Positions 1 through 64,000 of a stretch of DNA of 64,000 nt are shown piece by piece (within the stretch, counting starts at the first letter, position 1; every line of letters begins with the position of its first letter). The notes beneath the pieces are model-generated. The model ran no database searches. It was not told where the DNA came from and worked only from the letters and a program-made list of their open reading frames with translations. The stretch is from Ethanoligenens harbinense YUAN-3 (GTDB lineage Bacteria; Bacillota; Clostridia; Oscillospirales; Ethanoligenentaceae). Made by a program: the position numbers and the translations under genes. The DNA lies in assembly GCF_000178115.2 (NCBI RefSeq), contig NC_014828.1, positions 519,501 through 583,500 of the forward strand, in the 5' to 3' direction.

Positions 1-477
1 GCAAAAGTCTTTGATCTTGGCCAGCAGCATGTCCGTCGCCTTGACCTCGCGCGTCGTCTGGATCGCGCCCGGCGCGATGTCGTACCCGGTCAGCCCGATG
101 GGATCATCCGACCGCGCCGCCTGACAGTCCGCAATCATCTGCCGTACAAGGCTGCCGTAATCCATCGTGCCGTACTGCTTGGCGCGCAGGCGGCGGTATT
201 TCAGCAGGGCGTTGTAGTCCACGCAGTTGAGAGTGAGCTTTGCGTCGTTGAAACTGTGCCCGGCAATGTATCCGCCCCAAATCGTTGTGCCATCGTCCGC
301 CGCATACTCGATATGGTTGCCAAGCCGCGTGTTGGCGGGTGTGCATTTGGGATCGGCCAGCGCGATGTCCAGCGTGAGGGTGTCGATGTCGTTGAGCGTC
401 CAGCCGTATTTCGGCGGGCTGAACTGGTACAGCTCGTCGAGCTGTATGTGGCTGCGGTCAAAGAGCTTGACGTACAT
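1..477 (-). CDS. Phage tail-tip protein, N-terminal part (cut by window edge)
   Basis: The frame is open from ATG at 477 down to base 1 (159 codons), so the gene continues left of the window. Its start overlaps the stop of the upstream gene (TAATG), as is usual in this late operon. The protein opens MYVKLFDRSHIQLDELY and continues with a short beta-rich stretch (WGGYIAGHSFND, LTLNCVDYNALLKYRRL). This is the style of the siphovirus tail-hub or baseplate proteins that follow the distal tail gene. Position after the tape measure and distal tail genes supports a tail-tip role. The exact family is inferred from context and a weak match to memory. Confidence 0.6.
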   Translation of the reverse strand, partial: MYVKLFDRSHIQLDELYQFSPPKYGWTLNDIDTLTLDIALADPKCTPANTRLGNHIEYAADDGTTIWGGYIAGHSFNDAKLTLNCVDYNALLKYRRLRAKQYGTMDYGSLVRQMIADCQAARSDDPIGLTGYDIAPGAIQTTREVKATDMLLAKIKDFC

Positions 478-1754
478 TACAGATACCTCCCTTGCAGGCT
501 GACGGTGCAGTGGCGCTTGGTGTCGTAGCCGTTGCGGGCGAACGTCAGCACATTGTCACCCGGCGGGCAGTGTATCCACCCAAGTTCCTGCTTGATGCCG
601 AACGCCAGCGTGCCGTTGAGGTAACAGCCGCGCGTGGCGGGGCGGCAGTCGATGACGAGCGTGTCCGTGCTGCCAAGGGCGAGGTTGACGGAGATGCTCT
701 CCCCGGTCGTGTCATTGGTCACGGATGGGTTGGCGCACGCGCCGGTGATGGTGATGACCGGATAGGCGTCCACATTTCCGGTGTTGGTGATGGTGCCGGT
801 TTCACCCTCGGCGGGGTAGAAAATGACGCCCTGTGTACCGGGGGACACCCATCCGGTCGCCGTGCTTCCGGATTCGACCTGCAGACCCACCGCATATTGC
901 GAGCAGGCTGCGCCGGCCGGAATAGAAATCTGCACGGACGGAATGGACTGCCCGGATTGTGCGGTGAACGTGGCGGGGCTACCGACGGATACGGTCGCGA
1001 ATGGATTGGGTAGTGTAACGGTTTTGGCGCCATCGAAATACGATGGAAACAATGCCGCCATCTGGGCGGAGGTGAGATTGTAAAGCGGGTTGGATGCATC
1101 GGTTCCCATGTCAATAGCCATGAAGGATTGGACGGAGATGTTGTCCCATCCGGATGTTCTTCTGTCGACAATAGCCGCATAAAAATTTGAAACCGTTGCT
1201 GTTACTATGCATGACAATGGCTCATACTTTCCGTCACCTGGATGAGTAACGGCAGTACCATTTTGGGCGTATAGGACTACGCCCGTAGATGTAGCCTGCA
1301 CATAACAGCGTATGAAATATTTATGACCTGATAAATATGGATAATTGTACATATCAAGCTGGCCACTCTGTGCAGTCGCTCTAAATGTCTGCGTGTTATT
1401 TGTGCAAGATACTGCTACCCCATGTCCTACTGCAAATCCCGTCGCCAGATTATTGCTTGACGTGGCGAAATTACCATTGGTTATGACCTGTGTAGCTTGC
1501 GCCGTCTGCGTTATGGCCGCCGTCACCGTTCCGGTCGCATAGCCGTTTTTGACGGTAAGCGAAGCGGTGTAGGCACCCGTGCCGAGTGTGACGGCGTTTG
1601 CGGGCAGGGTGAAGGTGGTGTCCGCCGTGGCGGTTCCGGAAAGCGTGACCAGCCCGTTTGCATCCACCTGTGCGGTGACGCCGTTTGCGGACTGCGCGCT
1701 GGAAAGCAGCCTGAGCAGGTTTTTGGGGGCTCCGAAGATGACGTCATGCAGCAT
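477..1754 (-). CDS. Tail protein: fibre-like N-terminus joined to a distal-tail (Dit) C-terminal domain
   Basis: 425 residues, start overlapping the previous stop at 1754. Residues 1-80 are Thr/Ala/Gly-rich beta sequence (ANGLVTLSGTATADTTFTLP). The middle (about 90-220) is visibly more AT-rich in DNA than its flanks. The last 110 residues (VDAYPVITITGACANPS, VIDCRPATRGCYLNG, ELGWIHCPPGDNVLTF) resemble the C-terminal domain of siphovirus distal tail proteins, which normally sits in one chain with the N-terminal domain. Here that N-terminal domain is in a separate gene (2659-3204), with another gene between. The AT-rich centre suggests module exchange in a host-contact protein. Confidence 0.65.
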   Translation of the reverse strand: MLHDVIFGAPKNLLRLLSSAQSANGVTAQVDANGLVTLSGTATADTTFTLPANAVTLGTGAYTASLTVKNGYATGTVTAAITQTAQATQVITNGNFATSSNNLATGFAVGHGVAVSCTNNTQTFRATAQSGQLDMYNYPYLSGHKYFIRCYVQATSTGVVLYAQNGTAVTHPGDGKYEPLSCIVTATVSNFYAAIVDRRTSGWDNISVQSFMAIDMGTDASNPLYNLTSAQMAALFPSYFDGAKTVTLPNPFATVSVGSPATFTAQSGQSIPSVQISIPAGAACSQYAVGLQVESGSTATGWVSPGTQGVIFYPAEGETGTITNTGNVDAYPVITITGACANPSVTNDTTGESISVNLALGSTDTLVIDCRPATRGCYLNGTLAFGIKQELGWIHCPPGDNVLTFARNGYDTKRHCTVSLQGRYL

Positions 1755-2659
1755 CAGACCACCGCCCCCGTGCTATCCACCCAGGTTACAGTGCCGTTGA
1801 CGTTGGATTTTACCCAAATGGGCTTGCCAAGGGTGGTATCAAAATACTGATAGCCTGGTATGACAGGCACGTTATCCATGATTTGCGTTGGGCGGGAGGA
1901 GGTGGGGCCGCTCATTGTTGCTAGGGATGATGGCGCGACTGACGCCACTTCTCCATACACGGAAGTGTCTCCGTTGATGGTTGTATTTCCGTTAATTTGG
2001 GCACCGCCATTTGACGTGAATTTTTCATTAGAAGTCAGAGGGCCTCCGTTTACATTCAGCCCCGTAGAAGGAAGATTCATGTTTGCCGCCCCGTTAAATT
2101 CAAGCATTGTAATCCCGGTGACATTTATTCCGTTTCCATTTTCATCAACCATTCCAAACAGTCCGGAAACATTATCTAAATTTACGCCACCTTGGGCTTG
2201 AGCCCCCCCGAGATATCCGACATTAGATAATATCATATGATCATCATCTTCTGCCATGATGGTTGACGCCTTACCTATATAGGTGTACCCATCCTTGTCA
2301 ATGCTTCCTACGGATACGCCATCTACTCCCTCCACTGTCAGCGGATCATGCACCCCATCTGACTTTAGCGTCAGCTGGGAGAGCGTGGCCGTTCCATCCG
2401 TGGATACGACCTGCTGCAAAGCCGCCACGGTCTGTTGCAAGGTAATCACCGACTGCGCCAGCGAAGACATATCGACCTGATACAGTTTCCAGATTTTTAA
2501 GTCCTTGACGTGCGTGGTGCCATCGCCCATCAGCAGCCACAGCTCATCAGCCGGGCTGTCGGTGATGACACCCAGCACGCCGTCCGGCAAAATGATGTTG
2601 TTGTTCTGCCAGTTTGCCCATGTGTCGCGCCGGTTAAGTAAATCGTATAAAGCGGCCAT
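1754..2659 (-). CDS. Tail fibre or appendage protein
   Basis: 301 residues from MAALYDLLNRRDTWANWQ. I chose ATG 2659 because AGGAGGGAGC lies just upstream and the start overlaps the stop of the preceding gene (TGATG); longer upstream readings run through that gene out of frame. A helical stretch (SSLAQSVITLQQTVAALQQ) comes first. A repetitive beta-rich part full of N, G and T (INGNTTINGDTSVYGEV) follows, typical of trimeric phage fibres. The C-terminus (YQYFDTTLGKPIWVKSN, TVTWVDSTGAVV) resembles a short motif found at the ends of Firmicutes phage fibres. Likely receptor-binding or host-surface contact; no enzyme motif seen. Confidence 0.6.
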   Translation of the reverse strand: MAALYDLLNRRDTWANWQNNNIILPDGVLGVITDSPADELWLLMGDGTTHVKDLKIWKLYQVDMSSLAQSVITLQQTVAALQQVVSTDGTATLSQLTLKSDGVHDPLTVEGVDGVSVGSIDKDGYTYIGKASTIMAEDDDHMILSNVGYLGGAQAQGGVNLDNVSGLFGMVDENGNGINVTGITMLEFNGAANMNLPSTGLNVNGGPLTSNEKFTSNGGAQINGNTTINGDTSVYGEVASVAPSSLATMSGPTSSRPTQIMDNVPVIPGYQYFDTTLGKPIWVKSNVNGTVTWVDSTGAVV

Positions 2660-3204
2660 CAGTTGCTCCCTCCTGCATCCAGTTGCGTGCGTGCGGCGCT
2701 GTCTGAGTTGTCGGCATCCAGTATGGTGCGTGCAGCGTTGTCCGAGCCGCCCGCGTCCAATGCGATGCGTACCGGGTCGCCAAATATCACCCCGTTTGCG
2801 ATGGACGGCTCCAGCGACAGCGTGGAGGGCTGCAGGGCGTACCAGTGCGGGTCTGGCATGGTGAGCTGCATCGATTGCATCAGCGGCGTGTCGTCTGCCC
2901 ATGCAAAGGTAGTCACCTCGCCATATCCGTACAGCCTCCCGATGTCCGTGTCGATGATAAGCATTTTTAACGCGTTGCCTGCTACCATCTGGTTGAGTGT
3001 GGCGAGCCGGGCGAGGTCTTGCGCTGCCGCCGTAATATTAAGCACCAGTTTGCGCTCGGCCACCTTGCTGCGCCCGAAGACCTGCCCGTCCCCGAGGATG
3101 TCATCAAGCGTGAGCGCCTTGTCACTGTCGAACACGCCGCGCAGGTCACTGGAGAAAAAGCTGTCATTGAGTGCCACGCCGTTGAAACTGACCGGTGAGA
3201 TCAC
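2659..3204 (-). CDS. Distal tail protein (Dit-like), N-terminal domain only
   Basis: 181 residues. The order FNGVALNDSFFSSDLRG, then GRSKVAERKLVLNITA, then LTMPDPHWYALQ matches the N-terminal half of siphovirus distal tail proteins, whose first domain ends at a similar W-Y phrase. Full-length members carry a further C-terminal beta domain, absent here. The last 35 residues are instead a short repeat: LDAGGSDNAARTI, LDADNSDSAARTQ, LDAGGSN, encoded by about two and a half copies of a 39-base unit. Placed directly after the tape measure gene, as expected for Dit. A related C-terminal domain is found at the end of the 477-1754 product. Confidence 0.65.
   Translation of the reverse strand: MISPVSFNGVALNDSFFSSDLRGVFDSDKALTLDDILGDGQVFGRSKVAERKLVLNITAAAQDLARLATLNQMVAGNALKMLIIDTDIGRLYGYGEVTTFAWADDTPLMQSMQLTMPDPHWYALQPSTLSLEPSIANGVIFGDPVRIALDAGGSDNAARTILDADNSDSAARTQLDAGGSN
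2662..2780 (-). repeat. 39-base tandem repeat at the 3' end of the Dit-like gene
   Basis: About 2.5 imperfect copies of a 39-base unit, reading on the plus strand from GCATCCAGTTGCGTGCGTGC. They encode the 13-residue unit LDAGGSDNAARTI. The repeat ends at the stop codon of the gene and may be a scar of the event that separated the two Dit domains, or a flexible linker. The function is unknown. Confidence 0.7.
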
Positions 3205-3216
3205 AGTATCGCCTCC

Positions 3217-6200
3217 TTATATGGCCGCCAAAAACTGTAGCTGCTGGAGCGTCTGCCGCTGATTGCCCTGATCGGTCACGTTGACCGGCCCATTGATGTT
3301 GATGACCGGCGCTTTCGTCACAGAATTATCGACGGTCTGCGCGCCCGTGCCGGATGTCCCCACGAATACCGCGCTCTGTTGCGCTGCCACACTGGCCTGC
3401 ATTTTGGCGGTCATCGCGTCCATCTGTGCTTGCATGTCATTGATTGCGTCCGGCATAGACGCCTCAAAACCGATGGCAATCCCCGGTGGCAGCATCTTGC
3501 CGATCTCGTCACGGAACAAGCGGGACGGGGAGTGGATGCCGAGTGCGGACTTGAAACCACTCACAAACCCGCTTGTAAGATTCTTCACGCCGTCTGTAAT
3601 CGTTTTCCACGCTCCGGTAATGCCGTTCCAAAGACCCTGTACGATGTTTTTACCGATGTTTTCAAGGTCTCCGGGCAAGCCGGTGAAAAATCCGACGATC
3701 CCATTTACGACACCGGAAGCCGCATTCTTTGCTGTGGAAAGCATCTGACTTCCCCAAGACACAAGGATAGAGACCGCGCTGACGATAGCTTCCCAAATGT
3801 GCCCCGGCAGTGAGGAAAAGAAGGTAATTACGTTTGAAACAAGACTGGATGCGGCACTTGCGGCAGTGTTAAGCATCTGCGCACCCCAAGTGGCCAAAAA
3901 CAATACTGCACCGACAATAGCCGCCCAAATCAGGCCGGGGAGCGATGTGAAGAAGCCGATCACGCTGGAGATGAATTGGGGTACTGCTGTGGTGGCCCAC
4001 CCAATAAGGTTCATCCCGAAATTCACAATAGCCTGAAAAGCCGCTGTAATCACGCCCCATATTTGTCCAGGCAGTTGGGAAAAGAACGTGACAACATTAC
4101 TAATAAAGGCAGGAATCGCCGTAGTGGCCCATCCAATCAGGCTGAATCCGAAGTTTACAACAGCTTGAAAAGCGGCTGTAATAATACTCCAAATGCGTCC
4201 GGGCAATTGAGCGAAGAAATTCCCCACTGCTGCAATAAAATTTGGGATGGCCGTGGTCGCCCAAGTGACAAGATCAATGCCCCATTTGATTACTGTGCCA
4301 ATCGCAAAACCCAGTGCAAAGGCGATTTGCATAGGTAATTGCAGAAAAAACTGCCCGACCGCGTTGATTCCGGTCAGCACTGCGTTTCCAACATCTGCGA
4401 ACAGTTTAGAAAAGAATGCAACGATTTGCCCCCAGTGTTGGGCAATCAAAAGGGGAATCCCCAAAATAGGAAAGATGATAGCAAGGATAAGCGGCCCCCA
4501 TGTCTTCATAAAGCCGATGAAAGCGTTCCATGCGGCGGGAATCGTCTTAGTGAAGAATCCGACGATGGCGCCGATAACAGTTTGAAAAACGCCCACGATT
4601 CCATTCCATATGCCGATCACTGCGTCACGGAAACCCGCGTTGGTGTTCCAAAAATAGATAATGGCCGCAATGGCTACGGCAATCAGCGCGATCACGATAA
4701 TGATTGGGTTCGCTGCAAGAATGTCAAACAATCCAGAGATCCCACTGGCAAGCCCTTTGACGGCACCCATCAGACCGCCTGCGACCGTCTTGCCGAGTGA
4801 GACGAAGCCGCCGCCGATGGTTTTTGCTGTACCGACGATTCCACTGCCAACGGATTTAAAAGAGCCGCTCACGTCGGAAATTGCACCCTTTAAAACACCA
4901 ATGTTATCACCTGCTTTTTTAAACGGCTCCGCAATTTTAATGGCGATCCCACCTGCGTTTTGTACTCCTTTTACGGCAGATGCAGCCGCATCCAGCCCAC
5001 TAAACGCTCCTCGCAATCCTTTCACGGCACCTATAAGCGTCAGGAAAATGCCCACAGGAGGATTCTGTTGCATGAGTGCGCTGTAAAACCCGCCCATAAG
5101 CTGAACGGCAGCCTGTGCGAGTTGTGGAGCCGCTTTAAGAAGAGCTTGAACTACCGCAACAATTAGTTGTTGCGTAACCGATACGATTTCCGGGGCGTTC
5201 GCAGCAAATCCTTGCACCAGTGCTACAATAAGCTGTGCCGCCGCCGCGATAAATTCGGGAGCATCCTGCCCAATATAATCAATGATTTGTGCGATCATAA
5301 CCCGGATATTCGAGGCGATATTTCCGGCATTTGCAAAAAGCCCTTTTGCAAATGCGGTCATGAGTTGAAATGCCACATCGATGAACTGTGGCAAAAGCAT
5401 GGTGAAAGCACTTACCAGCTGCGTGGCAATATTCGCGGTGGCAGTGGCTATTTTAGGGGTATTGGATATAATCCCGTTCAGAAAAGACTGAATGAGGAGT
5501 GCCGCCAAACTAATGATTTGGGGGGCCTGCTCCGATATCGCAGTAATTGCCTTGGCCAGTACGCCCCCAAAGGCCTGTACAACTCCTTGCACTCCCCCGG
5601 AAGCAAAAGCATTTTGCAGTTCGTCCATCCAGCCGTTGACCATCGGCAATGCCGTATCTTTCAGACTGTTTTGCAGCCCAGCGGTCAGTTGGCCAAGGAA
5701 CTGCATGGCGTTATCCTTGAGGGTGGAGAGCTGACCGTTGAATGTCTTCGATTGGGCCTGCATCGCGTTGAAAAACTGGCCGCCCTGACTGGTGGCTGCT
5801 TTGAAAGCGTCTGCTACATCTTGCGCACTGATTTTACCGTTTTCCATTTCGGTGCGCAGGTCTGCCATACTCTTTCCGGATTTCTGTGCCATGACCTGTA
5901 AAGGGTTAAATCCGGCATTGACAAATTGCAGCAGATCCTGCCCCTGCATTTTCCCGGCGCTGCTCACCTGCGCAAAGGCCAATGTTAAGGCGTTGAATCG
6001 ATCCACGTTGCCCTGCGACACATCGCCGAGCATCTGGATTGTTGGCATGACATCTTTTGCAGATACGCCGAAAGAGAGGAGCGTCTGCGTGCCTTTGGCA
6101 AGGTCGTTGAACTCGAACGGCGTATCGGCGGCAAACTTTTTGAGATTGACCACCATGGCCGCCGCCTTATCCGCCCCGCCGAGCATTGTGCCAAAACTGG

Positions 6201-6396
6201 TGATGTACTGCTCCATTTCGGAGTTGTATTTCACTCCGGCCACGGCTGCGCCACCCAATGCGGTGGCCGCCCCACCAAGAAGCCCGGTAAGAGCACCGAG
6301 GACGCCCTTTGCAACTCCGTTGATTTTTTCAAGCCCTTTTGTGAAGCCGGATCCGTCTATGCTAGAATCAATATTGATACTGCCGTCGAACGCCAA
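3217..6396 (-). CDS. Tail tape measure protein
   Basis: 1,059 residues, the largest phage gene in the window, located between the tail chaperones and the tail-tip genes as expected. Residues about 50-230 match the tape-measure N-terminal domain (SEMEQYITSFGTMLGGADKA, KKFAADTPFEFNDLAKGT, GQDLLQFVNAGFNPLQVMA). A long membrane-like alanine/valine/isoleucine middle follows. Residues about 680-930 hold a repeat of roughly 50 residues whose core is FFxxLPGxIW followed by a hydrophobic helix and a Trp-Ala-Thr-Thr-Ala-Ile/Val-Pro phrase, present five or six times. It sets tail length and is probably ejected into the host envelope. No lysozyme or peptidase motif was seen. Confidence 0.9.
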   Translation of the reverse strand: MAFDGSINIDSSIDGSGFTKGLEKINGVAKGVLGALTGLLGGAATALGGAAVAGVKYNSEMEQYITSFGTMLGGADKAAAMVVNLKKFAADTPFEFNDLAKGTQTLLSFGVSAKDVMPTIQMLGDVSQGNVDRFNALTLAFAQVSSAGKMQGQDLLQFVNAGFNPLQVMAQKSGKSMADLRTEMENGKISAQDVADAFKAATSQGGQFFNAMQAQSKTFNGQLSTLKDNAMQFLGQLTAGLQNSLKDTALPMVNGWMDELQNAFASGGVQGVVQAFGGVLAKAITAISEQAPQIISLAALLIQSFLNGIISNTPKIATATANIATQLVSAFTMLLPQFIDVAFQLMTAFAKGLFANAGNIASNIRVMIAQIIDYIGQDAPEFIAAAAQLIVALVQGFAANAPEIVSVTQQLIVAVVQALLKAAPQLAQAAVQLMGGFYSALMQQNPPVGIFLTLIGAVKGLRGAFSGLDAAASAVKGVQNAGGIAIKIAEPFKKAGDNIGVLKGAISDVSGSFKSVGSGIVGTAKTIGGGFVSLGKTVAGGLMGAVKGLASGISGLFDILAANPIIIVIALIAVAIAAIIYFWNTNAGFRDAVIGIWNGIVGVFQTVIGAIVGFFTKTIPAAWNAFIGFMKTWGPLILAIIFPILGIPLLIAQHWGQIVAFFSKLFADVGNAVLTGINAVGQFFLQLPMQIAFALGFAIGTVIKWGIDLVTWATTAIPNFIAAVGNFFAQLPGRIWSIITAAFQAVVNFGFSLIGWATTAIPAFISNVVTFFSQLPGQIWGVITAAFQAIVNFGMNLIGWATTAVPQFISSVIGFFTSLPGLIWAAIVGAVLFLATWGAQMLNTAASAASSLVSNVITFFSSLPGHIWEAIVSAVSILVSWGSQMLSTAKNAASGVVNGIVGFFTGLPGDLENIGKNIVQGLWNGITGAWKTITDGVKNLTSGFVSGFKSALGIHSPSRLFRDEIGKMLPPGIAIGFEASMPDAINDMQAQMDAMTAKMQASVAAQQSAVFVGTSGTGAQTVDNSVTKAPVININGPVNVTDQGNQRQTLQQLQFLAAI

Positions 6397-6468
6397 CGCA
6401 AAAACCTCCTTTCACGCGGATTGGAAATGTGATAACATGGAAGAAAACAACGGATGGAGAGGATTATA

Positions 6469-7005
6469 ATGGCCGATGATTTGATGGATCAGCTGCCTGA
6501 TAACGTGGCACGCGAAATTCCGAATACAGAAAAGATTGAGTTGTGCCTAAAAGGCACTAACAAGGAATGGCTGGTTTGCACGACCGCAAAGCTCTATATC
6601 ATAAAAAAAGGATTTATGACAGGGCACACATTTGGAAGCGGTATCTACCAAATGCCGTACAAAAACATTACGGGCGTTCAAACGGAATATCACGCACTGT
6701 CTGGATATTTTCAAGTAAGCACAGGTGGCATGGCAGATAAACCCAAAGATTATTGGGGAAAAGGTGCCGACAGGCCACAGGAATCCCCTAACTGTGTGAC
6801 GATTACCGGAAAAACACTTCTTGCTAGATTTCGTGCCGGTTGTGATTTCATAAATAACAAGATTGCGGACGCTCATGCTCCGGTAACGGCAGCACAGGTC
6901 CCCTCTGCCGCCGACGAACTAAAGAAATTTGCCGATCTCCACGCTCAGGGCATTCTTACCGATGAAGAATTTACCGCAAAAAAGAAGCAATTGCTCGGTA
7001 TTTAA
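6469..7005 (+). CDS. PH-like and SHOCT domain protein on the opposite strand (moron candidate)
   Basis: 178 residues starting MADDLMDQLPDNVAREI; GGAGAGGATTATA just upstream decides ATG 6469 over the upstream ATG at 6454. A bacterial pleckstrin-homology-like fold is suggested by TTAKLYIIKKGFMTG, YKNITGVQTEYHALSG and TITGKTLLARFRAG. The C-terminus ADELKKFADLHAQGILTDEEF is a SHOCT motif, a short helix pair often added to membrane or oligomerising proteins. It is the only plus-strand gene inside the long minus-strand late operon, between the tape measure and Gp15 genes, and is more AT-rich. That is the pattern of a moron expressed from its own promoter in the lysogen. Its function is unknown. Confidence 0.75.
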   Translation: MADDLMDQLPDNVAREIPNTEKIELCLKGTNKEWLVCTTAKLYIIKKGFMTGHTFGSGIYQMPYKNITGVQTEYHALSGYFQVSTGGMADKPKDYWGKGADRPQESPNCVTITGKTLLARFRAGCDFINNKIADAHAPVTAAQVPSAADELKKFADLHAQGILTDEEFTAKKKQLLGI

Positions 7006-7610
7006 GCACCACGTTCCCTTGCCCATGTCTCCGCCGCCGCGAACCGGGCGGCCACGCGTTCCTTTGCCGCCTGTTCCTGCGCGGCCACTGTCAGATTTTC
7101 CATGCCTAGCGGGCGCAGGCGGTATTGCGCCTGCTTATCGGCGTAAAATTTGCGCTCTTTGCCTTTGAAATCGGATAAATCCATCGTGCGGTATCCCGTG
7201 ATGCGGCTGAATTTGCAGTCTTCTGGCAACGCAATCATCAGCGACCGAAATTTCCACCAGTGCAACGAGACTTCGTTCAGATCGATGCCGTAGGCCTGCA
7301 TAAAAGCCGCATAGATGTCCAGTGCGTCCACCTCAAAATCATAGGCCCGTTTGGATTGTTTCCCGCCACCACCCGCGCCGTCCTGCTTTAACGGCGCGCC
7401 ACAACGATAAAACCACAACAGCCCGTCTATTGCCTGTTTCAGGTCGTGGACGGGCTGCTTGTATAGCAGGTCAAGGGCCAGCGGAAGCCGTGCGTCCTGC
7501 GGCACGTCCGGGTCGCCCAACATCAGTTCCAGTTGCACCATGACGCGGAAATCGCTGCGGATAGGAATCCCGTCAATTGCTTCCGGCAACTCGTCCAACA
7601 GGATATTCAC
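7002..7610 (-). CDS. Gp15-like tail assembly protein
   Basis: 202 residues. It opens MNILLDELPEAIDGIPI, characteristic of the bacteriophage Gp15 family, and continues VMVQLELMLGDPDVPQDAR and a Trp-rich centre (SLHWWKFRSLMIALPED) ending in a charged helix. It overlaps the upstream gene by four bases (ATGA) and precedes the tape measure gene, so it most likely acts as the C-terminal tail assembly chaperone. Its 3' end overlaps the convergent 3' end of the moron by four bases. The family name is from memory of the conserved start. Confidence 0.75.
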   Translation of the reverse strand: MNILLDELPEAIDGIPIRSDFRVMVQLELMLGDPDVPQDARLPLALDLLYKQPVHDLKQAIDGLLWFYRCGAPLKQDGAGGGGKQSKRAYDFEVDALDIYAAFMQAYGIDLNEVSLHWWKFRSLMIALPEDCKFSRITGYRTMDLSDFKGKERKFYADKQAQYRLRPLGMENLTVAAQEQAAKERVAARFAAAETWARERGA

Positions 7611-7990
7611 GACCGTTTCGCCGGGTGCCGGCGTTCGGTGCGGCTGGGCCGGTATTTGGCATAGACAGCCTGCATGCGATCATTCTGCGCGGCAACATTT
7701 TTTCCGATGGCCGCCATCGAGCCAAACACAGCGTCACCCAGCGTCACAAACGCGTCGATATGAGGCGTGAACTTCATGCCCTCAAATAGCTTTTCGGCGG
7801 TGCCCTCTCCAAAGATGCTGTCAAAGCAATCGTTGACGGCCTCGCACACCTTTCGGGCACCGGTCACATAGTCGGTCGATTCCTGCAACCCGTCCAGTTG
7901 CTTTTGGGCATCAGCCACCGCGTCGCGCGCTTTCTGCGCAATATCCAGATCATCCAGATCCAGATCAAGCGTTACGCCGTTGATCTCCAT
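7607..7990 (-). CDS. Tail assembly chaperone
   Basis: 127 residues, MEINGVTLDLDLDDLDIAQK, then QLDGLQESTDYVTGARKVCE and FGEGTAEKLFEGMKFTPHI, a small helical protein that regularly precedes Gp15 in Firmicutes siphoviruses (DUF6673-like, from memory). The pair occupies the slot where many phages have two chaperones linked by a programmed frameshift. Here the two frames are joined by a plain ATGA overlap. Probably coats the tape measure during tail assembly. Confidence 0.65.
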   Translation of the reverse strand: MEINGVTLDLDLDDLDIAQKARDAVADAQKQLDGLQESTDYVTGARKVCEAVNDCFDSIFGEGTAEKLFEGMKFTPHIDAFVTLGDAVFGSMAAIGKNVAAQNDRMQAVYAKYRPSRTERRHPAKRS

Positions 7991-8003
7991 GGGTCAGCCC
8001 TCC

Positions 8004-8507
8004 TTACGATCCGCTGGAATAGGTGTAATTGGTCGGGGTCGAGGTGCTGGTCATATCCACCTTAAAGGTGGCGTTGTCGCCAGCATCGCCGGTCTGCGTG
8101 TCGCTCACCACGATGGTCACGGTTCCGCGCTCGCCGACACCTGTCAGCATGTTGAAATAGATATACTTGCGCTCCACCGCCGCACCGACACCGAACACAA
8201 TAGCATTGGACAGGCAAAAATCCTGAAAAGCATCACCATCGCAGCGGTCGCCCTCAATGGAAAATTTGCGCTGTGTGCCGGTCTTGGTTGTTTTTTTGCC
8301 GGTGCGGATGTACTGGTTATCTTTGGTTTCGGCATCGGCGGACGCTTCGGACTTGGTGACACCTGCTTCCACCACGGCATAATCGGCATCCGCCGTGGAC
8401 GTGGTGCCGTCTCCGGTATCCACCGCCAGCACAAAGTCATCATTGGTAGCAAAACCCGCATAGGTCGCGCTGGGTGTCTTGCCCTGCATTAATTCAGATA
8501 ATTTCAT
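8004..8507 (-). CDS. Major tail tube protein
   Basis: 167 residues from MKLSELMQGKTPSATYAG. AGGAGGGATAACC directly upstream selects ATG 8507 over the longer frame. The sequence is acidic and beta-rich (DDFVLAVDTGDGTTSTAD, YIRTGKKTTKTGTQRKFS, GERGTVTIVVSDTQTG), as in tail tube subunits that stack into the tube lumen. It lies between the tail terminator and the chaperones, the standard place. The C-terminus ends in a Thr/Ser-rich tail. Confidence 0.75.
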   Translation of the reverse strand: MKLSELMQGKTPSATYAGFATNDDFVLAVDTGDGTTSTADADYAVVEAGVTKSEASADAETKDNQYIRTGKKTTKTGTQRKFSIEGDRCDGDAFQDFCLSNAIVFGVGAAVERKYIYFNMLTGVGERGTVTIVVSDTQTGDAGDNATFKVDMTSTSTPTNYTYSSGS

Positions 8508-8509
8508 GG

Positions 8510-8929
8510 TTATCCCTCCTGGTAGTAGACAATGCGGCACTGTATTTGATACCGCGCCGTTTCAGCGTCGGCCCCAAACAGGTATCCGCTGGTCTGTGCT
8601 TCAATTTTTTGCGGTACACAATTGGGCGGCAGCACAGGAAAGTTTTTGGCCTTGTTCTGCTCGTCCAGCCACGCCGCAAAATCCCCATAGAATCCGCTGT
8701 TGGAAAGGTTTTGGAGCACATCTGGCCCGTAAAAATCCCGGCTGCCGAACGCATACAGATATTGCCGGAGTGTTGCCCCGCGCGCATAGCGTTTGATGAT
8801 GGGATCACCCGTAATGGTATCAATGGTATATTCCCGCGCGGTCTCCGGCAGATAGTCCACATTGATTTTGTTATCCCCGAGCAGCGGGCAGCTTTTAAAA
8901 TACTCGTAAAGGCTGTTTATAATACTCAT
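8510..8929 (-). CDS. Tail terminator / minor capsid 3-like protein
   Basis: 139 residues from MSIINSLYEYFKSCPLL; the start overlaps the previous stop (TAATG), which rules out the longer frame to 8968. Conserved phrases INVDYLPETAREYTIDT, SRDFYGPDVLQNLSNSGFY and ARYQIQCRIVYYQEG match the small protein family just before the tail tube gene in Firmicutes siphoviruses. It is thought to cap the tail at the head-tail joint. Not an enzyme. Confidence 0.75.
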   Translation of the reverse strand: MSIINSLYEYFKSCPLLGDNKINVDYLPETAREYTIDTITGDPIIKRYARGATLRQYLYAFGSRDFYGPDVLQNLSNSGFYGDFAAWLDEQNKAKNFPVLPPNCVPQKIEAQTSGYLFGADAETARYQIQCRIVYYQEG

Positions 8930-9339
8930 TACCTGCCTCCCGCAATCTTTTTCACCCCGGCGATCCACGCAGGCTTGTTGGTTGCCTTGCTGCGCTCAAA
9001 CCATTTCCCGCCGCGCTGGGCATCATAGGTGCGCGATAGCGATGTGCTGTAATATTGATAACGGGCGTATGGTGCATTCCACGTCACCTGTCCGCTGCCG
9101 ATCACAGTGCCGAGTTGGCCGGACTTGATGAGCGCGCCGGTCTTGATCGGCACAAACGGCGTCGTAGTGCGCAGCACCTCCGAATCAAGGAACTTCTGCG
9201 CCCTGGAAAAGTCGCCGGTCTTGCGGTCACCAAAATCGGGATTCCATGTCAGCTTGGCGGTCACCTTGCCGCTTTTGGTTGTGGTCTGAATGACCTGCCC
9301 GCGAGGTGTTTTGACAATGATTTTCGGATTCCCAGCCAC
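8929..9339 (-). CDS. Minor capsid 2-like head-tail protein
   Basis: 136 residues. Central phrases SEVLRTTTPFVPIKTGALIKSG and WNAPYARYQYYSTSLSRTYD, with GGKWFERSK near the end, match the phage minor capsid protein family (Minor_capsid_2/HK97 gp10-like) that links neck and tail. It is encoded between the stopper-like gene and the tail terminator. The stop overlaps the next start. Confidence 0.75.
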   Translation of the reverse strand: MAGNPKIIVKTPRGQVIQTTTKSGKVTAKLTWNPDFGDRKTGDFSRAQKFLDSEVLRTTTPFVPIKTGALIKSGQLGTVIGSGQVTWNAPYARYQYYSTSLSRTYDAQRGGKWFERSKATNKPAWIAGVKKIAGGR

Positions 9340-9343
9340 GGCA

Positions 9344-9766
9344 TCACTTCCCGTCTATCCGCCAGTGCTGCAGAGCAGCGGATCCCCGTCGGTTGTCCTT
9401 CCAGCCAATCACCGTGCAGCACCGGCTGCCATACTTTGCGGTCAGATCCGATGCCTTTGCTATGTCGTCGGCCAAAAGCCCGTTTATCAGGATATCTCCC
9501 GGCTGTATCGTCCACAATGCGCCCAGGTCGTCGCTTTCAGTGGGTGCCCAATCCTCCGGGCACGCAAATGTGCGCCCGGCAGGCGCCGCATCCAAAGGGA
9601 TCCTCACGATATAGGCATTCGCCGCCTGCAGGCCGTGGTCGGTCACCGTGGTCACAACACCCCCGCGCCAGCTCACACCAGGGATCTGCACGCGCTTCCA
9701 CTCGGTCAGCCGCGTCTGGCGGTTGTACCACTGGTTGAACAGGGTGATGTCGGCATTCGTTGTCAT
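9344..9766 (-). CDS. Head closure / stopper-like protein
   Basis: 140 residues beginning MTTNADITLFNQWYNRQTRL, then IPGVSWRGGVVTTVTDHGL and GDILINGLLADDIAKASDL. The opening phrase is recurrent in the Firmicutes phage neck family that I remember as DUF6751. Its four-base overlap with the connector gene and its position before the minor capsid gene support a head-closure role. There is no catalytic motif. Confidence 0.6.
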   Translation of the reverse strand: MTTNADITLFNQWYNRQTRLTEWKRVQIPGVSWRGGVVTTVTDHGLQAANAYIVRIPLDAAPAGRTFACPEDWAPTESDDLGALWTIQPGDILINGLLADDIAKASDLTAKYGSRCCTVIGWKDNRRGSAALQHWRIDGK

Positions 9767-10131
9767 GTCACACTCCTATCCATCAGCCCGGTGTACAGCA
9801 AGTAGGTAGCCGCTGCATCCGCAAAGCTGGCTTGAAACTGGGCGCGGATATCGCTCAGCGTGTTGAATGTCTGGCTGAATCCGTCGTTGTTTTCCGACCT
9901 GACGGCGGCATTTACCTCCATTGCGCCGGACTGTTTTGCCGCCTGCATGCGGTCGATCACCGCGCAGGTGGCCATGCGCACCTCGTCCGTCACCGGCGCG
10001 CCGGTCTTCAGGCGGCCGAAGGTGACCCGGTCGATGAAGTTAGAGGCATCCCGCGCTAGGGCGGGAAAATCGCTCTCCGAAACGGCAGCACCTGCGTAGG
10101 CGCCGCTGTAAAAGGCATAGTCCGCATACAT
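9763..10131 (-). CDS. Head-tail connector protein (Gp6-like adaptor)
   Basis: 122 residues, mostly helical. ALARDASNFIDRVTFGRL and VTDEVRMATCAVIDRMQAAK are typical of the small adaptor that docks under the portal (Phage_connect_1/Gp6-like). It is the first gene after the major capsid gene, as expected. Its C-terminus ends FADAAATYLLYTGLMDRSVT and overlaps the next gene by four bases. Confidence 0.75.
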   Translation of the reverse strand: MYADYAFYSGAYAGAAVSESDFPALARDASNFIDRVTFGRLKTGAPVTDEVRMATCAVIDRMQAAKQSGAMEVNAAVRSENNDGFSQTFNTLSDIRAQFQASFADAAATYLLYTGLMDRSVT

Positions 10132-10143
10132 ATGCGCCCTCCC

Positions 10144-11319
10144 TTATGACGCGGCCTGCAGCGTGATGGCCACCGGAACCGGCGCGTTGGTCACGGTCAC
10201 GGTTGCGGTCTGCGGCACGTACCCGTCCGCCTTGATGGTGGCAGGATAGGTCCCAGCACGCAGGTTGAACACCGCCGTGCCGTCCGCCGCCGTTTTCTTG
10301 TTCGCGCCGTTTACATTGACACGCACGCCCGCGATCGGATCCGTGGCATTGTCTTTGACGGTAAAGGTCACGGAGTAGTCGGTATACGGCGTCGCGGCCT
10401 CAATGTACGCAAACGGCACATTTGTGCGGTCGCTGTTCACGGCGGTAGCCGGGTTCGGCAGCGCCCAGCCCAGCCGCATCACCACCCGCAGGGCAATCAT
10501 GTCCTGCTGCGCGAGGTTGTAGATGATCTCTTTGGTGTTCGGGTCCTGGATGACGCCCTGGTCGAGGATTTTCACGGTCACGTCTTGACGCATGGCATAA
10601 ACGGCCTGCGACCATGCGCCCGCAATCATCTGCGCCACAGTCGCGTTGAACGCCCCGTTCTGCTGGAACGTGATCGGCGTGCCGTCCAGCGTATAGGTGG
10701 TGCCGCTCTGCATGTCCGGTACAAAAATCGGGCGGTTGTTGCTGTCCTTGATGCCGCGCAGGCCCGCGCGGGTTTTAATGGAGGCGAGGATACCGTCCAC
10801 CATATAGCCGGATTCCTCCACTTTGGAGATCAGTCCGTCCTGCCCCATGATGTTGTCGTAGGTGATGCCGCCGCTGGCGGATACGTTGTTCCCGGCCTGC
10901 CTAGCCAGCGTGATGATATCGTTCTGCCATTCGGACGGGCGGCCCACGCCGAATGCGATCGCGCCGTCGATGACGGCCCCCATTGCTTCGTTTACCCGCG
11001 GCTGCACCTCGCCCATGATGTCATAGCTGGAATCGTCCAGCACGGCTTCGGGAATCGGCACAATGGCAGCCATTTCGGCAGCGGTCAGCCACACATTTTC
11101 CCACGCCTGCCGGGTGGTCTGTTTATATCCGGTGTCTCCGTTCACCCAATAGGCAAGCGGCAACGTGTCCAACACGGGGATGCGCGTCTGCTTGCTGGTC
11201 ATGTTCGGCAGTTTCCGCATCAGCGACAGCGTGGAGGACTGCTTGGGCACGTCCTCAAAAATGGTGTTTACGATCTGGTCCTGAATCAGGGCCTGTGCGG
11301 CCTGTCTGTCAATCGGCAT
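10144..11319 (-). CDS. Major capsid protein with a C-terminal Ig-like domain
   Basis: 391 residues. The core (about 1-305) fits an HK97-fold capsid subunit that follows a GP20 scaffold. Key phrases are QDQIVNTIFEDVPKQSSTL, LPLAYWVNGDTGYKQTTRQ, EAVLDDSSYDIMGEVQPRVNEA and RVVMRLGWALPNP. The last 80 residues (YSVTFTVKDNATDPIAGVRV, TAADGTAVFNLRAGTYPATI, ADGYVPQTATVTVTNA) form a separate carboxypeptidase-regulatory or Ig-like beta domain. Such domains on capsids are usually exposed and are thought to bind carbohydrate or other surfaces. There is a good AGGAGT ribosome site. Confidence 0.85.
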   Translation of the reverse strand: MPIDRQAAQALIQDQIVNTIFEDVPKQSSTLSLMRKLPNMTSKQTRIPVLDTLPLAYWVNGDTGYKQTTRQAWENVWLTAAEMAAIVPIPEAVLDDSSYDIMGEVQPRVNEAMGAVIDGAIAFGVGRPSEWQNDIITLARQAGNNVSASGGITYDNIMGQDGLISKVEESGYMVDGILASIKTRAGLRGIKDSNNRPIFVPDMQSGTTYTLDGTPITFQQNGAFNATVAQMIAGAWSQAVYAMRQDVTVKILDQGVIQDPNTKEIIYNLAQQDMIALRVVMRLGWALPNPATAVNSDRTNVPFAYIEAATPYTDYSVTFTVKDNATDPIAGVRVNVNGANKKTAADGTAVFNLRAGTYPATIKADGYVPQTATVTVTNAPVPVAITLQAAS

Positions 11320-11331
11320 AGTTGCACTCCT

Positions 11332-11871
11332 TTACTGGCTGACCCTGCCGAATGCTTCGCGCAGGGCGGCGTTTGCCTTGTCGTTTCCGGTCAGCGTGTC
11401 TGCGGCCGGGCCGGGCGTGGAGCCGCCGAAGTGCGGCGCGGGGGCGTCGGATACAAACGCACCGGGGTCGGTTTCCTTATACGATTTTGTGAAATCGTCG
11501 TACCCCAGCAGCTTTCCATCCTGCAGGGGCAGCTTTTTCGCCACCAAATCGGCCAGGAACGCTTTTTTGGCGCTCTCGCTGGTAAACTTCATGCCATTCA
11601 CGGCGGTGGCCGCCGCAAATTCATACTGCAGAGCGGCCACCTTGCCGTCCGCTTCCTGCTGGGCCGTGGCCGCCTTGGTCTTCCATTCAGGGTCATATCC
11701 GGCCAGCTTGCCGTTGGCCTCGCCCAGCTGGGTCTTCAGGCCGTCGCGCTCGGCGGTCAGGGTAGTGATGGTATTTTTCTGCTTCTCAAGATCGGCCCCG
11801 TGGAGATCCATGATCTTGTTCACGGTTGCCTCGTCGCCGATGCCCAGCGCGGTAATGTCCTCGCGTTTCAT
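11332..11871 (-). CDS. Capsid scaffolding protein, GP20-type
   Basis: 179 residues. A long charged coiled coil runs from about 15 to 90 (ADLEKQKNTITTLTAERDG, TKAATAQQEADGKVAALQYE). A conserved C-terminal part follows (KKAFLADLVAKKLPLQDGKLLGYDDF) with NDKANAALREAFGR at the end. This is the classic minor structural GP20 scaffold that templates capsid assembly. It lies directly before the major capsid gene. The coding DNA upstream of it is a gap that contains a terminator. Confidence 0.85.
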   Translation of the reverse strand: MKREDITALGIGDEATVNKIMDLHGADLEKQKNTITTLTAERDGLKTQLGEANGKLAGYDPEWKTKAATAQQEADGKVAALQYEFAAATAVNGMKFTSESAKKAFLADLVAKKLPLQDGKLLGYDDFTKSYKETDPGAFVSDAPAPHFGGSTPGPAADTLTGNDKANAALREAFGRVSQ

Positions 11872-11991
11872 ACACAGGCTCCTTTCGGTTGCGGTTTATG
11901 CGTGCGCCGCTACGCTTTTTTACGCCGGTTGCCTCGGCTGCGGCCCCGTAGTTTTACGACTTCGGGCCGGTCAACAGGTAAAAATGCGCAT

Positions 11992-12020
11992 AAAAATGCA
12001 CCCTCCAAAGAGGGCGCATA
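11992..12020 (-). terminator. Rho-independent terminator in the head operon
   Basis: On the minus strand the sequence reads TGCGCCCTC, loop TTTG, GAGGGTGCA, then TTTTT: a 9-pair stem with one G-T pair and a U run. It sits between the small gene at 12034-12261 and the scaffold gene. It could partly separate expression of the MuF gene pair from the capsid genes, or need antitermination. Confidence 0.7.
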
Positions 12021-12033
12021 CACGCGCGGACAA

Positions 12034-12261
12034 TTATTTTTGTGTGTTCAGGTAATAGACGCTGTCGTATACCCGCTGGGCCTTGCGTCCGAAATCATTG
12101 TAATCGTAATAGTGCGGGGGCGCATATCCCTTTTCTTCAATCAGGTCAAACAGGGCATCCAGCACATTGCCGAGGGAGGATCCACTGAGCAGCGCATCCG
12201 CATTTTCAAGATTTCGGCGGATAAAGGTTTTGTCGCTTTCTTCAAATTGCAGCATGCTCAT
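12034..12261 (-). CDS. Small acidic helical protein, putative immunity partner of the MuF toxin
   Basis: 75 residues, MSMLQFEESDKTFIRRN, then SLGNVLDALFDLIEEKGYA and YDYNDFGRKAQRVYDSVYY. It is acidic and helical, with no phage structural family that I recognise. It overlaps the end of the MuF-type gene by four bases (ATGA) and is followed at once by a terminator, so the two are coupled. In MuF polymorphic toxin systems of Firmicutes prophages the immunity gene occupies this position. The immunity role is inference from position, size and charge; it could equally be an accessory head protein. Confidence 0.5.
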   Translation of the reverse strand: MSMLQFEESDKTFIRRNLENADALLSGSSLGNVLDALFDLIEEKGYAPPHYYDYNDFGRKAQRVYDSVYYLNTQK

Positions 12262-13928
12262 TTCCTCCTTGGATTTGTCTGAATGATTCGCTTATCCCGG
12301 ACACTTACGGACACTGTGGCGTTTTTCCCGTAAAAAGTCTGGCGGATATCGCCGTCCGCCATCGTACGGGTTTTGCCCACGCGAAGCGGGTTCAGCAGCG
12401 CGTCTTTTGCATCCGACACCGGCACCCCCATGCGCATATCCGGGTGCGATGTGGATGTTTGCCCAATCAGGCGGTCGATGAAATGCGTGGCGTAGGATTC
12501 GATTTTCACGCCGCTTGCCGTGGTAACCCCGACGATTTCTTTGTCCACTGCCTGCGCTGTATGCGTGTATTGTTCAAATCCCACCAGCGGCGAGATGTCG
12601 CCCTTCTTCACCGCCCGGTTGTAACCCGTCAGCAGCTCGTGGTCAGGAGAGTTATTATACTTCTTCTGGTAGTATTTTGCAAGTGTTTTCGGTGCTGCAC
12701 CGTCCGCTCCGATGCCGTGTGTCCACTGCCTGTAATGCTTTTCGGCGGCCTGGCGCGCCGTTTGTGCCTGACTGCGGCCAAAACCGAGGCTCTGCTCGCG
12801 TTCCCGCTGCCGATTCAGCCCGGTTTTTTCAGTGAAGTCCTTCAGCCTGGCTTCCTGACGCTTCAGCGTCACGGATGCCCTGTTGTATTCTTCCCGCATG
12901 GCATTCCGCACGCCCTCATCCTCCGCCTGCAGGCCGGTGAAATATCCGGCCAGTTCACGCTTGGTCGCGCGGATCGCGCGTTCCATGGCGCGCTGCTTCT
13001 GCGTTGCTTCATAATATGGCACCGTCTCGCCGTTGTATGGAACGGTCTTGTTCTCATACTCGGCCAGCTTGGTACGCGGGTAAGCGCTGGTGGAAAGCCC
13101 CTCAAAAAAAGGGAAAAAGCTGTGCCGGCAGTTCCAGCCGCATAAACCGCCTCCGGAGCCGTACCCGGTGGAGGATACAAAATCCGGATACCTCCCACGG
13201 TCACCGCACCGGCTGAATACACGGCCCTGCCACACCGCATGCGACGGTCTGGCCCCGGGGTGCGCGGTGGTTTCCACCAGGTCGCATCCCATGTCATCCG
13301 CATAGTGCAGGGACACCTGCGCCGCTGTCTGGCTCACGCCGGTCAGCACCGCTCGCCGCACGGCCACGTCCAATGCATCCGTGTGCCCGGAAGGGTACAA
13401 CACAGTCGTGCCTGCCTGTGCGGCCGTGCGCACCGCGTTCCGGATGGCGGATATGTAGTCAAAAGCTCCCGATTCCACCTGCATTTCCGCCAGACGGGCG
13501 GCATCTTTGTATGCCTGCTCGGTGCTCGCCGCCGTGGTCATGGTCAGGTTGCGCAGGTGTCCGGCGGTTTTTTGCAGTCCGGACCGCAACACCTGTGCGG
13601 CGGCGGCCGACTGTCGCAGCGGCACGGGGGATAGCCCTGCGGCTTCATAGATGGAAAAATCAACTTTCAGCGCCTCCACCCCGCCGTCTTCAAACAGCGC
13701 CCGCATCTGCGCGGTGCTGGAATCCGTCATGGCCGACACCGCCCGGATAACGTCCTCATACAGCATACCGCTCGCCTGCAGGGCGTTTGCCTGCCAGCGT
13801 GCTGTCTGCGTGATATCTCCGGATTTCAGAATGCGCCTCACAAAGTCCCGCATAATAGACTGGTCAAGCTGGCTGTACAGATCAAGGATGTCGTCGGCCG
13901 CGGTGTCGAACCAGTCCGGCGCCAGCAT
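12258..13928 (-). CDS. MuF-type head morphogenesis protein (minor capsid 2) with putative C-terminal nuclease toxin domain
   Basis: 556 residues, adjoining the portal gene. Residues 1-300 match the Phage_min_cap2/MuF family: LAPDWFDTAADDILDLYS, TTVLYPSGHTDALDVAVRRA, DDMGCDLVETTAHPGARPSH, YGSGGGLCGWNCRHSFFPF with conserved Cys and His. A charged helical linker follows (about 300-430). The last 90 residues (VKIESYATHFIDRLIGQ, HPDMRMGVPVSDAKDALLNP, MADGDIRQTFYGKNATVSVS, KRIIQTNPRRK) look like a BECR-fold phage nuclease (RelE/colicin E5-like; PBECR type). MuF fusions of this kind are known polymorphic toxins carried in virions. The nuclease call rests on pattern, not on identified catalytic residues. 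Confidence 0.8.
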   Translation of the reverse strand: MLAPDWFDTAADDILDLYSQLDQSIMRDFVRRILKSGDITQTARWQANALQASGMLYEDVIRAVSAMTDSSTAQMRALFEDGGVEALKVDFSIYEAAGLSPVPLRQSAAAAQVLRSGLQKTAGHLRNLTMTTAASTEQAYKDAARLAEMQVESGAFDYISAIRNAVRTAAQAGTTVLYPSGHTDALDVAVRRAVLTGVSQTAAQVSLHYADDMGCDLVETTAHPGARPSHAVWQGRVFSRCGDRGRYPDFVSSTGYGSGGGLCGWNCRHSFFPFFEGLSTSAYPRTKLAEYENKTVPYNGETVPYYEATQKQRAMERAIRATKRELAGYFTGLQAEDEGVRNAMREEYNRASVTLKRQEARLKDFTEKTGLNRQREREQSLGFGRSQAQTARQAAEKHYRQWTHGIGADGAAPKTLAKYYQKKYNNSPDHELLTGYNRAVKKGDISPLVGFEQYTHTAQAVDKEIVGVTTASGVKIESYATHFIDRLIGQTSTSHPDMRMGVPVSDAKDALLNPLRVGKTRTMADGDIRQTFYGKNATVSVSVRDKRIIQTNPRRK

Positions 13929-15352
13929 CAGGCGTCACCGGAGCCGGAGGCCGGCGGTGTCTGGGCGAACCCAAAGGGGTTATTGAAATCGGCCTGCGTT
14001 TCGTCGGCGATGGTCTTGGCCTCGTCCTCAGTGTATCCCTCAAACTCCACCAGGTACCGCCACATGGGGAATTTGCCCGCGGTGACATAGCTCCAGAACA
14101 TCTGCTTGCGCTGGTTTGGGTCGTTGACGATACTGTCGTCCCAGTCGTAGGCCGCCGTGTAATTTCCGGCAGGTGTCAAATTATATAGGGTAGCCAGCGT
14201 GTCCATGGAATACAGCAGATCGTCCAGCGCGTGCTGCAGCGCTTTCTGGATGTCGCGGACGGTGCTGTAGCTGCGCTGCTTGCTGGCGGTGATCTCCGTG
14301 GCGGTGCGGTCCACTTCCTGCGGGTCGGATAACGTGCCGTAAGCCAGACCAGACTGATATTCAATGCGCTTCAGAATGGTGTTCAGCCCGCGCGAGTAGG
14401 CTTCATCCCGCAGCGCCGGGGCAAATATCTGGTAAAAGTTGCTGCCTTCCGCCATATCTCCGGCGCGCCGGCGGTATAGCCGCTGTTCCAGCCGCGGGAA
14501 TGACACACTGCCGTCCGGATCATGCTTCATCATGGACTCGTCCATTTCCACGGCCAGCTGTCCGCCTTCATATTCCCACAGCATCCGGCCATATTGCTCA
14601 TCCGCGTCCCGGATGGTTTCCGCTGCATCTGCGTAGACGGATACCCCCAGCGGCGACTGCCGGTCTTGCTTGTTGGCCCGCGGGATCCGAAAATAGGCAA
14701 ACAATGGCCGGTCAACGTCTTCAATCGTCACCAGAGGCTGGATATTTGCCCATTCCGGTACCGCTGTCAAATCCACCGGCGACCCAATGGTGGAACTGGA
14801 TCGGCTGGCAAAGGCTTTGCTTTCGATGGTGTAAGTGCCGCTGTTGAACTCATGGTGATCAGCGCGGGTGTAGATCATGTCCCGGCGCTTGATCTGCGCA
14901 CAGAAAATTGCGCCCATCATCTGCCCTGAGGTGTCTACCGTGGTGGGAAAAAAAGCATCCGCCTGCACCGCGTCAATGCAGATGCGGCCGCCGTCCACAT
15001 AGGGCTTGAATACCGCGCCGCCAAGCGCGCCGCCCAACTCCACATGTCTGCGCATGCTATCCAGAAATGGACCCAGTTGCGCCTGCAGAAAATCGGCCCG
15101 CGCGCTGCCCGTCACCGAAACGCCCATCTCGATGGTGACCAGCCGGGCAATTTCCGATGCGATGGCCGCCGGCAGCCGCAGGCTGTGAATGCCGGATTTC
15201 CCACCGCACCAAGGGCCGCCGTCTTCATACATCCGCGCCCACAGTGCCAGAGCGGACGTCATCCTGTCGGACAGAATAATATCTGCGCCCACGCCCTGAT
15301 CGAACATCTGCGAAAGCATGGAGCGCAGCCACCGCAGCAGCTTTTCAAACAC
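13928..15352 (-). CDS. Portal protein (SPP1/A118-like, minor capsid 1)
   Basis: 474 residues. DIILSDRMTSALALWARMYED, RLPAAIASEIARLVTIEMG, FAYFRIPRANKQDRQSPLG, SVYADAAETIRDADEQYGR and DRTATEITASKQRSYSTVRD are phrases of the portal/minor capsid 1 family of Firmicutes siphoviruses. They are not those of the Mu gp29 portal. The portal forms the 12-fold DNA entry vertex and binds the terminase. It follows TerL and its end abuts the MuF-type gene by a one-base overlap. Confidence 0.8.
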   Translation of the reverse strand: MFEKLLRWLRSMLSQMFDQGVGADIILSDRMTSALALWARMYEDGGPWCGGKSGIHSLRLPAAIASEIARLVTIEMGVSVTGSARADFLQAQLGPFLDSMRRHVELGGALGGAVFKPYVDGGRICIDAVQADAFFPTTVDTSGQMMGAIFCAQIKRRDMIYTRADHHEFNSGTYTIESKAFASRSSSTIGSPVDLTAVPEWANIQPLVTIEDVDRPLFAYFRIPRANKQDRQSPLGVSVYADAAETIRDADEQYGRMLWEYEGGQLAVEMDESMMKHDPDGSVSFPRLEQRLYRRRAGDMAEGSNFYQIFAPALRDEAYSRGLNTILKRIEYQSGLAYGTLSDPQEVDRTATEITASKQRSYSTVRDIQKALQHALDDLLYSMDTLATLYNLTPAGNYTAAYDWDDSIVNDPNQRKQMFWSYVTAGKFPMWRYLVEFEGYTEDEAKTIADETQADFNNPFGFAQTPPASGSGDA

Positions 15353-15378
15353 CGTTCATTCCTCCTTTTCCAACCTTC

Positions 15379-16914
15379 TTACCGTTGTGCCTGCACGGTT
15401 TCGGCCATGCCGGTCGTGGCGTCCGGCGCGTCATCGTGCGCGTTTTTTCCTTCCCTCTGGTAGTCCATCATGGCATTATAATATGCCGGCCACCGGTCCC
15501 GCCAGTTCACGGGATAATAGGTGTGCTCCATGATCCACGGCGCGGCCGTCAGGATGCGCGCCACTTTGTTCCGGGTCTGGGCGAACCACCGCACGTTGGT
15601 GGAGTACCAGTGCAGTCGGTCGTCCAGTATCTGCTTGATGGCGCGGGCAAAGCCTTTGCCGCCGTTGTTGCTCTCAATGCGTGCCACAGTCACACCGTAA
15701 GCCTGCTGGCGCTTGGCGACCTCCGGCTCCGTAATCTCCATCGGCTCCTTAGTGTAGTAGACGTCGAGCACATAGGCTTCGTGTCTGTACACGCCGAAAA
15801 TAATGCTGCAAAGATAGTCGCTGCCCTCGTCGGCGGTGTCGGTGTAGCTGTAGATGCCGTCGAACAGCGGATGGCCGCTGATAGCGGGAATCTCCGCGTA
15901 GGTCTTGAACCCGCTGTACAGCCGCCCTTTCACGTCGATCGGTTCCTGCTGGTAGTTCGCGGCGGCGATCTCGGGCGCCATGGTGCGCGTTTTGTTTTCA
16001 TAGCTCTGCAGGCTGAGCACTTCGGGACATAGCATGGTGCCGTCGTCCTGAAAGGCTTTCATAGACAGGATGCGAACGGGTCGCCCCTGTTCGGCAAAGG
16101 TCTTCACCGCGCGCCCGGCCAGATCGCCGGTTGCCCAGCGCGTCATAATAATGATGATCTTGCCACCCTCTTCCACGCGCGAGAGCATCGTGTCCGTAAA
16201 CCAATGCCACTGGTTATCCAGCAGCGGCGCGTTGTTGGCTTCATACGCATTTTTGATAACATCATCAATAATGAGAAGCCCGCAGCCAAAACCGGTTGCC
16301 GTGCCCGTCGGGCTGGTGGCCAAATAGCTGGCATATTGCCCCTCCAACGCCCAGAGGTTGGCCGACGCGTCTCCCCGCTGGATGTGCACCCCCGGGAAGA
16401 TGTCGCTGTAGACCAGCATCCCCGGGTCGGTCTTCTGCTCGGCGATTCCGTTTCGGACGGATTTGGCAAACTGGGTGGAAAGGCGCTCGTTGTAACTGCC
16501 CGTCATAATTTTTTCAGCAGGATTGCATCCAAACACCCACTGAGCGAATAATCCGGCCGTCCGGCTCTTTCCATGCCGCGGCGGCAGGTTGATCACCAAC
16601 AGCTCGTCGCCGCTGCGGTAAAAATCTTGCAGTTCCGCACATAGCTGCACCAGGTAGGCCCGGTCGGGCTTGTAAAATTCCGGCGCACAAGCTCGGCAAA
16701 ACGCGAAAAAGTCCGTGCGCGCCCGCCGCATCACGGAGGTGCTCACGGCTCCACGTTTCCGCTTTGGCCCTTTTCCCAGTTTTACCATTTCGTTTAACAT
16801 CCGGATGCTTCTGTCCTGTTTGGTCTCCATCTCCATCACCTTCTCAAAATCACGCGCTGAAAGCCCCTGTGCGCCACGCTGGGGAACAGGGACAAAATGG
16901 GGCGGCAAACTCAT
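15379..16914 (-). CDS. Terminase large subunit
   Basis: 511 residues. The ATPase has NLPPRHGKSRT as the Walker A region (about residue 112), GLLIIDDVIKNA as Walker B, and MTRWATGDLAG as the coupling motif. The C-terminal nuclease shows YSYTDTADEGSDYLCS and VARIESNNGGKGFARAIKQ. This is the packaging motor, comparable to Mu gp28. ATG 16914 has little ribosome site; an internal ATG near 16836, preceded by GAGAAGGTG, is an alternative start that would remove about 26 residues. Confidence 0.9.
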   Translation of the reverse strand: MSLPPHFVPVPQRGAQGLSARDFEKVMEMETKQDRSIRMLNEMVKLGKGPKRKRGAVSTSVMRRARTDFFAFCRACAPEFYKPDRAYLVQLCAELQDFYRSGDELLVINLPPRHGKSRTAGLFAQWVFGCNPAEKIMTGSYNERLSTQFAKSVRNGIAEQKTDPGMLVYSDIFPGVHIQRGDASANLWALEGQYASYLATSPTGTATGFGCGLLIIDDVIKNAYEANNAPLLDNQWHWFTDTMLSRVEEGGKIIIIMTRWATGDLAGRAVKTFAEQGRPVRILSMKAFQDDGTMLCPEVLSLQSYENKTRTMAPEIAAANYQQEPIDVKGRLYSGFKTYAEIPAISGHPLFDGIYSYTDTADEGSDYLCSIIFGVYRHEAYVLDVYYTKEPMEITEPEVAKRQQAYGVTVARIESNNGGKGFARAIKQILDDRLHWYSTNVRWFAQTRNKVARILTAAPWIMEHTYYPVNWRDRWPAYYNAMMDYQREGKNAHDDAPDATTGMAETVQAQR

Positions 16915-17059
16915 TCAAAGCCGCGTTAAAAGCTGTTAAAAGCCTTATAAAAGGCCTGCGCATGCTCCGCCATCCCGTGACGGTAAGCCCGCCCGGTTTT
17001 TTGTTCCGTTTAACCTCCGGCTCCCGGTTTGGGACGAATCAACCGCCCCGGGCGTCGGA

Positions 17060-17554
17060 TTATTTGATCAGCGTGAACGACATGCGTAAGCAACGGTTGT
17101 GCATCATGGAAAGCGGTTCAAATACAAATGCCCGCCGCTGGCGCCGGTTGTACAGGATGCGCACGCCCGCGTCCGCATATTCCTTCAGCGGGCCGTCCAC
17201 CGGTTCAAACGTGTCGCCTGCCAGCTGCCGCACATGCGATTCAAAAGTCTGGCTGCCGATGCGCCGGATCAATGCTTCTTCATCCGGTAACAGTGCGGTG
17301 GCGTCCCCGGCATGCAGCTCCAACCAACGCAGCACCCCCGGCACGCGCCGGATCCGGTAATACATCGCGCAAACGTTGCCCACCACCACAAACACATAGC
17401 CGCCAAACAGCAGATAAGGCCGCGTCTGCCAGATGCCGCCGGAGCGGATCTGCCGGTTTTCTTCCGGGGCATAGGCGGGAATACCCTGGTCAAGCAGCGC
17501 GGCCCGCACGTCCTTCTCGGCCCCCGAAAGCACCTGCAGCACATACATGCTCAT
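17060..17554 (-). CDS. NusG-like transcription elongation or antitermination protein
   Basis: 164 residues. The N-terminus MSMYVLQVLSGAEKDVRAALLD, then RQIRSGGIWQTRPYLLFGGYVF, fits a NusG N-terminal (NGN) domain. There the G-Y-V-F phrase is conserved and contacts RNA polymerase. The C-terminal part (DTFEPVDGPLKEYADAG, ILYNRRQRRAFVFEPL) fits a KOW motif. Specialised NusG paralogues such as LoaP and RfaH let polymerase read through terminators in long operons. This gene sits near the start of the late operon, overlapping the DUF3486 gene by four bases, which suits a processivity factor for the 17-kb late transcript. The last point is inference. Confidence 0.7.
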   Translation of the reverse strand: MSMYVLQVLSGAEKDVRAALLDQGIPAYAPEENRQIRSGGIWQTRPYLLFGGYVFVVVGNVCAMYYRIRRVPGVLRWLELHAGDATALLPDEEALIRRIGSQTFESHVRQLAGDTFEPVDGPLKEYADAGVRILYNRRQRRAFVFEPLSMMHNRCLRMSFTLIK

Positions 17555-18123
17555 GGCGATTTCTCCTTTTTGGGCCGCAGGCTGCCGTCCCTTTTCTTTT
17601 CCGAAAGGAAGGAGGCTACTTGCTTATACAGTTCCGGCCGTTCTTTGGACATTGCCTGGAACACGATGGATTTCACTGCGTCGAGGCCGACGTCGGCCTC
17701 GGCCCGCACGGCGGCGTCCGTCCGCTTTTTATAGGATGCCGCGCGCGCCAGCCCCAGTGCGCTGTCCAGCAATTTGTCCTTGTCCAGATTGTTCCACTGG
17801 TCTTCATTCGTGTTGGCCAGGGCGGCGAACACGTTTTGGCTGGCCAGCCGGATGATCGCCTCGGTCGTGTCGAGATCCGGATACTTGTCCATTTCCTGCA
17901 TCATGCGGCTGAAATTTTCCTGCGCCACATTCAAGAGGGCGGCGTTGGCGTTATACCGCTGCGCGTACCGGCAGACACTGGCCGCGCTGATGGCTACATC
18001 ATGCCGTGCCAGATAGTCGATGACGTCCGCATAGGTACTTTTACCAGAGAGCAGCATCTGCTCCACTGTACTGCGCAGCGCGGGATTCAGCCCGTCGATG
18101 ATGCCATGCGCGCGGTTCGCCAT
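17551..18123 (-). CDS. DUF3486 family protein (Mu gp27-like, probable small terminase)
   Basis: 190 residues. An N-terminal helix-turn-helix region (STVEQMLLSGKSTYADVIDYL, SAASVCRYAQRYNANAALL) is followed by a long helical part (NEDQWNNLDKDKLLDSALGL) and a basic tail. This is the layout of DUF3486, Mu gp27, encoded just before the large terminase in Mu-like phages. It probably recognises the packaging site next to a phage end. Confidence 0.8.
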   Translation of the reverse strand: MANRAHGIIDGLNPALRSTVEQMLLSGKSTYADVIDYLARHDVAISAASVCRYAQRYNANAALLNVAQENFSRMMQEMDKYPDLDTTEAIIRLASQNVFAALANTNEDQWNNLDKDKLLDSALGLARAASYKKRTDAAVRAEADVGLDAVKSIVFQAMSKERPELYKQVASFLSEKKRDGSLRPKKEKSP

Positions 18124-18144
18124 TCCGATTCCCTCCCATCTGTC

Positions 18145-18471
18145 TCAGATCGATACCGCCGGGTCGGCCGCATAGCCTTTCAGCAGCTGAATGCCTTTGG
18201 CCGTCAGCCGCACCTCGGTATCGTCCTGATCGGCCTCGGCCACGTCCACGTCCGCGCCGTAGGCGGCGTGCCGCGCATGCAGATATCCGGCCTCCTGCAG
18301 ATAATACAGGGATTCGGCCAGCTCGCCTTTGGACACATCCGGCAGTGCATACTGTAGGCTGCGCATCTTGATATCCCGCCCGGACAGGATGTTGATGGTA
18401 CGCAGCAGCCGGCCGTTGTTGGCTGCAAACGCACCGCCCTCGATGCGGCGTTCCAGTTCTTTTTTATCCAC
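18145..18471 (-). CDS. Winged-helix protein (Mu gp26-like)
   Basis: 108 residues, MDKKELERRIEGGAFAANNG, LQYALPDVSKGELAESLYYLQ, then GYLHARHAAYGADVDVAEAD and a closing helix RLTAKGIQLLKGYAAD. The helix pattern is a winged-helix fold ending in an acidic wing. It lies between the DUF2730-like and DUF3486 genes, exactly where Mu-like phages have gp26. It overlaps the upstream gene by eight bases. It may take part in packaging or lysis-region control; the role is not known to me. Confidence 0.6.
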   Translation of the reverse strand: MDKKELERRIEGGAFAANNGRLLRTINILSGRDIKMRSLQYALPDVSKGELAESLYYLQEAGYLHARHAAYGADVDVAEADQDDTEVRLTAKGIQLLKGYAADPAVSI

Positions 18472-18802
18472 GGTTCTTATCTCCCTTCATTTCCAGCAGC
18501 ACGTCGAAAATGCGATCCTGCCGTCGGTTGACATCGGCAATCGCGCGCACAAAGTCGTCCTTGCGCATGTAATTGTCTTTCAGGGCGTCGATGCCTTCCG
18601 ACAGTTTTCCAAGGCCGGATTTCAGGTCGTCCTGCAGGCAGTCCATTTCTTCTTTCGTCACGTATTGGTCTTTGATAGCGCTGATTTCGGTTTCGTGCCG
18701 GTCGACCAGACCGATTGTTCGTTTCAAAAAAAAACCGATGATGCCGACAAGAACCGAGAGTATAAGCGGAGGGATTGCGTTCAGCCAGTTGGATGCATTC
18801 AT
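18464..18802 (-). CDS. DUF2730-like membrane-anchored coiled-coil protein (Mu gp25-like)
   Basis: 112 residues from MNASNWLNAIPPLILSVL. The upstream GGGGCGG favours ATG 18802 over the longer frame to 18928. One transmembrane helix (about 8-27, PPLILSVLVGIIGFF) is followed by a charged coiled coil (RHETEISAIKDQYVTKEEM, RQDRIFDVLLEMK). This is the DUF2730 plan of Mu gp25. It is the first gene after the terminator that follows mor, so it probably opens the late transcript. Confidence 0.65.
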   Translation of the reverse strand: MNASNWLNAIPPLILSVLVGIIGFFLKRTIGLVDRHETEISAIKDQYVTKEEMDCLQDDLKSGLGKLSEGIDALKDNYMRKDDFVRAIADVNRRQDRIFDVLLEMKGDKNRG

Positions 18803-18903
18803 ATATGTACCGCCCCTTCGGCGTGGATTTACAATGCGCCGCCGTGGTGCGGGCACGGCGGCAAGAACAAGAGGCAAGAAATGGAGGTTGTGGCGGGCGG
18901 CAA
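18803..18903 (-). promoter_or_regulatory. Probable late promoter region
   Basis: The 100 bases between the terminator after mor and the first late gene have no gene. In Mu-like phages the Mor/C family protein activates transcription just downstream of its own gene, so this is where a Mor-dependent promoter is expected. I do not see a clear consensus pair of promoter boxes, which fits an activator-dependent promoter. Inferred from layout. Confidence 0.4.
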
Positions 18904-18942
18904 ACAAAAAAGGCAGGCTACCGGCCACACCGATAGTCTACC
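18904..18942 (-). terminator. Terminator of the early operon
   Basis: On the minus strand GGTAGACTATCGG pairs with CCGGTAGCCTGCC (13 pairs with two G-T pairs and one mismatch) and is followed by TTTTTT. It directly follows mor and would end the early transcript before the late genes. Confidence 0.75.
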
Positions 18943-18972
18943 TTACAAGGCATATATATTGTAGATACAGGA

Positions 18973-19297
18973 TTAAAACATTTTTTTATCAAACAGGTTG
19001 ATTTGCCCGGAAATGGGGCCATACCGCATCCGTCTGGCGTCATCCTCTACGATCAAGCGAACGGTGCTTTCCGAAATTTGATACTCCAGCGCCAGCTCTT
19101 TATAGTTTTTTTCCGTCGAATTTCCGGCGGATCTGCTCGTTGCGGTCTTTGCGAAGCAGGCTGTTCGGGGCCTGCACATACACATAGGTTCCGCCGTGGT
19201 GTGTGGCCAGTGCCCGATAGGCTTCCATGCCGATCAGCTCCGCGAGTTCGCGCTGGTCGCCGTCCAGATCCTCCAGTGTAACACGTTCCAGATTCAT
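18973..19297 (-). pseudogene. mor: Mor/C-type late gene activator, frame broken at an A7 run
   Basis: Two overlapping frames together encode one Mor-family activator. The first frame (from ATG 19297) gives ERVTLEDLDGDQRELAELIG, then GGTYVYVQAPNSLLRKDRN and EQIRRKFDGK, and stops soon after. The second gives NYKELALEYQISESTVRLIV, the DNA-binding helix-turn-helix, and a closing tail. They join in a run of seven A (T7 at 19106-19112 on the plus strand): with six A the frame is continuous for 107 residues, normal for the family. It overlaps gemA by four bases. This is either a real mutation that cripples late expression, slippage control, or an assembly error. Confidence 0.8.
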
Positions 19298-19795
19298 CCA
19301 CCGCCCACCTCCCGGATGTGCCGCTTCTCCGCATTATAGCAGTAATTTTTCAGAAACTCAATCAGTTCGCCGCCCGCGGCCTGGTCCAGAAACTGCATCG
19401 GCTTTTTTGCGGTGCAGTCCATGCCGAATTGCCGCCGGATGATCCCGCACAGCCGGTCTCCAAGGGCAGCGTCCACCGGCTTGACGTCGAATTTTTTTCA
19501 GCTCGTACATCAGCGCCCACACCTTGCGCTGCTGGTCGGCGGTGATACCGCCGGGCGCTTCTTCGTAATGCCTGGGCTTTTTTCGGGCCGGAGGCACCGG
19601 CGGTGTGCCGCGCATCCGCCGCATCAGTTCCGCAATCACGCGCTGGGCTTCGTCCCGATCAAGCGCCGTAATGGATTCTTTGCCCGTCAGGCCATCCACC
19701 AACGCGTGCAGCTCATCGTCGTGGCCGCGCCCCACGATATGCAGCCCCGCGCCCAGGGCATAGATGGATTTGATCTGCTGCTTTGTAATGTTCAC
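19294..19795 (-). pseudogene. gemA: GemA/Gp16-type regulatory protein, frame broken at an A7 run
   Basis: The first frame from ATG 19795 opens MNITKQQIKSIYALGAGLHI and DDELHALVDGLTGKESITA, and reaches ADQQRKVWALMYELKK. The second continues FDVKPVDAALGDRLCGIIRR, MDCTAKKPMQFLDQAAGGEL and ends HIREVGGG. Joined they make a 166-residue Mu gp16 (DUF1018) protein. The join is in seven A (T7 at 19492-19498, plus strand); six A would be continuous. In Mu, gp16/GemA affects host gene expression and DNA supercoiling. The break is of the same type as in the next gene, mor. Confidence 0.8.
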
Positions 19796-19825
19796 CGCCG
19801 GTTCCTCCTTCTCAGTTTCTACCCG

Positions 19826-20491
19826 CTATTTTGAAGCCTCCACGGTCACTTTGGTGCCTTCCTCGACGACCACGGCTGCTTTCACGATATCGCGCGCGGC
19901 CTCAAATGTCCCTGTGTATCCGGCCGCCTGCAATAGCTGCCGAAAGCGCGTATAGGCCACGATCTCCGCCGCCATGTAGGCGTATTCCTCGGCGTCCGTT
20001 TTCGAAAGCCCGGCCACATCAATCAGGGCCTTTTTGTCGCGTTTGAAGTTGCCGCACAGCTTTTTGCGCAGGGTTTTGTTCGTTTTATCGTCATCGGCCA
20101 CCCGCGCAACGATATCGTCCAGCGACCCCTCCAGATAGTTTCCCGCGGCGATGGCGGCCAGCAGCTGCTTGCAGGCGGCGGTGGGCTGATAGGTCACGGG
20201 CTGCTCCTTGAACAAATCCCCGAAAACGCCCTGTAAAAGTGTTTTAAGAGCCGTTTCCGAAAGAATGTCCACCTTTTCGCTTGTGCCCACCTCCACGCGT
20301 CCGGCTGCGCTCCACCACGCCACGGTCTTTTCCTTGGTGTTCTCCAGGGCGTCGATGCCCAGGCGTTCAAAATAACCTTGCAGGTCGCCGATCTCGGCCT
20401 TGATTTTGCTTTCCTGCGCTTTCAGGGCAACCAGTCTGCCCACCCGCAGCACCGTTTCCTCCGTGGAGAAAAGAGGTTCATTCTCCATCAT
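19826..20491 (-). CDS. Early phage protein, Gp157/Gam-like layout, function unknown
   Basis: 221 residues. I chose ATG 20491 because it overlaps the stop of the previous gene (ATGA). A short helical start (RVGRLVALKAQESKIKAEIG, LQGYFERLGIDAL) leads to a beta-like phrase (KTVAWWSAAGRVEVGTSEKV). An alpha-helical C-terminus follows with LRKKLCGNFKRDKKALIDVA. The coiled-coil opening plus a central strand repeats the general plan of the Gp157 and Gam-like DNA-end or recombination proteins in early operons. The similarity is only in plan, so I leave the function open. Confidence 0.6.
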   Translation of the reverse strand: MMENEPLFSTEETVLRVGRLVALKAQESKIKAEIGDLQGYFERLGIDALENTKEKTVAWWSAAGRVEVGTSEKVDILSETALKTLLQGVFGDLFKEQPVTYQPTAACKQLLAAIAAGNYLEGSLDDIVARVADDDKTNKTLRKKLCGNFKRDKKALIDVAGLSKTDAEEYAYMAAEIVAYTRFRQLLQAAGYTGTFEAARDIVKAAVVVEEGTKVTVEASK

Positions 20492-20751
20492 GCACAAAAG
20501 TCCTCCAGCTTTTCCGCCGCCAGCGCGGCCAATTCACGCGCGCATGCCAGGCAGATTTCTTTGCCAGCCACGGTGACGACTTCCGTGGTGCCTCCACAGA
20601 AGATGCAGCTGGGCACATGCTTCCGGATGAGGATACCGTCTCCTGCGTCTTCGATGTCGATCGGCGCGCCGGGTGCCAGCCCTGCGGCATGCCGCACCGC
20701 CTGCGGGATCGTCAGGCCGCCCTTTCCGCCCAGTCTTTTGCTTACGGTCAT
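20488..20751 (-). CDS. AbrB-like DNA-binding domain fused to a zinc ribbon
   Basis: 87 residues. The first 45 (KRLGGKGGLTIPQAVRHAAG, PGAPIDIEDAGDGILIRKH) match the swapped-hairpin AbrB/MazE fold. The rest has CIFCGGTTEVVT and GKEICLACAREL, four cysteines in two CxxC pairs, a likely zinc ribbon. It is probably a small transcription regulator of the early operon. A very similar architecture (AbrB plus two CxxC) recurs in Firmicutes phages, as far as I remember. Confidence 0.7.
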   Translation of the reverse strand: MTVSKRLGGKGGLTIPQAVRHAAGLAPGAPIDIEDAGDGILIRKHVPSCIFCGGTTEVVTVAGKEICLACARELAALAAEKLEDFCA

Positions 20752-20752
20752 G

Positions 20753-21193
20753 TCAGTCCGCCTCCTTCTGGATTGTGTTCAGGTTCGCTTCCGCTTCCGC
20801 CAGCTTGCACAGCGCATCCGCAAGATACGATGCGCAGCGCCCGTCACTTTCCAGATCGACGCCCCGGGCGGTCATCTCGCAAATGGCTCTGCACACCGAT
20901 TCACGTGCATCCTGCATGGTGCAGGGACCCCGTTCCTCCGGCTTTGCGGGGGCCAGCGGCGCGCCTGCAACCTTTGCGGCGGGCACCGGCGTCCAGTCCG
21001 TGCCGTTAAAATCGTCAATGTCCGGTTCCCAGGGCACCAGCGGTGATAAGCCGCCGAGCGGGCCGTACGATTCCGTGCGCAGCAGTTTGCCGCCTGTCAG
21101 CAGGACATACCGCGCTTTCATGACCCCGATCTGGCGCGCGATGCATCCGCTTCCGTCGGTCATGGCTTGCCTGATCGCGTCTTTCAGTTCCAT
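20753..21193 (-). CDS. Small early protein with DUF2829/Tad2-like opening
   Basis: 146 residues from MELKDAIRQAMTDGSGCIAR. AGGAGG lies six bases upstream of ATG 21193, while the ATG two codons earlier would touch the ribosome site. The first 75 residues end PWEPDIDDFNGTDWTPVPA, similar in shape to the DUF2829 family (Thoeris anti-defence Tad2), whose members end in a DW phrase after a short beta fold. The rest (QDARESVCRAICEMTARGVD, LADALCKLAEAEANLN) is an unrelated helical tail. The family call is weak; the protein is certainly a small cytoplasmic early protein. Confidence 0.5.
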   Translation of the reverse strand: MELKDAIRQAMTDGSGCIARQIGVMKARYVLLTGGKLLRTESYGPLGGLSPLVPWEPDIDDFNGTDWTPVPAAKVAGAPLAPAKPEERGPCTMQDARESVCRAICEMTARGVDLESDGRCASYLADALCKLAEAEANLNTIQKEAD

Positions 21194-21294
21194 ATCCATC
21201 CTCCTTTGTTTTGGTTGGTGCTGCCTCCCTCTGCGTTTTCCGGGCTGGGGACCGGCTCTGGCCGCATTAAGGCGGGGCTTGCGCCCCCATATGT

Positions 21295-21603
21295 TCAATT
21301 CCAGTTGGATATCCGTCCGGGTCTTTCTTCACAATACAGTGCAAAGCTGTGCCTGCAACTCGGGTGATCCGGCGGCGCGTTTTTTCCGGCTTCAAACCCG
21401 CGTCTGTATCCACGGGCATATGCCTTGTGCCGCCCAAATTCGTACCCGAGCAGGATACCGAGCGCCAGCACCAGCACCAGCACCGCCAGTTCCGCCGCCC
21501 AGCCGGGCGCAGACATTCCGCCCACCGATGCCGCCAGCACGCCGCCGGCGCTGAAAACCGCACCAAAAAGGATTCCTGCCCAAAACCATGCCAGTTTACG
21601 CAT
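21295..21603 (-). CDS. Small membrane protein
   Basis: 102 residues from MRKLAWFWAGILFGAVFSAG; AGGACAG upstream selects ATG 21603. Two hydrophobic helices (about 5-28 and 36-56, AELAVLVLVLALGILLGYEF) are followed by a basic tail (GRHKAYARGYRRGFEAGKN). It overlaps the end of the preceding gene by eight bases. I recognise no family. A two-helix early membrane protein could act in superinfection exclusion or be a holin-like protein, but nothing proves it. Confidence 0.55.
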   Translation of the reverse strand: MRKLAWFWAGILFGAVFSAGGVLAASVGGMSAPGWAAELAVLVLVLALGILLGYEFGRHKAYARGYRRGFEAGKNAPPDHPSCRHSFALYCEERPGRISNWN

Positions 21604-22069
21604 GTGCCTGTCCTCTCTTTCTCTCCCGGTGCCGGATTTCCTCCAGCACAACCCGCAGCCTTGTTTTTTCGCGTTGTCCCTGCGCCACGCGCTCCGCATA
21701 TACGTCCGCGGCCGTATACAATTCCTCATCGCTCAGCCTACGCACTGCGGCTTCCACGGCCGTCACATTTTTGGCGGCGGCCAGTGTCTCCGGCAGCTTC
21801 AGTTCTTCTTTAGGGGACGGTTCAACCGGCGCGATGGCAAACTCCGCCGGATCAAACACTTCCCAATCTTTCGCCAGTATCTCGTTCAATGTCAGGCTGG
21901 CACTCCGGTACGCCACGGAAAGGCGCGTTTCCGGTCCAAACGTAGCTTTTGCCATCATTTGGGGATACGACTGCGGCCGGATTACCATCTTGCGGCCCTG
22001 CCCAATGGGCAAACATACACAGGTTGCGCCGCAAGCCCACATTGACTTCACAGCCGATACAAAATCCAT
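21596..22069 (-). CDS. DUF2829-like (Tad2-like) small early protein
   Basis: 157 residues starting MDFVSAVKSMWACGATCVCL, with YPQMMAKATFGPETRLSVAY and LTLNEILAKDWEVFDP. An N-terminal phrase M-D-F-x-x-A-V-K, a short beta domain and a closing LAKDWEV are the recognisable marks of DUF2829, whose best-known member Tad2 captures the signalling nucleotide of Thoeris defence. A helical C-terminus (TAVEAAVRRLSDEELYTAAD) is extra. The anti-defence role is inference from family resemblance. Confidence 0.55.
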   Translation of the reverse strand: MDFVSAVKSMWACGATCVCLPIGQGRKMVIRPQSYPQMMAKATFGPETRLSVAYRSASLTLNEILAKDWEVFDPAEFAIAPVEPSPKEELKLPETLAAAKNVTAVEAAVRRLSDEELYTAADVYAERVAQGQREKTRLRVVLEEIRHRERKRGQAHA

Positions 22070-22075
22070 GCTGTT

Positions 22076-22363
22076 TCATCTCCTCCCGTATGCCATGCGC
22101 TTGTTCAGCTCTTTTTTTACCGCCTGATACCGGTCTGCCACATGGTATCCCTGCGCCTTGTAAGAACCCAGCGCGGCTTTGGCAATACGCAAGTCGCGCG
22201 TGTCCGCCTGGTGAAGCTGCTCCAGAAACACGGCGCTTTCGACCGCCGACAAATACCACAACCCCAAAGTTTCATCTCCTTTTCGTTTTCCAATTTGCAG
22301 CAGGCACATCACCGTCACGCCGGCGGACGCGCCGAAAAAACTGCCGAGAATAAATAATCCCAT
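22076..22363 (-). CDS. Small membrane-anchored protein (DUF3789-like N-terminus)
   Basis: 95 residues, MGLFILGSFFGASAGVTVMCLL, then QIGKRKGDE: one N-terminal transmembrane helix ending at a Cys-Leu-Leu phrase, as in DUF3789. A soluble helical part follows (AVESAVFLEQLHQADTRDLR, YQAVKKELNKRMAYGRR). It lies between the MuB-like ATPase and the DUF2829-like gene. The function is unknown. Confidence 0.55.
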   Translation of the reverse strand: MGLFILGSFFGASAGVTVMCLLQIGKRKGDETLGLWYLSAVESAVFLEQLHQADTRDLRIAKAALGSYKAQGYHVADRYQAVKKELNKRMAYGRR

Positions 22364-22373
22364 GTTTATTCCC

Positions 22374-23324
22374 TCATATGATACCGATGCCCATTTCCCG
22401 GGCCTGCAGCGTCAGCATGTCGATTCCAATGTTTTCCGCGTCAACCGCATTGTTGTACACATTTACGCCGCCGCGGATTCCGTAACGGCCCTGGCAGATG
22501 CCGCGCAAAAAGTTCAACTCTCGTTTTTTCCCTTCCAGCGCGGGAAACAACAGCGCGATATCTTCCGGTGTTACCTGTTTGGTGGTGTATTTTCGGGTGA
22601 GCCGCTTGCGGGAATAGAGCTGCGCAAAGCACGATTGCCTGCGTCCTTCCATCCGGTCGTAGATTTCGGAGTTTCCGATCAGCACGATGCCGATGCCTTT
22701 TTTCCCATCAATGTGCGGCTCGGAAAGGGGCCGAATCTCGTCCAGCGCCCGCACCTGCAAATGCTGGGCTTCGTCGATGATGAGGACTTTGTCCGTATTG
22801 TACAGGCGTTCCTTCAGGTCGATGATCATATCCAGCTTGCTGCGCCCCTCGGGGATATGCAGCGCCCGGCAGATCAGCTTCATCACGTTTCCTACGGTGC
22901 CGGTGAGAGGGGTCACGGTGATCAGCACGGCGGTGTTGGGGTTGTCCCGCAAATATTTTTCGGCCGCCATCGTCTTCCCGATGCCCGCGTCACCGTGCAG
23001 GATGGTGATGCCTTTTTTCAACTGCCCAAAGCGGATTGCCTTGCGGATGTCCTCGCTGACGCTGATCGGTATGTAGGTGTCCAGCACGGGCTGAAATGGT
23101 TCAGCGCGTTGCGCCTGGGCGGCCGCCTCGTCCTGCAGCCGGAAATACTCCCTCAGGCTGGCTTCCACCTCATCCACACGTCCGCGCTCATAATCGCTGC
23201 GACGGTATTGGCTGATGACGCCGTCGCTCCATCCAAGGATACGGGATGCTTTGGCTTGGCTACCGCACTGCTTGATCAGTTCCTCTACGCGAGCCTGTAA
23301 TTTTACATCGTATGTTTGTGCCAT
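22374..23324 (-). CDS. MuB-type AAA+ target-selection ATPase
   Basis: 316 residues. An N-terminal helix-turn-helix (GSQAKASRILGWSDGVISQY) precedes an AAA+ core with GDAGIGKTMAAEKYL as Walker A (about residue 113) and KVLIIDEAQHLQV as Walker B (about 180). VLIGNSEIYDRMEGRRQSC acts as sensor and arginine region. In Mu, B binds target DNA, protects the phage DNA from self-integration and activates A. It is encoded just after the transposase gene, as in Mu, with 15 bases between. Confidence 0.9.
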   Translation of the reverse strand: MAQTYDVKLQARVEELIKQCGSQAKASRILGWSDGVISQYRRSDYERGRVDEVEASLREYFRLQDEAAAQAQRAEPFQPVLDTYIPISVSEDIRKAIRFGQLKKGITILHGDAGIGKTMAAEKYLRDNPNTAVLITVTPLTGTVGNVMKLICRALHIPEGRSKLDMIIDLKERLYNTDKVLIIDEAQHLQVRALDEIRPLSEPHIDGKKGIGIVLIGNSEIYDRMEGRRQSCFAQLYSRKRLTRKYTTKQVTPEDIALLFPALEGKKRELNFLRGICQGRYGIRGGVNVYNNAVDAENIGIDMLTLQAREMGIGII

Positions 23325-23339
23325 TTCCTGTTCCTCCTG

Positions 23340-25292
23340 TCAGATGTCCTTATGTTGAGACGCCCTTTGGGCGTTTTCGGCATTTTTCAGCATGGTGTCC
23401 AGCGGCAATGCGCCGTTCACCACACGCGGCGGCATCAGCGGTTCCTCGCTCACGCGGTGGATCTGCAGTACCGAGCGGTCAGGTTCCCCATTTTCCATTC
23501 GGGCGGCAATATTCCGCTGCGCGTCACCCAGCACCAGATCCAGCGCGTCCACCTGATCCATAGAGGCCAGTACGCGGGACTTGATCTCCTGCCGGGCCAG
23601 CTTCTTGGCGGACTTGATTTTGCTGATGGATTCTTTCGCAACTTCCTTGCTGGTAACATAGCCGGATATGATGTTGCTGTTCGCCTGAAGGACGGCGATA
23701 AACCGGTCCTGCTCATCGTAGACGCGCACGGAACTGATGTTTTCCGGGTCGTAGCGCACATAAACCTGCTCGCCTTGGTAACGCAGGCAAAACGCGTCGT
23801 CCCGGTAGTCAATGCGGAACCCGCCAATCGTCAGATGCACGCCCATTCGGCCAACCTTTTGCAAGCGCGTGCTGCGCATCAGCATCAGCGTCAAGTCGTC
23901 GGCGGAGGCCACGCGTTTTTCTTCCAGATGGTCGTAGTAAACGTCCTTCCGGTTTTGTCCTTTGTCCGCCGCGACGGAGCCGTTGTAAGGCTGCTCGTTG
24001 AAGTATCCTTCCAGCAGTTGCCCCACAACCTCGCGCAGCCGGTGATCCGCAGGCACATGCCCGGCTTTCAGCACATGTTTCAGATTTGCGGGCTTTTCAA
24101 GCACGTTCCCGCCCGTGAACGTCATAAATAGTCGGCTGATTTGGTTCTTGAAATCAAGGAACCGGCGTTCGATGATCTTCGCCCGCGCATTCCGCACCTG
24201 CGCGTTGATCATCGTAATGCCAAGCCTGGCGAAAATCGGCGGCGGCGAAAAAGTATCCGCGCTTTTCTTTTTCCGGCGGTGCCCGAGGCCCCCAACGTCG
24301 TATGTAAGGAACTCGCGGCCGTTATCTACATAGATATACTTTGGAATGCCATATTGCAGGATGCCCGCGCGCAGCGCGTAAATTGTGGCTTCGCTGGATG
24401 GGTTATCCGTGATATGGAACCCTGTGATGATGCCGGAGCGCGCGTCCATGAATGCTGTGAGGTACAGGCGATGCCTTGTCCCGTTTTCCCCCTCGCTGAT
24501 GATGTCGAAGGTGTGGTTGTCCGCAATCCAGAAATCATTGGATGCCATGTCGTCGTAGATGCGGGGTAGATACGGCCCGCATCGGTCGTCAAATACCTTG
24601 TCGCCCTCGCGACCCAGCACATTGAGCGCCTCCGGTATCTCGGCCTTCCAGCGCCGGTAAAAAGCGCTGTAGGATGGGATCCCGGCCAGCAATTCCGGGT
24701 GTTCCTGCTCACACCAGAGCTGTGTGTAGTGGATGCATTGCTTCATTGGGTACTTGCGCAGGTCGAACCAGTAGGACAGGAAGCATTCCCACACCGTTTC
24801 ATCCATCGCGTACCGTCCTTTGCGCCACTTTCCGCGCCGGTCGATCAGTCCGTCATAATGCTGGTCGCGCCATGCCTTCCAGCGGCGGTACAGCACGTCC
24901 GTCGAGATAGACAGTTCCGGTTTCCGCTGCCGCATCTGCGCCACAAAGGCTCCGTCAGCTACTTTTCGGTCGCGACCGATGCGGTAGGTCTTCCATTCCT
25001 GTACGATCCCGATCCACAGCTCGATTTCCCGGCGCTCCTCGTCGCTGTAAGCATCCAGCGGCTTGGGCGGCTCCTGCGGCGCGGTAATGGCCTCGGTTTT
25101 TGGCGGCGCCGCCCGGCCGTAGTATTTGGCCTGCAGTTTTTCCGGTAGCGCCGTCACCGGCACCAGATACTGCCTGATGTGGTTGCGCGGGTCGCCGTCC
25201 AGCACATGCTCCAGCTTGCCTTTGGCAATTAGTGCGCGCACATACTGCGGTGTGCACCCTTTAACCTGCGCCACCTGCGCCACTGTCAGCAT
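23340..25292 (-). CDS. MuA-type DDE transposase
   Basis: 650 residues. The N-terminus (LTVAQVAQVKGCTPQYVRAL) is a helix-turn-helix. The catalytic core has DDE residues in NDFWIADNHTFD (about D257), PKYIYVDNGREFL (about D321) and RNARAKIIERRFLDFKNQ (about E373). The C-terminal Mu-transposase beta barrel follows (VYVRYDPENISSVRVYD, DRFIAVLQANSNIISGYV), then a basic helical tail that in MuA contacts MuB. Length is close to MuA (663). It integrates and replicates the phage by transposition from sites at the two phage ends. Confidence 0.95.
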   Translation of the reverse strand: MLTVAQVAQVKGCTPQYVRALIAKGKLEHVLDGDPRNHIRQYLVPVTALPEKLQAKYYGRAAPPKTEAITAPQEPPKPLDAYSDEERREIELWIGIVQEWKTYRIGRDRKVADGAFVAQMRQRKPELSISTDVLYRRWKAWRDQHYDGLIDRRGKWRKGRYAMDETVWECFLSYWFDLRKYPMKQCIHYTQLWCEQEHPELLAGIPSYSAFYRRWKAEIPEALNVLGREGDKVFDDRCGPYLPRIYDDMASNDFWIADNHTFDIISEGENGTRHRLYLTAFMDARSGIITGFHITDNPSSEATIYALRAGILQYGIPKYIYVDNGREFLTYDVGGLGHRRKKKSADTFSPPPIFARLGITMINAQVRNARAKIIERRFLDFKNQISRLFMTFTGGNVLEKPANLKHVLKAGHVPADHRLREVVGQLLEGYFNEQPYNGSVAADKGQNRKDVYYDHLEEKRVASADDLTLMLMRSTRLQKVGRMGVHLTIGGFRIDYRDDAFCLRYQGEQVYVRYDPENISSVRVYDEQDRFIAVLQANSNIISGYVTSKEVAKESISKIKSAKKLARQEIKSRVLASMDQVDALDLVLGDAQRNIAARMENGEPDRSVLQIHRVSEEPLMPPRVVNGALPLDTMLKNAENAQRASQHKDI

Positions 25293-25386
25293 TTCCGTGT
25301 TGCATCACCTCTTTTCGGTTGGCCTGCCATCATCAGCGCGAGGAGGCCATCCCCAGCGGACAGGGCTTTCACCCCGTTTCGGCTTT

Positions 25387-26220
25387 TCACTGCGAGCGGT
25401 AATCCTTCCCGCTCATTGGCACATCATACGCCATCCCGTGCAGCCGACTGACGATGCCGGTGGCCGTTTCCCGGTCGCTTTGCAGGGCCAGCCGCCGGAT
25501 CAGCGCGTCGTCCACATAATTGGTGGTCACGATGGTGGGCCGCATCTGGCGGTACCGGCCGTCGAGAATGCCAAAAAACTGTGCCAGGCTCCAGTCGGTC
25601 ACATGCTCCTTGCCCAGGTCATCCACCACCAGCAGATCGGCGCTCACATAAGCGCGCATCGCTGTATACTCGGTTTCATTCAGCGCCCCGTCCATCACGG
25701 CCCGAAAATCCAGCAGGATGTCCACCGCCGCCTTGCAGATCACCGCATGCTCCTTTTCACACAGCGCGCGGGCAATGGCGTATGCCAAATGTGTTTTTCC
25801 CAGCCCGTTGGCGCCGTGCAGATATAGTCCCATGCCTTTTTTTCGCTGCGCGCCGAATCGTTCAACATACGCCGAAACCATCTCCAACGCCCTTTGATCG
25901 CCCGGCGGGACGCTATAGTTTTGCAGGGTGCAGTGCGTATACCGCGCCGGAATATCCATGGCTTTAAGCAGTTTGTCCACTTTCCCCTGATGTAACTGCT
26001 CCACACGGTATTGCTCTTGCTTGGCCTTGGCAGCTGCCGTTTGTTCGCGTCTCCGCACAGCGCCCTCACAATCGCATATTTCATAGATTCCCAGCAGATA
26101 CGTTTGTCCAGATGCCACCGTGTGCGTCAGTTGATGCAGTATCCTCCCACAGTAGGGGCATTTCTGGTCCGGAAGCGGCTGAAACCAGCTTTCCAGCCCG
26201 TTCTTCATCGCCTGTTCCAT
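25387..26220 (-). CDS. DnaC-like helicase loader (IstB/DnaC AAA+ ATPase)
   Basis: 277 residues. A zinc-finger-like start (QKCPYCGRILHQLTHTV, ending in a YEICDCEG phrase) leads to an AAA+ domain. It has GLYLHGANGLGKTHLAYAIA (Walker A), ADLLVVDDLGKEHVTD (Walker B) and RPTIVTTNYVDDALIRRL (sensor 1). Length and layout fit DnaC/DnaI loaders. Placed with the replisome-organiser-like gene, it suggests the phage recruits the host helicase itself rather than relying on host PriA-type restart alone, as Mu does. Confidence 0.85.
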   Translation of the reverse strand: MEQAMKNGLESWFQPLPDQKCPYCGRILHQLTHTVASGQTYLLGIYEICDCEGAVRRREQTAAAKAKQEQYRVEQLHQGKVDKLLKAMDIPARYTHCTLQNYSVPPGDQRALEMVSAYVERFGAQRKKGMGLYLHGANGLGKTHLAYAIARALCEKEHAVICKAAVDILLDFRAVMDGALNETEYTAMRAYVSADLLVVDDLGKEHVTDWSLAQFFGILDGRYRQMRPTIVTTNYVDDALIRRLALQSDRETATGIVSRLHGMAYDVPMSGKDYRSQ

Positions 26221-26221
26221 A

Positions 26222-26563
26222 TCAGTCCTCCAGTAAGTCGGAGGCCGACCGAAACCGCCCGGTAGCCGCCGGAGCGGCTTTCTTCTTTTGCCTGCGGCGT
26301 GCTTCTTGCAAATAGCTTTCGGTCTTTCCCTGCGAACGAAAGAGCGTCTCTGGCCGAAGATATCGCGCGAAGTCGGAATCCGCCCATGCGGCCGACATAC
26401 CGTCGATCACGTCCAGCAGATCCTGCTCGCTAAAACCGTCTGCCAGACGTGCCAGCACATGGCGTCTGTTCGCCGCTGCTTCTGCCCGGTAACGCGCGCC
26501 TGTTTTTTCATTCAGGTACGCAATCACCCGCCCGATCACGGTCTGTTCTTCCTGTTTATCCAT
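26222..26563 (-). CDS. Replisome-organiser-like protein (phage conserved C-terminal domain)
   Basis: 113 residues from MDKQEEQTVIGRVIAYLNEK; the AGGAGGGAG upstream of ATG 26563 rules out the longer frame. VIAYLNEKTGARYRAEAAANRR, LADGFSEQDLLDVIDGM and FARYLRPETLFRSQGKTESY match the conserved C-terminal domain found in phage replication initiators. Here it stands alone without the usual N-terminal winged helix. It is encoded one base before the DnaC-like loader, its probable partner. In other phages the pair loads the replicative helicase. Confidence 0.8.
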   Translation of the reverse strand: MDKQEEQTVIGRVIAYLNEKTGARYRAEAAANRRHVLARLADGFSEQDLLDVIDGMSAAWADSDFARYLRPETLFRSQGKTESYLQEARRRQKKKAAPAATGRFRSASDLLED

Positions 26564-26579
26564 GTCTCCCTCCTGATGA

Positions 26580-26759
26580 TTACGATGCTTGGCGGCTGGC
26601 CCGTTTGAGGCCCTTGATGACCAGGCTTTCCGTCGCCAGCGCGATGGACATGCTGTTCTCGTCCGCATATTTTTTGATGGAATCGTATACCCCCAGCTCG
26701 TACCGCACGGTAACGGGCTTCGTCGGCGTGCCACGCGCTCGGGTCTTCGCAATTTGCAT
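26580..26759 (-). CDS. Ribbon-helix-helix DNA-binding protein
   Basis: 59 residues from MQIAKTRARGTPTKPVTVRY, start chosen by AGGAGG seven bases upstream of ATG 26759. A basic strand (KPVTVRYELGVYDSIKKYAD) and two helices (SIALATESLVIKGLKRASRQ) give the ribbon-helix-helix plan. It is the first gene of the early operon, so it is likely a small autoregulator or the Mu Ner counterpart. Its target is unknown. Confidence 0.7.
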   Translation of the reverse strand: MQIAKTRARGTPTKPVTVRYELGVYDSIKKYADENSMSIALATESLVIKGLKRASRQAS

Positions 26760-26842
26760 TTTGCACCTCCTTTGTGGTTGCAACGCGGTTGCATGTTGTG
26801 TTCCTGCGTGATACACTTGCTTTATGGTGGTTGCATAATCAC

Positions 26843-26871
26843 ATTATATTTCTACAAAGTGAAATAGTCAA
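26843..26871 (-). promoter_or_regulatory. Early operon promoter
   Basis: On the minus strand TTGACT (26866-26871) is followed after exactly 17 bases by TATAAT (26843-26848), a near-perfect sigma-A promoter pointing into the early operon. The untranslated leader to ATG 26759 is about 75 bases. Confidence 0.8.
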
Positions 26872-26896
26872 TAGAATTATATCTCTTTATAGAAAT
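26848..26896. promoter_or_regulatory. Candidate repressor operator pair
   Basis: ATTTCTACAAAG (26848-26859) and CTTTATAGAAAT (26885-26896) form an inverted repeat matching at 11 of 12 bases, centred 26 bases apart. The left half-site covers the -10/spacer of the early promoter and the right half lies just before the repressor ribosome site. Two sites in this arrangement suit repression of the early operon and self-control of the repressor gene. The three GGTTGCA copies at 26766-26837 could be sites for the second, ribbon-helix-helix regulator. Confidence 0.6.
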
Positions 26897-26916
26897 ATTT
26901 ATAAAGGGGATTATAT

Positions 26917-27327
26917 ATGGAATTTAAAGATATATTGATTTCGTTGTTAAACCAACAGAATAAAACCGTTTATCGCTTGTCTAAAGACATCGGTGTATCA
27001 CCCAGCCTTGTAGGTTACTGGAAAAAAGGTGAGAAGACACCTTCTATTGTCAATATGCAAAAATTAGCCGACTATTTTGGTGTATCTGTAGACTACCTCC
27101 TTACCGGCGAAAAATCACCTGAAACAGATCCGCCACGCGATCCCGAGGAGGCCGAGATCGACAGCCAGATCACAGGCATAAAATACGCCCTTTCTTCGCT
27201 GGATCGGGACGCGATCGGCGACCTCACCATAGGCGAAAAAAAGGACGTTTTAAAATTCATCAACTTCTTGAAGTCGCAGCGGCCAGGCGCGAAAAAGAAA
27301 GAAGGGAACAGTGGTGACAACCCTTGA
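26917..27327 (+). CDS. Phage repressor, XRE/CI-like
   Basis: 136 residues. The helix-turn-helix at about 10-60 (NKTVYRLSKDIGVSPSLVGYW, GEKTPSIVNMQKLADYFGV, VDYLLTGEKS) is classic XRE type. The C-terminal part (AEIDSQITGIKYALSSLDRD, EKKDVLKFINFLKSQ) lacks the Ser-Lys autoprotease of LexA-type repressors, so induction probably works through the adjacent ImmA-like protease. Start ATG with AAAGGGG 7 bases upstream. Divergent from the early operon, and AT-richer than it. Confidence 0.9.
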   Translation: MEFKDILISLLNQQNKTVYRLSKDIGVSPSLVGYWKKGEKTPSIVNMQKLADYFGVSVDYLLTGEKSPETDPPRDPEEAEIDSQITGIKYALSSLDRDAIGDLTIGEKKDVLKFINFLKSQRPGAKKKEGNSGDNP

Positions 27328-27730
27328 ATATCTTCTTCAAAAAGCAGCCGATAATGGAATTTCTGTTTATGAATTATCTCTTGAGAACATCCAGTCCATG
27401 ATTGCGGATTTAAAAGACATGGACCCTGCTATTTGTCTGAGTTCTTCTGGCATTTCCTCATCCCGGGAAGCTGCCGAACTGATGGCGCATGAACTGGGTC
27501 ACTTCTTTACGGGTACATATTATGATTCACCCTATTGTGCCAATAATCGTGGAAAAATGGAGCATAAGGCCAATACTTGGATGGTGAAAGAATTGCTTCC
27601 GTTCGCCTCCCTTCGGGAAGCTCTAAAAGATAGTTGCCACGAATATTGGGAGATTGCGGAATACTGCAATTGCACTGAGCATCTGGTGGAAACGGCCATT
27701 CAAATTTATCAGCAAAAAGGATTATTATAA
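27311..27730 (+). CDS. ImmA/IrrE-type zinc metalloprotease
   Basis: 139 residues; GTG 27311 overlaps the repressor gene by 17 bases. The zinc motif is AELMAHELGHFFTGTYYD (His60, Glu61, His64), with the third ligand probably in KMEHKANTWMVKEL. In ICEBs1 and related elements ImmA cleaves the cognate repressor to induce the element. The tight pairing with a non-autocleaving repressor supports this here. Confidence 0.9.
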   Translation: MVTTLEYLLQKAADNGISVYELSLENIQSMIADLKDMDPAICLSSSGISSSREAAELMAHELGHFFTGTYYDSPYCANNRGKMEHKANTWMVKELLPFASLREALKDSCHEYWEIAEYCNCTEHLVETAIQIYQQKGLL

Positions 27731-27766
27731 TTCATTTTTCAATAAGTAATTTTAGTTTTCGCCAGG

Positions 27767-27788
27767 GTCGCGCAACCAGTTGCGCGAC
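27767..27788 (+). repeat. Perfect 10-base inverted repeat
   Basis: GTCGCGCAAC, spacer CA, GTTGCGCGAC, followed by AAGAAAATTTT. Just downstream, at 27800-27811, the related phrase GTTGCGCGAGTT recurs. It could be a terminator for the repressor-ImmA transcript or a protein-binding site near the phage end; the run of T is weak. Confidence 0.5.
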
Positions 27789-27878
27789 AAGAAAATTTTA
27801 GTTGCGCGAGTTGCGGGTGAATTTTGTAAAATTTGCAATTTTTACACAGATTCACCCGGAATGCCGACATAATCGTAA

Positions 27879-27924
27879 AAAGCCTGTAAAACCAGCGTTA
27901 AAGCGGTTTTACAGGCTTTCTTTT
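27879..27924 (+). terminator. Rho-independent terminator after the repressor operon
   Basis: AAAGCCTGTAAAACC (27879-27893) pairs perfectly over 15 bases with GGTTTTACAGGCTTT (27905-27919) and is followed by CTTTT. It would end the plus-strand repressor-ImmA transcript before the phage end. Confidence 0.85.
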
Positions 27925-27929
27925 AATTT

Positions 27930-28131
27930 TTAAAAGGTTTTAAAAGCACATTTTTCAAAAGCAGGGGAGCAGCATGTTCCCCCTTTATCTCGTGCGAAAA
28001 CGCCCCGTTTTCGTTTTCGCACTATTTGCAAATTTTTTATTTTTTCACGGCTCATTTTCACGATTTTTTGGCTTATCTACGCCGTTTTTCGCATTTTTCC
28101 GGTTTTTTTCATCAACTCAGCCTTTTTTGCA
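27930..28131. mobile_element. Repressor-side end of the transposable prophage with transposase-site-like repeats
   Basis: No gene. Read on the minus strand, five or more copies of a motif of type (T/C)G(C/T)GAAAA occur. GTGCGAAAACG at 28012-28022 stands opposite an inverted copy at 27992-28002; others are CGTGAAAAA at 28041-28049, CGTGAAAATG at 28053-28062 and TGCGAAAAAC at 28084-28093. Mu ends carry repeated MuA sites with a CGAAAA core, so these are good candidates. The outermost TGCAAAAAAGG (minus strand, ending at 28131) starts with TG as transposon ends do. Beyond it the mrr reading frame resumes. The exact base of the junction is inferred. Confidence 0.6.
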
Positions 28132-28443
28132 TTCTTCCCGAAAACTCACATTCAGGCCAAGCACTGGAATGAAAACCATGCGGTTGGTAGCAAAGAAATA
28201 CGTGATTTTTATGGTGCAATGGGCGCGGGAGACAAAAGCAAACGGGGTATTTTCGTTACCACCTCTTTTTTTACAGACGATGCCAAAGAAACATCCAAAC
28301 TGTTTTTTGATCGTAAGATGATTCTGATTGACCGGGATAGATTATTACGTCTCATGATTGAAAACAATGTGGGTGTTGTGCCTAAACACTCTTATGTGCT
28401 CAAAAGTGTAGATGAAAATTTGTTCGACGAAGAAGAAGGATAG
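28132..28443 (+). pseudogene. mrr: C-terminal part of an Mrr-family restriction endonuclease, interrupted by the prophage
   Basis: An open frame runs from the phage end to TAG 28441. It reads KTHIQAKHWNENHAVGSKEI, then GAMGAGDKSKRGIFVTTSFF, KLFFDRKMILIDRDRLLRLM, ENNVGVVPKHSYVLKSVDE and LFDEEEG. This matches the second half of the Mrr catalytic domain: the QAK is the end of the nuclease motif, and IFVTTSFF and ILIDRDRLLRLMIE are conserved. The first half, with the winged helix and catalytic Asp, is missing, and the frame upstream is phage-end DNA. The 5' part should lie beyond the other phage end, left of this window. Confidence 0.8.
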
Positions 28444-28627
28444 CCCCATTGGATATTTTGAGTTTGAGAATACAAAAGTATTTTTAGCCCTAACAGGAAA
28501 TAGTTGCATACATATCGGGGTTGCGCATGATGCCAGCAATGTTCAATCCGTGTTCAACTTTTGTTCAAGTGACCTACGAAAAATGGCCAAAGAAGAGTGC
28601 CAAATACTAAACGTCAATTTTGAGTAA
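28412..28627 (+). CDS. Possible small protein overlapping the mrr 3' end
   Basis: 71 residues, MKICSTKKKDSPIGYFEFEN, TKVFLALTGNSCIHIGVAHD and FNFCSSDLRKMAKEECQILN. It begins inside mrr in another frame, with no clear ribosome site. The sequence after the mrr stop looks protein-like, but no family is recognised. It could be a remnant of a real gene that lost its start. Confidence 0.3.
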   Translation: MKICSTKKKDSPIGYFEFENTKVFLALTGNSCIHIGVAHDASNVQSVFNFCSSDLRKMAKEECQILNVNFE

Positions 28628-28687
28628 ATGGCTTATTTACGCGGATTGATCGAAAATACGAGCGTTTGCCGCAAAAACTGTTTAGCT

Positions 28688-28732
28688 CTCATAACCCGAA
28701 GGTCGTCAGTTCAAATCTGGCTCCCGCAACCA
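28688..28732 (+). pseudogene. 3' fragment of initiator tRNA-fMet (CAT)
   Basis: The sequence contains the anticodon loop CTCATAA (CAT at 28690-28692), then CCCGAAGGTCGTCAG, TTCAAAT, CTGGC and TCCCGCAACCA, that is the anticodon 3' stem, T-arm, acceptor 3' strand and encoded CCA of an initiator tRNA. The 5' half is not present upstream (TTTGCCGCAAAAACTG instead). Displaced tRNA 3' ends are the usual mark of the distal junction of an element integrated into a tRNA gene. The intact tRNA would lie elsewhere, probably to the left. Confidence 0.8.
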
Positions 28733-28738
28733 AAACAA

Positions 28739-28785
28739 ACCGCCTAGGCAAGCCACTCGTGGCAAGCCTGGGCGGTTTTCTTTTT
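28739..28785 (+). terminator. Terminator after the tRNA fragment
   Basis: ACCGCCTAGGC and GCCTGGGCGGT pair (one G-T), enclosing a smaller hairpin GCCACTCGTGGC, and are followed by TTTTCTTTTT. It is the natural terminator carried along with the tRNA-fMet 3' end. Confidence 0.8.
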
Positions 28786-28835
28786 GCTCAATATAGCGAT
28801 TTAACGCATTTTTTACGCATTACTGCCTCAAAAGT

Positions 28836-28925
28836 TCAGCCCTCCTGCTTTGCCTTTGGCCTCAATACCACATCGGCTATGCACTTGCTCGCGGCCTCGT
28901 CGGCCTGCTTGATGATATGGGAGTG
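28836..28925 (-). pseudogene. C-terminal tail of a tyrosine integrase, cut by an IS21 element
   Basis: On the minus strand the frame reads SHIIKQADEAASKCIADVVL and RPKAKQEG before a TGA at 28836. S-H-x-I-K-x-A-D-E-x-A is the typical end of phage-type tyrosine recombinases just after the catalytic Tyr. The rest of the gene is missing where the IS21-family element begins (28924). It lies 100 bases from the tRNA-fMet fragment, where an integrase is expected. Confidence 0.6.
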
Positions 28926-29001
28926 TCAACGCCGATTTGAATTTGCAGGTTTTCGCCAGTTAAAAAATGCATGAAAACAGCGGTAAGGAAATGTTGAAAA
29001 A

Positions 29002-29799
29002 TTAGTTTTGGCCCTGCTCGAAAAGGGTGTTGACGATGCGCTGCTTCTGCTTCATGTACTCCTTTCGCTCTTTAAGGCGATAGCTCTCACCCTTGATATT
29101 GACAACGGTGCAGTGGTGCAAAACACGGTCTAGGATTGCAGAGGCGATAGTGACGTCGGCGAAGATCTCATTCCATTGGGAAAAGGTCTTATTGGAGGTA
29201 AAGATCGTGGAGACTCTCTCATAACGTCTTGCAATCAGTTGAAAAAACAGATTCGCCCCCTGAATATCCATCGGGAGATAGCCAATTTCGTCAATGATGA
29301 GCATTTTGTACTTGCCCAGAGTTTTGAGCTTGTCCGGTAGTCTATTCTCAAAATGAGCCTTTTTGAGCTGCTCAATTAGGGTGTGGCAGTTGATGTAATA
29401 GGTGGAGAATCGATGCTTGGCGGCAACCAGCCCCAGTGCTGAGGCCAGATGGGTCTTGCCCACACCGGGCGGGCCGAGGAAGACGATATTCTCTCCGTTT
29501 TCAAGGAAACGCATGGTAGCCAGTTCTTCAATCTGGCGCTTGTCAATGGAGGGCTGGAAACTGAAATCAAAATCCTCCAACGTTTTTTTGATGGGAAATC
29601 CGGACATTTGCACCTGCTTTTCATAGGCGCGTCGCCGTTTTGACAATGCTTCCTCGGCAAAGATATGGTCGAGCACATCTACAACGTTAAGTTCGTCCTT
29701 TACAGCTCTTTCAAGATAATTGTCCAATATCTCCAGCGTGTTTTTCATCTTAAGGCTTTCGAGGTTTTCCCTGAGACGTTCCATCGTCAGTTCCGTCAT
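29002..29799 (-). CDS. istB: IstB, IS21-family helper ATPase
   Basis: 265 residues, full length. The AAA+ core shows GENIVFLGPPGVGKTHLASA (Walker A), KYKMLIIDEIGYLPMD (Walker B) and RYERVSTIFTSNKTFSQWNE (sensor). C-terminal SYRLKERKEYMKQKQR is the usual basic end. IstB stimulates target capture by IstA, as MuB does for MuA. It overlaps istA by four bases. Confidence 0.95.
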   Translation of the reverse strand: MTELTMERLRENLESLKMKNTLEILDNYLERAVKDELNVVDVLDHIFAEEALSKRRRAYEKQVQMSGFPIKKTLEDFDFSFQPSIDKRQIEELATMRFLENGENIVFLGPPGVGKTHLASALGLVAAKHRFSTYYINCHTLIEQLKKAHFENRLPDKLKTLGKYKMLIIDEIGYLPMDIQGANLFFQLIARRYERVSTIFTSNKTFSQWNEIFADVTIASAILDRVLHHCTVVNIKGESYRLKERKEYMKQKQRIVNTLFEQGQN

Positions 29800-31017
29800 A
29801 GCAGCACCTCGTCATACCGGTTCAAATCGTGTTGTTGGATAGGAAAGTCGATGACACTGTCGCCGTCCAGCAGGGTGTTTTCTGTATCAAAGGATTGCTT
29901 GACGGTCAGCCTGCGATAATGATGGGCATTGACGACCATGTCTTTTTTCTGGTAGGATATTCGGTGCAGGGCAATTTGCTTTCCTTCATAGTAGACAGCA
30001 AGCACGTTGTCCAATGCTACGACTGCCACATCTTCGCCGGCGTATTCCGATGGCACGGAATACTGATTACCGCCGTACGAGATGAGGCAGTCTTTTTGTA
30101 CCCGGCGCAGATTGATTTTGTCGATGATATATTCACGTTTAAGAGGGTTAAGGCCCTCTTTTTTTAGTCTCTCGAAGGGAATTTCATTTGTTGTGGCGTG
30201 GACTTTCCCATTGACCTTATTACACCATGCGAGGGCCTGGCCATTGAGGTCGTCAAGTGAAGAGTACTTGATGCCAATCATGAAATTATCCCGTACGAAC
30301 TGTACCGTGCGCTCTATTTTACCCTTTGTCTGGCCTCGGTATGGCCGGCACAGCACATGGCTTGAACCCATAGAATCCGGCGAAATCCTCAAACTGCCGG
30401 TTGAGGGTACTGTCTTCCTGCTTCAGCAGCCGTTTGATGACGACCTGCTTCATGTTGTCATACAGAATTTCCTCCGGGTAACCGCCTAAATACCGGAACG
30501 CGTTGGCATGGCAGCGGATCAGAGTGTTGGTACTCATGTTGGTCACAAACTCTATGTACCGTGTCCGCGAGTACCCCAAAATGAACAGAAAACAGTACAG
30601 CTTTTTCAGCTTCCCATCCTCCGGCACGGTGTGATCCTCAAAAAACGCCCAGTCCATCTGCCCTTGAAGTCCCGGCATCGTTTCAAACCGCACCGTTGCT
30701 TTCTCGTCCAACTGTTCCTTCTTGTTTCGCACGTATTCCCGCACGATGCTGTGCCCACCCTCGAAGCCCTGCTCCTGAATTTTCTCCAGTATCCGCTCCG
30801 CTGAGTACGGCGCTTCCTCCAGCCATACCGTTATCTGCTCCTTGTAGGGGTCCAGCTTCGACGGCTTCGTTGCGCTCAGGCTGTATACCGGTCGCGCCTC
30901 GCTCTCGGCGTATTTCTTCGCCGTCCTCGGGTCAATGTTGTACTTGCGCGCTATCTCTGTGTAGCTCAGTCCTTTTTGCCGGTCGCTTCGGATATCCATC
31001 CGGTTTGCTCCTTCCAT
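29796..31017 (-). pseudogene. istA: IstA transposase, split by a one-base insertion
   Basis: The first frame (30319-31017) has the helix-turn-helix QKGLSYTEIARKYNIDPRTAK, the first catalytic Asp in PGLQGQMDWAFFED and the second in YPEEILYDNMKQVV. It reaches GFYGFKPC and then loses frame. The second frame (29796-30392) resumes with CRPYRGQTKGKIERTVQFVRD, which holds the catalytic Glu. Skipping one base near 30365 restores a continuous protein. The break separates the DD and E residues, so the IS is probably immobile unless helped in trans. Confidence 0.85.
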
Positions 31018-31140
31018 TTTGACACCCTTTCCGCCTGCTGCTTAACAGACAGATTTGAGTGTACCATATTGCATCCCTTTCCGCTGCAAACCTACATTTT
31101 TTGACCGGCGTTTTTCTTCATTTTATCACTGGCGCTGACA

Positions 31141-31280
31141 GCGAAAAAAGCTAGAATCGAGGCTAGAAAAACGACTTTGCGCACTGAGGATATAGAAAAG
31201 GGTGTGTTTATCCCTGCCGACAGTTTGCCGAATGCGAAGTATAAGAAAATTGCTCCAAAAAATATGGGATCTGCTACCAT
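31141..31280 (-). pseudogene. Fragment of a membrane protein abutting the IS21 end
   Basis: From ATG 31280 the minus strand reads MVADPIFFGAIFLYFAFGKL, SISSVRKVVFLASILAFFAV and then enters the IS end. Two hydrophobic helices suggest the start of a membrane protein whose rest was removed when the IS flank rearranged. No family is recognised. The remaining bases to the sigma factor gene hold its promoter. Confidence 0.4.
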
Positions 31281-31332
31281 AAGCGCTCATAGCCAATAGG
31301 AAAGCAATAATAGGTCAGCCGATAGACAATCG

Positions 31333-31361
31333 TTGTACAGTCTGTCTTATTGTAATAAAAT
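31333..31361 (+). promoter_or_regulatory. Candidate promoter of the sigma-ABC operon
   Basis: TTGTAC (31333-31338), 17 bases, TAAAAT (31356-31361), upstream of the ECF sigma gene. A reasonable sigma-A-type promoter. If the sigma factor drives its own operon, an additional ECF-type promoter should exist near here. Confidence 0.45.
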
Positions 31362-31481
31362 GGAGATCGGCAGATATGCGGATGGCAGCCATGCTAAATT
31401 CCGAAGCATGTAAAAAAATTATCGTTGGTTAAAACCTTTTGGAAAGTTATTCTGTTATATATAGTGAAGGGCGGTGATGAT

Positions 31482-32033
31482 TTGCCCACAGATTCCGAAT
31501 TGATCAAGGAAATACTTGATGGAAGTCAGTCTGCGATGGAAGTGCTGATACGACGCCATTATAAGACGGTTTTTGCTTTTATCTATCGGCATCTTGGCGA
31601 CTATCATACTTCTTATGATCTCACCCAAGAAGTGTTTATCAAAGTAATGAAATCGTTGAAGTATTATAGAGAAAGTAATCAATTTGAACATTGGATTATA
31701 AAAATTGCCGTAAACTGCTGTCGAAACTACTATAGCAGCCGTGAATACGCCGACAAAAACTCATTGGTTCCCTATGATGAGATAACAGGAGACACCAACA
31801 TCACCAATCTTTTTGACCAGTCATCAAATCAGCAGGAAATCAAAAAAGCAATATTGTCACTTTCCAAGGATCAAAGGGACGCCGTAATTCTTTTTTACTA
31901 TTCAGGGTACAAAATAAGAGAAATCTCAAAAATGACCGGAAGCAATGATGCCACAGTAAAATCACGATTGCATCAGGCACTAAAAAAACTCAAGAAGATA
32001 TTTGTGGGAGGTGGCTATTTTGCAGAACGATGA
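31482..32033 (+). CDS. ECF-type RNA polymerase sigma factor
   Basis: 183 residues if read from TTG 31482, which follows AAGGGCGGTGAT; an ATG at 31425 would add 19 unlike residues. Region 2 is DSELIKEILDGSQSAMEVLI, HYKTVFAFIYRHLGDYHTSY and DLTQEVFIKVMKSLKYY. Region 4 is LSKDQRDAVILFYYSGYKIR and EISKMTGSNDATVKSRLHQA. It is followed by three genes of an ABC system with overlapping reading frames and is presumably co-transcribed with them. The stimulus is unknown; cell-envelope stress or a peptide is typical. Confidence 0.85.
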   Translation: MPTDSELIKEILDGSQSAMEVLIRRHYKTVFAFIYRHLGDYHTSYDLTQEVFIKVMKSLKYYRESNQFEHWIIKIAVNCCRNYYSSREYADKNSLVPYDEITGDTNITNLFDQSSNQQEIKKAILSLSKDQRDAVILFYYSGYKIREISKMTGSNDATVKSRLHQALKKLKKIFVGGGYFAER

Positions 32034-32814
32034 CGTTAAGAAGCCTTTTGGTCAAATCGAACAATATTTAGCGTCATATCAGGTTCCTTATCCATCAGAA
32101 GATGAAATTTCGGATACTATTGAGACCTTGCGGCAATATGTCCCTTCAAAGCGAAAACTGCTTGTTACCCGATATAAGACCTTTAGACGCATATTTGTGG
32201 ATATGCTTATAACAATTAATTTTATGAGTGTATCATATTGGATAATTACAATATTGCTGTTCACAATAGGATATCTTTCTGCCGTCCAATTCTCGCAGAA
32301 TCCATATAAGCTATCTTTTGTCTTTGCTCCAATTCCTATGACATTTGGCTTGATTGAAGTGTTTAGGGGACGCGAAGAAGGAGTAACCGAACTTGAACTG
32401 TCATGCAAAATATCTCCACAGGAAATGCTTATAACAAGAATAATCGTCATTGGCATCTATACAGCTGTTCTTAATGCATCCTTATGTGGATTTGTGTTTC
32501 TACATGGACAAGCGAATGTTATACTGTGGCGAATAACGCTTTTATGGTTGACTCCAATGGATTTAATTGGAAGCATTACCTTGTGGTTTTGCTCAAGAAT
32601 CAAGGGTACGTATTCTGTCATGCTTTCGTTGTTTTGCTGGTCTGGAGCCTCTTACGTATTTGTGACGAATGAGGGCCTATTCAGAAATTTTCTTTACTTG
32701 AACCCACTGTGTTACCTTATTCCGCTTTTCATAGGTATTGGTATTTTTGTTAAGGAGATTATAAAACTTAAAGATCGCTATATTTTTGAAGGGAGGAATT
32801 CCTCATGGAATTAA
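32020..32814 (+). CDS. Polytopic membrane protein, possible ABC permease or anti-sigma factor
   Basis: 264 residues from TTG 32020; GGGAGGTGG five bases upstream selects it, and it overlaps the sigma gene by 14 bases. A soluble N-terminus of about 60 residues (NDDVKKPFGQIEQYLASYQ, PYPSEDEISDTIETLRQYV) precedes six hydrophobic segments, beginning VDMLITINFMSVSYWIITIL. The position between an ECF sigma factor and an ABC ATPase, with a cytoplasmic head, is that of a membrane anti-sigma factor. The six-helix body looks like an ABC-2 permease. It may be both; no zinc-binding anti-sigma motif is seen. Confidence 0.6.
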   Translation: MQNDDVKKPFGQIEQYLASYQVPYPSEDEISDTIETLRQYVPSKRKLLVTRYKTFRRIFVDMLITINFMSVSYWIITILLFTIGYLSAVQFSQNPYKLSFVFAPIPMTFGLIEVFRGREEGVTELELSCKISPQEMLITRIIVIGIYTAVLNASLCGFVFLHGQANVILWRITLLWLTPMDLIGSITLWFCSRIKGTYSVMLSLFCWSGASYVFVTNEGLFRNFLYLNPLCYLIPLFIGIGIFVKEIIKLKDRYIFEGRNSSWN

Positions 32815-33695
32815 AAATTGAAAATCTTTCGAAGCAATACAAAAAAAGGTGGGCGGTAAATAATTTCTCCATTTCTATCGGAGAGGGCGTTTATGGACTT
32901 TTAGGTCCAAATGGTGCAGGAAAATCGACATTAATGCGAATGCTGGTGGATATTCTTAAGCCAACATCCGGTCGCGTTCTGTTAGATAATCAGGACATTC
33001 ATCAAATGGGAGACAGTTACCGGGATGTAATTGGCTATCTGCCTCAAAATTTTGGAGTGTACAAAAATTTTACTGCACACCGGTTTCTCCTTTACCTCGC
33101 ATCATTAAAGGGAATTTCACGCAGAGAGGCTGAGCCCAAAATTGATCATCTTCTCAAGTTTGTAAACCTTGAAGAAATGAAATCTAAGAAAATACACACA
33201 TTTTCCGGCGGTATGAAACAACGACTTGGAATTGCCCAAGCCCTGCTAAACGATCCCGCAATTTTGATTCTAGACGAACCAACAACGGGACTTGATCCCA
33301 ATGAACGTATTCGCTTTCGGAACTTACTGTCCGAGTTATCGTCAAATAAAATTGTCCTTCTCTCGACACATATTGTATCAGATGTCGAATATATAGCCAA
33401 GGACGTCATTGTAATGAAAAAAGGGCAGCTTTTACGACAAGCGCCTTCAGCAGAATTGATCGACGAGATGCAAGGAAAAGTGTGGAAAGTAAAGGTGACC
33501 GAATCTCGCTTAATGGAGCTGAAACAGCAGTACGTCATTGGTAATATCTTACGGCACAAACACGATGTCGAAGTAAAAATAATTGCCGATGAAGCCCCAG
33601 AGCCTGGAGCCATTTCAACGGAGCCTGATCTCGAAGACTATTATCTTTATCATTTTGGAGAGGAGGCTATTCAGGATGGAACTTTTTCGGCATGA
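32805..33695 (+). CDS. ABC transporter ATP-binding protein
   Basis: 296 residues. GLLGPNGAGKSTLMRMLVD is Walker A, LPQNFGVYKNF the Q-loop region, HTFSGGMKQRLGIAQAL the signature, AILILDEPTTGLDPNE Walker B and LSTHIVSDVEYI the H-loop. A C-terminal domain of about 80 residues (QGKVWKVKVTESRLMELKQQ) follows. It belongs to the ABC-2 / multidrug or antimicrobial peptide export type and works with the neighbouring membrane proteins. Ribosome site GGGAGGAATTCCTC. Confidence 0.95.
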   Translation: MELKIENLSKQYKKRWAVNNFSISIGEGVYGLLGPNGAGKSTLMRMLVDILKPTSGRVLLDNQDIHQMGDSYRDVIGYLPQNFGVYKNFTAHRFLLYLASLKGISRREAEPKIDHLLKFVNLEEMKSKKIHTFSGGMKQRLGIAQALLNDPAILILDEPTTGLDPNERIRFRNLLSELSSNKIVLLSTHIVSDVEYIAKDVIVMKKGQLLRQAPSAELIDEMQGKVWKVKVTESRLMELKQQYVIGNILRHKHDVEVKIIADEAPEPGAISTEPDLEDYYLYHFGEEAIQDGTFSA

Positions 33696-34827
33696 GTTAT
33701 ACAAGGTATTCACCAGAAAAATGGTGTGGATCGGACTTATATTTGCAACTGTCTTGGTTTTGTTTTCCTCATTTGCAACTTCATCTCAGTTGACACAAAT
33801 GTACGGGAACATGAACGGTTTCTATAAGAATTTCTACAGCGGTAATGAGGGTCCCATTACCGATCAACTGAGGCAGAAGGCCAGCGAGTGGATTAAAACT
33901 GATGGGAAAGCTTTGAACTTGAAAATAGCTACTGGTCAGGCAACCGTGCAAGATAAGCAGACATTAGCTTTTTATTCTCAAATAGCTCAGCCCGATACTT
34001 TGACCTCCAATAGAGCGGATAAAATTTCCGGTCTGAAGAGTGATGAACAAAAGGCCAATGACGGATATGACCAAAAGAAAGCGAATTTGAATATTGCAAT
34101 GCTGAATGGCATACAAACATCCAGCCTGTATTTTACCCTTCCTTTGGGCAACGATATAGAATTTCCTATAGGATTAGGGTTTGTTGTTATGGGAATTCTA
34201 ATTCTGCTTGGGGTTTCCCCAATATTCACAGATGAGTATTCAACAAATATGGATTTGCTGATACTCAGTTCCAAAAGAGGCAGACGAAGTGTTGTCACAT
34301 CCAAAATCCTATCAACGGTTGTTTATTGCATGGCCGTTTCCCTATTTGTATTACTCCTCAATTTTTTGATTCAAGTGGCTTCCTTGGGAATACACGGATT
34401 AAACGCTCCTATTCAGCTAAATTCAGTTTTTACTGATTCTCCTTATGCGATAACATATGGGAATTATCTTATAATTCAATTTGGACTTTCCACATTAGCA
34501 TGCGTATTTTTTGGACTTCTGGTTCTTTTCGTTTCCTCCGTTTCAGTAAATGTTTTGTTGCCATTTTTTATATGCGGAGCGCTTTTCGCATCAACAGCCT
34601 TTATTAATTCATTGGGATCTGCTGTGCCAACTGCTTTGGCAGAATTTTCAAATCTAAGTTATACTGAACTGATGCGCGTGGATGAGCTCTTTAAATCCTT
34701 CAAAACCTACAATTTGTTTGGGCAACCTGTGCTATATCTAAATCTGACGATCGGCCTATATATTATTATTACCGCTCTTGCTATCTGTCTTACATATATT
34801 ATTTTCAAGCGGCGTGAAGCGAAATAG
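33676..34827 (+). CDS. ABC-2 type permease
   Basis: 383 residues from MELFRHELYKVFTRKMVWIG. The AGGAGGC site and 20-base overlap with the ATPase gene select ATG 33676. A first helix (VWIGLIFATVLVLFSSFATS) is followed by a large extracytoplasmic loop (about 35-155, NGFYKNFYSGNEGPITDQL, TLAFYSQIAQPDTLTS). Five more helices follow, ending YIIITALAICLTYIIFKRR. The big loop after helix 1 is typical of ABC-2 permeases that export or sense antimicrobial peptides. Last gene of the operon. Confidence 0.85.
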   Translation: MELFRHELYKVFTRKMVWIGLIFATVLVLFSSFATSSQLTQMYGNMNGFYKNFYSGNEGPITDQLRQKASEWIKTDGKALNLKIATGQATVQDKQTLAFYSQIAQPDTLTSNRADKISGLKSDEQKANDGYDQKKANLNIAMLNGIQTSSLYFTLPLGNDIEFPIGLGFVVMGILILLGVSPIFTDEYSTNMDLLILSSKRGRRSVVTSKILSTVVYCMAVSLFVLLLNFLIQVASLGIHGLNAPIQLNSVFTDSPYAITYGNYLIIQFGLSTLACVFFGLLVLFVSSVSVNVLLPFFICGALFASTAFINSLGSAVPTALAEFSNLSYTELMRVDELFKSFKTYNLFGQPVLYLNLTIGLYIIITALAICLTYIIFKRREAK

Positions 34828-34907
34828 AAAGTAGACAAAGCGATACCTACCAAACAAAAAAACACGAGTTTGGCAGGATAGTTTCTATGCCTTGTTATGA
34901 ATAAGAG

Positions 34908-34942
34908 ATCCTCCAAATCCGTGGGTTTGGGGGATTTTTTTA
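34908..34942 (+). terminator. Terminator of the sigma-ABC operon
   Basis: ATCCTCCAAATCC, loop GT, GGGTTTGGGGGAT, followed by TTTTTTTA: a 13-pair stem with G-T pairs and a long U run, 80 bases after the permease stop. The remaining bases to 35143 are a leader region of the next element with no clear gene. Confidence 0.8.
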
Positions 34943-35143
34943 TGCTTGTTCTTGCCACAAAAGCCATCCGACCGCATTTTTGCGGCCGGGCGTGACCAGC
35001 GGAATTTTCCATTTACCTTGACGCTCAATGGGATACCTTCCCATCGGGCGTTTTTCTGTCTTCTGGTAATTCTCTACCTCGTTGTCGTTCGCCTCCAGCG
35101 TCTTTTCCGAAAGTTTAACCGATTCGGAAAGGGCGGGAAAATC

Positions 35144-35548
35144 ATGGAAGTACATATCAATATCAACGGGCAAAGTGTGGCTGTTGACGTATCTGTCGAG
35201 GTCTTTGCCTACATGGATCGTGCAAATCATAAAGACGAAAACCTTTCCCATGAAAAGCGCCGTCATTGGGACAGACGCGAGTTTGACGAATACATTGTTT
35301 CCCATGAGTGCAGCCGGAGCTATTACGAAACGCCGGAAGAGTGGCTTTGCCGAAAAGAAACCGTGCATGAGATCACGGCGGCGTTGGAAACGTGTACGGC
35401 AAAACAGCGGTATCGTTTCCTGCTTTTCGCTTTGGAGGGGTTCAGTTGTTCCCAGATTGGTAACATCTGCGGCTGCTCAAAATCCGGCATCCAGAGAAGT
35501 ATTGAGGAAGTCAGGAAAAAAGTAAAATGCGCTTTACAAGCGGAGTGA
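35144..35548 (+). CDS. Small sigma-70-like regulator of a mobile element
   Basis: 134 residues from MEVHININGQSVAVDVSVEV; AAAGGGCGGGAAAATC places the start at ATG 35144. FAYMDRANHKDENLSHEKRR and HWDRREFDEYIVSHECSRS are conserved in the sigma-like proteins encoded in Tn916-family and related clostridial elements. The C-terminal half (TAKQRYRFLLFALEGFSCSQ, IGNICGCSKSGIQRSIEEVR) is a sigma region-4 helix-turn-helix. Likely a regulator of transfer genes, now stranded among remnants. Confidence 0.8.
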   Translation: MEVHININGQSVAVDVSVEVFAYMDRANHKDENLSHEKRRHWDRREFDEYIVSHECSRSYYETPEEWLCRKETVHEITAALETCTAKQRYRFLLFALEGFSCSQIGNICGCSKSGIQRSIEEVRKKVKCALQAE

Positions 35549-35662
35549 TCGAAAACGCATTTTCAGGCTAACCCGTATGGAGGGCTTTTGCCCTATCATG
35601 CAAGCACGAGGGACAGGCAGTTTCAAGCTGCTTGCCTCTTTTGCTGTCCGGAGGTCAGCCGT

Positions 35663-36094
35663 ATGCCCAAGCTCAACTTGCGCAAATATTACCCGTTTCT
35701 CAGTGAAGACTGCTTTATCGAGGTCAGCGATGAAATTGCCGAAGCGTTTTTGTTGTCGAAGCGACAAGAAGACAACTATCACCACCGGACTTGGTATCAC
35801 AAAGCCTATTATTCTCTGGATTGCAACGACGGCATCGAAAACAGCATTCTTCATACAGAACCGTCGCCCGAAGAAATCCTTGTGCAAAAGGTTTCAATGC
35901 AGCAGCTTTATGAAGCACTTGACCATCTGCCGCCGATTCAGGCATGGCGCGTGTATGCGCATTACATTCTTGGTATGAAGAAAATAGACATTGCCCGCGC
36001 CGAAGGCGTAAACAGCAGCGGCGTATGCGATTCCGTGAAGAAGGGCGTGAAAAATCTCCGGCGTTACTTTGAAAAGAAAAAATGGATGGAGTGA
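35663..36094 (+). CDS. Second sigma-70-like regulator
   Basis: 143 residues from MPKLNLRKYYPFLSEDCFIE, with GGAGG nine bases upstream of ATG 35663. EAFLLSKRQEDNYHHRTWYH and HKAYYSLDCNDGIENSILH are followed by region-4-like LDHLPPIQAWRVYAHYILGM and RAEGVNSSGVCDSVKKGVKN. This pair of sigma-like genes is common in clostridial mobilisable elements. It appears intact. Confidence 0.8.
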   Translation: MPKLNLRKYYPFLSEDCFIEVSDEIAEAFLLSKRQEDNYHHRTWYHKAYYSLDCNDGIENSILHTEPSPEEILVQKVSMQQLYEALDHLPPIQAWRVYAHYILGMKKIDIARAEGVNSSGVCDSVKKGVKNLRRYFEKKKWME

Positions 36095-36097
36095 TAG

Positions 36098-36343
36098 AAA
36101 ACGAAAAATGTTCCATCATCACAGGAGCCGGAAGCCGTACGGGAGAAAATTCGCCAGCTTGAAAACCGACAGAAAATTTTGCTAAACCGGAAAGCCGACG
36201 CCGAACGAAAAGCACGGACGCACCGTCTGATTGAGAGCGGGGCCATTTTGGAAAGCGTATTTCCCGAAATCATCCCCATGTCGGGCGAACAGGTCAGGGC
36301 GTTTCTGCTAACATTACGATGCTCCAACGGAGGCACGGGATAA
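36098..36343 (+). pseudogene. DUF3847-like element protein, start lost
   Basis: The frame ending at TAA 36341 reads QEPEAVREKIRQLENRQKI, LLNRKADAERKARTHRLIES, GAILESVFPEIIPMSGEQVR and AFLLTLRCSNGGTG. This resembles the small coiled-coil DUF3847 protein encoded next to relaxases. No ATG, GTG or TTG start is available in frame; an ATG at 36108 is in another frame that soon stops. A frameshift near 36110 is likely. Confidence 0.55.
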
Positions 36344-36456
36344 CCGGCAGTCCCGGAGGGCGCACTTATACACCCTTACGGGTGCCGTGCGCTCTGCGAG
36401 GCCGTTGCGCCCTGCGGGCGCGATGAAGGGCTACGCCCTCCAAACCTCTTGTGTAA

Positions 36457-36510
36457 CCTCATGTCGCATCGAATTCTCTGCGGAGAATCCAATGCGGCAT
36501 GAGGTTTTTT
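36457..36510 (+). repeat. Long inverted repeat before the relaxase gene, oriT or attenuator candidate
   Basis: CCTCATGTCGCAT (36457-36469) pairs at 12 of 13 bases with ATGCGGCATGAGG (36492-36504). Inside lies a second hairpin (GAATTCTC / GAGAATCC), and TTTTTT follows. A stem of this size directly before a relaxase gene may be the transfer origin it nicks, or a terminator that attenuates its expression. Confidence 0.5.
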
Positions 36511-36537
36511 GTACCCGCCAGCGGGAGGATTTTGCCT

Positions 36538-37974
36538 ATGGCCATCTATCATTGCAGCATCAAAGTTATCAAACGCAGTCAAGGCCGGAGCGCCGTTGCT
36601 GCCGCCGCTTACCGCAGCGGCTAAAGGCTCACAAACGAGTGGGATGGCATCACGCACGATTATACGAAAAAGGGCGGTGTGGTACATTCGGAAATTTTTC
36701 TTCCAGTCCATGCCCCGCCGGAATTTTCCGACCGTTCCACGCTCTGGAACAGCGTGGAGGAAAGCGAAAGAAGCCGCAATGCCCAGCTTGCCCGCGAAAT
36801 CGAAATTGCACTTCCGGCGGAGATCGACCGGCGCTCTCAAATCCAGCTTGTGAGCAAATATGTACAGGATATTTTCGTCTCCGTTGGGATGTGCGCGGAT
36901 TACTCCATTCACGATAAAGGGGATGGAAATCCGCACGCGCATATCATGCTCACCCTGCGCCCAATTCTGGAAAACGGTGAGTGGGGAGCAAAATGCCGGA
37001 AGGAATACGATCTCGACACGCGCGGCCAGCGCATCCGGCTCCCCGGCGGCGGGTACAAGAGCCACCGGGTCAACATCGCCGACTGGAACAATCCGGGCAA
37101 GGCAGAGGAATGGCGCGCGCAGTGGGCGCGATACGCCAACGCCATGCTGGAAGTTCGCAACCTGCCCCAGCGCGTCGATCACCGCAGCTATGCCCGGCAG
37201 GGTATCCAGCAGGTGCCCACCGTCCATATGGGCGTTGCGGCCTCGCAGATGGAGGGCCGGGGGCTTGCCACCGAAAAAGGCCCCATCAACCGCGAAATCG
37301 CCGCACAGAATCGCCTTTTGAAAGAGATCAAAGCCCGGATCACCCGGCTCTACAACTGGACAAAGCAGCAGGCAGCCGTCCAGTTGGAACCGAAGCAAAG
37401 CATTTGGGAGCAGCTTCAGCAGGCGCAGGCGGCAATCCAGCCTATCACCCGATACGGCAAGGTCAAGTCGCTCAAAGAAAGCGCCGCCCTGTTCAACTTC
37501 TTACAGGAGAACGGCGTTTCCTCCATGCAGGAGCTTTATGCCAGAGTTACCGCCATGCAGACGGAGTATTACGGCCTGCGCAGCGAGATTGCGGCCACAG
37601 ACCGCCAGATCGACGGGTTGAAAAAGCACCTCTCCATGTGGAAGCAGTATGCCGACAACAAGCCGTACCGCCAACGGCTCGCCTCTTTGAAACCACGGGC
37701 GCGGGCCGCGTATCAGGATGAGCACTATACCGAATTGGCCCTGTATGACGCCGCCGTGCGGTATCTGGACGGATTGAAAGACCGTAGTGAAAAGATTACA
37801 CCCAAGGCATGGCAGGCCGAGGCGGAGCGACTTACCACCCATCACAATGCCCTGTACCAGAGGATGAAAGCCATGCGCCCAGATGTGCAGGCCGTGGAAA
37901 AAATCCGCCAAGCCGCTGACAGGTTGGCCCGGTTGGAGAAAAGCAGAGATCAAGGGCAAGAATACGACCGATAG
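36538..37974 (+). pseudogene. MobA/MobL-type relaxase with an in-frame stop
   Basis: The frame starts AIYHCSIKVIKRSQGRSAV, AAAAYRSG and meets TAA at 36622-36624, where the family has Glu (YRSGE-L). It then continues RLTNEWDGITHDYTKKGGVV and DYSIHDKGDGNPHAHIMLT (the histidine-rich metal site), and LPGGGYKSHRVNIADWN. A long helical C-terminus runs to TAG 37972. With one base changed (GAA to TAA) it would be an intact 478-residue relaxase. Restart at an internal codon would drop the catalytic start, so mobilisation is probably lost. Confidence 0.85.
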
Positions 37975-38022
37975 CGAAGGGGGGATGACAGATCGTCACC
38001 CCCCCTCGTCAATATTGGCCGC

Positions 38023-38298
38023 TCACTCTCCAAACAAATCACTGTGCGAGCCTGTACGGGACAGCGTTAAAACCAGAACGCCATTCTCAATTCGATACAC
38101 AAGCAGCCAATCGCTTTGAATATGGCATTCCCGGTATCCCACCCAATTTCCGGTCAGAAGATGATCGCGGTTCTTCTCTGGTAAAAGCTGACCTTTGGAA
38201 AGCTGACGGATGATATTGTCCAGCAAATCCATTTTCAGCCCGCGCTTCATCGCCAGCTTGTAGTCCTTCTTAAATTGTGTAGTCCAAACGATGTCCAG
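38023..38298 (-). CDS. YafQ/RelE-family mRNA interferase toxin
   Basis: The conserved part reads TTQFKKDYKLAMKRGLKMD, LLPEKNRDHLLTGNWVGY, RECHIQSDWLLVYRIENG and LSRTGSHSDLFGE, as in YafQ-type ribosome-dependent toxins. From CTG 38298 the protein has 91 residues, the normal YafQ length. The first ATG (38250) would delete 16 conserved residues. So an unusual CTG start, two bases after the antitoxin stop, or a lost start codon is likely. The gene is downstream of the antitoxin, as usual. Confidence 0.8.
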   Translation of the reverse strand: MDIVWTTQFKKDYKLAMKRGLKMDLLDNIIRQLSKGQLLPEKNRDHLLTGNWVGYRECHIQSDWLLVYRIENGVLVLTLSRTGSHSDLFGE

Positions 38299-38300
38299 TT

Positions 38301-38576
38301 TTACTTTTTCAGTTCCCTCAACGCTTCCTCCACATCGCTGAAGCGTTTTGCGTTGGGGTCTTTAGCAAGCCGCTCCGCTTCCTGCATGGCGGCGAGGGTA
38401 ACGGCGTTCGGCGTGTTGAGCGTCACGTCGAACGGGAAACCGCCAGATCGAAGCGATTGCCGCAAAAACACGTTGATAGCCGTCGTGAGATTCACACCGA
38501 GTTCACTGTAAAGCGCCTCGCACTGTTTTTTAATATCGCTGTCCATGCGGACGCTGAAATTTGTCGTATTGGCCAT
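38301..38576 (-). CDS. RelB/DinJ-family antitoxin
   Basis: 91 residues, NTTNFSVRMDSDIKKQCEAL, YSELGVNLTTAINVFLRQSL, GGFPFDVTLNTPNAVTLAAM. The N-terminal ribbon-helix-helix dimerises and binds DNA; the C-terminal helix (FSDVEEALRELKK) neutralises the toxin. AGGAGCTGCTTGCT precedes the ATG. The pair is probably autoregulated and may stabilise the decayed element. Confidence 0.9.
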   Translation of the reverse strand: MANTTNFSVRMDSDIKKQCEALYSELGVNLTTAINVFLRQSLRSGGFPFDVTLNTPNAVTLAAMQEAERLAKDPNAKRFSDVEEALRELKK

Positions 38577-38864
38577 AGCAAGCAGCTCCTTTGCAATCCA
38601 TTGTGCTTATATTATATGCCTATTGCATTGCAATATCAATCTTAAAGCTCAAAATATTTAGAATCGAGGTGGTAAATATATGGCTTCCATAATATGTCCC
38701 AAAACGATACCGAAGCACAACACTTTCTGTCCGCCTGTCCTATCCTTACCCGGACTCCTCATATGCACAGACGGGGCTTACAGGGCCGATTTCCTCGAGA
38801 AGCGGCACCGGAAACCTACAGAAAATCCGTCTACCTCTCTAAGACAGCGAAAGGAGCCTGTTTT

Positions 38865-39041
38865 ATGCCGAAAATGAGCAAAAAGCGCAAGCTGGAATGG
38901 CAGTTCTTCTTAACCCCCCGAAACCGTATGACATACAATCCGCTTTGCCGGAAATGTGCTCACAGTTGCAAACAGAGTTTCCGGGCCGACGTGGCGGACT
39001 GCCCGCGCTATCTGTCCAAGCGGGCAAAAAGGAGCTATTGA
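38865..39041 (+). CDS. Small cysteine-rich protein of clostridial mobile elements
   Basis: 58 residues, MPKMSKKRKLEWQFFLTPRN, RMTYNPLCRKCAHSCKQSF, ADVADCPRYLSKRAKRSY. AAAGGAGCC lies eight bases before ATG 38865. Four cysteines suggest metal binding. The same small gene is found just before TnpW in several clostridial elements, as I recall, but its function is not known. It overlaps the next start. Confidence 0.6.
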   Translation: MPKMSKKRKLEWQFFLTPRNRMTYNPLCRKCAHSCKQSFRADVADCPRYLSKRAKRSY

Positions 39042-39241
39042 TGAATGGTGAAAAGATTGTCAATATAAACGCTGCCGACAGCGTGGTTCCTCTGTCTACG
39101 CAGGAGGACGAGCGTCCTGCACTGGTGAAGAAAATCGGCAAGACCACCTACCGGGTTAAAATCCATTTCAGCACCACCAGCCGGGAAACCATGAACGACA
39201 AAATCAAGCGGATGCTCCGCAATGAAGCACAACGAATATGA
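39041..39241 (+). CDS. TnpW-family transposon protein
   Basis: 66 residues. The core RPALVKKIGKTTYRVKIHFS, TTSRETMNDKIKRMLRNEA matches the TnpW family, encoded immediately before the large serine recombinase (TnpX-type) in clostridial transposons. AAAAGGAG precedes the ATG. The recombinase that should follow survives only as its last part. Confidence 0.8.
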   Translation: MNGEKIVNINAADSVVPLSTQEDERPALVKKIGKTTYRVKIHFSTTSRETMNDKIKRMLRNEAQRI

Positions 39242-39294
39242 CTCTTGACTTTTTAGCAAAATTTCAAAATTGTTGATACGTATAGCGTGACATT

Positions 39295-39453
39295 ATGACT
39301 ATCGACAAGCTGACAAGGGAAATCTTGATTGAACTGGTTGACCATATCAAGGTATACGAGGGCGGCGACATTAGCATAAGGTTTAAGTTTGCCGACGAGT
39401 TACGCCGCATTATCGAGTATATCGAAGTCAACTCGCATTTACAGGTGGGATAA
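39295..39453 (+). pseudogene. C-terminal remnant of a large serine recombinase
   Basis: An ATG-to-TAA frame of 52 residues reads MTIDKLTREILIELVDHIKV, YEGGDISIRFKFADELRRII, EYIEVNSHLQVG. This is the usual end of TnpX/Tn6008-type serine recombinases (a DKLT...LVD.I.VYEG phrase). The catalytic and zinc domains are deleted between TnpW and this point. It marks the right end of the element. Confidence 0.7.
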
Positions 39454-39847
39454 GCCTCCCCGCTCGAACGGTTTGTTGGTTTTCCTAATATATAACGCTC
39501 ATAATATCCATGCTTGTGGAAATTCCGCCAAACATTACGGTATCCAGTTTTATGGGGTATCTAAAAGGAAAGAGCGGCTTAATGATAGACGAAAAATTTC
39601 CGAAACTGAAACATTAATATCAAAATCGGGAATTTTGGTGCTGTGAGCAGGTGGTCCGATCACACCTTGAGCTATACCCGATTTGTTGGGGAATCTAGCG
39701 TAGCGTAAAATAAAAAGCACGACGATGGGGTATCCATAAAATCGGGTATCGCACAATCGTTAATGTTTTTTTAATTTGCTTATTGTATATTAAAACAGTA
39801 GACTTCAACATGTGGCATACTAATAACAAACAGGGCGGTGATTAGTA
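39454..39847. other. Intergenic stretch with repeated GGGTAT motifs and the promoter of the reductase gene
   Basis: No convincing gene. It contains three related phrases: AAATCGGGAATTTTGG at 39621, TGAGCTATACCCGATTTG at 39668-39685 (inverse orientation) and AAATCGGGTATCGCACA at 39738-39754. The first two enclose about 50 bases as an inverted repeat. The last 70 bases are AT-rich and likely hold the promoter for the reductase gene. Confidence 0.5.
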
Positions 39848-41179
39848 ATGATAAAAAGAATTTTTTCCCTCGCGGCATATTTTTTGGCGCCCGTTCTGCT
39901 GGTGGCTGTGATCTTTTCCTCAAACCCCGGTTACTATGGATCGGTTGGTTTTGTTCCTATGGTGCTTGGCGCGGTGGCCTATACGTTGCTAAACGCCCAA
40001 CTGATTTTAAGTGCAAGACCAAAATGGATTGAATCCGCCTTCGGACTGGACCGGTTTTACCGCTTCCACAGCCTGATGGCGGTCATTGCCATCATTCTCG
40101 CATTTGCCCACAAACTGCTGGAGGGAAAGGCTTTCCCGGAAAGTTTTCAGACAAAGCTCGGCGATATGGCCCTCGTCCTTTTCATCGGAGTTTCCGCGCT
40201 AGCACTGGTTTTCATGGCCGATACACTGATCCGCCTGTTCCGGCCGCTACGGTGGGTACGCTCCCTTTTCGTCCGGCTGAAAGTCGGAAAATATAATGTC
40301 CAGCGTATTCTTCACAACGCAAGCGTTGCGGCGGTGGTGCTGGTTTTCGTCCACGTCATACTCACCTATTCCGCGCATGACCCGCTCGTGAAAGCCTTTT
40401 ATATCCTCTATTTCGGGGGAGCGATGGGATTCTATCTCTATCACAAAATTTTCAGAAAGCTACTGGCCGGAAAATGGTTTACGGTCGAAACGGTCGTTCC
40501 CGAGTCCGGCTCCATGACGACACTCCTGCTCAAGCCGCAAAACGGCGCGGTCTTCCCCTATCTGCCGGGGCAGTTTGGTTTTCTGCGGGTGTTTCAGCAC
40601 GGTATTTCGTCGGAAGAACACCCATTTTCCATTTCTTCACAGCCACTGGAAAAAGAGCATCTGCGCATGACCATTAAGAATCTGGGAGATTGGACCTCCG
40701 GTGTGCAGAAAATCGAGCCGGGCAGTAAGGTGCTGCTCGATGCACCGTACGGCCGGTTCAGTCCACCTCTTTACGATTGCCGGGAAGGCATCGTTCTGAT
40801 TGCAGGCGGTGTGGGTATCACGCCCATGCTGAGCATCCTGCGCTACTATGCGCAGGCAGACCGCAGGCAAAAAATCATGTTGCTCTGGGGCGTCAACCGG
40901 CAGGAAGAACTGATTTGCCAAAGCGAACTGCGGGCGATGGAAAATGAAATGGAACACTTTATGTTTCTGCCGGTCGCAAACGACCCCGGTTTTGCAGGGA
41001 AAAAAGGCTATATCACACGCGAACTGGTTGAGCGTACCCTGCGTGAGCAAAATGCCGACATACAAAAACAACACTATTTCTTCTGCGGCCCGGCGCCCAT
41101 GTGGGCCAGCATCCGGAAAAACCTGAAAACCATGGGCATCCGGGAGCGGATGATCCATGCGGAACGTTTTTCTTTGTGA
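39848..41179 (+). CDS. Ferric-reductase-like transmembrane flavin/heme oxidoreductase
   Basis: 443 residues. The membrane half (about 1-215) has six hydrophobic helices and histidines in DRFYRFHSLMAV, LAFAHKLLEG, RILHNASVAAV and LVFVHVILTY, the four positions that hold two hemes in ferric reductases and NADPH oxidases. The soluble half has an FAD site (EEHPFSISSQPLEKEH), a nucleotide-binding GGVGITPMLSILRYYA and HYFFCGPAPMWASI near the end. It should carry electrons from NAD(P)H across the membrane. Followed after 34 bases by a heme-binding lipoprotein, a probable acceptor. Confidence 0.85.
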   Translation: MIKRIFSLAAYFLAPVLLVAVIFSSNPGYYGSVGFVPMVLGAVAYTLLNAQLILSARPKWIESAFGLDRFYRFHSLMAVIAIILAFAHKLLEGKAFPESFQTKLGDMALVLFIGVSALALVFMADTLIRLFRPLRWVRSLFVRLKVGKYNVQRILHNASVAAVVLVFVHVILTYSAHDPLVKAFYILYFGGAMGFYLYHKIFRKLLAGKWFTVETVVPESGSMTTLLLKPQNGAVFPYLPGQFGFLRVFQHGISSEEHPFSISSQPLEKEHLRMTIKNLGDWTSGVQKIEPGSKVLLDAPYGRFSPPLYDCREGIVLIAGGVGITPMLSILRYYAQADRRQKIMLLWGVNRQEELICQSELRAMENEMEHFMFLPVANDPGFAGKKGYITRELVERTLREQNADIQKQHYFFCGPAPMWASIRKNLKTMGIRERMIHAERFSL

Positions 41180-41213
41180 ACCATTCATCTGATTTTAGAA
41201 ATGGGGAACCTAT

Positions 41214-41597
41214 ATGAAAAAACATACGTTTTTGCTGCCGGCTGCGACGCTGGCTGTCGTGGTCTTTTTGGCCGGATGTGCTGCAAACCAATCCGCGGCG
41301 TCCCCGAGCGCGGCGGGCACCACGTCCGTCTCGGCTGCATCTTCTGCCGTTTCTTCTTCCTCCTCCGCCCAGAAAGTATTTACGCTCAGCGAATTGAAGC
41401 AATATAACGGAAAAAACGGGAACCCCGCATATATCACCGTAAACGGGGTCGTGTATGACGTGACGAATGCAAAAGACTGGAGCGGCGGCTCACACCACGG
41501 TTACTCGGCCGGGCAGGATCTCACGCAGGCCATCCAGCAATCCCCGCACGGCACGTCCGTCCTGAAAAGCCTGCCGATCATCGGAAAACTGCAGTAA
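41214..41597 (+). CDS. Cytochrome b5-like heme-binding lipoprotein
   Basis: 127 residues. A lipoprotein signal peptide ends VVFLAGCAAN with lipid-bearing Cys22, then a Ser/Ala-rich linker. The domain at about 55-127 (KVFTLSELKQYNGKNGNPAY, ITVNGVVYDVTNAKDWSGG, HHGYSAGQDLTQAI, SPHGTSVL) matches the cytochrome b5-like heme/steroid-binding family, in which the HHG and SPHG histidines are the likely ligands. It would sit on the outer face of the membrane beside the transmembrane reductase. Confidence 0.85.
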   Translation: MKKHTFLLPAATLAVVVFLAGCAANQSAASPSAAGTTSVSAASSAVSSSSSAQKVFTLSELKQYNGKNGNPAYITVNGVVYDVTNAKDWSGGSHHGYSAGQDLTQAIQQSPHGTSVLKSLPIIGKLQ

Positions 41598-41676
41598 CGA
41601 AAAAGGCGGGCGACCATCATATTTCTGCCACAGTTCTGCCGTACTCTTGGGTTATCGACAGAAAGGAGACATCATT

Positions 41677-41931
41677 ATGATGTATTTTGGAAGAGGGTTC
41701 GGCGGCTGCTTGGGGTATGGCAGTCCTTTTGGGGGCATTGGCGGCATCCTGATGGGTGTGGTGTGTGTGTTGCTGATTGCCGCAATGATCGTCTTTGTGG
41801 TGCGCGCACTGAAAAAAGCGGAGCATTCCCGCCCATCCACCGGAGCGATGGAGGCCCTGAGGCTCCGGTATGCGAAGGGCGAGATCACTGAGGAGGAATA
41901 CCTGCGGATCAAAAAAACACTGGAGCAATGA
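41677..41931 (+). CDS. Small membrane protein with SHOCT domain
   Basis: 84 residues from ATG 41677, eight bases after AAAGGAG. Gly-rich start (YFGRGFGGCLGYGSPFGG), one transmembrane helix (ILMGVVCVLLIAAMIVFVVR) and a C-terminal SHOCT motif (LRLRYAKGEITEEEYLRIKK). Commonly found next to metal or redox two-component systems. Its stop overlaps the region before the response regulator; the three genes may be one operon. Confidence 0.8.
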   Translation: MMYFGRGFGGCLGYGSPFGGIGGILMGVVCVLLIAAMIVFVVRALKKAEHSRPSTGAMEALRLRYAKGEITEEEYLRIKKTLEQ

Positions 41932-41987
41932 TGCGGCATAGACACATTCCCCGCCGATGTGTTACGATGGGGGGCGGGGGTGATGGC

Positions 41988-42674
41988 ATGCAATACACAG
42001 TCATGATTGTGGAGGACAACGCTGAAATACGCGGAATCGTCACAAAATACCTGGATGCGGAAGGGTATATCCCTCTTTTTGCAAAGGATGGTTTCGAGGC
42101 GCTGGCGCTTTTTGCCCAGCGCCTCGTCCATCTTGTCCTGCTTGATGTCATGATGCCTGGGATCGATGGATTCGAAGTGCTGCGCGAGCTGCGGAAAATT
42201 TCGGATGTGCCGGTGATCCTGCTGACGGCCAGGCAGGAGGAAACAGACCGCCTGAATGGATTCGACTGCGGCGCGGACGACTATGTGGTCAAGCCGTTCA
42301 GTCTGAAAGAACTGATGAAGCGTGTCAACGCGCTTATCCGGCGGGTCTACCATGACGCCGATGGAATCGTTTATCGGTATCGGGATCTGAGCCTGCACAC
42401 CAGAGCAATGAAACTGTATAAAGGCGACGCGGAAATCTCCATCACAGCGGCGGAATATGCGCTGCTGGACGCGATGTTCCGTCATCCAGGGCAGGTGCTC
42501 AGCCGGGAGCAGTTGATCGAGCTGGCATTCGGCAGCAGATACGAGGGGTATGACCGCAATATCGACAGTTATATCAAGCGTATCCGGCAAAAAATAGAGG
42601 ACGATCCCAAGAATCCGCAGATACTCATCACGAAATACGGTGCAGGATACCGGTTTGGAGGTGCGGAAAAATGA
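41988..42674 (+). CDS. OmpR-type response regulator
   Basis: 228 residues from MQYTVMIVEDNAEIRGIVTK; GGGGGTG upstream and family alignment select ATG 41988 over 41928. Receiver: acidic pair D10, phosphorylated Asp53 in VLLDVMMPG, Thr80, Lys102 in VVKPFS. The C-terminal winged helix (about 130-226) shows LSREQLIELAFGSRYEGYDR, NIDSYIKRIRQKIEDDPKNP and ITKYGAGYRF. It overlaps the kinase gene by four bases and is its partner. Confidence 0.95.
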   Translation: MQYTVMIVEDNAEIRGIVTKYLDAEGYIPLFAKDGFEALALFAQRLVHLVLLDVMMPGIDGFEVLRELRKISDVPVILLTARQEETDRLNGFDCGADDYVVKPFSLKELMKRVNALIRRVYHDADGIVYRYRDLSLHTRAMKLYKGDAEISITAAEYALLDAMFRHPGQVLSREQLIELAFGSRYEGYDRNIDSYIKRIRQKIEDDPKNPQILITKYGAGYRFGGAEK

Positions 42675-44110
42675 CGCTGCGGCGGCAATGGCTCATTTTG
42701 CTGACCCTCACGGCCGTTTTGGCTGTCGGCATCCATTCGGTCGTGCTGGGTTCGCTCATCAACCGTTATTTTCAGGCGTATACGACCGCTAATTACCAGA
42801 AAAATCTTGCCCAAATCAAACAGTTTTCACAGAAAACTCTTATGGAAAAAAGCTATACGATCGAACAGCTCGATACACAGCTGTCGTCCTATCTCAGCGA
42901 CCCCATTCTTCGTATCCGGCTGTACGACGCAAAAGGCGGTCTGCTGGCCGACATAGGCGGCGCGGAAGCGGCAGAAGGCATGATGAGCGGGATGATGGAG
43001 CAGATGATGAGCGGCAGCGGTGCCCGCCAAGTCGATTCCACACCGGTTGTGGTTTCCGGAACCGTTCTTGGCCGGCTTCTCATCACGCGCTATGAAACCG
43101 TCGGCGATTCTCTTGTGAACGCAAAGTTTCGGGACGCGCTCATTCGAGACAGCCTGTGTTCCTTCGGCATCGTTCTGGTGGCACTTGTGTTTGTCGGCCT
43201 GTTTGTGAGCCGGAGAATGAGCCGTGACCTGACACGGACAGCCTCTATGGCGCTGGATATTGACATGGACAAACAGGCAAACGGCCCTTTGTCCAATATC
43301 CGTGAGGTCCGTGTGATTCAACAAAGCCTATTGGAGCTGCAGTCCAGACTGCGGCTTCGGCAGATTGGGCGAAAACATTTGGTAGATGAACTGGTACATC
43401 AGACAAGAACTCCGCTGACCATTTTGAAAACGCACCTGGAAGCCATGCAGGACGGCATGCTGCAGATAACGCCGGACGTGATGCAGACCTGTGAAGCACA
43501 AATTGAGCACCTTTCCTCCATTATCACGAACATGCGACGGATGCTGGATGCCGAGCGTGAAAACAGGCCGCTCCACATCGAAACCTTTGACTTTTCCCCG
43601 TTTATCCGGCAGATTCTCTCCGGCCTGAAGCTGCAGTTTGGCCGCAAACAGGTTGAATTGCGGCTGCTAAACCAAAATAAAGCGGTTTTGACAACCGACC
43701 CGTATCTGTTGAGCCAGTGCATTTACAATCTGCTGACCAACGCGTATAAATTTACGGAACCGGGCGGCAGAGTGCGTGTATCCTACGAGCGTTCCGGAGA
43801 AAGCTTTTCCGTCTGCATTAAAGATTCAGGCGTGGGCATCAGTCCAGAGGAACAGGGGCACCTGTTCGACGCCTACTTTAAAGGCAGCAATGTCGGTAGC
43901 GATTCGGGCGATGGCCTGGGTCTATATGTAGTAAAGCAGAACCTCGATCGCCTAAACGGAAGTATCCAGGTCGAATCCGCTCCCGGACAGGGAAGCAGCT
44001 TCCTTATCCGCATAACGGACGGGCGTCGCAAGTATTGGCCAAGCCGCTGCAAAACAAGCACTGGCACGGGGTGCCGTCACCATAAGCCGTCTGCAGCCCA
44101 TCACCGTTGA
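42671..44110 (+). CDS. Sensor histidine kinase
   Basis: 479 residues. Helix 1 at about 9-27, an extracytoplasmic sensor of about 130 residues with a Met-rich stretch (EGMMSGMMEQMMSGSGAR), helix 2 at about 160-180 (IVLVALVFVGLFVSRRM), HAMP-like linker and dimerisation domain with His243 in LVDELVHQTRTPLTILK. The ATPase has NLLTNAYKFTEPGG, KDSGVGISPEEQGHLF and SGDGLGLYVVK. The Met-rich loop could bind copper or another soft metal, or heme. The last 25 residues are Arg/Ser/His-rich and not part of the fold. Confidence 0.9.
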   Translation: MTLRRQWLILLTLTAVLAVGIHSVVLGSLINRYFQAYTTANYQKNLAQIKQFSQKTLMEKSYTIEQLDTQLSSYLSDPILRIRLYDAKGGLLADIGGAEAAEGMMSGMMEQMMSGSGARQVDSTPVVVSGTVLGRLLITRYETVGDSLVNAKFRDALIRDSLCSFGIVLVALVFVGLFVSRRMSRDLTRTASMALDIDMDKQANGPLSNIREVRVIQQSLLELQSRLRLRQIGRKHLVDELVHQTRTPLTILKTHLEAMQDGMLQITPDVMQTCEAQIEHLSSIITNMRRMLDAERENRPLHIETFDFSPFIRQILSGLKLQFGRKQVELRLLNQNKAVLTTDPYLLSQCIYNLLTNAYKFTEPGGRVRVSYERSGESFSVCIKDSGVGISPEEQGHLFDAYFKGSNVGSDSGDGLGLYVVKQNLDRLNGSIQVESAPGQGSSFLIRITDGRRKYWPSRCKTSTGTGCRHHKPSAAHHR

Positions 44111-44277
44111 ACCCGTATGTATATGTTTGACTCCCTGACGAAGTGGGTTCTGCCAGGCCAAAGGAAAAAATATTGGTATGTAGATATTCATCGTTCCTGG
44201 TACTCTGTGGATCATCTATGCCGGTACTTGAAATCTCCCGGAGCAGATATTACGCGTAAAAAAACCGAAGACCGGGG

Positions 44278-44366
44278 AATGCGCCTTGAAACGGTTTGAA
44301 AAGCCCGTTCAAGACGCATCCCTTATACACTGTTTTCTGAAAAGGCTGTTTTACAACAGCCTTTTC
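44278..44366. terminator. Double terminator between convergent operons
   Basis: Two hairpins: ATGCGCCTTGAAACGG with CCGTTCAAGACGCAT (imperfect) and GAAAAGGCTGTT, loop TTAC, AACAGCCTTTTC (perfect, 44339-44366). T and A runs inside the stem allow it to work in both directions, between the kinase gene and the dehydrogenase gene. The remaining bases from 44111 to 44277 show no gene. Confidence 0.7.
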
Positions 44367-44382
44367 CCAATCTATATCCGAT

Positions 44383-45159
44383 TTATAGTAGATGCGGTTG
44401 ACCGGTAGAAGCACTAGTGCCGCCGTCGATGGGAAGCACAACGCCCGTGATGTAAGCGGCGTCCGGCGAAGCCAAGAACAGCACGACCGGGGCGATATCT
44501 TCCGGGGTTCCAGGCCGCTCCAAGGGAATACGGTCGATAAACGGAACAAGCTGTTCGGGTGATCCCGCCACGTCAGCGGTCATATCGGTGATGGTAAACG
44601 CCGGGGCAACGGCGTTCACACGAACGCCTTCCCCGCCCCAATCCAACGCGAGAGAGCGGACAAAGCCGCTGACCGCATGTTTGGTGGCATTGTAAGCGGC
44701 CTGTTTCCAGTCTCCGTTCAGCCCGGAAACCGATGAGGTCGCAACCAATGTGCCGCTGACTTTCCGCAATGCCGGAAAAGCAGCTTGGGCAAGATAGAAA
44801 AGCGCATCAATATTGACTGAACACAGATGTTCCCATGTTTTTTTGTCCAAATCCACCAAGTCTCCGCTCGCATAAGCGCCGGCGTTGCTCACCACTACGT
44901 CCAGATGGCCGAAGCGCTTCAGCACCTCCGCCACGATTTGTGCGGCGGCTTGCGGCTCGGAGATATCTCTGGAAATTGCCAGGGTGCGTTCTTTCGGATA
45001 AGAGGCGAGCGTCTCCCTCAACGCTTCCATGCGCCGGCCAATGATGACGACGGTAGCGTTATTCTCCAAAAATGCACAGGCTATCGCCCGACCAATCCCA
45101 CTGCCGCCTCCGGTTATCAAAACGACCTTTTGATGGAACGGATAAGTGTTTTTCGTCAT
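44383..45159 (-). CDS. Short-chain dehydrogenase/reductase
   Basis: 258 residues from MTKNTYPFHQKVVLITGGG; AGGAGGAAC upstream and a four-base overlap with the previous gene select ATG 45159. Cofactor site TGGGSGIGRAIA, the conserved NAG (VVVSNAGAYASGD), catalytic Ser in LVATSSVSGLNGDWK and the Tyr-Lys pair in AAYNATKHAVSG. Complete classical SDR. Substrate unknown. Second gene of a two-gene SDR operon with a divergent LysR regulator. Confidence 0.9.
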   Translation of the reverse strand: MTKNTYPFHQKVVLITGGGSGIGRAIACAFLENNATVVIIGRRMEALRETLASYPKERTLAISRDISEPQAAAQIVAEVLKRFGHLDVVVSNAGAYASGDLVDLDKKTWEHLCSVNIDALFYLAQAAFPALRKVSGTLVATSSVSGLNGDWKQAAYNATKHAVSGFVRSLALDWGGEGVRVNAVAPAFTITDMTADVAGSPEQLVPFIDRIPLERPGTPEDIAPVVLFLASPDAAYITGVVLPIDGGTSASTGQPHLL

Positions 45160-45875
45160 GTGTGCCTTGTTCCTCCTTCCACATGGATCGTTTCTCCGGA
45201 AACAAATCCGGCACCGAGCAGCCATATGGCGGCATCTGCGATATCATCAGCCGTACCGGCCCGCCCGACCAGGCTGGACACCGAGGCACTTTCCAGCAGT
45301 TCCCTTTTGTTCTGCTTTCCAAGGACGTTCCAAGTGCCGGAGTCGGTGATGCCCGGCGAAATTGCATTGACACGGATAGGCGCAAGTTCCTTTGCTAGTT
45401 GCGAAACCAGGAAGGCGACCGCTCCATTGGTCACACCCATCACCGTATATTCGGGGGAGGGTTTCCATGCGGCCACGCCGGAGAACAGAAGGATAGATCC
45501 CGCCGGGGAGATAATCGGCGCAAAATGCTTCGCCAACAGCAGAGGGCCGATCACCTTCGCTTCAAACGCGGTGACGATTTTATCATGTTCCAGATCCTGA
45601 ACCCGCACATTGTGATGAGCAGATGCGGTGATCACCACATGATCGACATGCCCCAGTTGGGATGCCGCGGCGGCAATCGTGCCTTCGTCCGTAATGTCCA
45701 CGCGGATCGCACTTGCCAGCGGAAGCTGTGCGGCCGCCTGAGAAGCCTGCTCCGGATTGCGCGCTCCAATGACCACTTCCGCTCCGGCTTCACTCGCTTG
45801 TTTTGCGATTGCCAAGCCCAAATATTTCGATCCGCCTATTACCAGTACTTTTTGCTTGTTTAATTGTCCGCTCAT
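45156..45875 (-). CDS. Short-chain dehydrogenase-like protein with altered active site
   Basis: 239 residues. KVLVIGGSKYLGLAIAKQAS is the dinucleotide site, ARNPEQASQAAAQ the second strand region, and ILLFSGVAAWKPSPEYTVMG the Ser-Tyr region. The usual Tyr-x-x-x-Lys is Tyr-T-V-M-Gly here: the lysine is missing, while an Asn follows later. So it may be a poor catalyst, use another base, or act as a partner of the next SDR. C-terminal FVSGETIHVEGGTRHT is normal for the family. Confidence 0.85.
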   Translation of the reverse strand: MSGQLNKQKVLVIGGSKYLGLAIAKQASEAGAEVVIGARNPEQASQAAAQLPLASAIRVDITDEGTIAAAASQLGHVDHVVITASAHHNVRVQDLEHDKIVTAFEAKVIGPLLLAKHFAPIISPAGSILLFSGVAAWKPSPEYTVMGVTNGAVAFLVSQLAKELAPIRVNAISPGITDSGTWNVLGKQNKRELLESASVSSLVGRAGTADDIADAAIWLLGAGFVSGETIHVEGGTRHT

Positions 45876-46121
45876 TTTGTTCTCCTTTTATGTGTCGAAA
45901 CGTGTTTGCGTACCATGCGAATTTGGAATTCGACTGTGTGCCCCACCTCCAAGATCGCGTCCGGATTCGATTTATTTTCCGCAGCGTAGTCCCCCTTTCA
46001 ATTCGGCCTGCTTTATGATAAACTGACCTTGCTTATATGATAAACTCTGCTGACGGGCTTGCCTAATTGCTCCTGCACATATTGGGTATAGCCGGAACGC
46101 ATAGCATATGAAAGGAATACA
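45876..46121. promoter_or_regulatory. Divergent control region between SDR operon and LysR gene
   Basis: The shared 246 bases hold a direct repeat TTATGATAAACT (46013-46024) and ATATGATAAACT (46035-46046), spaced by 22 bases, two turns of the helix. Such a spacing is common for activator or promoter sites. LysR regulators usually bind between themselves and a divergent target operon, so the site probably governs both sides. Confidence 0.45.
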
Positions 46122-46994
46122 ATGATCAGCCTCGAGCAAATACAATATTTTCTTGCAATCGTCCGTTACGGCAGCTTGAACAAAGCATCCGAGCACCTTT
46201 ACATTTCGCAGCCGTCGCTTTCGAAACAGCTGCAACATCTTGAAAAGGAGCTTGGCTGCAAACTGTTGATCCGAAACTATGACGGCATTGAAGCGACCTC
46301 TCCTGGAAAGCTGTTCTATGAGCAAATGAGCGGCATTTTGGAAGAATTTGATCGGGCAATCGATAAAGTCAGACATTTTGATGAGGTGCGTCAACTGCGC
46401 GTCGGCGGACTTGGAAATCTGGTGACCTATTTTCTCCCCCGGTATATAGAACGGCTGAAAGCAGGCGGGCGGAATCAGGTGACCGTTGATACCCGCTTCT
46501 CCAACGAGGAACTTGTAAAAGGGGTCGAAAGTGGAAAATTCGACTTGGTACTGCTTTCCAACGCGGAGCCGCAGCAGAATCTTGCCGTGATCCCGCTCAT
46601 GACGGAGCCGCTCTATGTGGTGTTTCCTGTTGCCCACCCTCTGCGCTGCCAACAGAGCATTAGTTTTATGGAGATCGTCCTGCATGAAAAACTGGTGCTC
46701 TATAAGGATCCCTGCACCATCCGCGCCTCGATACGCAGGCAGTGCAACCGCATGAAAGTGACGCCGAATATCGTGCTGGAGCTGGACCTGACAGAGTCGC
46801 TCTTGCGCTACGTGAGCCATGGAGACGGCATCACCCTTCTGCCCTCGATCGTGGCAAAAGGGATTCAGGACCCTTCCATCGCCACACGAGAAATCAGCCG
46901 CATTCCGATCTACCGGGAAATATCCGTCGCCATGAAAAAGGAAAATGTACCCTCCTATCTGCCCATGTTTTCCGAGAACATTAAGGCATTCTGA
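46122..46994 (+). CDS. LysR-type transcription regulator
   Basis: 290 residues. The winged helix (MISLEQIQYFLAIVRYGSLN, KASEHLYISQPSLSKQLQHL, EKELGCKLLIRNYDGIEATS) is classic LysR. The effector domain (about 90-285) shows LRVGGLGNLVTYFLPRYIER, SGKFDLVLLSNAEPQQN and HGDGITLLPSIVAKGI. AAAGGAATACA precedes the ATG. It probably controls the divergent short-chain dehydrogenase operon in response to a small ligand. Confidence 0.9.
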   Translation: MISLEQIQYFLAIVRYGSLNKASEHLYISQPSLSKQLQHLEKELGCKLLIRNYDGIEATSPGKLFYEQMSGILEEFDRAIDKVRHFDEVRQLRVGGLGNLVTYFLPRYIERLKAGGRNQVTVDTRFSNEELVKGVESGKFDLVLLSNAEPQQNLAVIPLMTEPLYVVFPVAHPLRCQQSISFMEIVLHEKLVLYKDPCTIRASIRRQCNRMKVTPNIVLELDLTESLLRYVSHGDGITLLPSIVAKGIQDPSIATREISRIPIYREISVAMKKENVPSYLPMFSENIKAF

Positions 46995-47554
46995 GCTTCA
47001 AACCAAGGCGTTTCTGCATCCGTGTTGAATTTAAAATACAGGCATTTCTGATTTTAACCGAAAAAGGAACTCCTGCAAATTTCCATCTAAACCAGTTCCC
47101 CCAATTTGCAAAATGTTATAGAATGATGAGGCTTTTCATTAATGTTTTATGATGAGCGATGGAGGTGCTTTTTCACAAAAACAATATAAGCCGCGAAAAG
47201 ATTGGTTTGGTGTAATATTGCTACACAACATCATCATAAGACGATGAAAGCAATTTGATTCCGTTCATATTATAAATCAGAACGAGTCTTCTTTTTTGCA
47301 GCTTGCACAAGTGTGCGTTATGTTTATCAAAACGCAATAGAATTTTACAGGATTATCACGTGAGAAAGAACACCGTTTGAGACTGAATTTGAGCCAATAA
47401 TATCTATTGTAGTACATGAGGAGCTCGTTCCGACGCTTTAAAACCATTGACATATATATAAAAAATCCCTCTGCGGCACTTTGGCAAAGTTGCGGCAGAG
47501 GGATTTTTACAATTCGTAAATCTTAAAATTTGTTAAGCGTTCCGGATGTTCCTT
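46995..47554. other. Intergenic stretch with a bidirectional terminator
   Basis: No gene or RNA structure is recognised in 46995-47455. At 47461-47508 AAAAATCCCTCTGC and GCGGCAGAGGGATTTTT form a strong hairpin with A and T tracts on both sides, so it terminates the LysR transcript and the converging surface-protein transcript. Confidence 0.7.
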
Positions 47555-50500
47555 TTATCGGCTTTCCTTTTTCCGGCGGCGAAACAGCACCACCACGAAG
47601 GCGCAGGCGCCGACCAGACCACCGGCTGCTGCGACCGGCAACGCAGAAGACTGCGCAGCGCCCGTTTTAGGGTTAGACGCATTGGAATGGGAAGACGCAT
47701 CGTTGGAGGATGTTGTCCCATTTCCGGCCGAAACCGGCACCAGCCCGTTGACCGCATTCTGGAGGCTGCCCGTCAGTTGGTTGACCGCATCCTGCGTGAT
47801 GTTTTCATCCGTCAGCGCTGTCTTGGCCGCTGTCAGTTCCTGACGGAGTGTCTCCGCGCTCGCAGCCGTGTATTTGGTAAGATCCATTTTCGAGGTGGCA
47901 TCGACCAGCTTGGCCAAGTCGGTCTTATCCGCTTTGACACGAACTTTTGCAAGGGCGTTGAGCAAGGCGCTGTCTGCGCTGTCCACCGCGCTCTGCGTCG
48001 CATCGTTCTGCACCAGCAATGCCTGCGCCTGTGCCACGAGATCAGAAATCCCCTGCAAGGTGGCCGGCGCGTAGCTGCCTGCGTTGGCGAGCACCTGGCC
48101 TGCCAGCGAAACGGTGTTGCTCAGCGCCGCCTTGTTGGAAACCGTCACCAGTGCGTTCACCGCGCCCGCCAAATTGCTGTAGGCGGTCTGGATATCGGAC
48201 GCATTATTATCCAGATCGGCAGCTTCGGCCTGTGCGGCGCTCAACGCCGTCTGCAGGCTTTGCCAACTGGCATTGGTGTATTTGCTGCCATCCAGTTTCT
48301 GCACCGTTACAATTAGTGCGTTCAGATCCGTACGGTCCGCGATTTCCTGCAGATTGGTAAGCGCCTGCAGTACCGCGGCTACCGCGTTATCCGCTTCGGT
48401 TTGCACGGCGTTCGGGTCGTCCAACACAGCCTGTGCTGCCGCGACCGCATCGGTCAGCGCCTTCACACGCGCAGGTTTGTCATTGGATGTATCCGTGTTT
48501 TTCGCCAATGTGACGATCTGTTGCAGCGCAGATTTATCTGCCGCAAACACCAGACTGTTTTGGGCTGTCAGCAGTGCGTTGAACGCCTCATTAATGTCTT
48601 CCTGACGCGGGTGACCGGCCAGCACGGTCTGCGCAGCCGTCAATGCATCGCCGAACGGTTTCCAACTGTTCGGCGTATACTTGGTGGAATCCAACTTCTC
48701 CGCATTGGACACCAGCGTGTTCAACTGGGTGCGATCAACCGTCACCACCGCGCTCTGGAACGTGGCCACTGCCGTGTTCAGCGCAGTTACCGCCGCAGCC
48801 ACGTCTTCCGGCGTGGCATTGTCGTCGCTGTTTACGGCGTTTGCGGCATTGATCGCAGACTTCATGGAATCCATGGCGCTTTGCGGGTAATTGCCTTCAT
48901 AGTTGCCGACCACAGCCGCGCCATCCAGCGCCTGCGCACTGGCAATGGCAGACTGCAACGCGGTCTTGTCGGTTTTATGCGCGGTCAGCGTCACGTCGTC
49001 GGTCGTCTCGCCGTTTTGGGAATCATGCACGACGAGATGCATCTTGTTCTTGTCCACCGAGCAGGTCAGGTAAACGGCGTCGTCTTTGTTGGCCTCCTGC
49101 TGATGGGTGACGAAAGCATCCGGTTGCACTGGGTCAATGTCGTAAGTTTTGTCCCCACTGTGGCCGGCTGCGATATAGACCGTACCGTTGTTGCAGTTGG
49201 CCGGATCGGACGTCGCCGGAGTCTTGTCGTAGATGGGGTAGGTGCGACCGTAAGCATGATCGTGGCCGTTGAACACGATGTCCACACCCAGTTCGTCGCA
49301 CACCTGCGGCAACATATCGTAAAACATCGTGGAACCGTCCGACGGGTTCGTATTGAACGTCGGCTGGTGGGTCGCGATCATCTTCCAGGTCTTATGGGAA
49401 GCGTTCATATCCTTGCGCAGCCAATCGAGTTTTTCCTGCATCTGGGTGGTGTCGCCCGTCCAACCCAGAACGGCAATGTGCATGTTGCCGTAATCAACCG
49501 AATAAGTACCGGTTTTATCGCAGTCTGGGCCATTGCTGTTTGGCATGCCGAGGATGGCGGCGGATTTGGTGCCGTCGTCTCCCTGTAGCTCATGGTTGCC
49601 CATGACATGGATAAAGTCCATTGAATCAAAGATCGAATGCGAGCTGAGCATGTTGGCAGTAATATCCATTTCGTTGAAAATGGACTGATCGTCGGTGAAG
49701 TCACCCACATGAAGGGCAAAATCGGATTTGACCGGCGCGTTCTCAATGTCGGTGATGAAGCCGTCGAGTGCGCTGAGTCCCGCCGTATCACTGACCTGCG
49801 TATCACCGAAGACATTGAATGTCAGGTTGGAATCATCGGGCTTCAGGGTGGTGAACGTGCGCACGTCCGACCAGTTCGTGCCGTCGCCTACACGATAGGC
49901 GTAAGTCGTGCCGGCAGTGAGGCCGGTCGCGGTGACTGAATTGAGCGTGACGGCGCTGCTGTCGGCGGTGTAGGTGATGAGCTTGCATGTACCGGTATAA
50001 TCGGCAAAGGCGCTGTCGCCGTTCTTCGCGTAGTCATCCTGCCCGGCCACCTGCATGATGGCTTTTCCCCCGCCCTGCAACGGATTGGTCATCCATGTAA
50101 AGGTTTTTTCAGTCGTCGGGTCCTGCGTGGAACCGGCCAGCAGATTACTGGGCGCGGCGCCCTTCTGCGGATTGAACGACTGCCCGGCGGTCGGGAAACT
50201 GTACGCCGTATCCAACTGCGCCGAAAGCGTGAATTTCTGCGCCGTCTGGGTCGGCACGGCGCTTGAAAGATTGCCGTCCGCGTCGGTTTTGCCGAGATCC
50301 TGCGCGGTGCCGCCCGCAGGCGTGAACGTCACATCCGCACCGGCAGCCGGTTTACCGTCCGCCGTGGTAACGGTGAGCTGCCCATCCGCCCCCACGACCA
50401 TCTGCCCGAGAGAGACATTCAAGCTGGACGAAACCGGTATGGCTCCCGCGGTGCAGGAAAACGTGGCGTTAAAAGTGCCGCCCTGTGCAGCGGTGAAAGT

Positions 50501-53092
50501 AGCCGCGCCGCTGGTAACGCTGTAGGGGATGGTGCCGCCCTGTGCGGTGCCGGCCGGCACGGCAACATGGATGGTCGCCAGCGTGCCGGAGCCCTTGGCC
50601 GCGCCGCTGTTTTTGATGTTCAGTGTCACGTTGCCGGTGGAGACATCGTATTGGTAGGTGCTGCCCGCGGCGCTACCGGCAAAGTCCACGCCCGTCACCG
50701 GAAATGCCTCGCTGATATTGACGGTAGCCGTGGCGCCGGTCACATTGGACAGATCGTCCGCATTCAGCGTAAACAAATAGGTCCCGCCCAGAGGTGCGCT
50801 CGCGCCCTGTGGATTCAGCGAAATACCGGTGCCGTTGCTTGTTTTTACCGTGAAATAGACATCCTTGTCCGTTTCATTCCCGAAGTTATCCTGAATGGAA
50901 AGGTGCACATGGTGCACACCGTCCGCCCATTGATAACCGGACAAACTGAAAGTACCGTCTTTATCATAGGAATAATGGTCCTGGGCATTGGTATATTCCA
51001 CACCGTCCACCCAAATGCGGTTGCGGTCCCAGTTGATACCGGATTCATTGGGCTCGCTCACGTCGTGGATCGCTGTCGTAATGTTGACGGAAGACGTATT
51101 GTACGTTTTCCCATCCACATTTACCGAGTCGATCACCGGCGCAGTCAAGTCATCTACATTCGCGCCGTAGACCGCGCGGATGTTATCGACATAGATGCTT
51201 CCTTTGGTCATGGGGCCGACAATACCGGACTTGAGGGACATGATGCGGATCATCTGTTTGGGAAATGTCGTAAACGGACCTTGATACGTGCTTGGAATCG
51301 CTGCTTCACAGTATTTCCAGCCGGTCCAGTTGACACCGGACTGCGGCGTGATATCCAAAGGCTTGACGCTTCCGTTTTTATCGTAAACATACATGCGCAA
51401 CCAATACCCCTGCGCTTCGGGAGTCGCATAGACCCACATGCCGATTGCCGTCGGTGTGCCCGGAACAGGCACGCTGGTTGCCGGGCCGGCATAATCCCCG
51501 AGCGTGGTGGATTTCTGTGCGTTCGTATTGTCAAAGTCAATGCGCAGGGACTGCTGACCAAAGCGGACCGGATCATTCGGATATTTTGCAAGGGATATGC
51601 TGCACTGCTCGCCCCTGCCGGCGGTAGAAGTGCTCCAGTCGTCAAGATTCCCTTCAAAATCATACAGGACGACCGGGAGCTGGCCCACCTTGAGATTGAT
51701 AGAAGCCGTAAGATTTGTGCCGCTGAACTGTGCCGTGACCGTGCCGGAAGCGGACTGTCCGCCTGCGTGGAAGATATTGGAATCATCTATGGTACCCATC
51801 GCCGTGTTATAGGTCCACTGGATATCACCACTGTGCAGTGTAACCGTACGTCCCTTGTAGGTGGCGGTCAACCCCAAATCCTGCTGGGCATTGAACTTCA
51901 GGCTTAGCTCCGACTGCAAAAACTGCAAGCTGTCCGGAACGGCGACCTCTGCCCATGCGCTGCCTACTACTTTCCCATTCGAGGAAAGCTGAACCTGGAA
52001 CTGCCCCGTTTTTCCGCCGGATACAAATTTGCCCGTCTGGTCGATACTTCCGTAACTGGGGTCGGAAAGCGACCAAGACAAACCACCCGGCAACTGTGCC
52101 GGCGCACCGGAGGCATCCACACCTTTGGCGGCAAACTGCACGGTTGCACCAGGCGTATAGGTCTGATCGCCAGGTGTGATAGCTGCTGAAGCAAACTGTC
52201 CATCTGACACAGCGTTGGAAACAATCAGCCAGGAATTGGCCACGGTGCGTTCGTTGCCATCCGACGGGCTGTTTTTCACCGTCAGATCAGTATCTCCCGG
52301 TGTGCGGCTGGCAAAGGTGGAGGAACCACCGCCATCCAAATTGGCGGCCTGCACGGCACCGTCATCCAGCATTAGTTGGGATAGATCCGTCAGCGTAATA
52401 CCTTCGGAATAAGGGCTTTGCCGGCCGTCAATTACAATGAAGAACACGCTGCCGTCCGCGCGGATGCCTACGGCAGTACGTGGTTCGAGATCTGTGCTGC
52501 TGCCGACGGTTTTTCCGTTTACCACCAAAAGCTGGTTGCTGCTCATTGCTTCTTGAAGGTCGCCTTTGATCTGATTATACGTACTAGCATCTCCGATAAC
52601 GGCCATACCGTCCTTTTTTATGCCAAAAAAGCCACTGGAATTGTTGCTGGCGTGCAGTTCAACGCCATCTTTTACAATGAGACTGACCGGTTCGCCGGTG
52701 GACATATCATAAAAATCCCCGTTGACGGCGGCCACAATGTTTTTCCCGTTTTTTTCTGCGGCAGAAGCTTGGTCGCGCACGGTCTGCATCCCGTAAGATG
52801 TGCCGTCGTTTGGCATGCCCACGACCAGCGACGCATTTTTGTTTGACAAATCAACATCTGCTTCATAGCAGGCAACGCGGTTGTTGTCCCCTTTATTTAT
52901 ATATGTAAATGTTTTCTGTCCAACATCGGGGGATATTGTTGTCTTTGTTTCATCAATAATCGACTTAAATACAGATGACTGAATATCAACCGGGCCCAGT
53001 GCATATACGTCTACCGATGATAGAATCTGCGCAGCGCATATGCTAATTGCGACCGCCGCTGCGGCCAATTTTCTCTTTACTCTTTTTTTCAT
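47555..53092 (-). CDS. Giant cell-wall-anchored protein: phosphodiester glycosidase plus metallophosphatase
   Basis: 1,845 residues from MKKRVKRKLAAAAVAISICA; the preceding 61 codons look non-coding and AAGAAGGAAAACATTGG lies before ATG 53092. After a signal peptide comes a NAGPA-type phosphodiester glycosidase (about 100-300, AANLDGGGSSTFASR). Ig-like and galactose-binding-like modules follow (about 310-745, DFEGNLDDWSTSTAGRGEQ), then a cohesin-like module (about 755-870). Next are a purple-acid-phosphatase N-domain and metallophosphatase (about 995-1290; FNVFGDTQVS, HVGDFTDDQS, VMGNHELQGDD, FNGHDHAYGRTYP). FIVAR-like helical repeats (about 1377-1785) end in the NPKTG sorting signal with a membrane helix and basic tail. 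Probably a surface enzyme for phosphate-containing glycans. Confidence 0.85.
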   Translation of the reverse strand: MKKRVKRKLAAAAVAISICAAQILSSVDVYALGPVDIQSSVFKSIIDETKTTISPDVGQKTFTYINKGDNNRVACYEADVDLSNKNASLVVGMPNDGTSYGMQTVRDQASAAEKNGKNIVAAVNGDFYDMSTGEPVSLIVKDGVELHASNNSSGFFGIKKDGMAVIGDASTYNQIKGDLQEAMSSNQLLVVNGKTVGSSTDLEPRTAVGIRADGSVFFIVIDGRQSPYSEGITLTDLSQLMLDDGAVQAANLDGGGSSTFASRTPGDTDLTVKNSPSDGNERTVANSWLIVSNAVSDGQFASAAITPGDQTYTPGATVQFAAKGVDASGAPAQLPGGLSWSLSDPSYGSIDQTGKFVSGGKTGQFQVQLSSNGKVVGSAWAEVAVPDSLQFLQSELSLKFNAQQDLGLTATYKGRTVTLHSGDIQWTYNTAMGTIDDSNIFHAGGQSASGTVTAQFSGTNLTASINLKVGQLPVVLYDFEGNLDDWSTSTAGRGEQCSISLAKYPNDPVRFGQQSLRIDFDNTNAQKSTTLGDYAGPATSVPVPGTPTAIGMWVYATPEAQGYWLRMYVYDKNGSVKPLDITPQSGVNWTGWKYCEAAIPSTYQGPFTTFPKQMIRIMSLKSGIVGPMTKGSIYVDNIRAVYGANVDDLTAPVIDSVNVDGKTYNTSSVNITTAIHDVSEPNESGINWDRNRIWVDGVEYTNAQDHYSYDKDGTFSLSGYQWADGVHHVHLSIQDNFGNETDKDVYFTVKTSNGTGISLNPQGASAPLGGTYLFTLNADDLSNVTGATATVNISEAFPVTGVDFAGSAAGSTYQYDVSTGNVTLNIKNSGAAKGSGTLATIHVAVPAGTAQGGTIPYSVTSGAATFTAAQGGTFNATFSCTAGAIPVSSSLNVSLGQMVVGADGQLTVTTADGKPAAGADVTFTPAGGTAQDLGKTDADGNLSSAVPTQTAQKFTLSAQLDTAYSFPTAGQSFNPQKGAAPSNLLAGSTQDPTTEKTFTWMTNPLQGGGKAIMQVAGQDDYAKNGDSAFADYTGTCKLITYTADSSAVTLNSVTATGLTAGTTYAYRVGDGTNWSDVRTFTTLKPDDSNLTFNVFGDTQVSDTAGLSALDGFITDIENAPVKSDFALHVGDFTDDQSIFNEMDITANMLSSHSIFDSMDFIHVMGNHELQGDDGTKSAAILGMPNSNGPDCDKTGTYSVDYGNMHIAVLGWTGDTTQMQEKLDWLRKDMNASHKTWKMIATHQPTFNTNPSDGSTMFYDMLPQVCDELGVDIVFNGHDHAYGRTYPIYDKTPATSDPANCNNGTVYIAAGHSGDKTYDIDPVQPDAFVTHQQEANKDDAVYLTCSVDKNKMHLVVHDSQNGETTDDVTLTAHKTDKTALQSAIASAQALDGAAVVGNYEGNYPQSAMDSMKSAINAANAVNSDDNATPEDVAAAVTALNTAVATFQSAVVTVDRTQLNTLVSNAEKLDSTKYTPNSWKPFGDALTAAQTVLAGHPRQEDINEAFNALLTAQNSLVFAADKSALQQIVTLAKNTDTSNDKPARVKALTDAVAAAQAVLDDPNAVQTEADNAVAAVLQALTNLQEIADRTDLNALIVTVQKLDGSKYTNASWQSLQTALSAAQAEAADLDNNASDIQTAYSNLAGAVNALVTVSNKAALSNTVSLAGQVLANAGSYAPATLQGISDLVAQAQALLVQNDATQSAVDSADSALLNALAKVRVKADKTDLAKLVDATSKMDLTKYTAASAETLRQELTAAKTALTDENITQDAVNQLTGSLQNAVNGLVPVSAGNGTTSSNDASSHSNASNPKTGAAQSSALPVAAAGGLVGACAFVVVLFRRRKKESR

Positions 53093-53745
53093 TCCAATGT
53101 TTTCCTTCTTCCCCAAATCAAAGATTTTTGTTTGCTCTACGTCCTTAAACAGAGCTTTTTCAGACGTAAAATAGATTATTGAAACACTTTTATTTTTACA
53201 CCAATCCAAACCGATTGCTACCCAATGTATGTAAAATTTACGTATCCGCAAACAGGCTGAGGGATGCACAGGCAAAAGGCAGTAAAGCGGTCAAACTATA
53301 ATGAGGATGGCTGGCAGATTATTGCATGGATGCGAGATCCAATGAGAAGCACTCCAGATCATGCTCCCCCTTATTACAAAGAATAAGCACAGACACCGCC
53401 ATTCTTCGGCAAGTGCCTGTGCTTATATAATGCCAATAAGATACTGCTTTCTTCGCAGCGTGTAAACATGATGAAAAAATCAACAGAAGTATGGATTAAG
53501 CATTACGCATTCAACATCAAAGAGGAATTTGTTTGCGGAATTATCTGATTATATAATAACATCTTTTAATTGTTATGAGATAATCCAAATATCGTTCACC
53601 TGTTTGGTATGATTTATCTAATTGCATATAATCCATTCCGTTGCTAAAAGCGTAGACACATACAAAAAACATTATCTATAATAAATGTGAGCAAACGGAA
53701 ATAATGGGAATGTCATGTCAAACAATGGATAATGAGGGGATATAC
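53093..53745. other. Intergenic stretch with one strong hairpin
   Basis: No convincing gene. ATAAGCACAG (53383-53392) and CTGTGCTTAT (53417-53426) form a perfect stem, probably a terminator or scar; the flanks lack a long T run. The rest is AT-rich and should hold the promoter of the giant surface protein gene (minus strand) and the end of the small membrane ORF. Confidence 0.5.
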
Positions 53746-54327
53746 CTATCCTTCTTTCCCTGGCTTTTGATTCGTAAATTTTTTGAGAACAAAATACGCC
53801 AATGAAATTAATATTGTAATGACTGTGGCTGAATAGAAACCGATTCTAAAATCTTTTACCCAAAGACTGACGACGGAAAGGATACAGATCAGAAATATTG
53901 TTACATAACAACCAATACTGCCAAAAATGAGCGGTGAGGAAAAGCGCTCCTCCCCGTGCCGATGCTTTAACCAAAGAAGATAGACGATAAGGTTGATCGT
54001 CCAATTAAAGAAAGAGAAATAGGAGCAGGATGAGATTGGGTAATTAAACAGTTTGAAACTTAAAAAGAAAGATATTTCCACAATAATCAATGAAAATACA
54101 CCTGTTGCAAACCAAGCATTTTGATAAAATCGGTTCTTAGTTTTTCGCCTGAAAGCAGCAGGTGCCTCCTTGGTATTCGAAAGAGATGTCAACAGCAGGT
54201 TGCTTCCAAAATATGCCCCGAGCATAACAGAAAAGGCGGATTGTTGCGCTGCCATACTCCAAAAAGAAGTTGCGGACGCTATACATATTGACGAGTTCCA
54301 GTCAGCCACGCTTGTAACCGTCCTCAA
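53746..54327 (-). pseudogene. Membrane protein fragment, amino acid permease-like, fused to conjugation-gene debris
   Basis: 193 codons. The first 30 residues are an out-of-frame reading of the VirD4/TraG fragment next to it, so the ATG 54327 is not a real start. From about residue 30 (AFSVMLGAYFGSNLLLTSL, SNTKEAPAAFRRKTKNRFYQ) four membrane helices follow, ending LISLAYFVLKKFTNQKPG. Helix spacing and the KEAPAAF phrase resemble the second half of APC-type permeases. It is most likely the 3' part of a truncated transporter gene; the family is uncertain. Confidence 0.4.
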
Positions 54328-54795
54328 TCATGAGGATAATAAGAGCTGTCAGCAGTGTTCGGGCACTGTTTGGCCAAACCGGATCGGGCTGCGGATTATC
54401 CGTAAGAATCTGTGCCAGCTCTTTAATCAACTCGATTGAACCGAAATAATCCTCGTCGCCGACTTTTGCTTCCTCCAGACATCTTTTCTTGATTGTGGGA
54501 GAAGGTTTCGCTTAGAGCTGCGTTTCGGATTATCCAAACAGCCACAACATAGCCTTTATCTTTCAAAATGTATACCAACTTTCAAAGTCTTCACCTTTTA
54601 AGTCGAACACCAGAAAGGATTCCCGATTGCGGCCTTGACCGGCCAAGCGGATGGTGTTTAAGATGATGCGCATATCTTTGCCGCTTCGGGTCGTACCAAT
54701 AACCAGTGCACGGATCGCCTGCTTGTTCACAAAATCGAAAGAATCACTCTCGCCCACGAGCTTGGGCATGTAAGCCAACCCGGACGCTATTGTGA
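54290..54795 (-). pseudogene. VirD4/TraG-type coupling protein fragment, several frameshifts
   Basis: Pieces in different minus-strand frames line up with conjugative coupling proteins. KQAIRALVIGTTRSGKDMRI (Walker A) and SFLVFDLKGEDFE (Walker B) lie in 54563-54740. ILKDKGYVVAVWIIRNAALS follows, then EEAKVGDEDYFGSIELIKEL and LLTALIILMIEDGYKRGWLE nearer 54330. At least two frame changes separate them. This is a broken remnant of a conjugation module. Confidence 0.6.
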
Positions 54796-55434
54796 TAGGG
54801 AATGCCGTTCCTGGATTATTGACAAGGCGATACGGGAAAGAGTGCAGAAACGTCTTATGGAAAACGAAAAAAACGGTGCAAAAAACCGTGTAAACCGGAA
54901 ACATCTTCTCTCTGGGCTGATTCGCTGCCGGAAATGCGGTGCGCGTGGGGCGGCGTCACCATCAGTTCAAAAGGCTATGGACACAGCTACTTATACTTGC
55001 CTGAACAAAAGAAGGCTCCACACCTACGCGCCAAAAACATGGCCGTCGCAGACATAGAACCTTTGTTTGTAAACTGCCTAAAAAACGAAATTCTAAACGG
55101 CAAACTCATTAAAAACACGGCGGACGCGATCCTACAGGCCTGCAAAGATGACGGTGTGGGCAAGGCCAACGCTATCAGGCCGGAAATCTCCGCAACTGGG
55201 AAAAAGATTGAAAACCTGATGCATACGCTGGAAGACGGATTGGATAATGACATGGTACGCAACCGGATCATCGGGCACCAGGCACACCTGAAGATTCTGC
55301 GAGATCGTCCGGTCGCGGCACAACCGGCTCCAACCGTTACATGCGAGAAACTGATTGAGAAGCTTTCCCGCGACCGTAACCTTCTGCTGTCCGATCCGCT
55401 TATATCCGGCAGGCGCTTCGGAAATGTATTGTAA
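54796..55434 (+). pseudogene. Serine recombinase C-terminal fragment, frameshifted
   Basis: The plus strand reads RSWIIDKAIRERVQKRLMEN, NRKHLLSGLIRCRKCGA (first half of the zinc ribbon). It then changes frame and continues YLYLPEQKKAPHLRAKNMAV, ADIEPLFVNCLKNEILNGKL and a coiled coil to TAA 55432. The paired Cys and following helices match the large serine recombinase C-terminal part; the catalytic N-terminus is absent. It joins the TraG fragment head to head near 54795. Confidence 0.65.
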
Positions 55435-55500
55435 ATATTCTGATCAATGATGAAGCGGTTGAAATCAATACCGTCAGCAACCACCTTGCGAATAGAGCAA

Positions 55501-55528
55501 TCCCCGGCAGACTTTAGTCTGCCGGGGA
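55501..55528. terminator. Perfect 13-pair hairpin after the recombinase remnant
   Basis: TCCCCGGCAGACT (55501-55513) and AGTCTGCCGGGGA (55516-55528) with a two-base loop, followed by TTT. It is the strongest hairpin in the window and may terminate transcription from either side. Such sequences are also often repeated in genomes. Confidence 0.65.
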
Positions 55529-55636
55529 TTTGAACCCGTAAATACGGCTGGTTTCGGGAGTGCGCGACATATTTTACCTAAAATACTTTTCAAATTTCAT
55601 AACAAAGCTTAATAATGGATTGCGATATGCTTGTTG

Positions 55637-58600
55637 TCAGCGTCTTTTTGCTTTTTTCTTAATAAGCACTGAGAATGCGGTAATGCCAATCGCCGTTCCG
55701 GCCAGAATCAAGCTTAATATCACCATATACCAATTCATTCTCTCATCACCAGTTTGGGGATTCACAATAGCTGCTTGGGAATTTGAAGAGCTCATCTGAT
55801 TGCTTTCAGGAGTAGAAGTCGAAATACCCCCATAAGTCCCTGTACTGGAATTGGAGCTGCTGGAATCTGCGGAAAACAATGCCGTAACCCTGATGTCGCC
55901 TGTCACTTTTTTGTCTTGCCTTGTAGCAGAGATAAATCCATCGCTCCATTTCACGAAATGATAACCGGCATTGGCAATGGCCGCAACCGATGTCCCGTCG
56001 GCTCCCTGAGAAACGGTCTGCTTCGCGCTTCCCGAAACGGTGCCTCCGGCTCCGGCCGCATAAACAAGGCTATACGTCGTGGATGACGGAGGAATGTTGG
56101 TCGTACCAAGCAGTTGATCATAATTTCCATCATTTTTGCTTGAAACAAATACCTGGACTGCTCCGGTACTGTCTCCCGTTTTGTCTTTAATCAAAATGCT
56201 TGTTTTATCGGTGGAAACGGTTTGCGTGGTATTTTCTCCATCTGGTTCACGAACGGTTCCCACTGTTAAATTTTGAAGATGGGGAGAACTGACGATTACC
56301 CCCTGCGCATTTTGTGAAATGCTGACGTTCGCGCCACTGTTTGAGCTGACTTGAATATTTCCATCCGATGTTGGATCGGGGACCGAAGCCGTGTATGAGA
56401 ACGAACTGCCGTTGATGTCCACCGCATTATTCGATTTAAATACCATGTCGGCCGCGCCCGTTTCATTTACGGAAGCAAAACTGTTATGGTCTAGCGCCGA
56501 AACTTTCATGGCCTTCCCCTCGGGTGTGACCGTATACGTGCCTGCCGTCGAAAAATGATACCGCATTTCTCCGCCAACACCATCACTGAGCGGTACTTCC
56601 GAATCTGGAACCAGACTGCCCGATTGGGCAAAGCTCTGTGCGCGGGTAAATGTGCTGCCAGACGCATCGGATATGCTGAATCCATCAGCAGCACCTAAGT
56701 CAAAATATGTACCGGTCAATGTTTCCGTTTCTCCTGCGCTCGAATTTGTATCTGGGCCGGATACAATATAAGGATTATTGTTATCTTGACCGTCGATGTC
56801 AATAAAACGTAGCGCGTCTGTGTCCATATATCCAATTTCATTCCAATTAGATGCATTAATAGTTAGCGGATCATCGGAAAACTGGTAGGACATAAAATCA
56901 TCGGCAATTTTCAACGTTTCAAATTTGGTTGTGTCATTTGGGTCAATAATTTCCAATTCGTGGTATCCATCGGAGTCTTTCAAATATCCATTACAAATAA
57001 TGGCATGATTGTCAGGTTGTCCATTGCTAATTTGACCAACCTGCAGCACAAAAGGCATTCCACCCGAGGCGACGGCTTTAGCTTTTTGAACAATGCTTCC
57101 CATCACGGACTGACTTATCTGTTCTGTATCTCCCGTCAGTTTAGGATTGACTGCATTCACTATTTTATCAGAAATTGCTGGAATGTATTGAGAAAGATGA
57201 TAATAATTTATAAGATCTCGAACATGGGAATCATTTTTTGGTTTATTCAAATCGGAAAAATTTGACACATTCGGATTGTAGCTATCAAAGTTTTGTATGT
57301 TAATATTGCCCAACTTTGAAAGAATCATCGCAGAACTCATTCCAAAGCAGGATCCTCCCCATGCCGAATTTCTCTCATTAAGTAGATCATTTACCACAGA
57401 AGAATAATCGTTGTCATTTGTATATTTATCTTCTACACACTCAACCAGTTTATTAAATAAATGATCACTTATCGTATAGTTTGAAACATCTGAAGTGTTA
57501 AAGAAATCATTATAATTATTTGTAAACGTACTAGTATCGGTTCCTAAGATAAGAGCCTTAGATACAAAGGATTCAATTTTAACTGTATATGTGGCCGCTT
57601 TTCCTACATATATGACGGTGAGAGTTTCGGAATCCTTTGGTGCGGAGCTGTCAAACCCAGAAATATTTGCAGATGTGATCGGCTCGACTTTCGTGCTGCC
57701 GTCGCTATAGGTACCCGTTACCACCAGACCGGTGATATCAAGGGATTCTCCCACCACATAGCTGGTTTTTCCCGGCGGTGTTGTAATAGCGATGCTTTCC
57801 AGCGTTACCGGAGCTTCCGCAATTGGTTTAAATGTTCTTCCGTATTCCGCGGCGTAATCTTTTGCGGTCGAAGGATCATACCCGTAAATGACCGCACTGG
57901 CAGGGAGCGTGACACCAACATTGTCCTTATATCCGGATTGCCCTTCGCCGATTGTCGTCGTTGCGGATTCAAACGTAATGGAAGTCAGGCCGCTGCCATC
58001 AAATGCCTCATAATCGACATCTGTAACACTGGACGGGATGATTACGCTTGTAAGTGATTGGCAATCAGCAAATGCCTGCATGCCAATATACGTTAAATGA
58101 GACGAGAATCCAACGCTGGTCAGGCTGGTGCAACCCGAAAAAGACTCTCCTTCAATGCTGGTAACACCCGGAAGATCGATACTTTTCAGATTGGAACAAT
58201 TTTCAAATGAGCCTTCAATAGTGTTTACGCTTGAAGGAATTATAATGTTTGCAAAAGGACACCCTGCAAATGCTAAATTTCCGATGCTGGTCACAGTATC
58301 TGGAATTGTGACACTTTTTAAACCCGCACAGTAATTGAACTCATAGTCTCCAATCTGAGTAGTACCGGGAGCAAGCGTCACGCTGGTCAAATCATCACAG
58401 CCTTCAAAGGCGGAAACGCTTTTGGTAACGCTGGAGGGAACGGTCAGGCTGGCCAAAGTACTCCCTACAAATGCAAAGGCTCCAATGCTGGTTACACTGG
58501 AGGGAATCGTCACGCTGGTAAAACGGCAGCTTGCAAAAGCATAGTCTCCGATACTGGTTACACTGGAAGGAATCGTCACGCTGGTCAGGTTGCAACGGTC

Positions 58601-58906
58601 AAACGCATTGTCTCCAATGCCCGTGACATTGGACGGGATGGCCAGTGACAAATCGCTTGGTACAGTTAATATATTGTAGATAGGTTTCAGTGTATACCCG
58701 GTTACAATGCCATCCTCAATATTTAAATCATAATAGGTAAGAAAATCTGCGGATGCGCCCGTATCAGCAGATACATTTAGTCCAAACAGATTCAGAGACG
58801 ATAGGAGGACAGCAAATGATACGGCGATCGCTCCCGCCCGTAACGCCGTCTGTTTCCATACCCTTGATGAAAACAGTGATTGACTTCTCTTTTTAAGCAT
58901 TTTCAT
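55637..58906 (-). CDS. Cell-wall-anchored leucine-rich-repeat protein with cysteine-protease-like domain
   Basis: 1,089 residues from MKMLKKRSQSLFSSRVWKQT; GGGAGAAG seven bases upstream selects ATG 58906. A signal peptide ends FGLNVSADTG. About 70-315 are BspA-type repeats (SVTIPSSVTSIGDYAFASC and variants), then an Ig-like module (358-445, LESIAITTPPGKTSYVVGES). About 510-660 resemble a papain-like protease: GGSCFGMSSAMILSKLG (Cys near 520), GQPDNHAIICNGYLK (His near 633), ELEIIDPNDTTKFE (Asp/Asn near 653). An InlB/Flg_new-type repeat (about 945-1008) and an NPQTG sorting signal end it. Likely a surface adhesin or processing protease. Confidence 0.8.
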   Translation of the reverse strand: MKMLKKRSQSLFSSRVWKQTALRAGAIAVSFAVLLSSLNLFGLNVSADTGASADFLTYYDLNIEDGIVTGYTLKPIYNILTVPSDLSLAIPSNVTGIGDNAFDRCNLTSVTIPSSVTSIGDYAFASCRFTSVTIPSSVTSIGAFAFVGSTLASLTVPSSVTKSVSAFEGCDDLTSVTLAPGTTQIGDYEFNYCAGLKSVTIPDTVTSIGNLAFAGCPFANIIIPSSVNTIEGSFENCSNLKSIDLPGVTSIEGESFSGCTSLTSVGFSSHLTYIGMQAFADCQSLTSVIIPSSVTDVDYEAFDGSGLTSITFESATTTIGEGQSGYKDNVGVTLPASAVIYGYDPSTAKDYAAEYGRTFKPIAEAPVTLESIAITTPPGKTSYVVGESLDITGLVVTGTYSDGSTKVEPITSANISGFDSSAPKDSETLTVIYVGKAATYTVKIESFVSKALILGTDTSTFTNNYNDFFNTSDVSNYTISDHLFNKLVECVEDKYTNDNDYSSVVNDLLNERNSAWGGSCFGMSSAMILSKLGNINIQNFDSYNPNVSNFSDLNKPKNDSHVRDLINYYHLSQYIPAISDKIVNAVNPKLTGDTEQISQSVMGSIVQKAKAVASGGMPFVLQVGQISNGQPDNHAIICNGYLKDSDGYHELEIIDPNDTTKFETLKIADDFMSYQFSDDPLTINASNWNEIGYMDTDALRFIDIDGQDNNNPYIVSGPDTNSSAGETETLTGTYFDLGAADGFSISDASGSTFTRAQSFAQSGSLVPDSEVPLSDGVGGEMRYHFSTAGTYTVTPEGKAMKVSALDHNSFASVNETGAADMVFKSNNAVDINGSSFSYTASVPDPTSDGNIQVSSNSGANVSISQNAQGVIVSSPHLQNLTVGTVREPDGENTTQTVSTDKTSILIKDKTGDSTGAVQVFVSSKNDGNYDQLLGTTNIPPSSTTYSLVYAAGAGGTVSGSAKQTVSQGADGTSVAAIANAGYHFVKWSDGFISATRQDKKVTGDIRVTALFSADSSSSNSSTGTYGGISTSTPESNQMSSSNSQAAIVNPQTGDERMNWYMVILSLILAGTAIGITAFSVLIKKKAKRR

Positions 58907-59736
58907 CCGTCTTCTCCCTTTTGTCTTATAACTCCTCGACTCAATGCCTCTCAGAACAGGCAAACATACCAATCTGAATGAAGTATACCACCTTATATGC
59001 TTCTTTACAATATGTTCACAATTACAAGCAGTCATCCACACGAAATTTTTGAATTGTTTATAAAAAACAGTAAAAAGGCCTAAAATCAAAAAGCCTTGCA
59101 AAATTGCAGGTTACACTGCCTGTTGCTGATAACGGCACATCTTAAAGCCTGTAATATGCCATTTTCGATGGAGGTGGCACGTTACTTACAATTATAACGG
59201 GATTTGGATATGTCCCTGTTATTTCATTACTCTAGACCCTTCATCAAATCGGGTATAGCCCAGTCTAGGACATCCTCAATCTTATGGGGGACGCAATATG
59301 GTTTTAAATCGTTGAAACATTATCAAGCCGAGCAATTCAAACAAAATCAAAGCATCATAATTTTCCCATTTAATGAAATATATATTTACGCAAAACCCTG
59401 TACCGTTACTCAAACTTCTTTGACCACGCTTACATTACGAAATCATTACGGAATCATTACACAAACATTGCAAATAAATGATGTAATTTTTTAATGTTGG
59501 ATATAATATATCTAATGTGGCGAAATTTTATATTATGTCAACTCGGAACGGTTTTATTAAAGTGATTTTTCATTAAATGGGATAGCGTGTGTATGCAATA
59601 AATAAAGGGTTTATTTATTTTGCTTTTTCGGAATTGGTATAAAAACAGTTGACATGGCAGGTATATATACTCCCAATAATTCCGACAGATTGCGTACACT
59701 GCACAATGGAGTATGTATGAATACAGGAGGAAAGAT
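58907..59736. other. AT-rich divergent intergenic region
   Basis: Nothing that I can support as a gene: the plus-strand frame at 59204-59494 has no ribosome site and low-complexity content. The stretch must hold the promoters of the leucine-rich-repeat gene (left) and the second giant gene (right). A TTGACA at 59649-59654 precedes TATACT by only 11 bases, so it is not a clear promoter. CAAATCGGGTATAGCCCA at 59245-59262 repeats a motif from 39668-39685. Confidence 0.4.
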
Positions 59737-62700
59737 ATGAAAAAAAGCTATCTTAGGCGTCAATATGCAATTCTCAAAAAGACTGCGGCTATTGTATTAT
59801 GCTTTGTGGTTGTCGCATCTTCGGTTATTTACAAGGGCCCGCGTGCTTTGGCAGATGACAGTGACAGCACAGGTATCGGAACAATCCAGTCTGCTGAAAT
59901 CAAAGAATTGACTCCGGGACTAAATTACCAAGTGACCGAAAGTTCCAATACAGATGGATTGCAAAAAAGCCATACACTTACCTACAATCCGAAAACAGCC
60001 TCCGTGAAACCGGAGGTTACGTCAGGGCAATACATATGGGGAGCCGAAACTGTTGCACAGATGGCTGCAGAGCAGAGCGGTACAGTAGTCGCTGCCGTAA
60101 ACGGCTCTTTTTTTGATATTAACAATGGAACCCCGCGTGGAGAGGTTATAGAAAACGGTGAATTAACTTCCTGCGTAGAAGGCTATGATCGCACGGGTAC
60201 AACAACATATCCCAGTACCGGCACAAAGAAAAATGGATACGCACTGGTAGGTTTTCGAAAAGATGGAACGTTTGCTTGCGGTGTAGGAAACTACAGCATT
60301 AAATACACTGTTAAAGGGGCAGACGGCACAATTAAAACAAACAACTGGGATATTGACTATTTCAATAAATATTATTCTCCGATGACAAGCTGGAAGTATC
60401 TGTTTTCCAGTAAATACGGCACAAGCACCCATACAGACGCGCCTGGAACAGAAATCGTTATGGATGTTCAAAGTGGAACAATGCAGCTTGGTGGCATTGT
60501 AACGGCTAAAGTTGTAGAAAAAAAGCTAAATTCCACCGATACCCCCATCGGCGCAAATCAGTTGGTTCTCTATGCGGCAAATCAAAGCAATAAATTTTCC
60601 GACCTTTCGGACAGTCACATTAATGTTGGTGACACAGTCACCATTAGCGTAAGTGATTTAAATGAATCCACCAACCATTTTGCAGATTCAAACAATCCCG
60701 TGGTTAATGCCGTTACGGGGTTGGCTGTTCCCATTGTGGAAAATGGGCAAGTAACACAAGACGCATCACAATATGCAGACGAGCAAACACTGAATCCGCG
60801 TACGGCGATTGGCGTTAAAGCAGATGGAAGCGTTGTTTTGTTTCAAGTGGATGGCCGGCAGGACGGATGGTCTGAGGGAATGAATGGAGTGGGAATAGGC
60901 GAATATATGGTGCAGCAGGGCTGCGAACGGGCTTGTTTTTTGGATGGCGGTGGATCTTCTACGACGTTGGTGCGACAACCAGGGGATGATTCACTTTCTC
61001 TTGCCAATCGTCCAAGTGACGGTTCGGAACGCGCGGACAGCGACTGTATTCTTTTGGTGTCTACAGCAACGGTTACGCACCAGTTTGCAAGCGCATATGT
61101 CACACCCAGCCAAGAAACAGTGCCACCCCAGTCCACAGTGCAATTTTCTGCAAAGGGACGAGACAGTTCTGGGGCTTCTGCTGATTTGCCGTCATCGGGC
61201 CTACAATGGAGCTTATATGACAATTCTTATGGGACAATAGATGCGACCACCGGCGCCTTTGTTTCCAACGGAAAGTTGGGAAAAGTCAACATTATTTTGA
61301 AATATAATGGGAATGAGGTTGGTTCCGCCTCTCTGGAAATCGAAAATCCAGATTCATTTACATCTTCAGCTAACAACGTGACCATGCAGCCCGGAGATAC
61401 GAAATCATTGGGGCTGACGGCCACATATCAAGGTCACACCGTCAAGTTTACCAAATCAGACGTGACCTGGAGTATTCCAGACAATTTAGGTACAGTGGAT
61501 AATGATAATAATTTCGTTGCCGGGACTACTTGCGGCAGTGGGAATATCACTGCCAAATTCAATAATACGAATTTAAGCGTTACCATACATATACAGGTTG
61601 GACAAGATCCGGTTGTAGTAGAGAACTGCGAAAGTTTAACAGATGATACAACCGCGCAGTCCTTATGGACCAGTTTTCCTGGCAAGCGTGGTGAGCAAGT
61701 AAGCGTTGGTGCCAGCACTTATCCAGATTCGCCTGTGCGTTTTGGAAATCATTCTGTCAGAGTGGATTTTGACTTTACACAAGCGCAGAAAAATACAACA
61801 TTAACTGCGCATGCAGGCCCAAAAACTGTGACGGAAAGTGCACAAGGCACACCCACCAGCTTTGGCGTCTGGGTATATGGAACACCAGAAACGCAGGGAA
61901 TGAGCCTTTGGTTTGGGTTTGTGGATGGAAATGGAAATGATTTTGGCATGTATATGCCGCCGGAAACGGGAGAGCCTTACATTGCAAATTTAGGCCAAAT
62001 TTATTGGGAAGGCTGGAAATATATCAGTATTCCGATTGACACATCTGCACATCCCGGGCCAATTAAGCTGCAGGACAATGGGTATGCCATTGATCTTATT
62101 TCATTGAAATCAGGTACAACCGGCGGCGGCCCAATGACCAAAGGCAGCATTTATTTTGATAATTTCCGATTTGTTTATGGCACAGCTAATGATGATTTGT
62201 ATGCACCTATCATTGATTCAGTGAACGTGGATGGTAAAGCATACAACTCTTCTTCTGTCAATATTTCTGCGAACATCCACGACGACACATCAGACAAATA
62301 CATGAGTGGAATTAACTGGGACAGAGTACGTGTTTTGGTTGATGGAAAAGACTATACCTCTGATAAACAACACTTCTCATATGACAAAGATGGTATTGTG
62401 TATCTTTCCGGCTACCAGTGGTCGGACGGCACGCACAAAGTCACGGTAGATATCCAGGATAATTTCGGGAATGAAACAACCAAGGATGTCTATTTCACCG
62501 TGAATACAGGCAATGGCTCAAAACTCAGCTTGGAGCCGCAGGCGAACAGCGTGCAGCTGGGCGGCACCGGCGGTCTGGTTTTGAAGGCGGACGATATGTC
62601 CACGGTGACCGGTGCCACGGCAACGGTCACTATCGGAAAGGGTTATCCCGTCACCAGCGTAGATTTTGCGCAGAGCGCCGCACAGAGCACCTATCAGTAC

Positions 62701-64000
62701 GATGCTTCAACCGGCAATCTGACATTGAATATCCAGAACCGTGGCGCGGCCCAGAGTGCGGGCACACTGGCAACCATTCATGTTTCCGCGCCGAATACGG
62801 TTGCTCAGGGCAGCAGCATCGCATACAGCGCGTCCGGTGCATTCACACTGACATCGCAGACATCAACCAGCTTTATTTCCTCGTTCTCCGCATCCGGCTC
62901 GCTGTCCGTAGCCGCGGGGCTGAATATCACTGTCGGCCAGATGGTGGTCGGCTCACCGGGCACAATGACCGTAACGACAGCGGACGGCAAGGCTGCCGCA
63001 GGCGCGGATGTTACGTTTCTTTCCGCCGACGGAACAAAAACGGATCTTGGCACGACGGGTGCCGACGGAACGCTGCAATCGACTGTGCCGACGCAGACGG
63101 CACAAAAATTCACCCTTTGGGCTTCGCTCGGTGACGCATACAGCTTTGATACATCGGGCCAGTCATACAATCCTCAGTTGAGTGCGACACCGCAAAACCT
63201 GCTTGCCGGCTCGACGCAGGACGCTTCCACGGAAAAGACCTTTACCTGGATGACCAACCCGCTGCAAGGTGAAAACAAAGCCGTCATGCAGATTGCGCTC
63301 CAATCTGATTACGAGAAAAACGGAGAAAGCGCATTCAAGCATTATACCGGTACACGGCAGCTGATCACCTACTCCTCGGACAGCAGCGCGGTGGAGCTCA
63401 GCTCCGTGACGGCAACGGGGCTTTCGGCCGGAACTACTTATTCATACCGGGTGGGCGACGGAACCAACTGGTCGGATGTGCGCAGCTTTACAACGCTGAA
63501 AGCCGACGACGACCGGCTAACATTCAATGTGTTCGGCGACACACAGGTGACCAATACAAGCGGGCTGAGCGATTTCAGCACATTTCTTTCGCAGATTGAA
63601 AGCGCCGCTACAAAACCCGCGTTTTCCATCCATGTCGGCGACTTTACCGACGACCAGACAAACTTCAGTGAGATGAACATGACCGCCAACATGTTCAGCC
63701 AGCACGCGGCATTCGATTCGCTTGATGCCATCCATGTATTGGGCAACCACGAATATATGGGAGACGACGGGACAAAATCCGCAGCCATTTTGGGGCTGGC
63801 CGACAGCAATGGGCCGGATTGTGACAAAACCGGAACCTACTCGGTGGATTACGGAAACATGCACATTGCCGTGCTGGGCTGGACAGACAACGCAAGCGAC
63901 ATGGCAAAAAAGATGGACTGGCTGCGTCAGGACATGAAATCCACCAACAAGACATGGAAAATCATCGCCACGCACCAGCCGACCTATAATAAGAACCCGG
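59737..64000 (+). CDS. Second giant phosphodiester glycosidase/metallophosphatase surface protein (3' end beyond window)
   Basis: Open from ATG 59737 (AGGAGGAAAGAT upstream) to the window edge, 1,421 codons. Signal peptide MKKSYLRRQYAILKKTAAIV and a cut near RALADD, then a NAGPA-type domain with VVAAVNGSFFDINNGTPRGE and CFLDGGGSSTTLVRQPGDD (about residue 403). The same Ig, galactose-binding-like (about 630-820) and cohesin-like modules follow as in the minus-strand paralogue. Then come the metallophosphatase motifs FNVFGDTQVTN, HVGDFTDDQT and VLGNHEYMGDD; the frame is cut at THQPTYNKNP. DNA is AT-rich until about 62,400 and clearly GC-richer after. Confidence 0.85.
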   Translation, partial: MKKSYLRRQYAILKKTAAIVLCFVVVASSVIYKGPRALADDSDSTGIGTIQSAEIKELTPGLNYQVTESSNTDGLQKSHTLTYNPKTASVKPEVTSGQYIWGAETVAQMAAEQSGTVVAAVNGSFFDINNGTPRGEVIENGELTSCVEGYDRTGTTTYPSTGTKKNGYALVGFRKDGTFACGVGNYSIKYTVKGADGTIKTNNWDIDYFNKYYSPMTSWKYLFSSKYGTSTHTDAPGTEIVMDVQSGTMQLGGIVTAKVVEKKLNSTDTPIGANQLVLYAANQSNKFSDLSDSHINVGDTVTISVSDLNESTNHFADSNNPVVNAVTGLAVPIVENGQVTQDASQYADEQTLNPRTAIGVKADGSVVLFQVDGRQDGWSEGMNGVGIGEYMVQQGCERACFLDGGGSSTTLVRQPGDDSLSLANRPSDGSERADSDCILLVSTATVTHQFASAYVTPSQETVPPQSTVQFSAKGRDSSGASADLPSSGLQWSLYDNSYGTIDATTGAFVSNGKLGKVNIILKYNGNEVGSASLEIENPDSFTSSANNVTMQPGDTKSLGLTATYQGHTVKFTKSDVTWSIPDNLGTVDNDNNFVAGTTCGSGNITAKFNNTNLSVTIHIQVGQDPVVVENCESLTDDTTAQSLWTSFPGKRGEQVSVGASTYPDSPVRFGNHSVRVDFDFTQAQKNTTLTAHAGPKTVTESAQGTPTSFGVWVYGTPETQGMSLWFGFVDGNGNDFGMYMPPETGEPYIANLGQIYWEGWKYISIPIDTSAHPGPIKLQDNGYAIDLISLKSGTTGGGPMTKGSIYFDNFRFVYGTANDDLYAPIIDSVNVDGKAYNSSSVNISANIHDDTSDKYMSGINWDRVRVLVDGKDYTSDKQHFSYDKDGIVYLSGYQWSDGTHKVTVDIQDNFGNETTKDVYFTVNTGNGSKLSLEPQANSVQLGGTGGLVLKADDMSTVTGATATVTIGKGYPVTSVDFAQSAAQSTYQYDASTGNLTLNIQNRGAAQSAGTLATIHVSAPNTVAQGSSIAYSASGAFTLTSQTSTSFISSFSASGSLSVAAGLNITVGQMVVGSPGTMTVTTADGKAAAGADVTFLSADGTKTDLGTTGADGTLQSTVPTQTAQKFTLWASLGDAYSFDTSGQSYNPQLSATPQNLLAGSTQDASTEKTFTWMTNPLQGENKAVMQIALQSDYEKNGESAFKHYTGTRQLITYSSDSSAVELSSVTATGLSAGTTYSYRVGDGTNWSDVRSFTTLKADDDRLTFNVFGDTQVTNTSGLSDFSTFLSQIESAATKPAFSIHVGDFTDDQTNFSEMNMTANMFSQHAAFDSLDAIHVLGNHEYMGDDGTKSAAILGLADSNGPDCDKTGTYSVDYGNMHIAVLGWTDNASDMAKKMDWLRQDMKSTNKTWKIIATHQPTYNKNP

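Follow-up and report, generated by a model that had tools for sequence, protein, structure and literature searches.

The host of the Faecalibacterium phage Mushu belongs to the gut Clostridia. Mushu is a Mu-like phage with a 5-bp direct repeat at its insertion site, and its virion ends carry variable host DNA (PMC5883640). Phage Mu and the D3112/Ab30 saltoviruses have A and B transposition proteins and transpose to many sites, with TGT...ACA termini stated for the D3112 group, and the integration of the Pseudomonas saltoviruses is described as mostly widely distributed, with some hotspots (PMC5977238). On the side of the host gene, EcoKMrr is a winged helix fused to an Mrr-cat domain with a PD-QxK site, and the E. 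coli enzyme is described as reacting, in certain contexts, to 6mA and 5mC (PMC12707154). None of the titles listed in a literature search concerned a transposable phage within mrr, although this does not prove that there is no such report.

The locus described here lies in a window of 64,000 nucleotides (bases 519501-583500 of the Ethanoligenens harbinense YUAN-3 genome, a single contig of 3,008,576 bases rated 100% complete). It includes the repressor-side part of prophage a, a Mu-like transposable prophage of 32,768 bp (genome 514883-547650) that starts 4,618 bases to the left of window base 1 and whose final base is window 28150. This element shares with phage Mu and the saltoviruses the A and B proteins, TGT...ACA termini (those of the D3112 group) and insertion at many sites, but they are distant relatives, with transposases of about 23-30% identity to that of prophage a among the matches listed. 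Among the annotated phage records, the highest-ranking of those matches was Bacillus phage BalMu-1 (KP063902/KP063903), with 38.5% transposase A identity over 82% of the query, although its host and its length (39.9 kb) are different. Mushu, similar in being Mu-like and in its 5-bp repeat, is a different phage by size (36.4 kb) and was absent among the 30 transposase matches listed.

A prophage splits the mrr gene

A Pfam search of the genome located Mrr_cat at three places, namely a full domain at 1053925 and two halves of one gene, with domain positions 3-54 at genome 514715-514885, 4.6 kb to the left of the window, and positions 49-115 of 115 at genome 547641-547856 (window 28141-28356). 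The halves have the same order and strand and are 32.8 kb apart. A sequence-only reading of the window had proposed that a prophage was inserted in mrr and that the frame beyond the phage end resumes the catalytic domain up to its normal stop. The resumed frame was confirmed, with the stop at 28443, and the 5' part that this reading expected before the other phage end was found at genome 514229-514882, carrying Mrr_N and Mrr_cat 3-54. The flanks without the insert and one TTCAG form a single open frame of 313 codons, in which Pfam detected both Mrr_N (positions 1-86/87, 2.7e-33) and Mrr_cat (3-115/115, 6.6e-31). The rejoined protein contains the acidic residue and the QxK catalytic motif (DGGVDG...IYIQAK) and aligns with a paralogue and other homologues. 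On this rejoined reading, the N-terminal winged helix followed by Mrr-cat with a PD-QxK site is like that of EcoKMrr (PMC12707154). Both ends, the target duplication, the rejoined open frame and a second prophage with the same termini demonstrate that a transposable prophage is inserted in mrr, as had been proposed.

The phage cut the gene after codon 218 (Q218), between the Q and the AK of the predicted catalytic motif (IYIQAK), and the 5' piece meets a stop in the phage sequence after only five further codons (CSFSR); the nuclease activity is therefore expected to be lost, and the product of the split gene is very likely dead as a nuclease. Elsewhere the genome encodes a Mrr paralogue (1053427-1054380, 40% identity) whose frame is uninterrupted; used as query, this paralogue retrieved no solved structure at E 0.01. 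None of the 59 genomes searched had an unoccupied mrr locus (the gene was found only in its own genome, the best other match being 40%), so the empty site was reconstructed from the flanks only. The coordinates of the features in the window are given in Table 1.

Table 1. Features of the prophage, the split mrr gene and the island edge, in window coordinates.
Feature	Position	Strand	Evidence or remark
Prophage a, right-hand (repressor-side) part	1..28150		Termini from junction comparison; the second prophage aligns by BLAST up to exactly these first and last bases
Tail tape measure protein	3217..6396	-	phrog_1272 3.2e-97
Major capsid protein	10144..11319	-	PF05065 2.7e-33
Portal protein	13928..15352	-	phrog_533 9.3e-124
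Large terminase subunit	15379..16914	-	phrog_30251 1.4e-191
Mu Gp27-like / small terminase	17551..18123	-	PF11985 5.4e-14; phrog_426
GemA-like protein	19358..19795	-	PF06252 4.2e-12
Transposition protein B (MuB-like AAA ATPase)	22374..23324	-	PF13401 3.5e-21; phrog_296 4.1e-54
Transposase A (MuA-like, DDE)	23340..25292	-	PF09299 3.5e-16; phrog_310 3.2e-103
DnaC-like helicase loader	25387..26220	-	phrog_50 2.9e-55
Phage repressor (HTH)	26917..27327	+	PF01381 7.9e-11; N-terminal part unlike that of the second prophage
ImmA/IrrE-like metalloprotease	27311..27730	+	PF06114 8.3e-9; phrog_87
Possible second repressor-side MuA-type site	28014..28035		Weak: end-matrix score of 15.4, the same as that of the top chance match in host DNA
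Repressor-side end site, MuA-binding-site-like	28124..28145	-	Bases 6-27 from the phage terminus
Target duplication TTCAG, 5 bp, right copy	28151..28155	+	Left copy at genome 514878-514882; 5-bp length confirmed by TCCTC of the second prophage
mrr 3' part, remainder of Mrr_cat to the normal stop	28151..28443	+	Mrr_cat 49-115/115
Right border of the mobilizable island, a duplicate of the tRNA-Met 3' end	28688..28740	+	53 bases identical to genome 499750-499802

Termini, target duplication and end sites

At the left junction the reading ...TTGATATACATTCAG continues into TGTAGCTTTTCGCGC..., and at the right junction ...CGAAAACTCACA (phage end, 28150) is followed by TTCAGGCCAAGC.... The sequence common to both sides is 8 bp long (ACATTCAG), and for this reason the mrr site alone leaves the termini ambiguous by three bases. 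The same genome carries a second, related prophage of 31,325 bp (genome 82685-114009), whose transposase is 98% identical to that of prophage a and whose target is a DUF6143 gene with flanks that also rejoin into an open frame. Its BLAST match with prophage a ends exactly at the termini deduced from the mrr site, and the terminal bases of both prophages are identical (200/200 at the far end and 100/100 at the repressor end), while their aligned blocks differ by 4 to 27%. Both elements begin with TGT and end with ACA, corresponding to TG...CA termini, and each has its own 5-bp target duplication, TTCAG in mrr and TCCTC in the second site. With identical ends and a duplication of its own, the second prophage fixes the termini independently of the mrr site; as its flanks share exactly 5 bases, the duplication is of 5 bp and the 8-bp alternative (ACATTCAG) was ruled out. 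The exact termini and target duplication of a little-described Mu-like phage group of gut Clostridia were thus obtained from two related prophages in one genome.

The sequence-only reading had placed the phage end at about 28131, 19 bp from the actual one, and had expected a five-base repeat around TTCTT at 28132-28136. The 5-bp duplication does exist, but as TTCAG: TTCTT is absent beside the 5' mrr piece, where TTCAG is present, and the match of the second prophage ends at the base equivalent to 28150, both of which rule out a terminus at 28131. The CGAAAA-type motifs noticed at the phage end were real, since TTTTCG/CGAAAA repeats are found at the phage ends and resemble MuA-type sites. The far end has three 22-bp units in tandem, starting at bases 7, 29 and 51, and the repressor end has a single one, starting at base 7; these repeats are putative transposase-binding sites, and the candidate inner sites on the repressor side are weak. 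Taken in a register one base further in, the repressor-end unit scored 26.0 on an end matrix that it had itself helped to build, together with the three far-end units, compared with a best score of 13.1 in window 1-27800. Against the Mu site consensus, the far-end units, read one base earlier, matched at 18, 17 and 17 of 22 positions; among 127,958 window positions, a score of 17 occurs 10 times and one of 18 never. The repressor-end unit matched this consensus at 15/22, a level common in the window (317 positions).

Transposase A is a DDE transposase with the Mu C-terminal domain (PF09299), rve being below its cut-off, and the AAA target-selection protein B adjoins it. Judging from the ends, the duplication and the protein family, transposase A would bind the MuA-type sites at both termini and would link the 3' ends to the target DNA with a stagger of 5 bp.

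Insertion targets across the phage group

Used as a single-sequence query, the transposase found no relatives in the genome or viral contigs searched. Relatives were fetched with an alignment (A1) of 11 transposases, and their repressor-side ends were called by likeness to the end of prophage a. Scanning covered 141 of 160 loci and yielded a candidate in 38, with 26 of these at the spacing of prophage a itself (17). Four of the 26 (L151, L157, L169 and L177), none with more than about 100 bases of host sequence, were dropped and L071 (spacing 18) was added, giving 23 ends. Both own prophages, G180 and G393 brought the number of called ends to 27 (G091 and L083 were taken as one record and counted once). 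The exact termini of the two prophages make the end model usable for insertion-site calls in relatives, and the shared end pattern can be used for such calls in gut Clostridia. In the repressor-side ends of the 26 loci, the common pattern was TGT, then AATRCAAA-like bases from 17 bases in.

The target frames of 19 of the 23 ends were scanned with Pfam, leaving out L049, L069, L109 and L133, which had no long frame; 11 could be named and eight had no match (L052, L071, L079, L084, L096, L099, L115 and L179). Over the whole set, 15/27 called ends were in a Pfam-named gene, and mrr was the only restriction gene (1/15), the other 14 targets being GH3, LCM methyltransferase, DUF6143, IS1 transposase, AAA_25, DUF6020, ApbE, DUF4367, NrdD, DUF6076, GlmU-like, resolvase, EAL and RHS. 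PADLOC, run on 17 target fragments, returned Mrr-type matches (the Mrr fragment) and one weak DrmD match (3.7e-5). Insertion was seen at many unrelated sites, the 15/27 called ends lying in differing named genes, with most of the 27 called one-sided. As judged from these called ends, a small and mostly one-sided sample selected by likeness to the termini of prophage a, the group shows no aim at restriction genes, although one restriction gene among 15 targets may be compatible with a mild preference or with selection.

A matched duplication was found in only four of the called insertions (both own prophages, G091 and G180). When end pairs were scored on how long a frame the flanks restored, most of the pairs returned were false. 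The search using TGT...ACA and the likeness of the two ends recovered both own prophages, at ranks 2 and 1 in their respective lists, and put forward G091 and G180, with nothing convincing for G279, G352 and G309.

The host island carrying mrr

The split gene sits at the right-hand end of an island (genome 499718-548240) of about 15.7 kb without the prophage, whose edges are marked by a 53-bp repeat; the copy at genome 499750-499802 lies within and slightly beyond tRNA-Met (499718-499794). The island encodes a tyrosine integrase, a MobC/NikA-like protein and a relaxase, and its defence cargo consists of HsdM, RhuM, HsdS pieces that surround a second tyrosine recombinase, HsdR and mrr. The hsdM and hsdR frames near the split mrr are intact, and the hsdS locus is likely a phase-variable specificity locus. 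The ICR loci of E. coli likewise hold hsdRMS with mrr (PMC12707154), whereas mrr is here on a tRNA-Met mobilizable island and is broken by a prophage, an example of a transposable phage nested inside a mobilizable defence island. Being defence cargo of an integrative mobilizable element in a tRNA-Met gene, mrr would be a dispensable target in which insertion is tolerated. A plasmid search with the 3' mrr flank returned only the tRNA stretch among the 20 matches listed. The hsdS pieces are in both orientations around the tyrosine recombinase (L004:137-3100), where 16 bases form a perfect inverted repeat (208-223 and 849-864).

Chance insertion or selection

The locus is very probably explained by a Mu-like phage that transposed, with a 5-bp target duplication, into an essentially arbitrary site inside mrr, on a dispensable tRNA-Met mobilizable defence island. 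The insertion is exactly mapped and its mechanism is ordinary; transposition chemistry, loss of Mrr activity and chance over selection are what we infer. An assembly artefact, in which the phage was wrongly joined into mrr, is scarcely credible: two related prophages with common ends could confuse an assembler, but the two junctions are consistent, a separate 5-bp duplication accompanies each prophage, an open frame is restored from either pair of flanks, the copies differ by 4 to 27% in aligned blocks, and the assembly consists of one 3.0-Mb contig with a completeness rating of 100%. A targeting preference of the phage group for restriction or defence genes is also very improbable. One of the two prophages of the genome is in mrr, and one more of the 17 scanned target fragments has the weak DrmD match, but 14 of the 15 Pfam-named targets are other genes.

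Under selection, the phage or the lysogen would benefit from losing Mrr, for instance if Mrr attacked DNA methylated by the adjacent phase-variable type I methyltransferase or by incoming elements. The island of mrr also carries hsdM, an intact gene for an N6-adenine methylase, and hsdS cassettes around a tyrosine recombinase, and the E. coli enzyme can respond, depending on context, to 6mA and 5mC (PMC12707154). We nevertheless consider selection unlikely, given that a full-frame Mrr paralogue remains at 1053427, that no methyltransferase family was matched among the phage proteins scanned (part of the ORFs), that the sister prophage is in a DUF6143 gene and that the sequence holds nothing to tell selection from chance. 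Somewhat less likely still is that the insertion was kept because it relieved a conflict of Mrr with the phase-variable type I methyltransferase of the same island; the prophage would then be the off-switch of a self-conflicting defence module, and the leftover winged-helix fragment may still bind DNA without cutting. The sequence-only reading had also suggested that loss of mrr protects the phage, and this counter-defence claim is weak: with the paralogue uninterrupted, hsdM and hsdR intact and the other named targets unrelated to restriction, self-protection by killing mrr is unsupported. Arbitrary insertion into mrr is thus the preferred reading.

Other genes of the prophages

Beside the genes of Table 1, NusG-like and minor head proteins are encoded by prophage a. 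The repressors of the two prophages (window 26860-27150 compared with L023:7509-7931) are identical at only 29/72 positions of the N part but at 59/63 of the C part, and similarity also falls in the DNA just upstream of the repressor start. This difference could represent a swapped immunity module, which would let both prophages coexist in one cell. A serine recombinase of the DNA-invertase family is encoded just inside the far phage end (L004:7019-7621).

Follow-up and report, generated by a model that had tools for sequence, protein, structure and literature searches.

Introduction

Bacterial NAGPA/DUF2233 domains are widespread, and their role is mostly obscure. BACOVA_00430 from Bacteroides ovatus (3ohg) has the same fold as NAGPA and, as Das and co-workers reportedly found in 2013, is weakly active on GlcNAc-P-mannose. 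In spore-forming Bacillota, large surface proteins in which NAGPA is combined with a second enzyme have been described (PMC12419801). The partner of NAGPA in the two-enzyme core of these giant proteins, which also carry Ig-like modules, is a Lipocone TelC domain rather than a phosphatase, and the role proposed for them is in conflict, not in phosphate supply.

PhoD and GlpQ of B. subtilis are secreted, Pho-regulated phosphoester hydrolases; both are controlled by PhoPR and obtain phosphate from wall teichoic acid (PMC6232261). The enzymes of the purple acid phosphatase (PAP) fold include phosphodiesterases such as PhoD, and the tyrosine of the GDxxY motif, a ligand of Fe(III), is highly characteristic of PAPs (PMC4223295). 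We analysed a stretch of 64,000 nucleotides from the genome of Ethanoligenens harbinense YUAN-3 (the window), in which two genes, A and B, encode surface proteins that unite NAGPA with a PAP-fold metallophosphoesterase (MPE). We found no paper on a NAGPA-phosphatase fusion in the literature, and unlike these fusions PhoD and GlpQ lack a glycosidase domain.

Organization of genes A and B

The features of the two genes are as follows (positions in the window).

47555..53092, minus strand: gene A, 1845-aa secreted surface protein (ORF and Pfam)
52994..53092, minus strand: signal peptide of A, residues 1–33, MKKRVKRKLAAAAVAISICAAQILSSVDVYA (by inspection)
52211..52978, minus strand: NAGPA/DUF2233 domain of A, compact subtype, residues 39–294 (Pfam 1.4e-42 and fold)
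51683..52204, minus strand: Ig-like pair of A, residues 297–470 (model; Z 10.6 against 8gyr, a segment of LigA)
51161..51685, minus strand: CBM-like beta-sandwich of A, residues 470–644 (Z 17.6 to FlaA1, 9cyn; Z 12.6 to CBM11, 6r3m)
50837..51163, minus strand: additional Ig-like domain of A, residues 644–752 (structure model)
50423..50833, minus strand: cohesin-fold module of A, residues 754–890 (Z 13.2 to ScaC cohesin 4uyp)
50171..50422, minus strand: macroglobulin (MG)/CarboxypepD-like beta domain of A, residues 891–974 (structure model; weak Pfam DUF4198/MG4)
49847..50134, minus strand: PAP N-terminal (fn3-like) domain (PAP_N) of A, residues 987–1082 (Pfam PF16656, 5.4e-13)
48971..49822, minus strand: PAP-fold MPE catalytic domain of A, residues 1091–1374 (Pfam PF00149, 1.6e-13, and model)
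47723..48970, minus strand: FIVAR repeats of A, four stretches (Pfam PF07554, 9e-28)
47558..47674, minus strand: NPKTG sorting signal of A, hydrophobic stretch and basic tail (TIGR01167)
59737..64000, plus strand: gene B, with residues 1–1421 of its 1953 inside the window (ORF; remainder read from the genome)
59866..61068, plus strand: NAGPA domain of B, insertion-bearing subtype, residues 44–444 (Pfam 5.1e-29; HMM span)
61069..63192, plus strand: Ig, CBM-like, Ig, cohesin-like and MG-like modules of B (47–70% identity to A by alignment)
63193..63495, plus strand: PAP N-terminal domain of B (Pfam PF16656, 8.8e-14)
63514..64000, plus strand: MPE of B, N-terminal part, with GDTQ, GDFTDD, GNHE and THQP (motifs)

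The start codon of A is at 53092, preceded by GAAGAAGGAAAAC, with a plausible ribosome binding site GAAGAAGG; that of B is at 59737, preceded by AGGAGGAAAGAT, with the ribosome binding site AGGAGG. B runs past the edge of the window and, in the genome sequence, ends at G000:C1:585095 with NPDTG. The modules of A are ordered NAGPA-Ig-CBM-Ig-cohesin-MG-PAP_N-MPE-FIVAR-NPKTG, and each protein has NAGPA, Ig-like and CBM-like domains, a cohesin fold, PAP-MPE, FIVAR and an NPxTG signal. Pfam Big_13 is present in B and in 8 of 15 homologues, and its counterpart in A is the Ig-like domain at residues 644–752. An unrelated LRR surface protein sits between A and B, within 47555–64000.

A third paralogue, C, is encoded 1.25 Mb from A and B. 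The MPE region of B is 70–73% identical to those of A and C, and in the NAGPA tree the NAGPA domain of B clusters with two homologues, L113 and L124, apart from A and C. B is not a copy of A; it is a chimera that joins the same PAP-MPE to a different, insertion-bearing NAGPA subtype.

NAGPA domain

Both NAGPA domains score far above the Pfam gathering cut-off of PF09992 (146 bits in A and 102 bits in B against 25). The structure model of the domain in A superimposes on 3ohg with Z 33.8 over 256 residues and on guinea pig NAGPA (6pku) with Z 27.1 over 219 residues. Profile alignments revealed the motifs N..F, GE.G, RTA, DGR/Q, NLDGGGS and N.PSD..R in both 3ohg and the NAGPA chains, so that all of the conserved-cavity motifs are common to A and these two proteins. 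Among the cavity residues, 22 alignment columns show no variation in the full set of 35 full-length fusions, nor in one more copy, L151, whose MPE part is broken by stops. In contrast to NAGPA and 3ohg, the domains of A and B, which are predicted enzymes, are fused to MPE and adhesin-like modules.

Metallophosphoesterase domain

The first-pass annotation had assigned NAGPA and PAP-type domains with all metal motifs to both proteins. Pfam confirmed the domain pair, finding NAGPA, Pur_ac_phosph_N and Metallophos in each (Metallophos of B in the full protein). The metal motifs hold as those of an MPE, of the type DxQ / GDxxD / GNHE / H / GHDH in both A and B; the GHDH motif of B lies beyond base 64000 and was found in the genome sequence, so the window alone could not have shown the complete set for B. 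The metal ligands of A, assigned by homology, are D1097, Q1099, D1131, D1134, N1166, H1242, H1277 and H1279.

The MPE model of A has a pLDDT of 78, and together with PAP_N it matches kidney bean PAP, a plant-type enzyme with the same fn3-like N-terminal and MPE domains, with Z 36.9 over 364 residues. In each of the 15 homologues, and likewise throughout the Bacillaceae set, however, Asp takes the place of the characteristic GDxxY tyrosine; the other ligands, namely D, D, N, H, H and H, are invariant there. This Asp aligns with the Fe(III)-ligating Tyr in GDLxY of the plant enzymes, and motif I reads GDTQ. By that mark A and B are not purple enzymes, and a true PAP was ruled out, with the PAP_N and MPE fold present. 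PhoD shares the fold (Z 23.2) but has a Tyr-bound Fe and two Ca ions.

Distribution of the fusion

Our searches yielded 24 non-redundant fusions in Bacillota at large, and further ones turned up in a single Bacillaceae family, where about 25 of 193 genomes have the fusion. These tallies are lower bounds, as the searches were sampled and few candidates were scored per genome. In the same kind of sampled search, NAGPA mostly occurs without MPE. Pfam detects NAGPA, Pur_ac_phosph_N and Metallophos in 15/15 homologues, including complete B, from Sporolactobacillus, Schleiferilactobacillus, Clostridium, Sedimentibacter, Anaerobacterium, Sutcliffiella, Metabacillus, Bacillus and E. harbinense. In addition to these 15, the fusion is present in 5 Oscillospirales genomes. 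The inferred active-site residues of both domains are all kept in the 35 full-length fusions.

The domain order is constant across Bacillota while the anchors vary (sortase signal, SLH, dockerin or none). When the fusions are marked on the tree of NAGPA domains, at least four changes of state are required, and B changed its NAGPA subtype yet retained PAP-MPE; the pairing has therefore been kept or remade. SH3_3 domains, which are of the wall-binding type, occur in 4 members. In Sedimentibacter and Anaerobacterium, the fusion gene shares an operon with genes for a GHL10 hydrolase and for a cohesin-SLH protein; beyond this operon and close relatives, no shared gene neighbourhood that would give a clue to the substrate was found.

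Upstream regions

The defining feature of a PHO box is a series of direct repeats of 11 nt (PMC4415409). No PHO-box-like repeats were found upstream of A and B (p 0.81 and 0.99), and those upstream of C are weak (p 0.017, one of many tests). Repeats of the 11-nt type are also absent at pstS of E. harbinense; in Ethanoligenens the motif may therefore not be applicable. Because A and B had no repeats, we tested a first hint from Bacillaceae again, on 22 newly collected homologues from that group, before making use of it. In this set, pairs of TTHAYA hexamers occur on the coding strand 22 times at 11-bp and 12 times at 22-bp spacing, and never at these spacings on the non-coding strand; 11 is the sole period that stands out (20.95 against 16.8–18.1). 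Among 34 upstream regions, which come from related genomes and are not fully independent, 17 exceed shuffles at p<0.05, and the signal is greater on the same than on the opposite strand (Wilcoxon 1.9e-6). No repeats precede three NAGPA-only relatives, all members of a single genus, whose examined flanks contain no MPE. The tandem repeats make control by phosphate starvation likely for the Bacillaceae homologues, as in PhoD and GlpQ.

Possible function and substrates

The reading that we favour, with moderate confidence, is that A, B and C are bifunctional hydrolases, secreted and then anchored by sortase, that win phosphate and free sugar from glycosyl-phosphodiesters. The activity that we infer would proceed in two steps. 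The NAGPA domain would take the sugar off a glycosyl-phosphodiester (R-O-PO2-O-sugar) and leave a phosphomonoester on R, from which the PAP-fold MPE of the same chain would then strip the phosphate; overall, the cell would gain phosphate and a free sugar at its surface from glycans linked through phosphate. Since PAP-fold enzymes can be phosphodiesterases, this strict order is a proposal. A and C share with B one phosphatase type, joined to two NAGPA subtypes; A/C and B therefore probably act on different sugar-phosphate linkages.

Such phosphate use by two enzymes had been suggested in the first-pass annotation. The single chain, the retained active-site residues and the conserved pairing agree with it, and the Bacillaceae repeats give independent support for a phosphate role; A and B themselves, having no repeats, do not contribute to the last point. 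The pairing and the repeats point to a little-studied route to phosphate from phosphate-linked sugars. If this is right, phosphate supply from glycosyl-phosphodiesters would be a physiological purpose for bacterial NAGPA/DUF2233 domains, a glycosidase-first route would stand beside the known phosphodiesterase route of PhoD and GlpQ, and the proteins might provide a tool enzyme to dismantle wall polymers or phosphoglycans.

Lysosomal-type N-glycans and yeast phosphomannan, named earlier as substrates, were not supported. The chances of a cell-wall glycopolymer are no lower than theirs, given the SH3_3 domains in four members and the operon with the GHL10 hydrolase; between cell-wall glycopolymers and food glycans, we regard either as equally likely. 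A narrower choice of substrate within the favoured reading, which we put forward as a tentative possibility, is a wall glycopolymer of the cell's own or of a neighbour, namely glycosyl-1-phosphate teichoic acids or the HexNAc-alpha-1-P-6-MurNAc bond. NAGPA would free the polymer, and MPE would clear MurNAc-6-phosphate or the backbone phosphate. This bond ties wall polymers to peptidoglycan and is the chemical counterpart of GlcNAc-alpha-1-P-6-Man, which human NAGPA cuts; the linkage-unit argument is one of general chemistry. The operon again fits, with its cohesin-SLH protein and with GHL10, a family of which we take E. coli DigH to be a member. DigH degrades denuded peptidoglycan glycans (PMC12288456), and the action of PhoPR-controlled PhoD and GlpQ on wall teichoic acid is a precedent (PMC6232261). 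The E. harbinense genome also encodes an LCP ligase, but a conserved wall-synthesis neighbour of the fusion genes was not found. The most extended form of this proposal is unlikely: an undescribed, Pho-controlled class of bifunctional enzymes that would strip glycosyl-phosphodiester polymers of the Gram-positive wall in two coupled steps, first of sugar and then of phosphate, including the HexNAc-1-phosphate-6-MurNAc anchor bond, and whose specificity would change as one NAGPA subtype replaces another next to an unchanged phosphatase.

It is also conceivable, and in our view rather unlikely, that the two domains form no relay. MPE would then work on its own at the surface, as a phosphatase or as a phosphodiesterase like PhoD, and NAGPA would trim glycans separately, the two being carried by one large surface scaffold. 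The PAP fold does include phosphodiesterases (PMC4223295), and the genome encodes three PAP_N proteins without NAGPA and three NAGPA proteins without PAP_N. Independent domains would, however, sit poorly with the constant pair and order across Bacillota despite varied anchors, and with the PAP-MPE of B still being joined to NAGPA after the subtype change. A weapon or tool used in contact with other bacteria is very unlikely: the TelC-NAGPA proteins (PMC12419801) are a precedent and A, B and C recombine domains as paralogues, but PHO-box-like control in Bacillaceae is better suited to a role in nutrition, and we noticed no toxin-immunity genes nearby. In a general Pfam scan, neither A nor B gave a TelC-like match.

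Accessory modules and surface anchoring

The cohesin-like and glycan-binding-like modules noted in the first-pass annotation were borne out as folds. The model of the cohesin-like module of A matches the ScaC cohesin with an rmsd of 2.8 Å over 130 residues, and Pfam Cohesin scores in 3/15 homologues (best 6e-11). A matching dockerin is absent, as PF00404 has no hit in the complete genome, and a cohesin-dockerin assembly in E. harbinense was rejected; two relatives carry a dockerin and adjoin a cohesin-SLH gene. The CBM-like module is putatively glycan-binding, judging from the likeness of its modeled fold to FlaA1 and CBM11. Pfam also assigns an LPXTG-type anchor to A. The sorting signal of A scores 18.4 bits against the TIGR01167 cut-off of 15.9; that of C reads SPKTG, and two sortases are encoded in the genome.

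Gene organization and modelled folds

The window spans bases 519501–583500 of the complete genome (3,008,576 bases). Gene A lies within it, gene B begins in it, and paralogue C is located elsewhere on the contig (C1).

47555–53092, minus strand: gene A, 1845 aa
From 59737, plus strand, continuing past the window end: gene B, 1953 aa at full length, completed from the genome sequence
C1:1824624: paralogue C, 1880 aa, sorting signal SPKTG

A and B have in common a signal peptide, a NAGPA/DUF2233 phosphodiester glycosidase domain (NAGPA), beta-sandwich modules, an N-terminal domain of the purple acid phosphatase (PAP) type (PAP_N) and a metallophosphoesterase domain (MPE). Repeats of the FIVAR type precede the NPxTG sorting signal near the C terminus of each protein, and the genome encodes two sortases. 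AlphaFold2 models of A, built with an alignment of 13 sequences, were good (mean pLDDT of 85 for residues 35–989 and 78 for residues 984–1379). The first 260 residues match the DUF2233 protein 3ohg (Z 33.8, rmsd 2.1, 256 residues) and animal NAGPA (Z 25–27), and PAP_N plus MPE with kidney bean PAP (Z 36.9, rmsd 2.9, 364 residues). Beyond NAGPA, the model shows, in order, Ig-like domains, a sandwich of the CBM/FlaA type (FlaA1, Z 17.6; CBM11, Z 12.6), another Ig-like domain, a module with the cohesin fold (ScaC, Z 13.2) and an MG-like domain. The first-pass annotation had correctly observed the paired domains in A and B, and these fold matches therefore confirm each module that it named.

Distribution and conservation of the fusion

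A scan of named genomes yielded 15 loci, including 12 full-length homologues, and NAGPA, PAP_N and Metallophos are present in all 12 and in A, B and C. The pairing occurs in 5 of 295 sampled Oscillospirales genomes with differing anchors, including SLH. A search of 193 genomes from a single Bacillaceae family gave matches at E ≤ 1e-60 in 33, of which ~25 are full fusions. The fusion is sparse (at least about 1% of 398 sampled Bacillota genomes), and NAGPA domains mostly occur without MPE. Across 35 full-length fusions, the 22 NAGPA-cavity columns checked are identical, as are the 13 MPE columns except for a Thr to Ile change at a non-ligand position of GDTQ (motif I). Two presumably working active sites are under joint selection. 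An additional copy outside the 35 (L151) has an MPE part broken by stops. In one 2837-aa fusion (L112, G032:C3, protein 683–9196), the NAGPA and phosphatase domains are followed by a CotH kinase domain and SLH repeats.

Metal site of the phosphatase domain

A Tyr ligating Fe(III) is the defining feature of PAPs (PMC4223295). The plant motif GDLxY corresponds to GDFTD in all three paralogues (consensus GDxIDD), and the Tyr position is Asp in all homologues aligned. All homologues retain the remaining metal ligands (D, D, N, H, H, H). Thus, of the earlier description as a PAP-type domain with all metal motifs, the fold and these ligands hold, whereas the Tyr does not; the domain is a PAP-fold metallophosphoesterase rather than a proven PAP. 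Three further PAP_N surface proteins of this genome (L015, L018 and L019; G000:C1 790958, 124470 and 330953; 633–851 aa) have NPxTG and lack NAGPA, and a sortase gene adjoins one of the three genes.

Chimeric origin of B

The PAP-MPE regions of A, B and C are 70–83% identical, whereas the N-terminal and NAGPA regions of B share only 25–39% identity with those of A and C. The NAGPA of B has ~140 additional residues and clusters with those of L113 and L124, other proteins whose NAGPA domains are also of the insertion type (support 99/92, 95/84), whereas the PAP-MPE of B clusters with A and C (support 100/100). The fusion label requires at least 4 changes on the NAGPA tree. B is a chimera; its exact position in the NAGPA tree is unsure because its branch is long, but the insertion and the closest BLAST match (L113, 36.5% over 400 residues) agree with this grouping. 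The pair thus comprises one phosphatase type and two glycosidase subtypes. A and C are 86% identical in NAGPA and 48% in the CBM-like module (A residues 470–645), in which B and C are 78% identical. Such jumps from module to module point to recombination among the three genes.

Upstream repeats and probable phosphate control in Bacillaceae

TTHAYA hexamers were first noticed upstream of Bacillaceae homologues and then tested on a fresh set taken from a separate family search. In these 22 Bacillaceae genomes, hexamers on the coding strand are spaced by 11 bp (22 pairs) or 22 bp (12 pairs), and the opposite strand has no pairs at either spacing. Among periods 7–16, the sole peak is at 11 (20.95 versus 16.8–18.1). 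When the fresh set was combined with seven more relatives and the first five, 17 of the 34 upstream regions scored above dinucleotide shuffles (p<0.05), and the coding strand outscored the opposite strand (20.6 versus 18.3, Wilcoxon p 1.9e-6), although these p-values overstate independence because the genomes are related. The array lies ~80–125 bases 5' of the start codon in the Bacillaceae homologues. PHO boxes are direct repeats of 11 nt, including those of B. subtilis (PMC4415409), and the repeats are absent upstream of three relatives with the NAGPA half alone, all from one genus. Phosphate control is therefore probable for the Bacillaceae homologues. Neither A and B nor pstS of the same genome has 11-bp TTHAYA-type repeats upstream.

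Candidate substrates and relation to known systems

The GlcNAc-alpha-1-P-6-Man bond, the target of human NAGPA, is chemically equal to the HexNAc-1-P-6-MurNAc bond in wall polymers. LCP-family proteins link polymers to peptidoglycan, and the E. harbinense genome has an LCP-family gene. Four homologues contain SH3_3 domains. In Sedimentibacter and Anaerobacterium, a fusion gene with a dockerin is followed by genes for a GHL10 hydrolase and a cohesin-SLH protein; this cluster is a small surface complex that is not for cellulose degradation.

Three-gene cluster, Sedimentibacter and Anaerobacterium: L036:7911–15631 (GHL10 hydrolase with dockerin) and L040:5923–15199

DigH of E. coli belongs to the GHL10 family. 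It breaks down peptide-free peptidoglycan glycans (PMC12288456), and the Pho enzymes GlpQ and PhoD of B. subtilis obtain phosphate from wall teichoic acid (PMC6232261). Taken together, the SH3_3 domains, the GHL10 cluster, the LCP gene, the GlpQ/PhoD precedent and the bond chemistry therefore make wall glycopolymers as good a candidate substrate as yeast phosphomannan. Nothing favours lysosomal-type N-glycans, which had also been suggested. The proposed sequence of a NAGPA step and then a phosphatase step is plausible, with evolutionary and regulatory support.

NAGPA/DUF2233 activity in bacteria was reportedly described by Das et al. in 2013. A literature search found no description of the pairing of NAGPA with a PAP-fold enzyme. 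A 2025 paper describes Bacillota surface proteins with a TelC and NAGPA two-enzyme core; it does not mention a PAP or metallophosphoesterase partner, and calcineurin-like enzymes appear in another context only (PMC12419801). Those proteins resemble A and B in being two-enzyme Bacillota surface proteins, but their partner is TelC instead of a PAP-fold MPE.

Other features of the window and genome

Approximately 5 kb past gene B, L007:11197–17591 (G000:C1:590197–596591) encodes a DeoR regulator, an SBP_bac_6 binding protein, ABC permeases and ATPase, a type I phosphodiesterase/nucleotide pyrophosphatase family enzyme and a HAD phosphatase, and a mannose-6-phosphate isomerase gene is nearby. The locus looks like one for taking up a phosphorylated compound. 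Between A and B, and separate from the NAGPA-MPE finding, lies a surface protein (55637–59101) with BspA-type LRR, Big_3, an InlB-like repeat and an NPQTG signal. Its mid-region (GGSCFGMSSA ... NHAII ... IIDPND) resembles a motif of papain-like cysteine peptidases; Pfam gives no match there. A Mu-like transposable prophage occupies 477–25292 on the minus strand (PHROGs).

Prophage genes (all minus strand, PHROGs)
23340–25292: transposase
22374–23324: DNA transposition protein
15379–16914: terminase large subunit
13928–15352: portal
12258–13928: minor head
10144–11319: major head
3217–6396: tape measure
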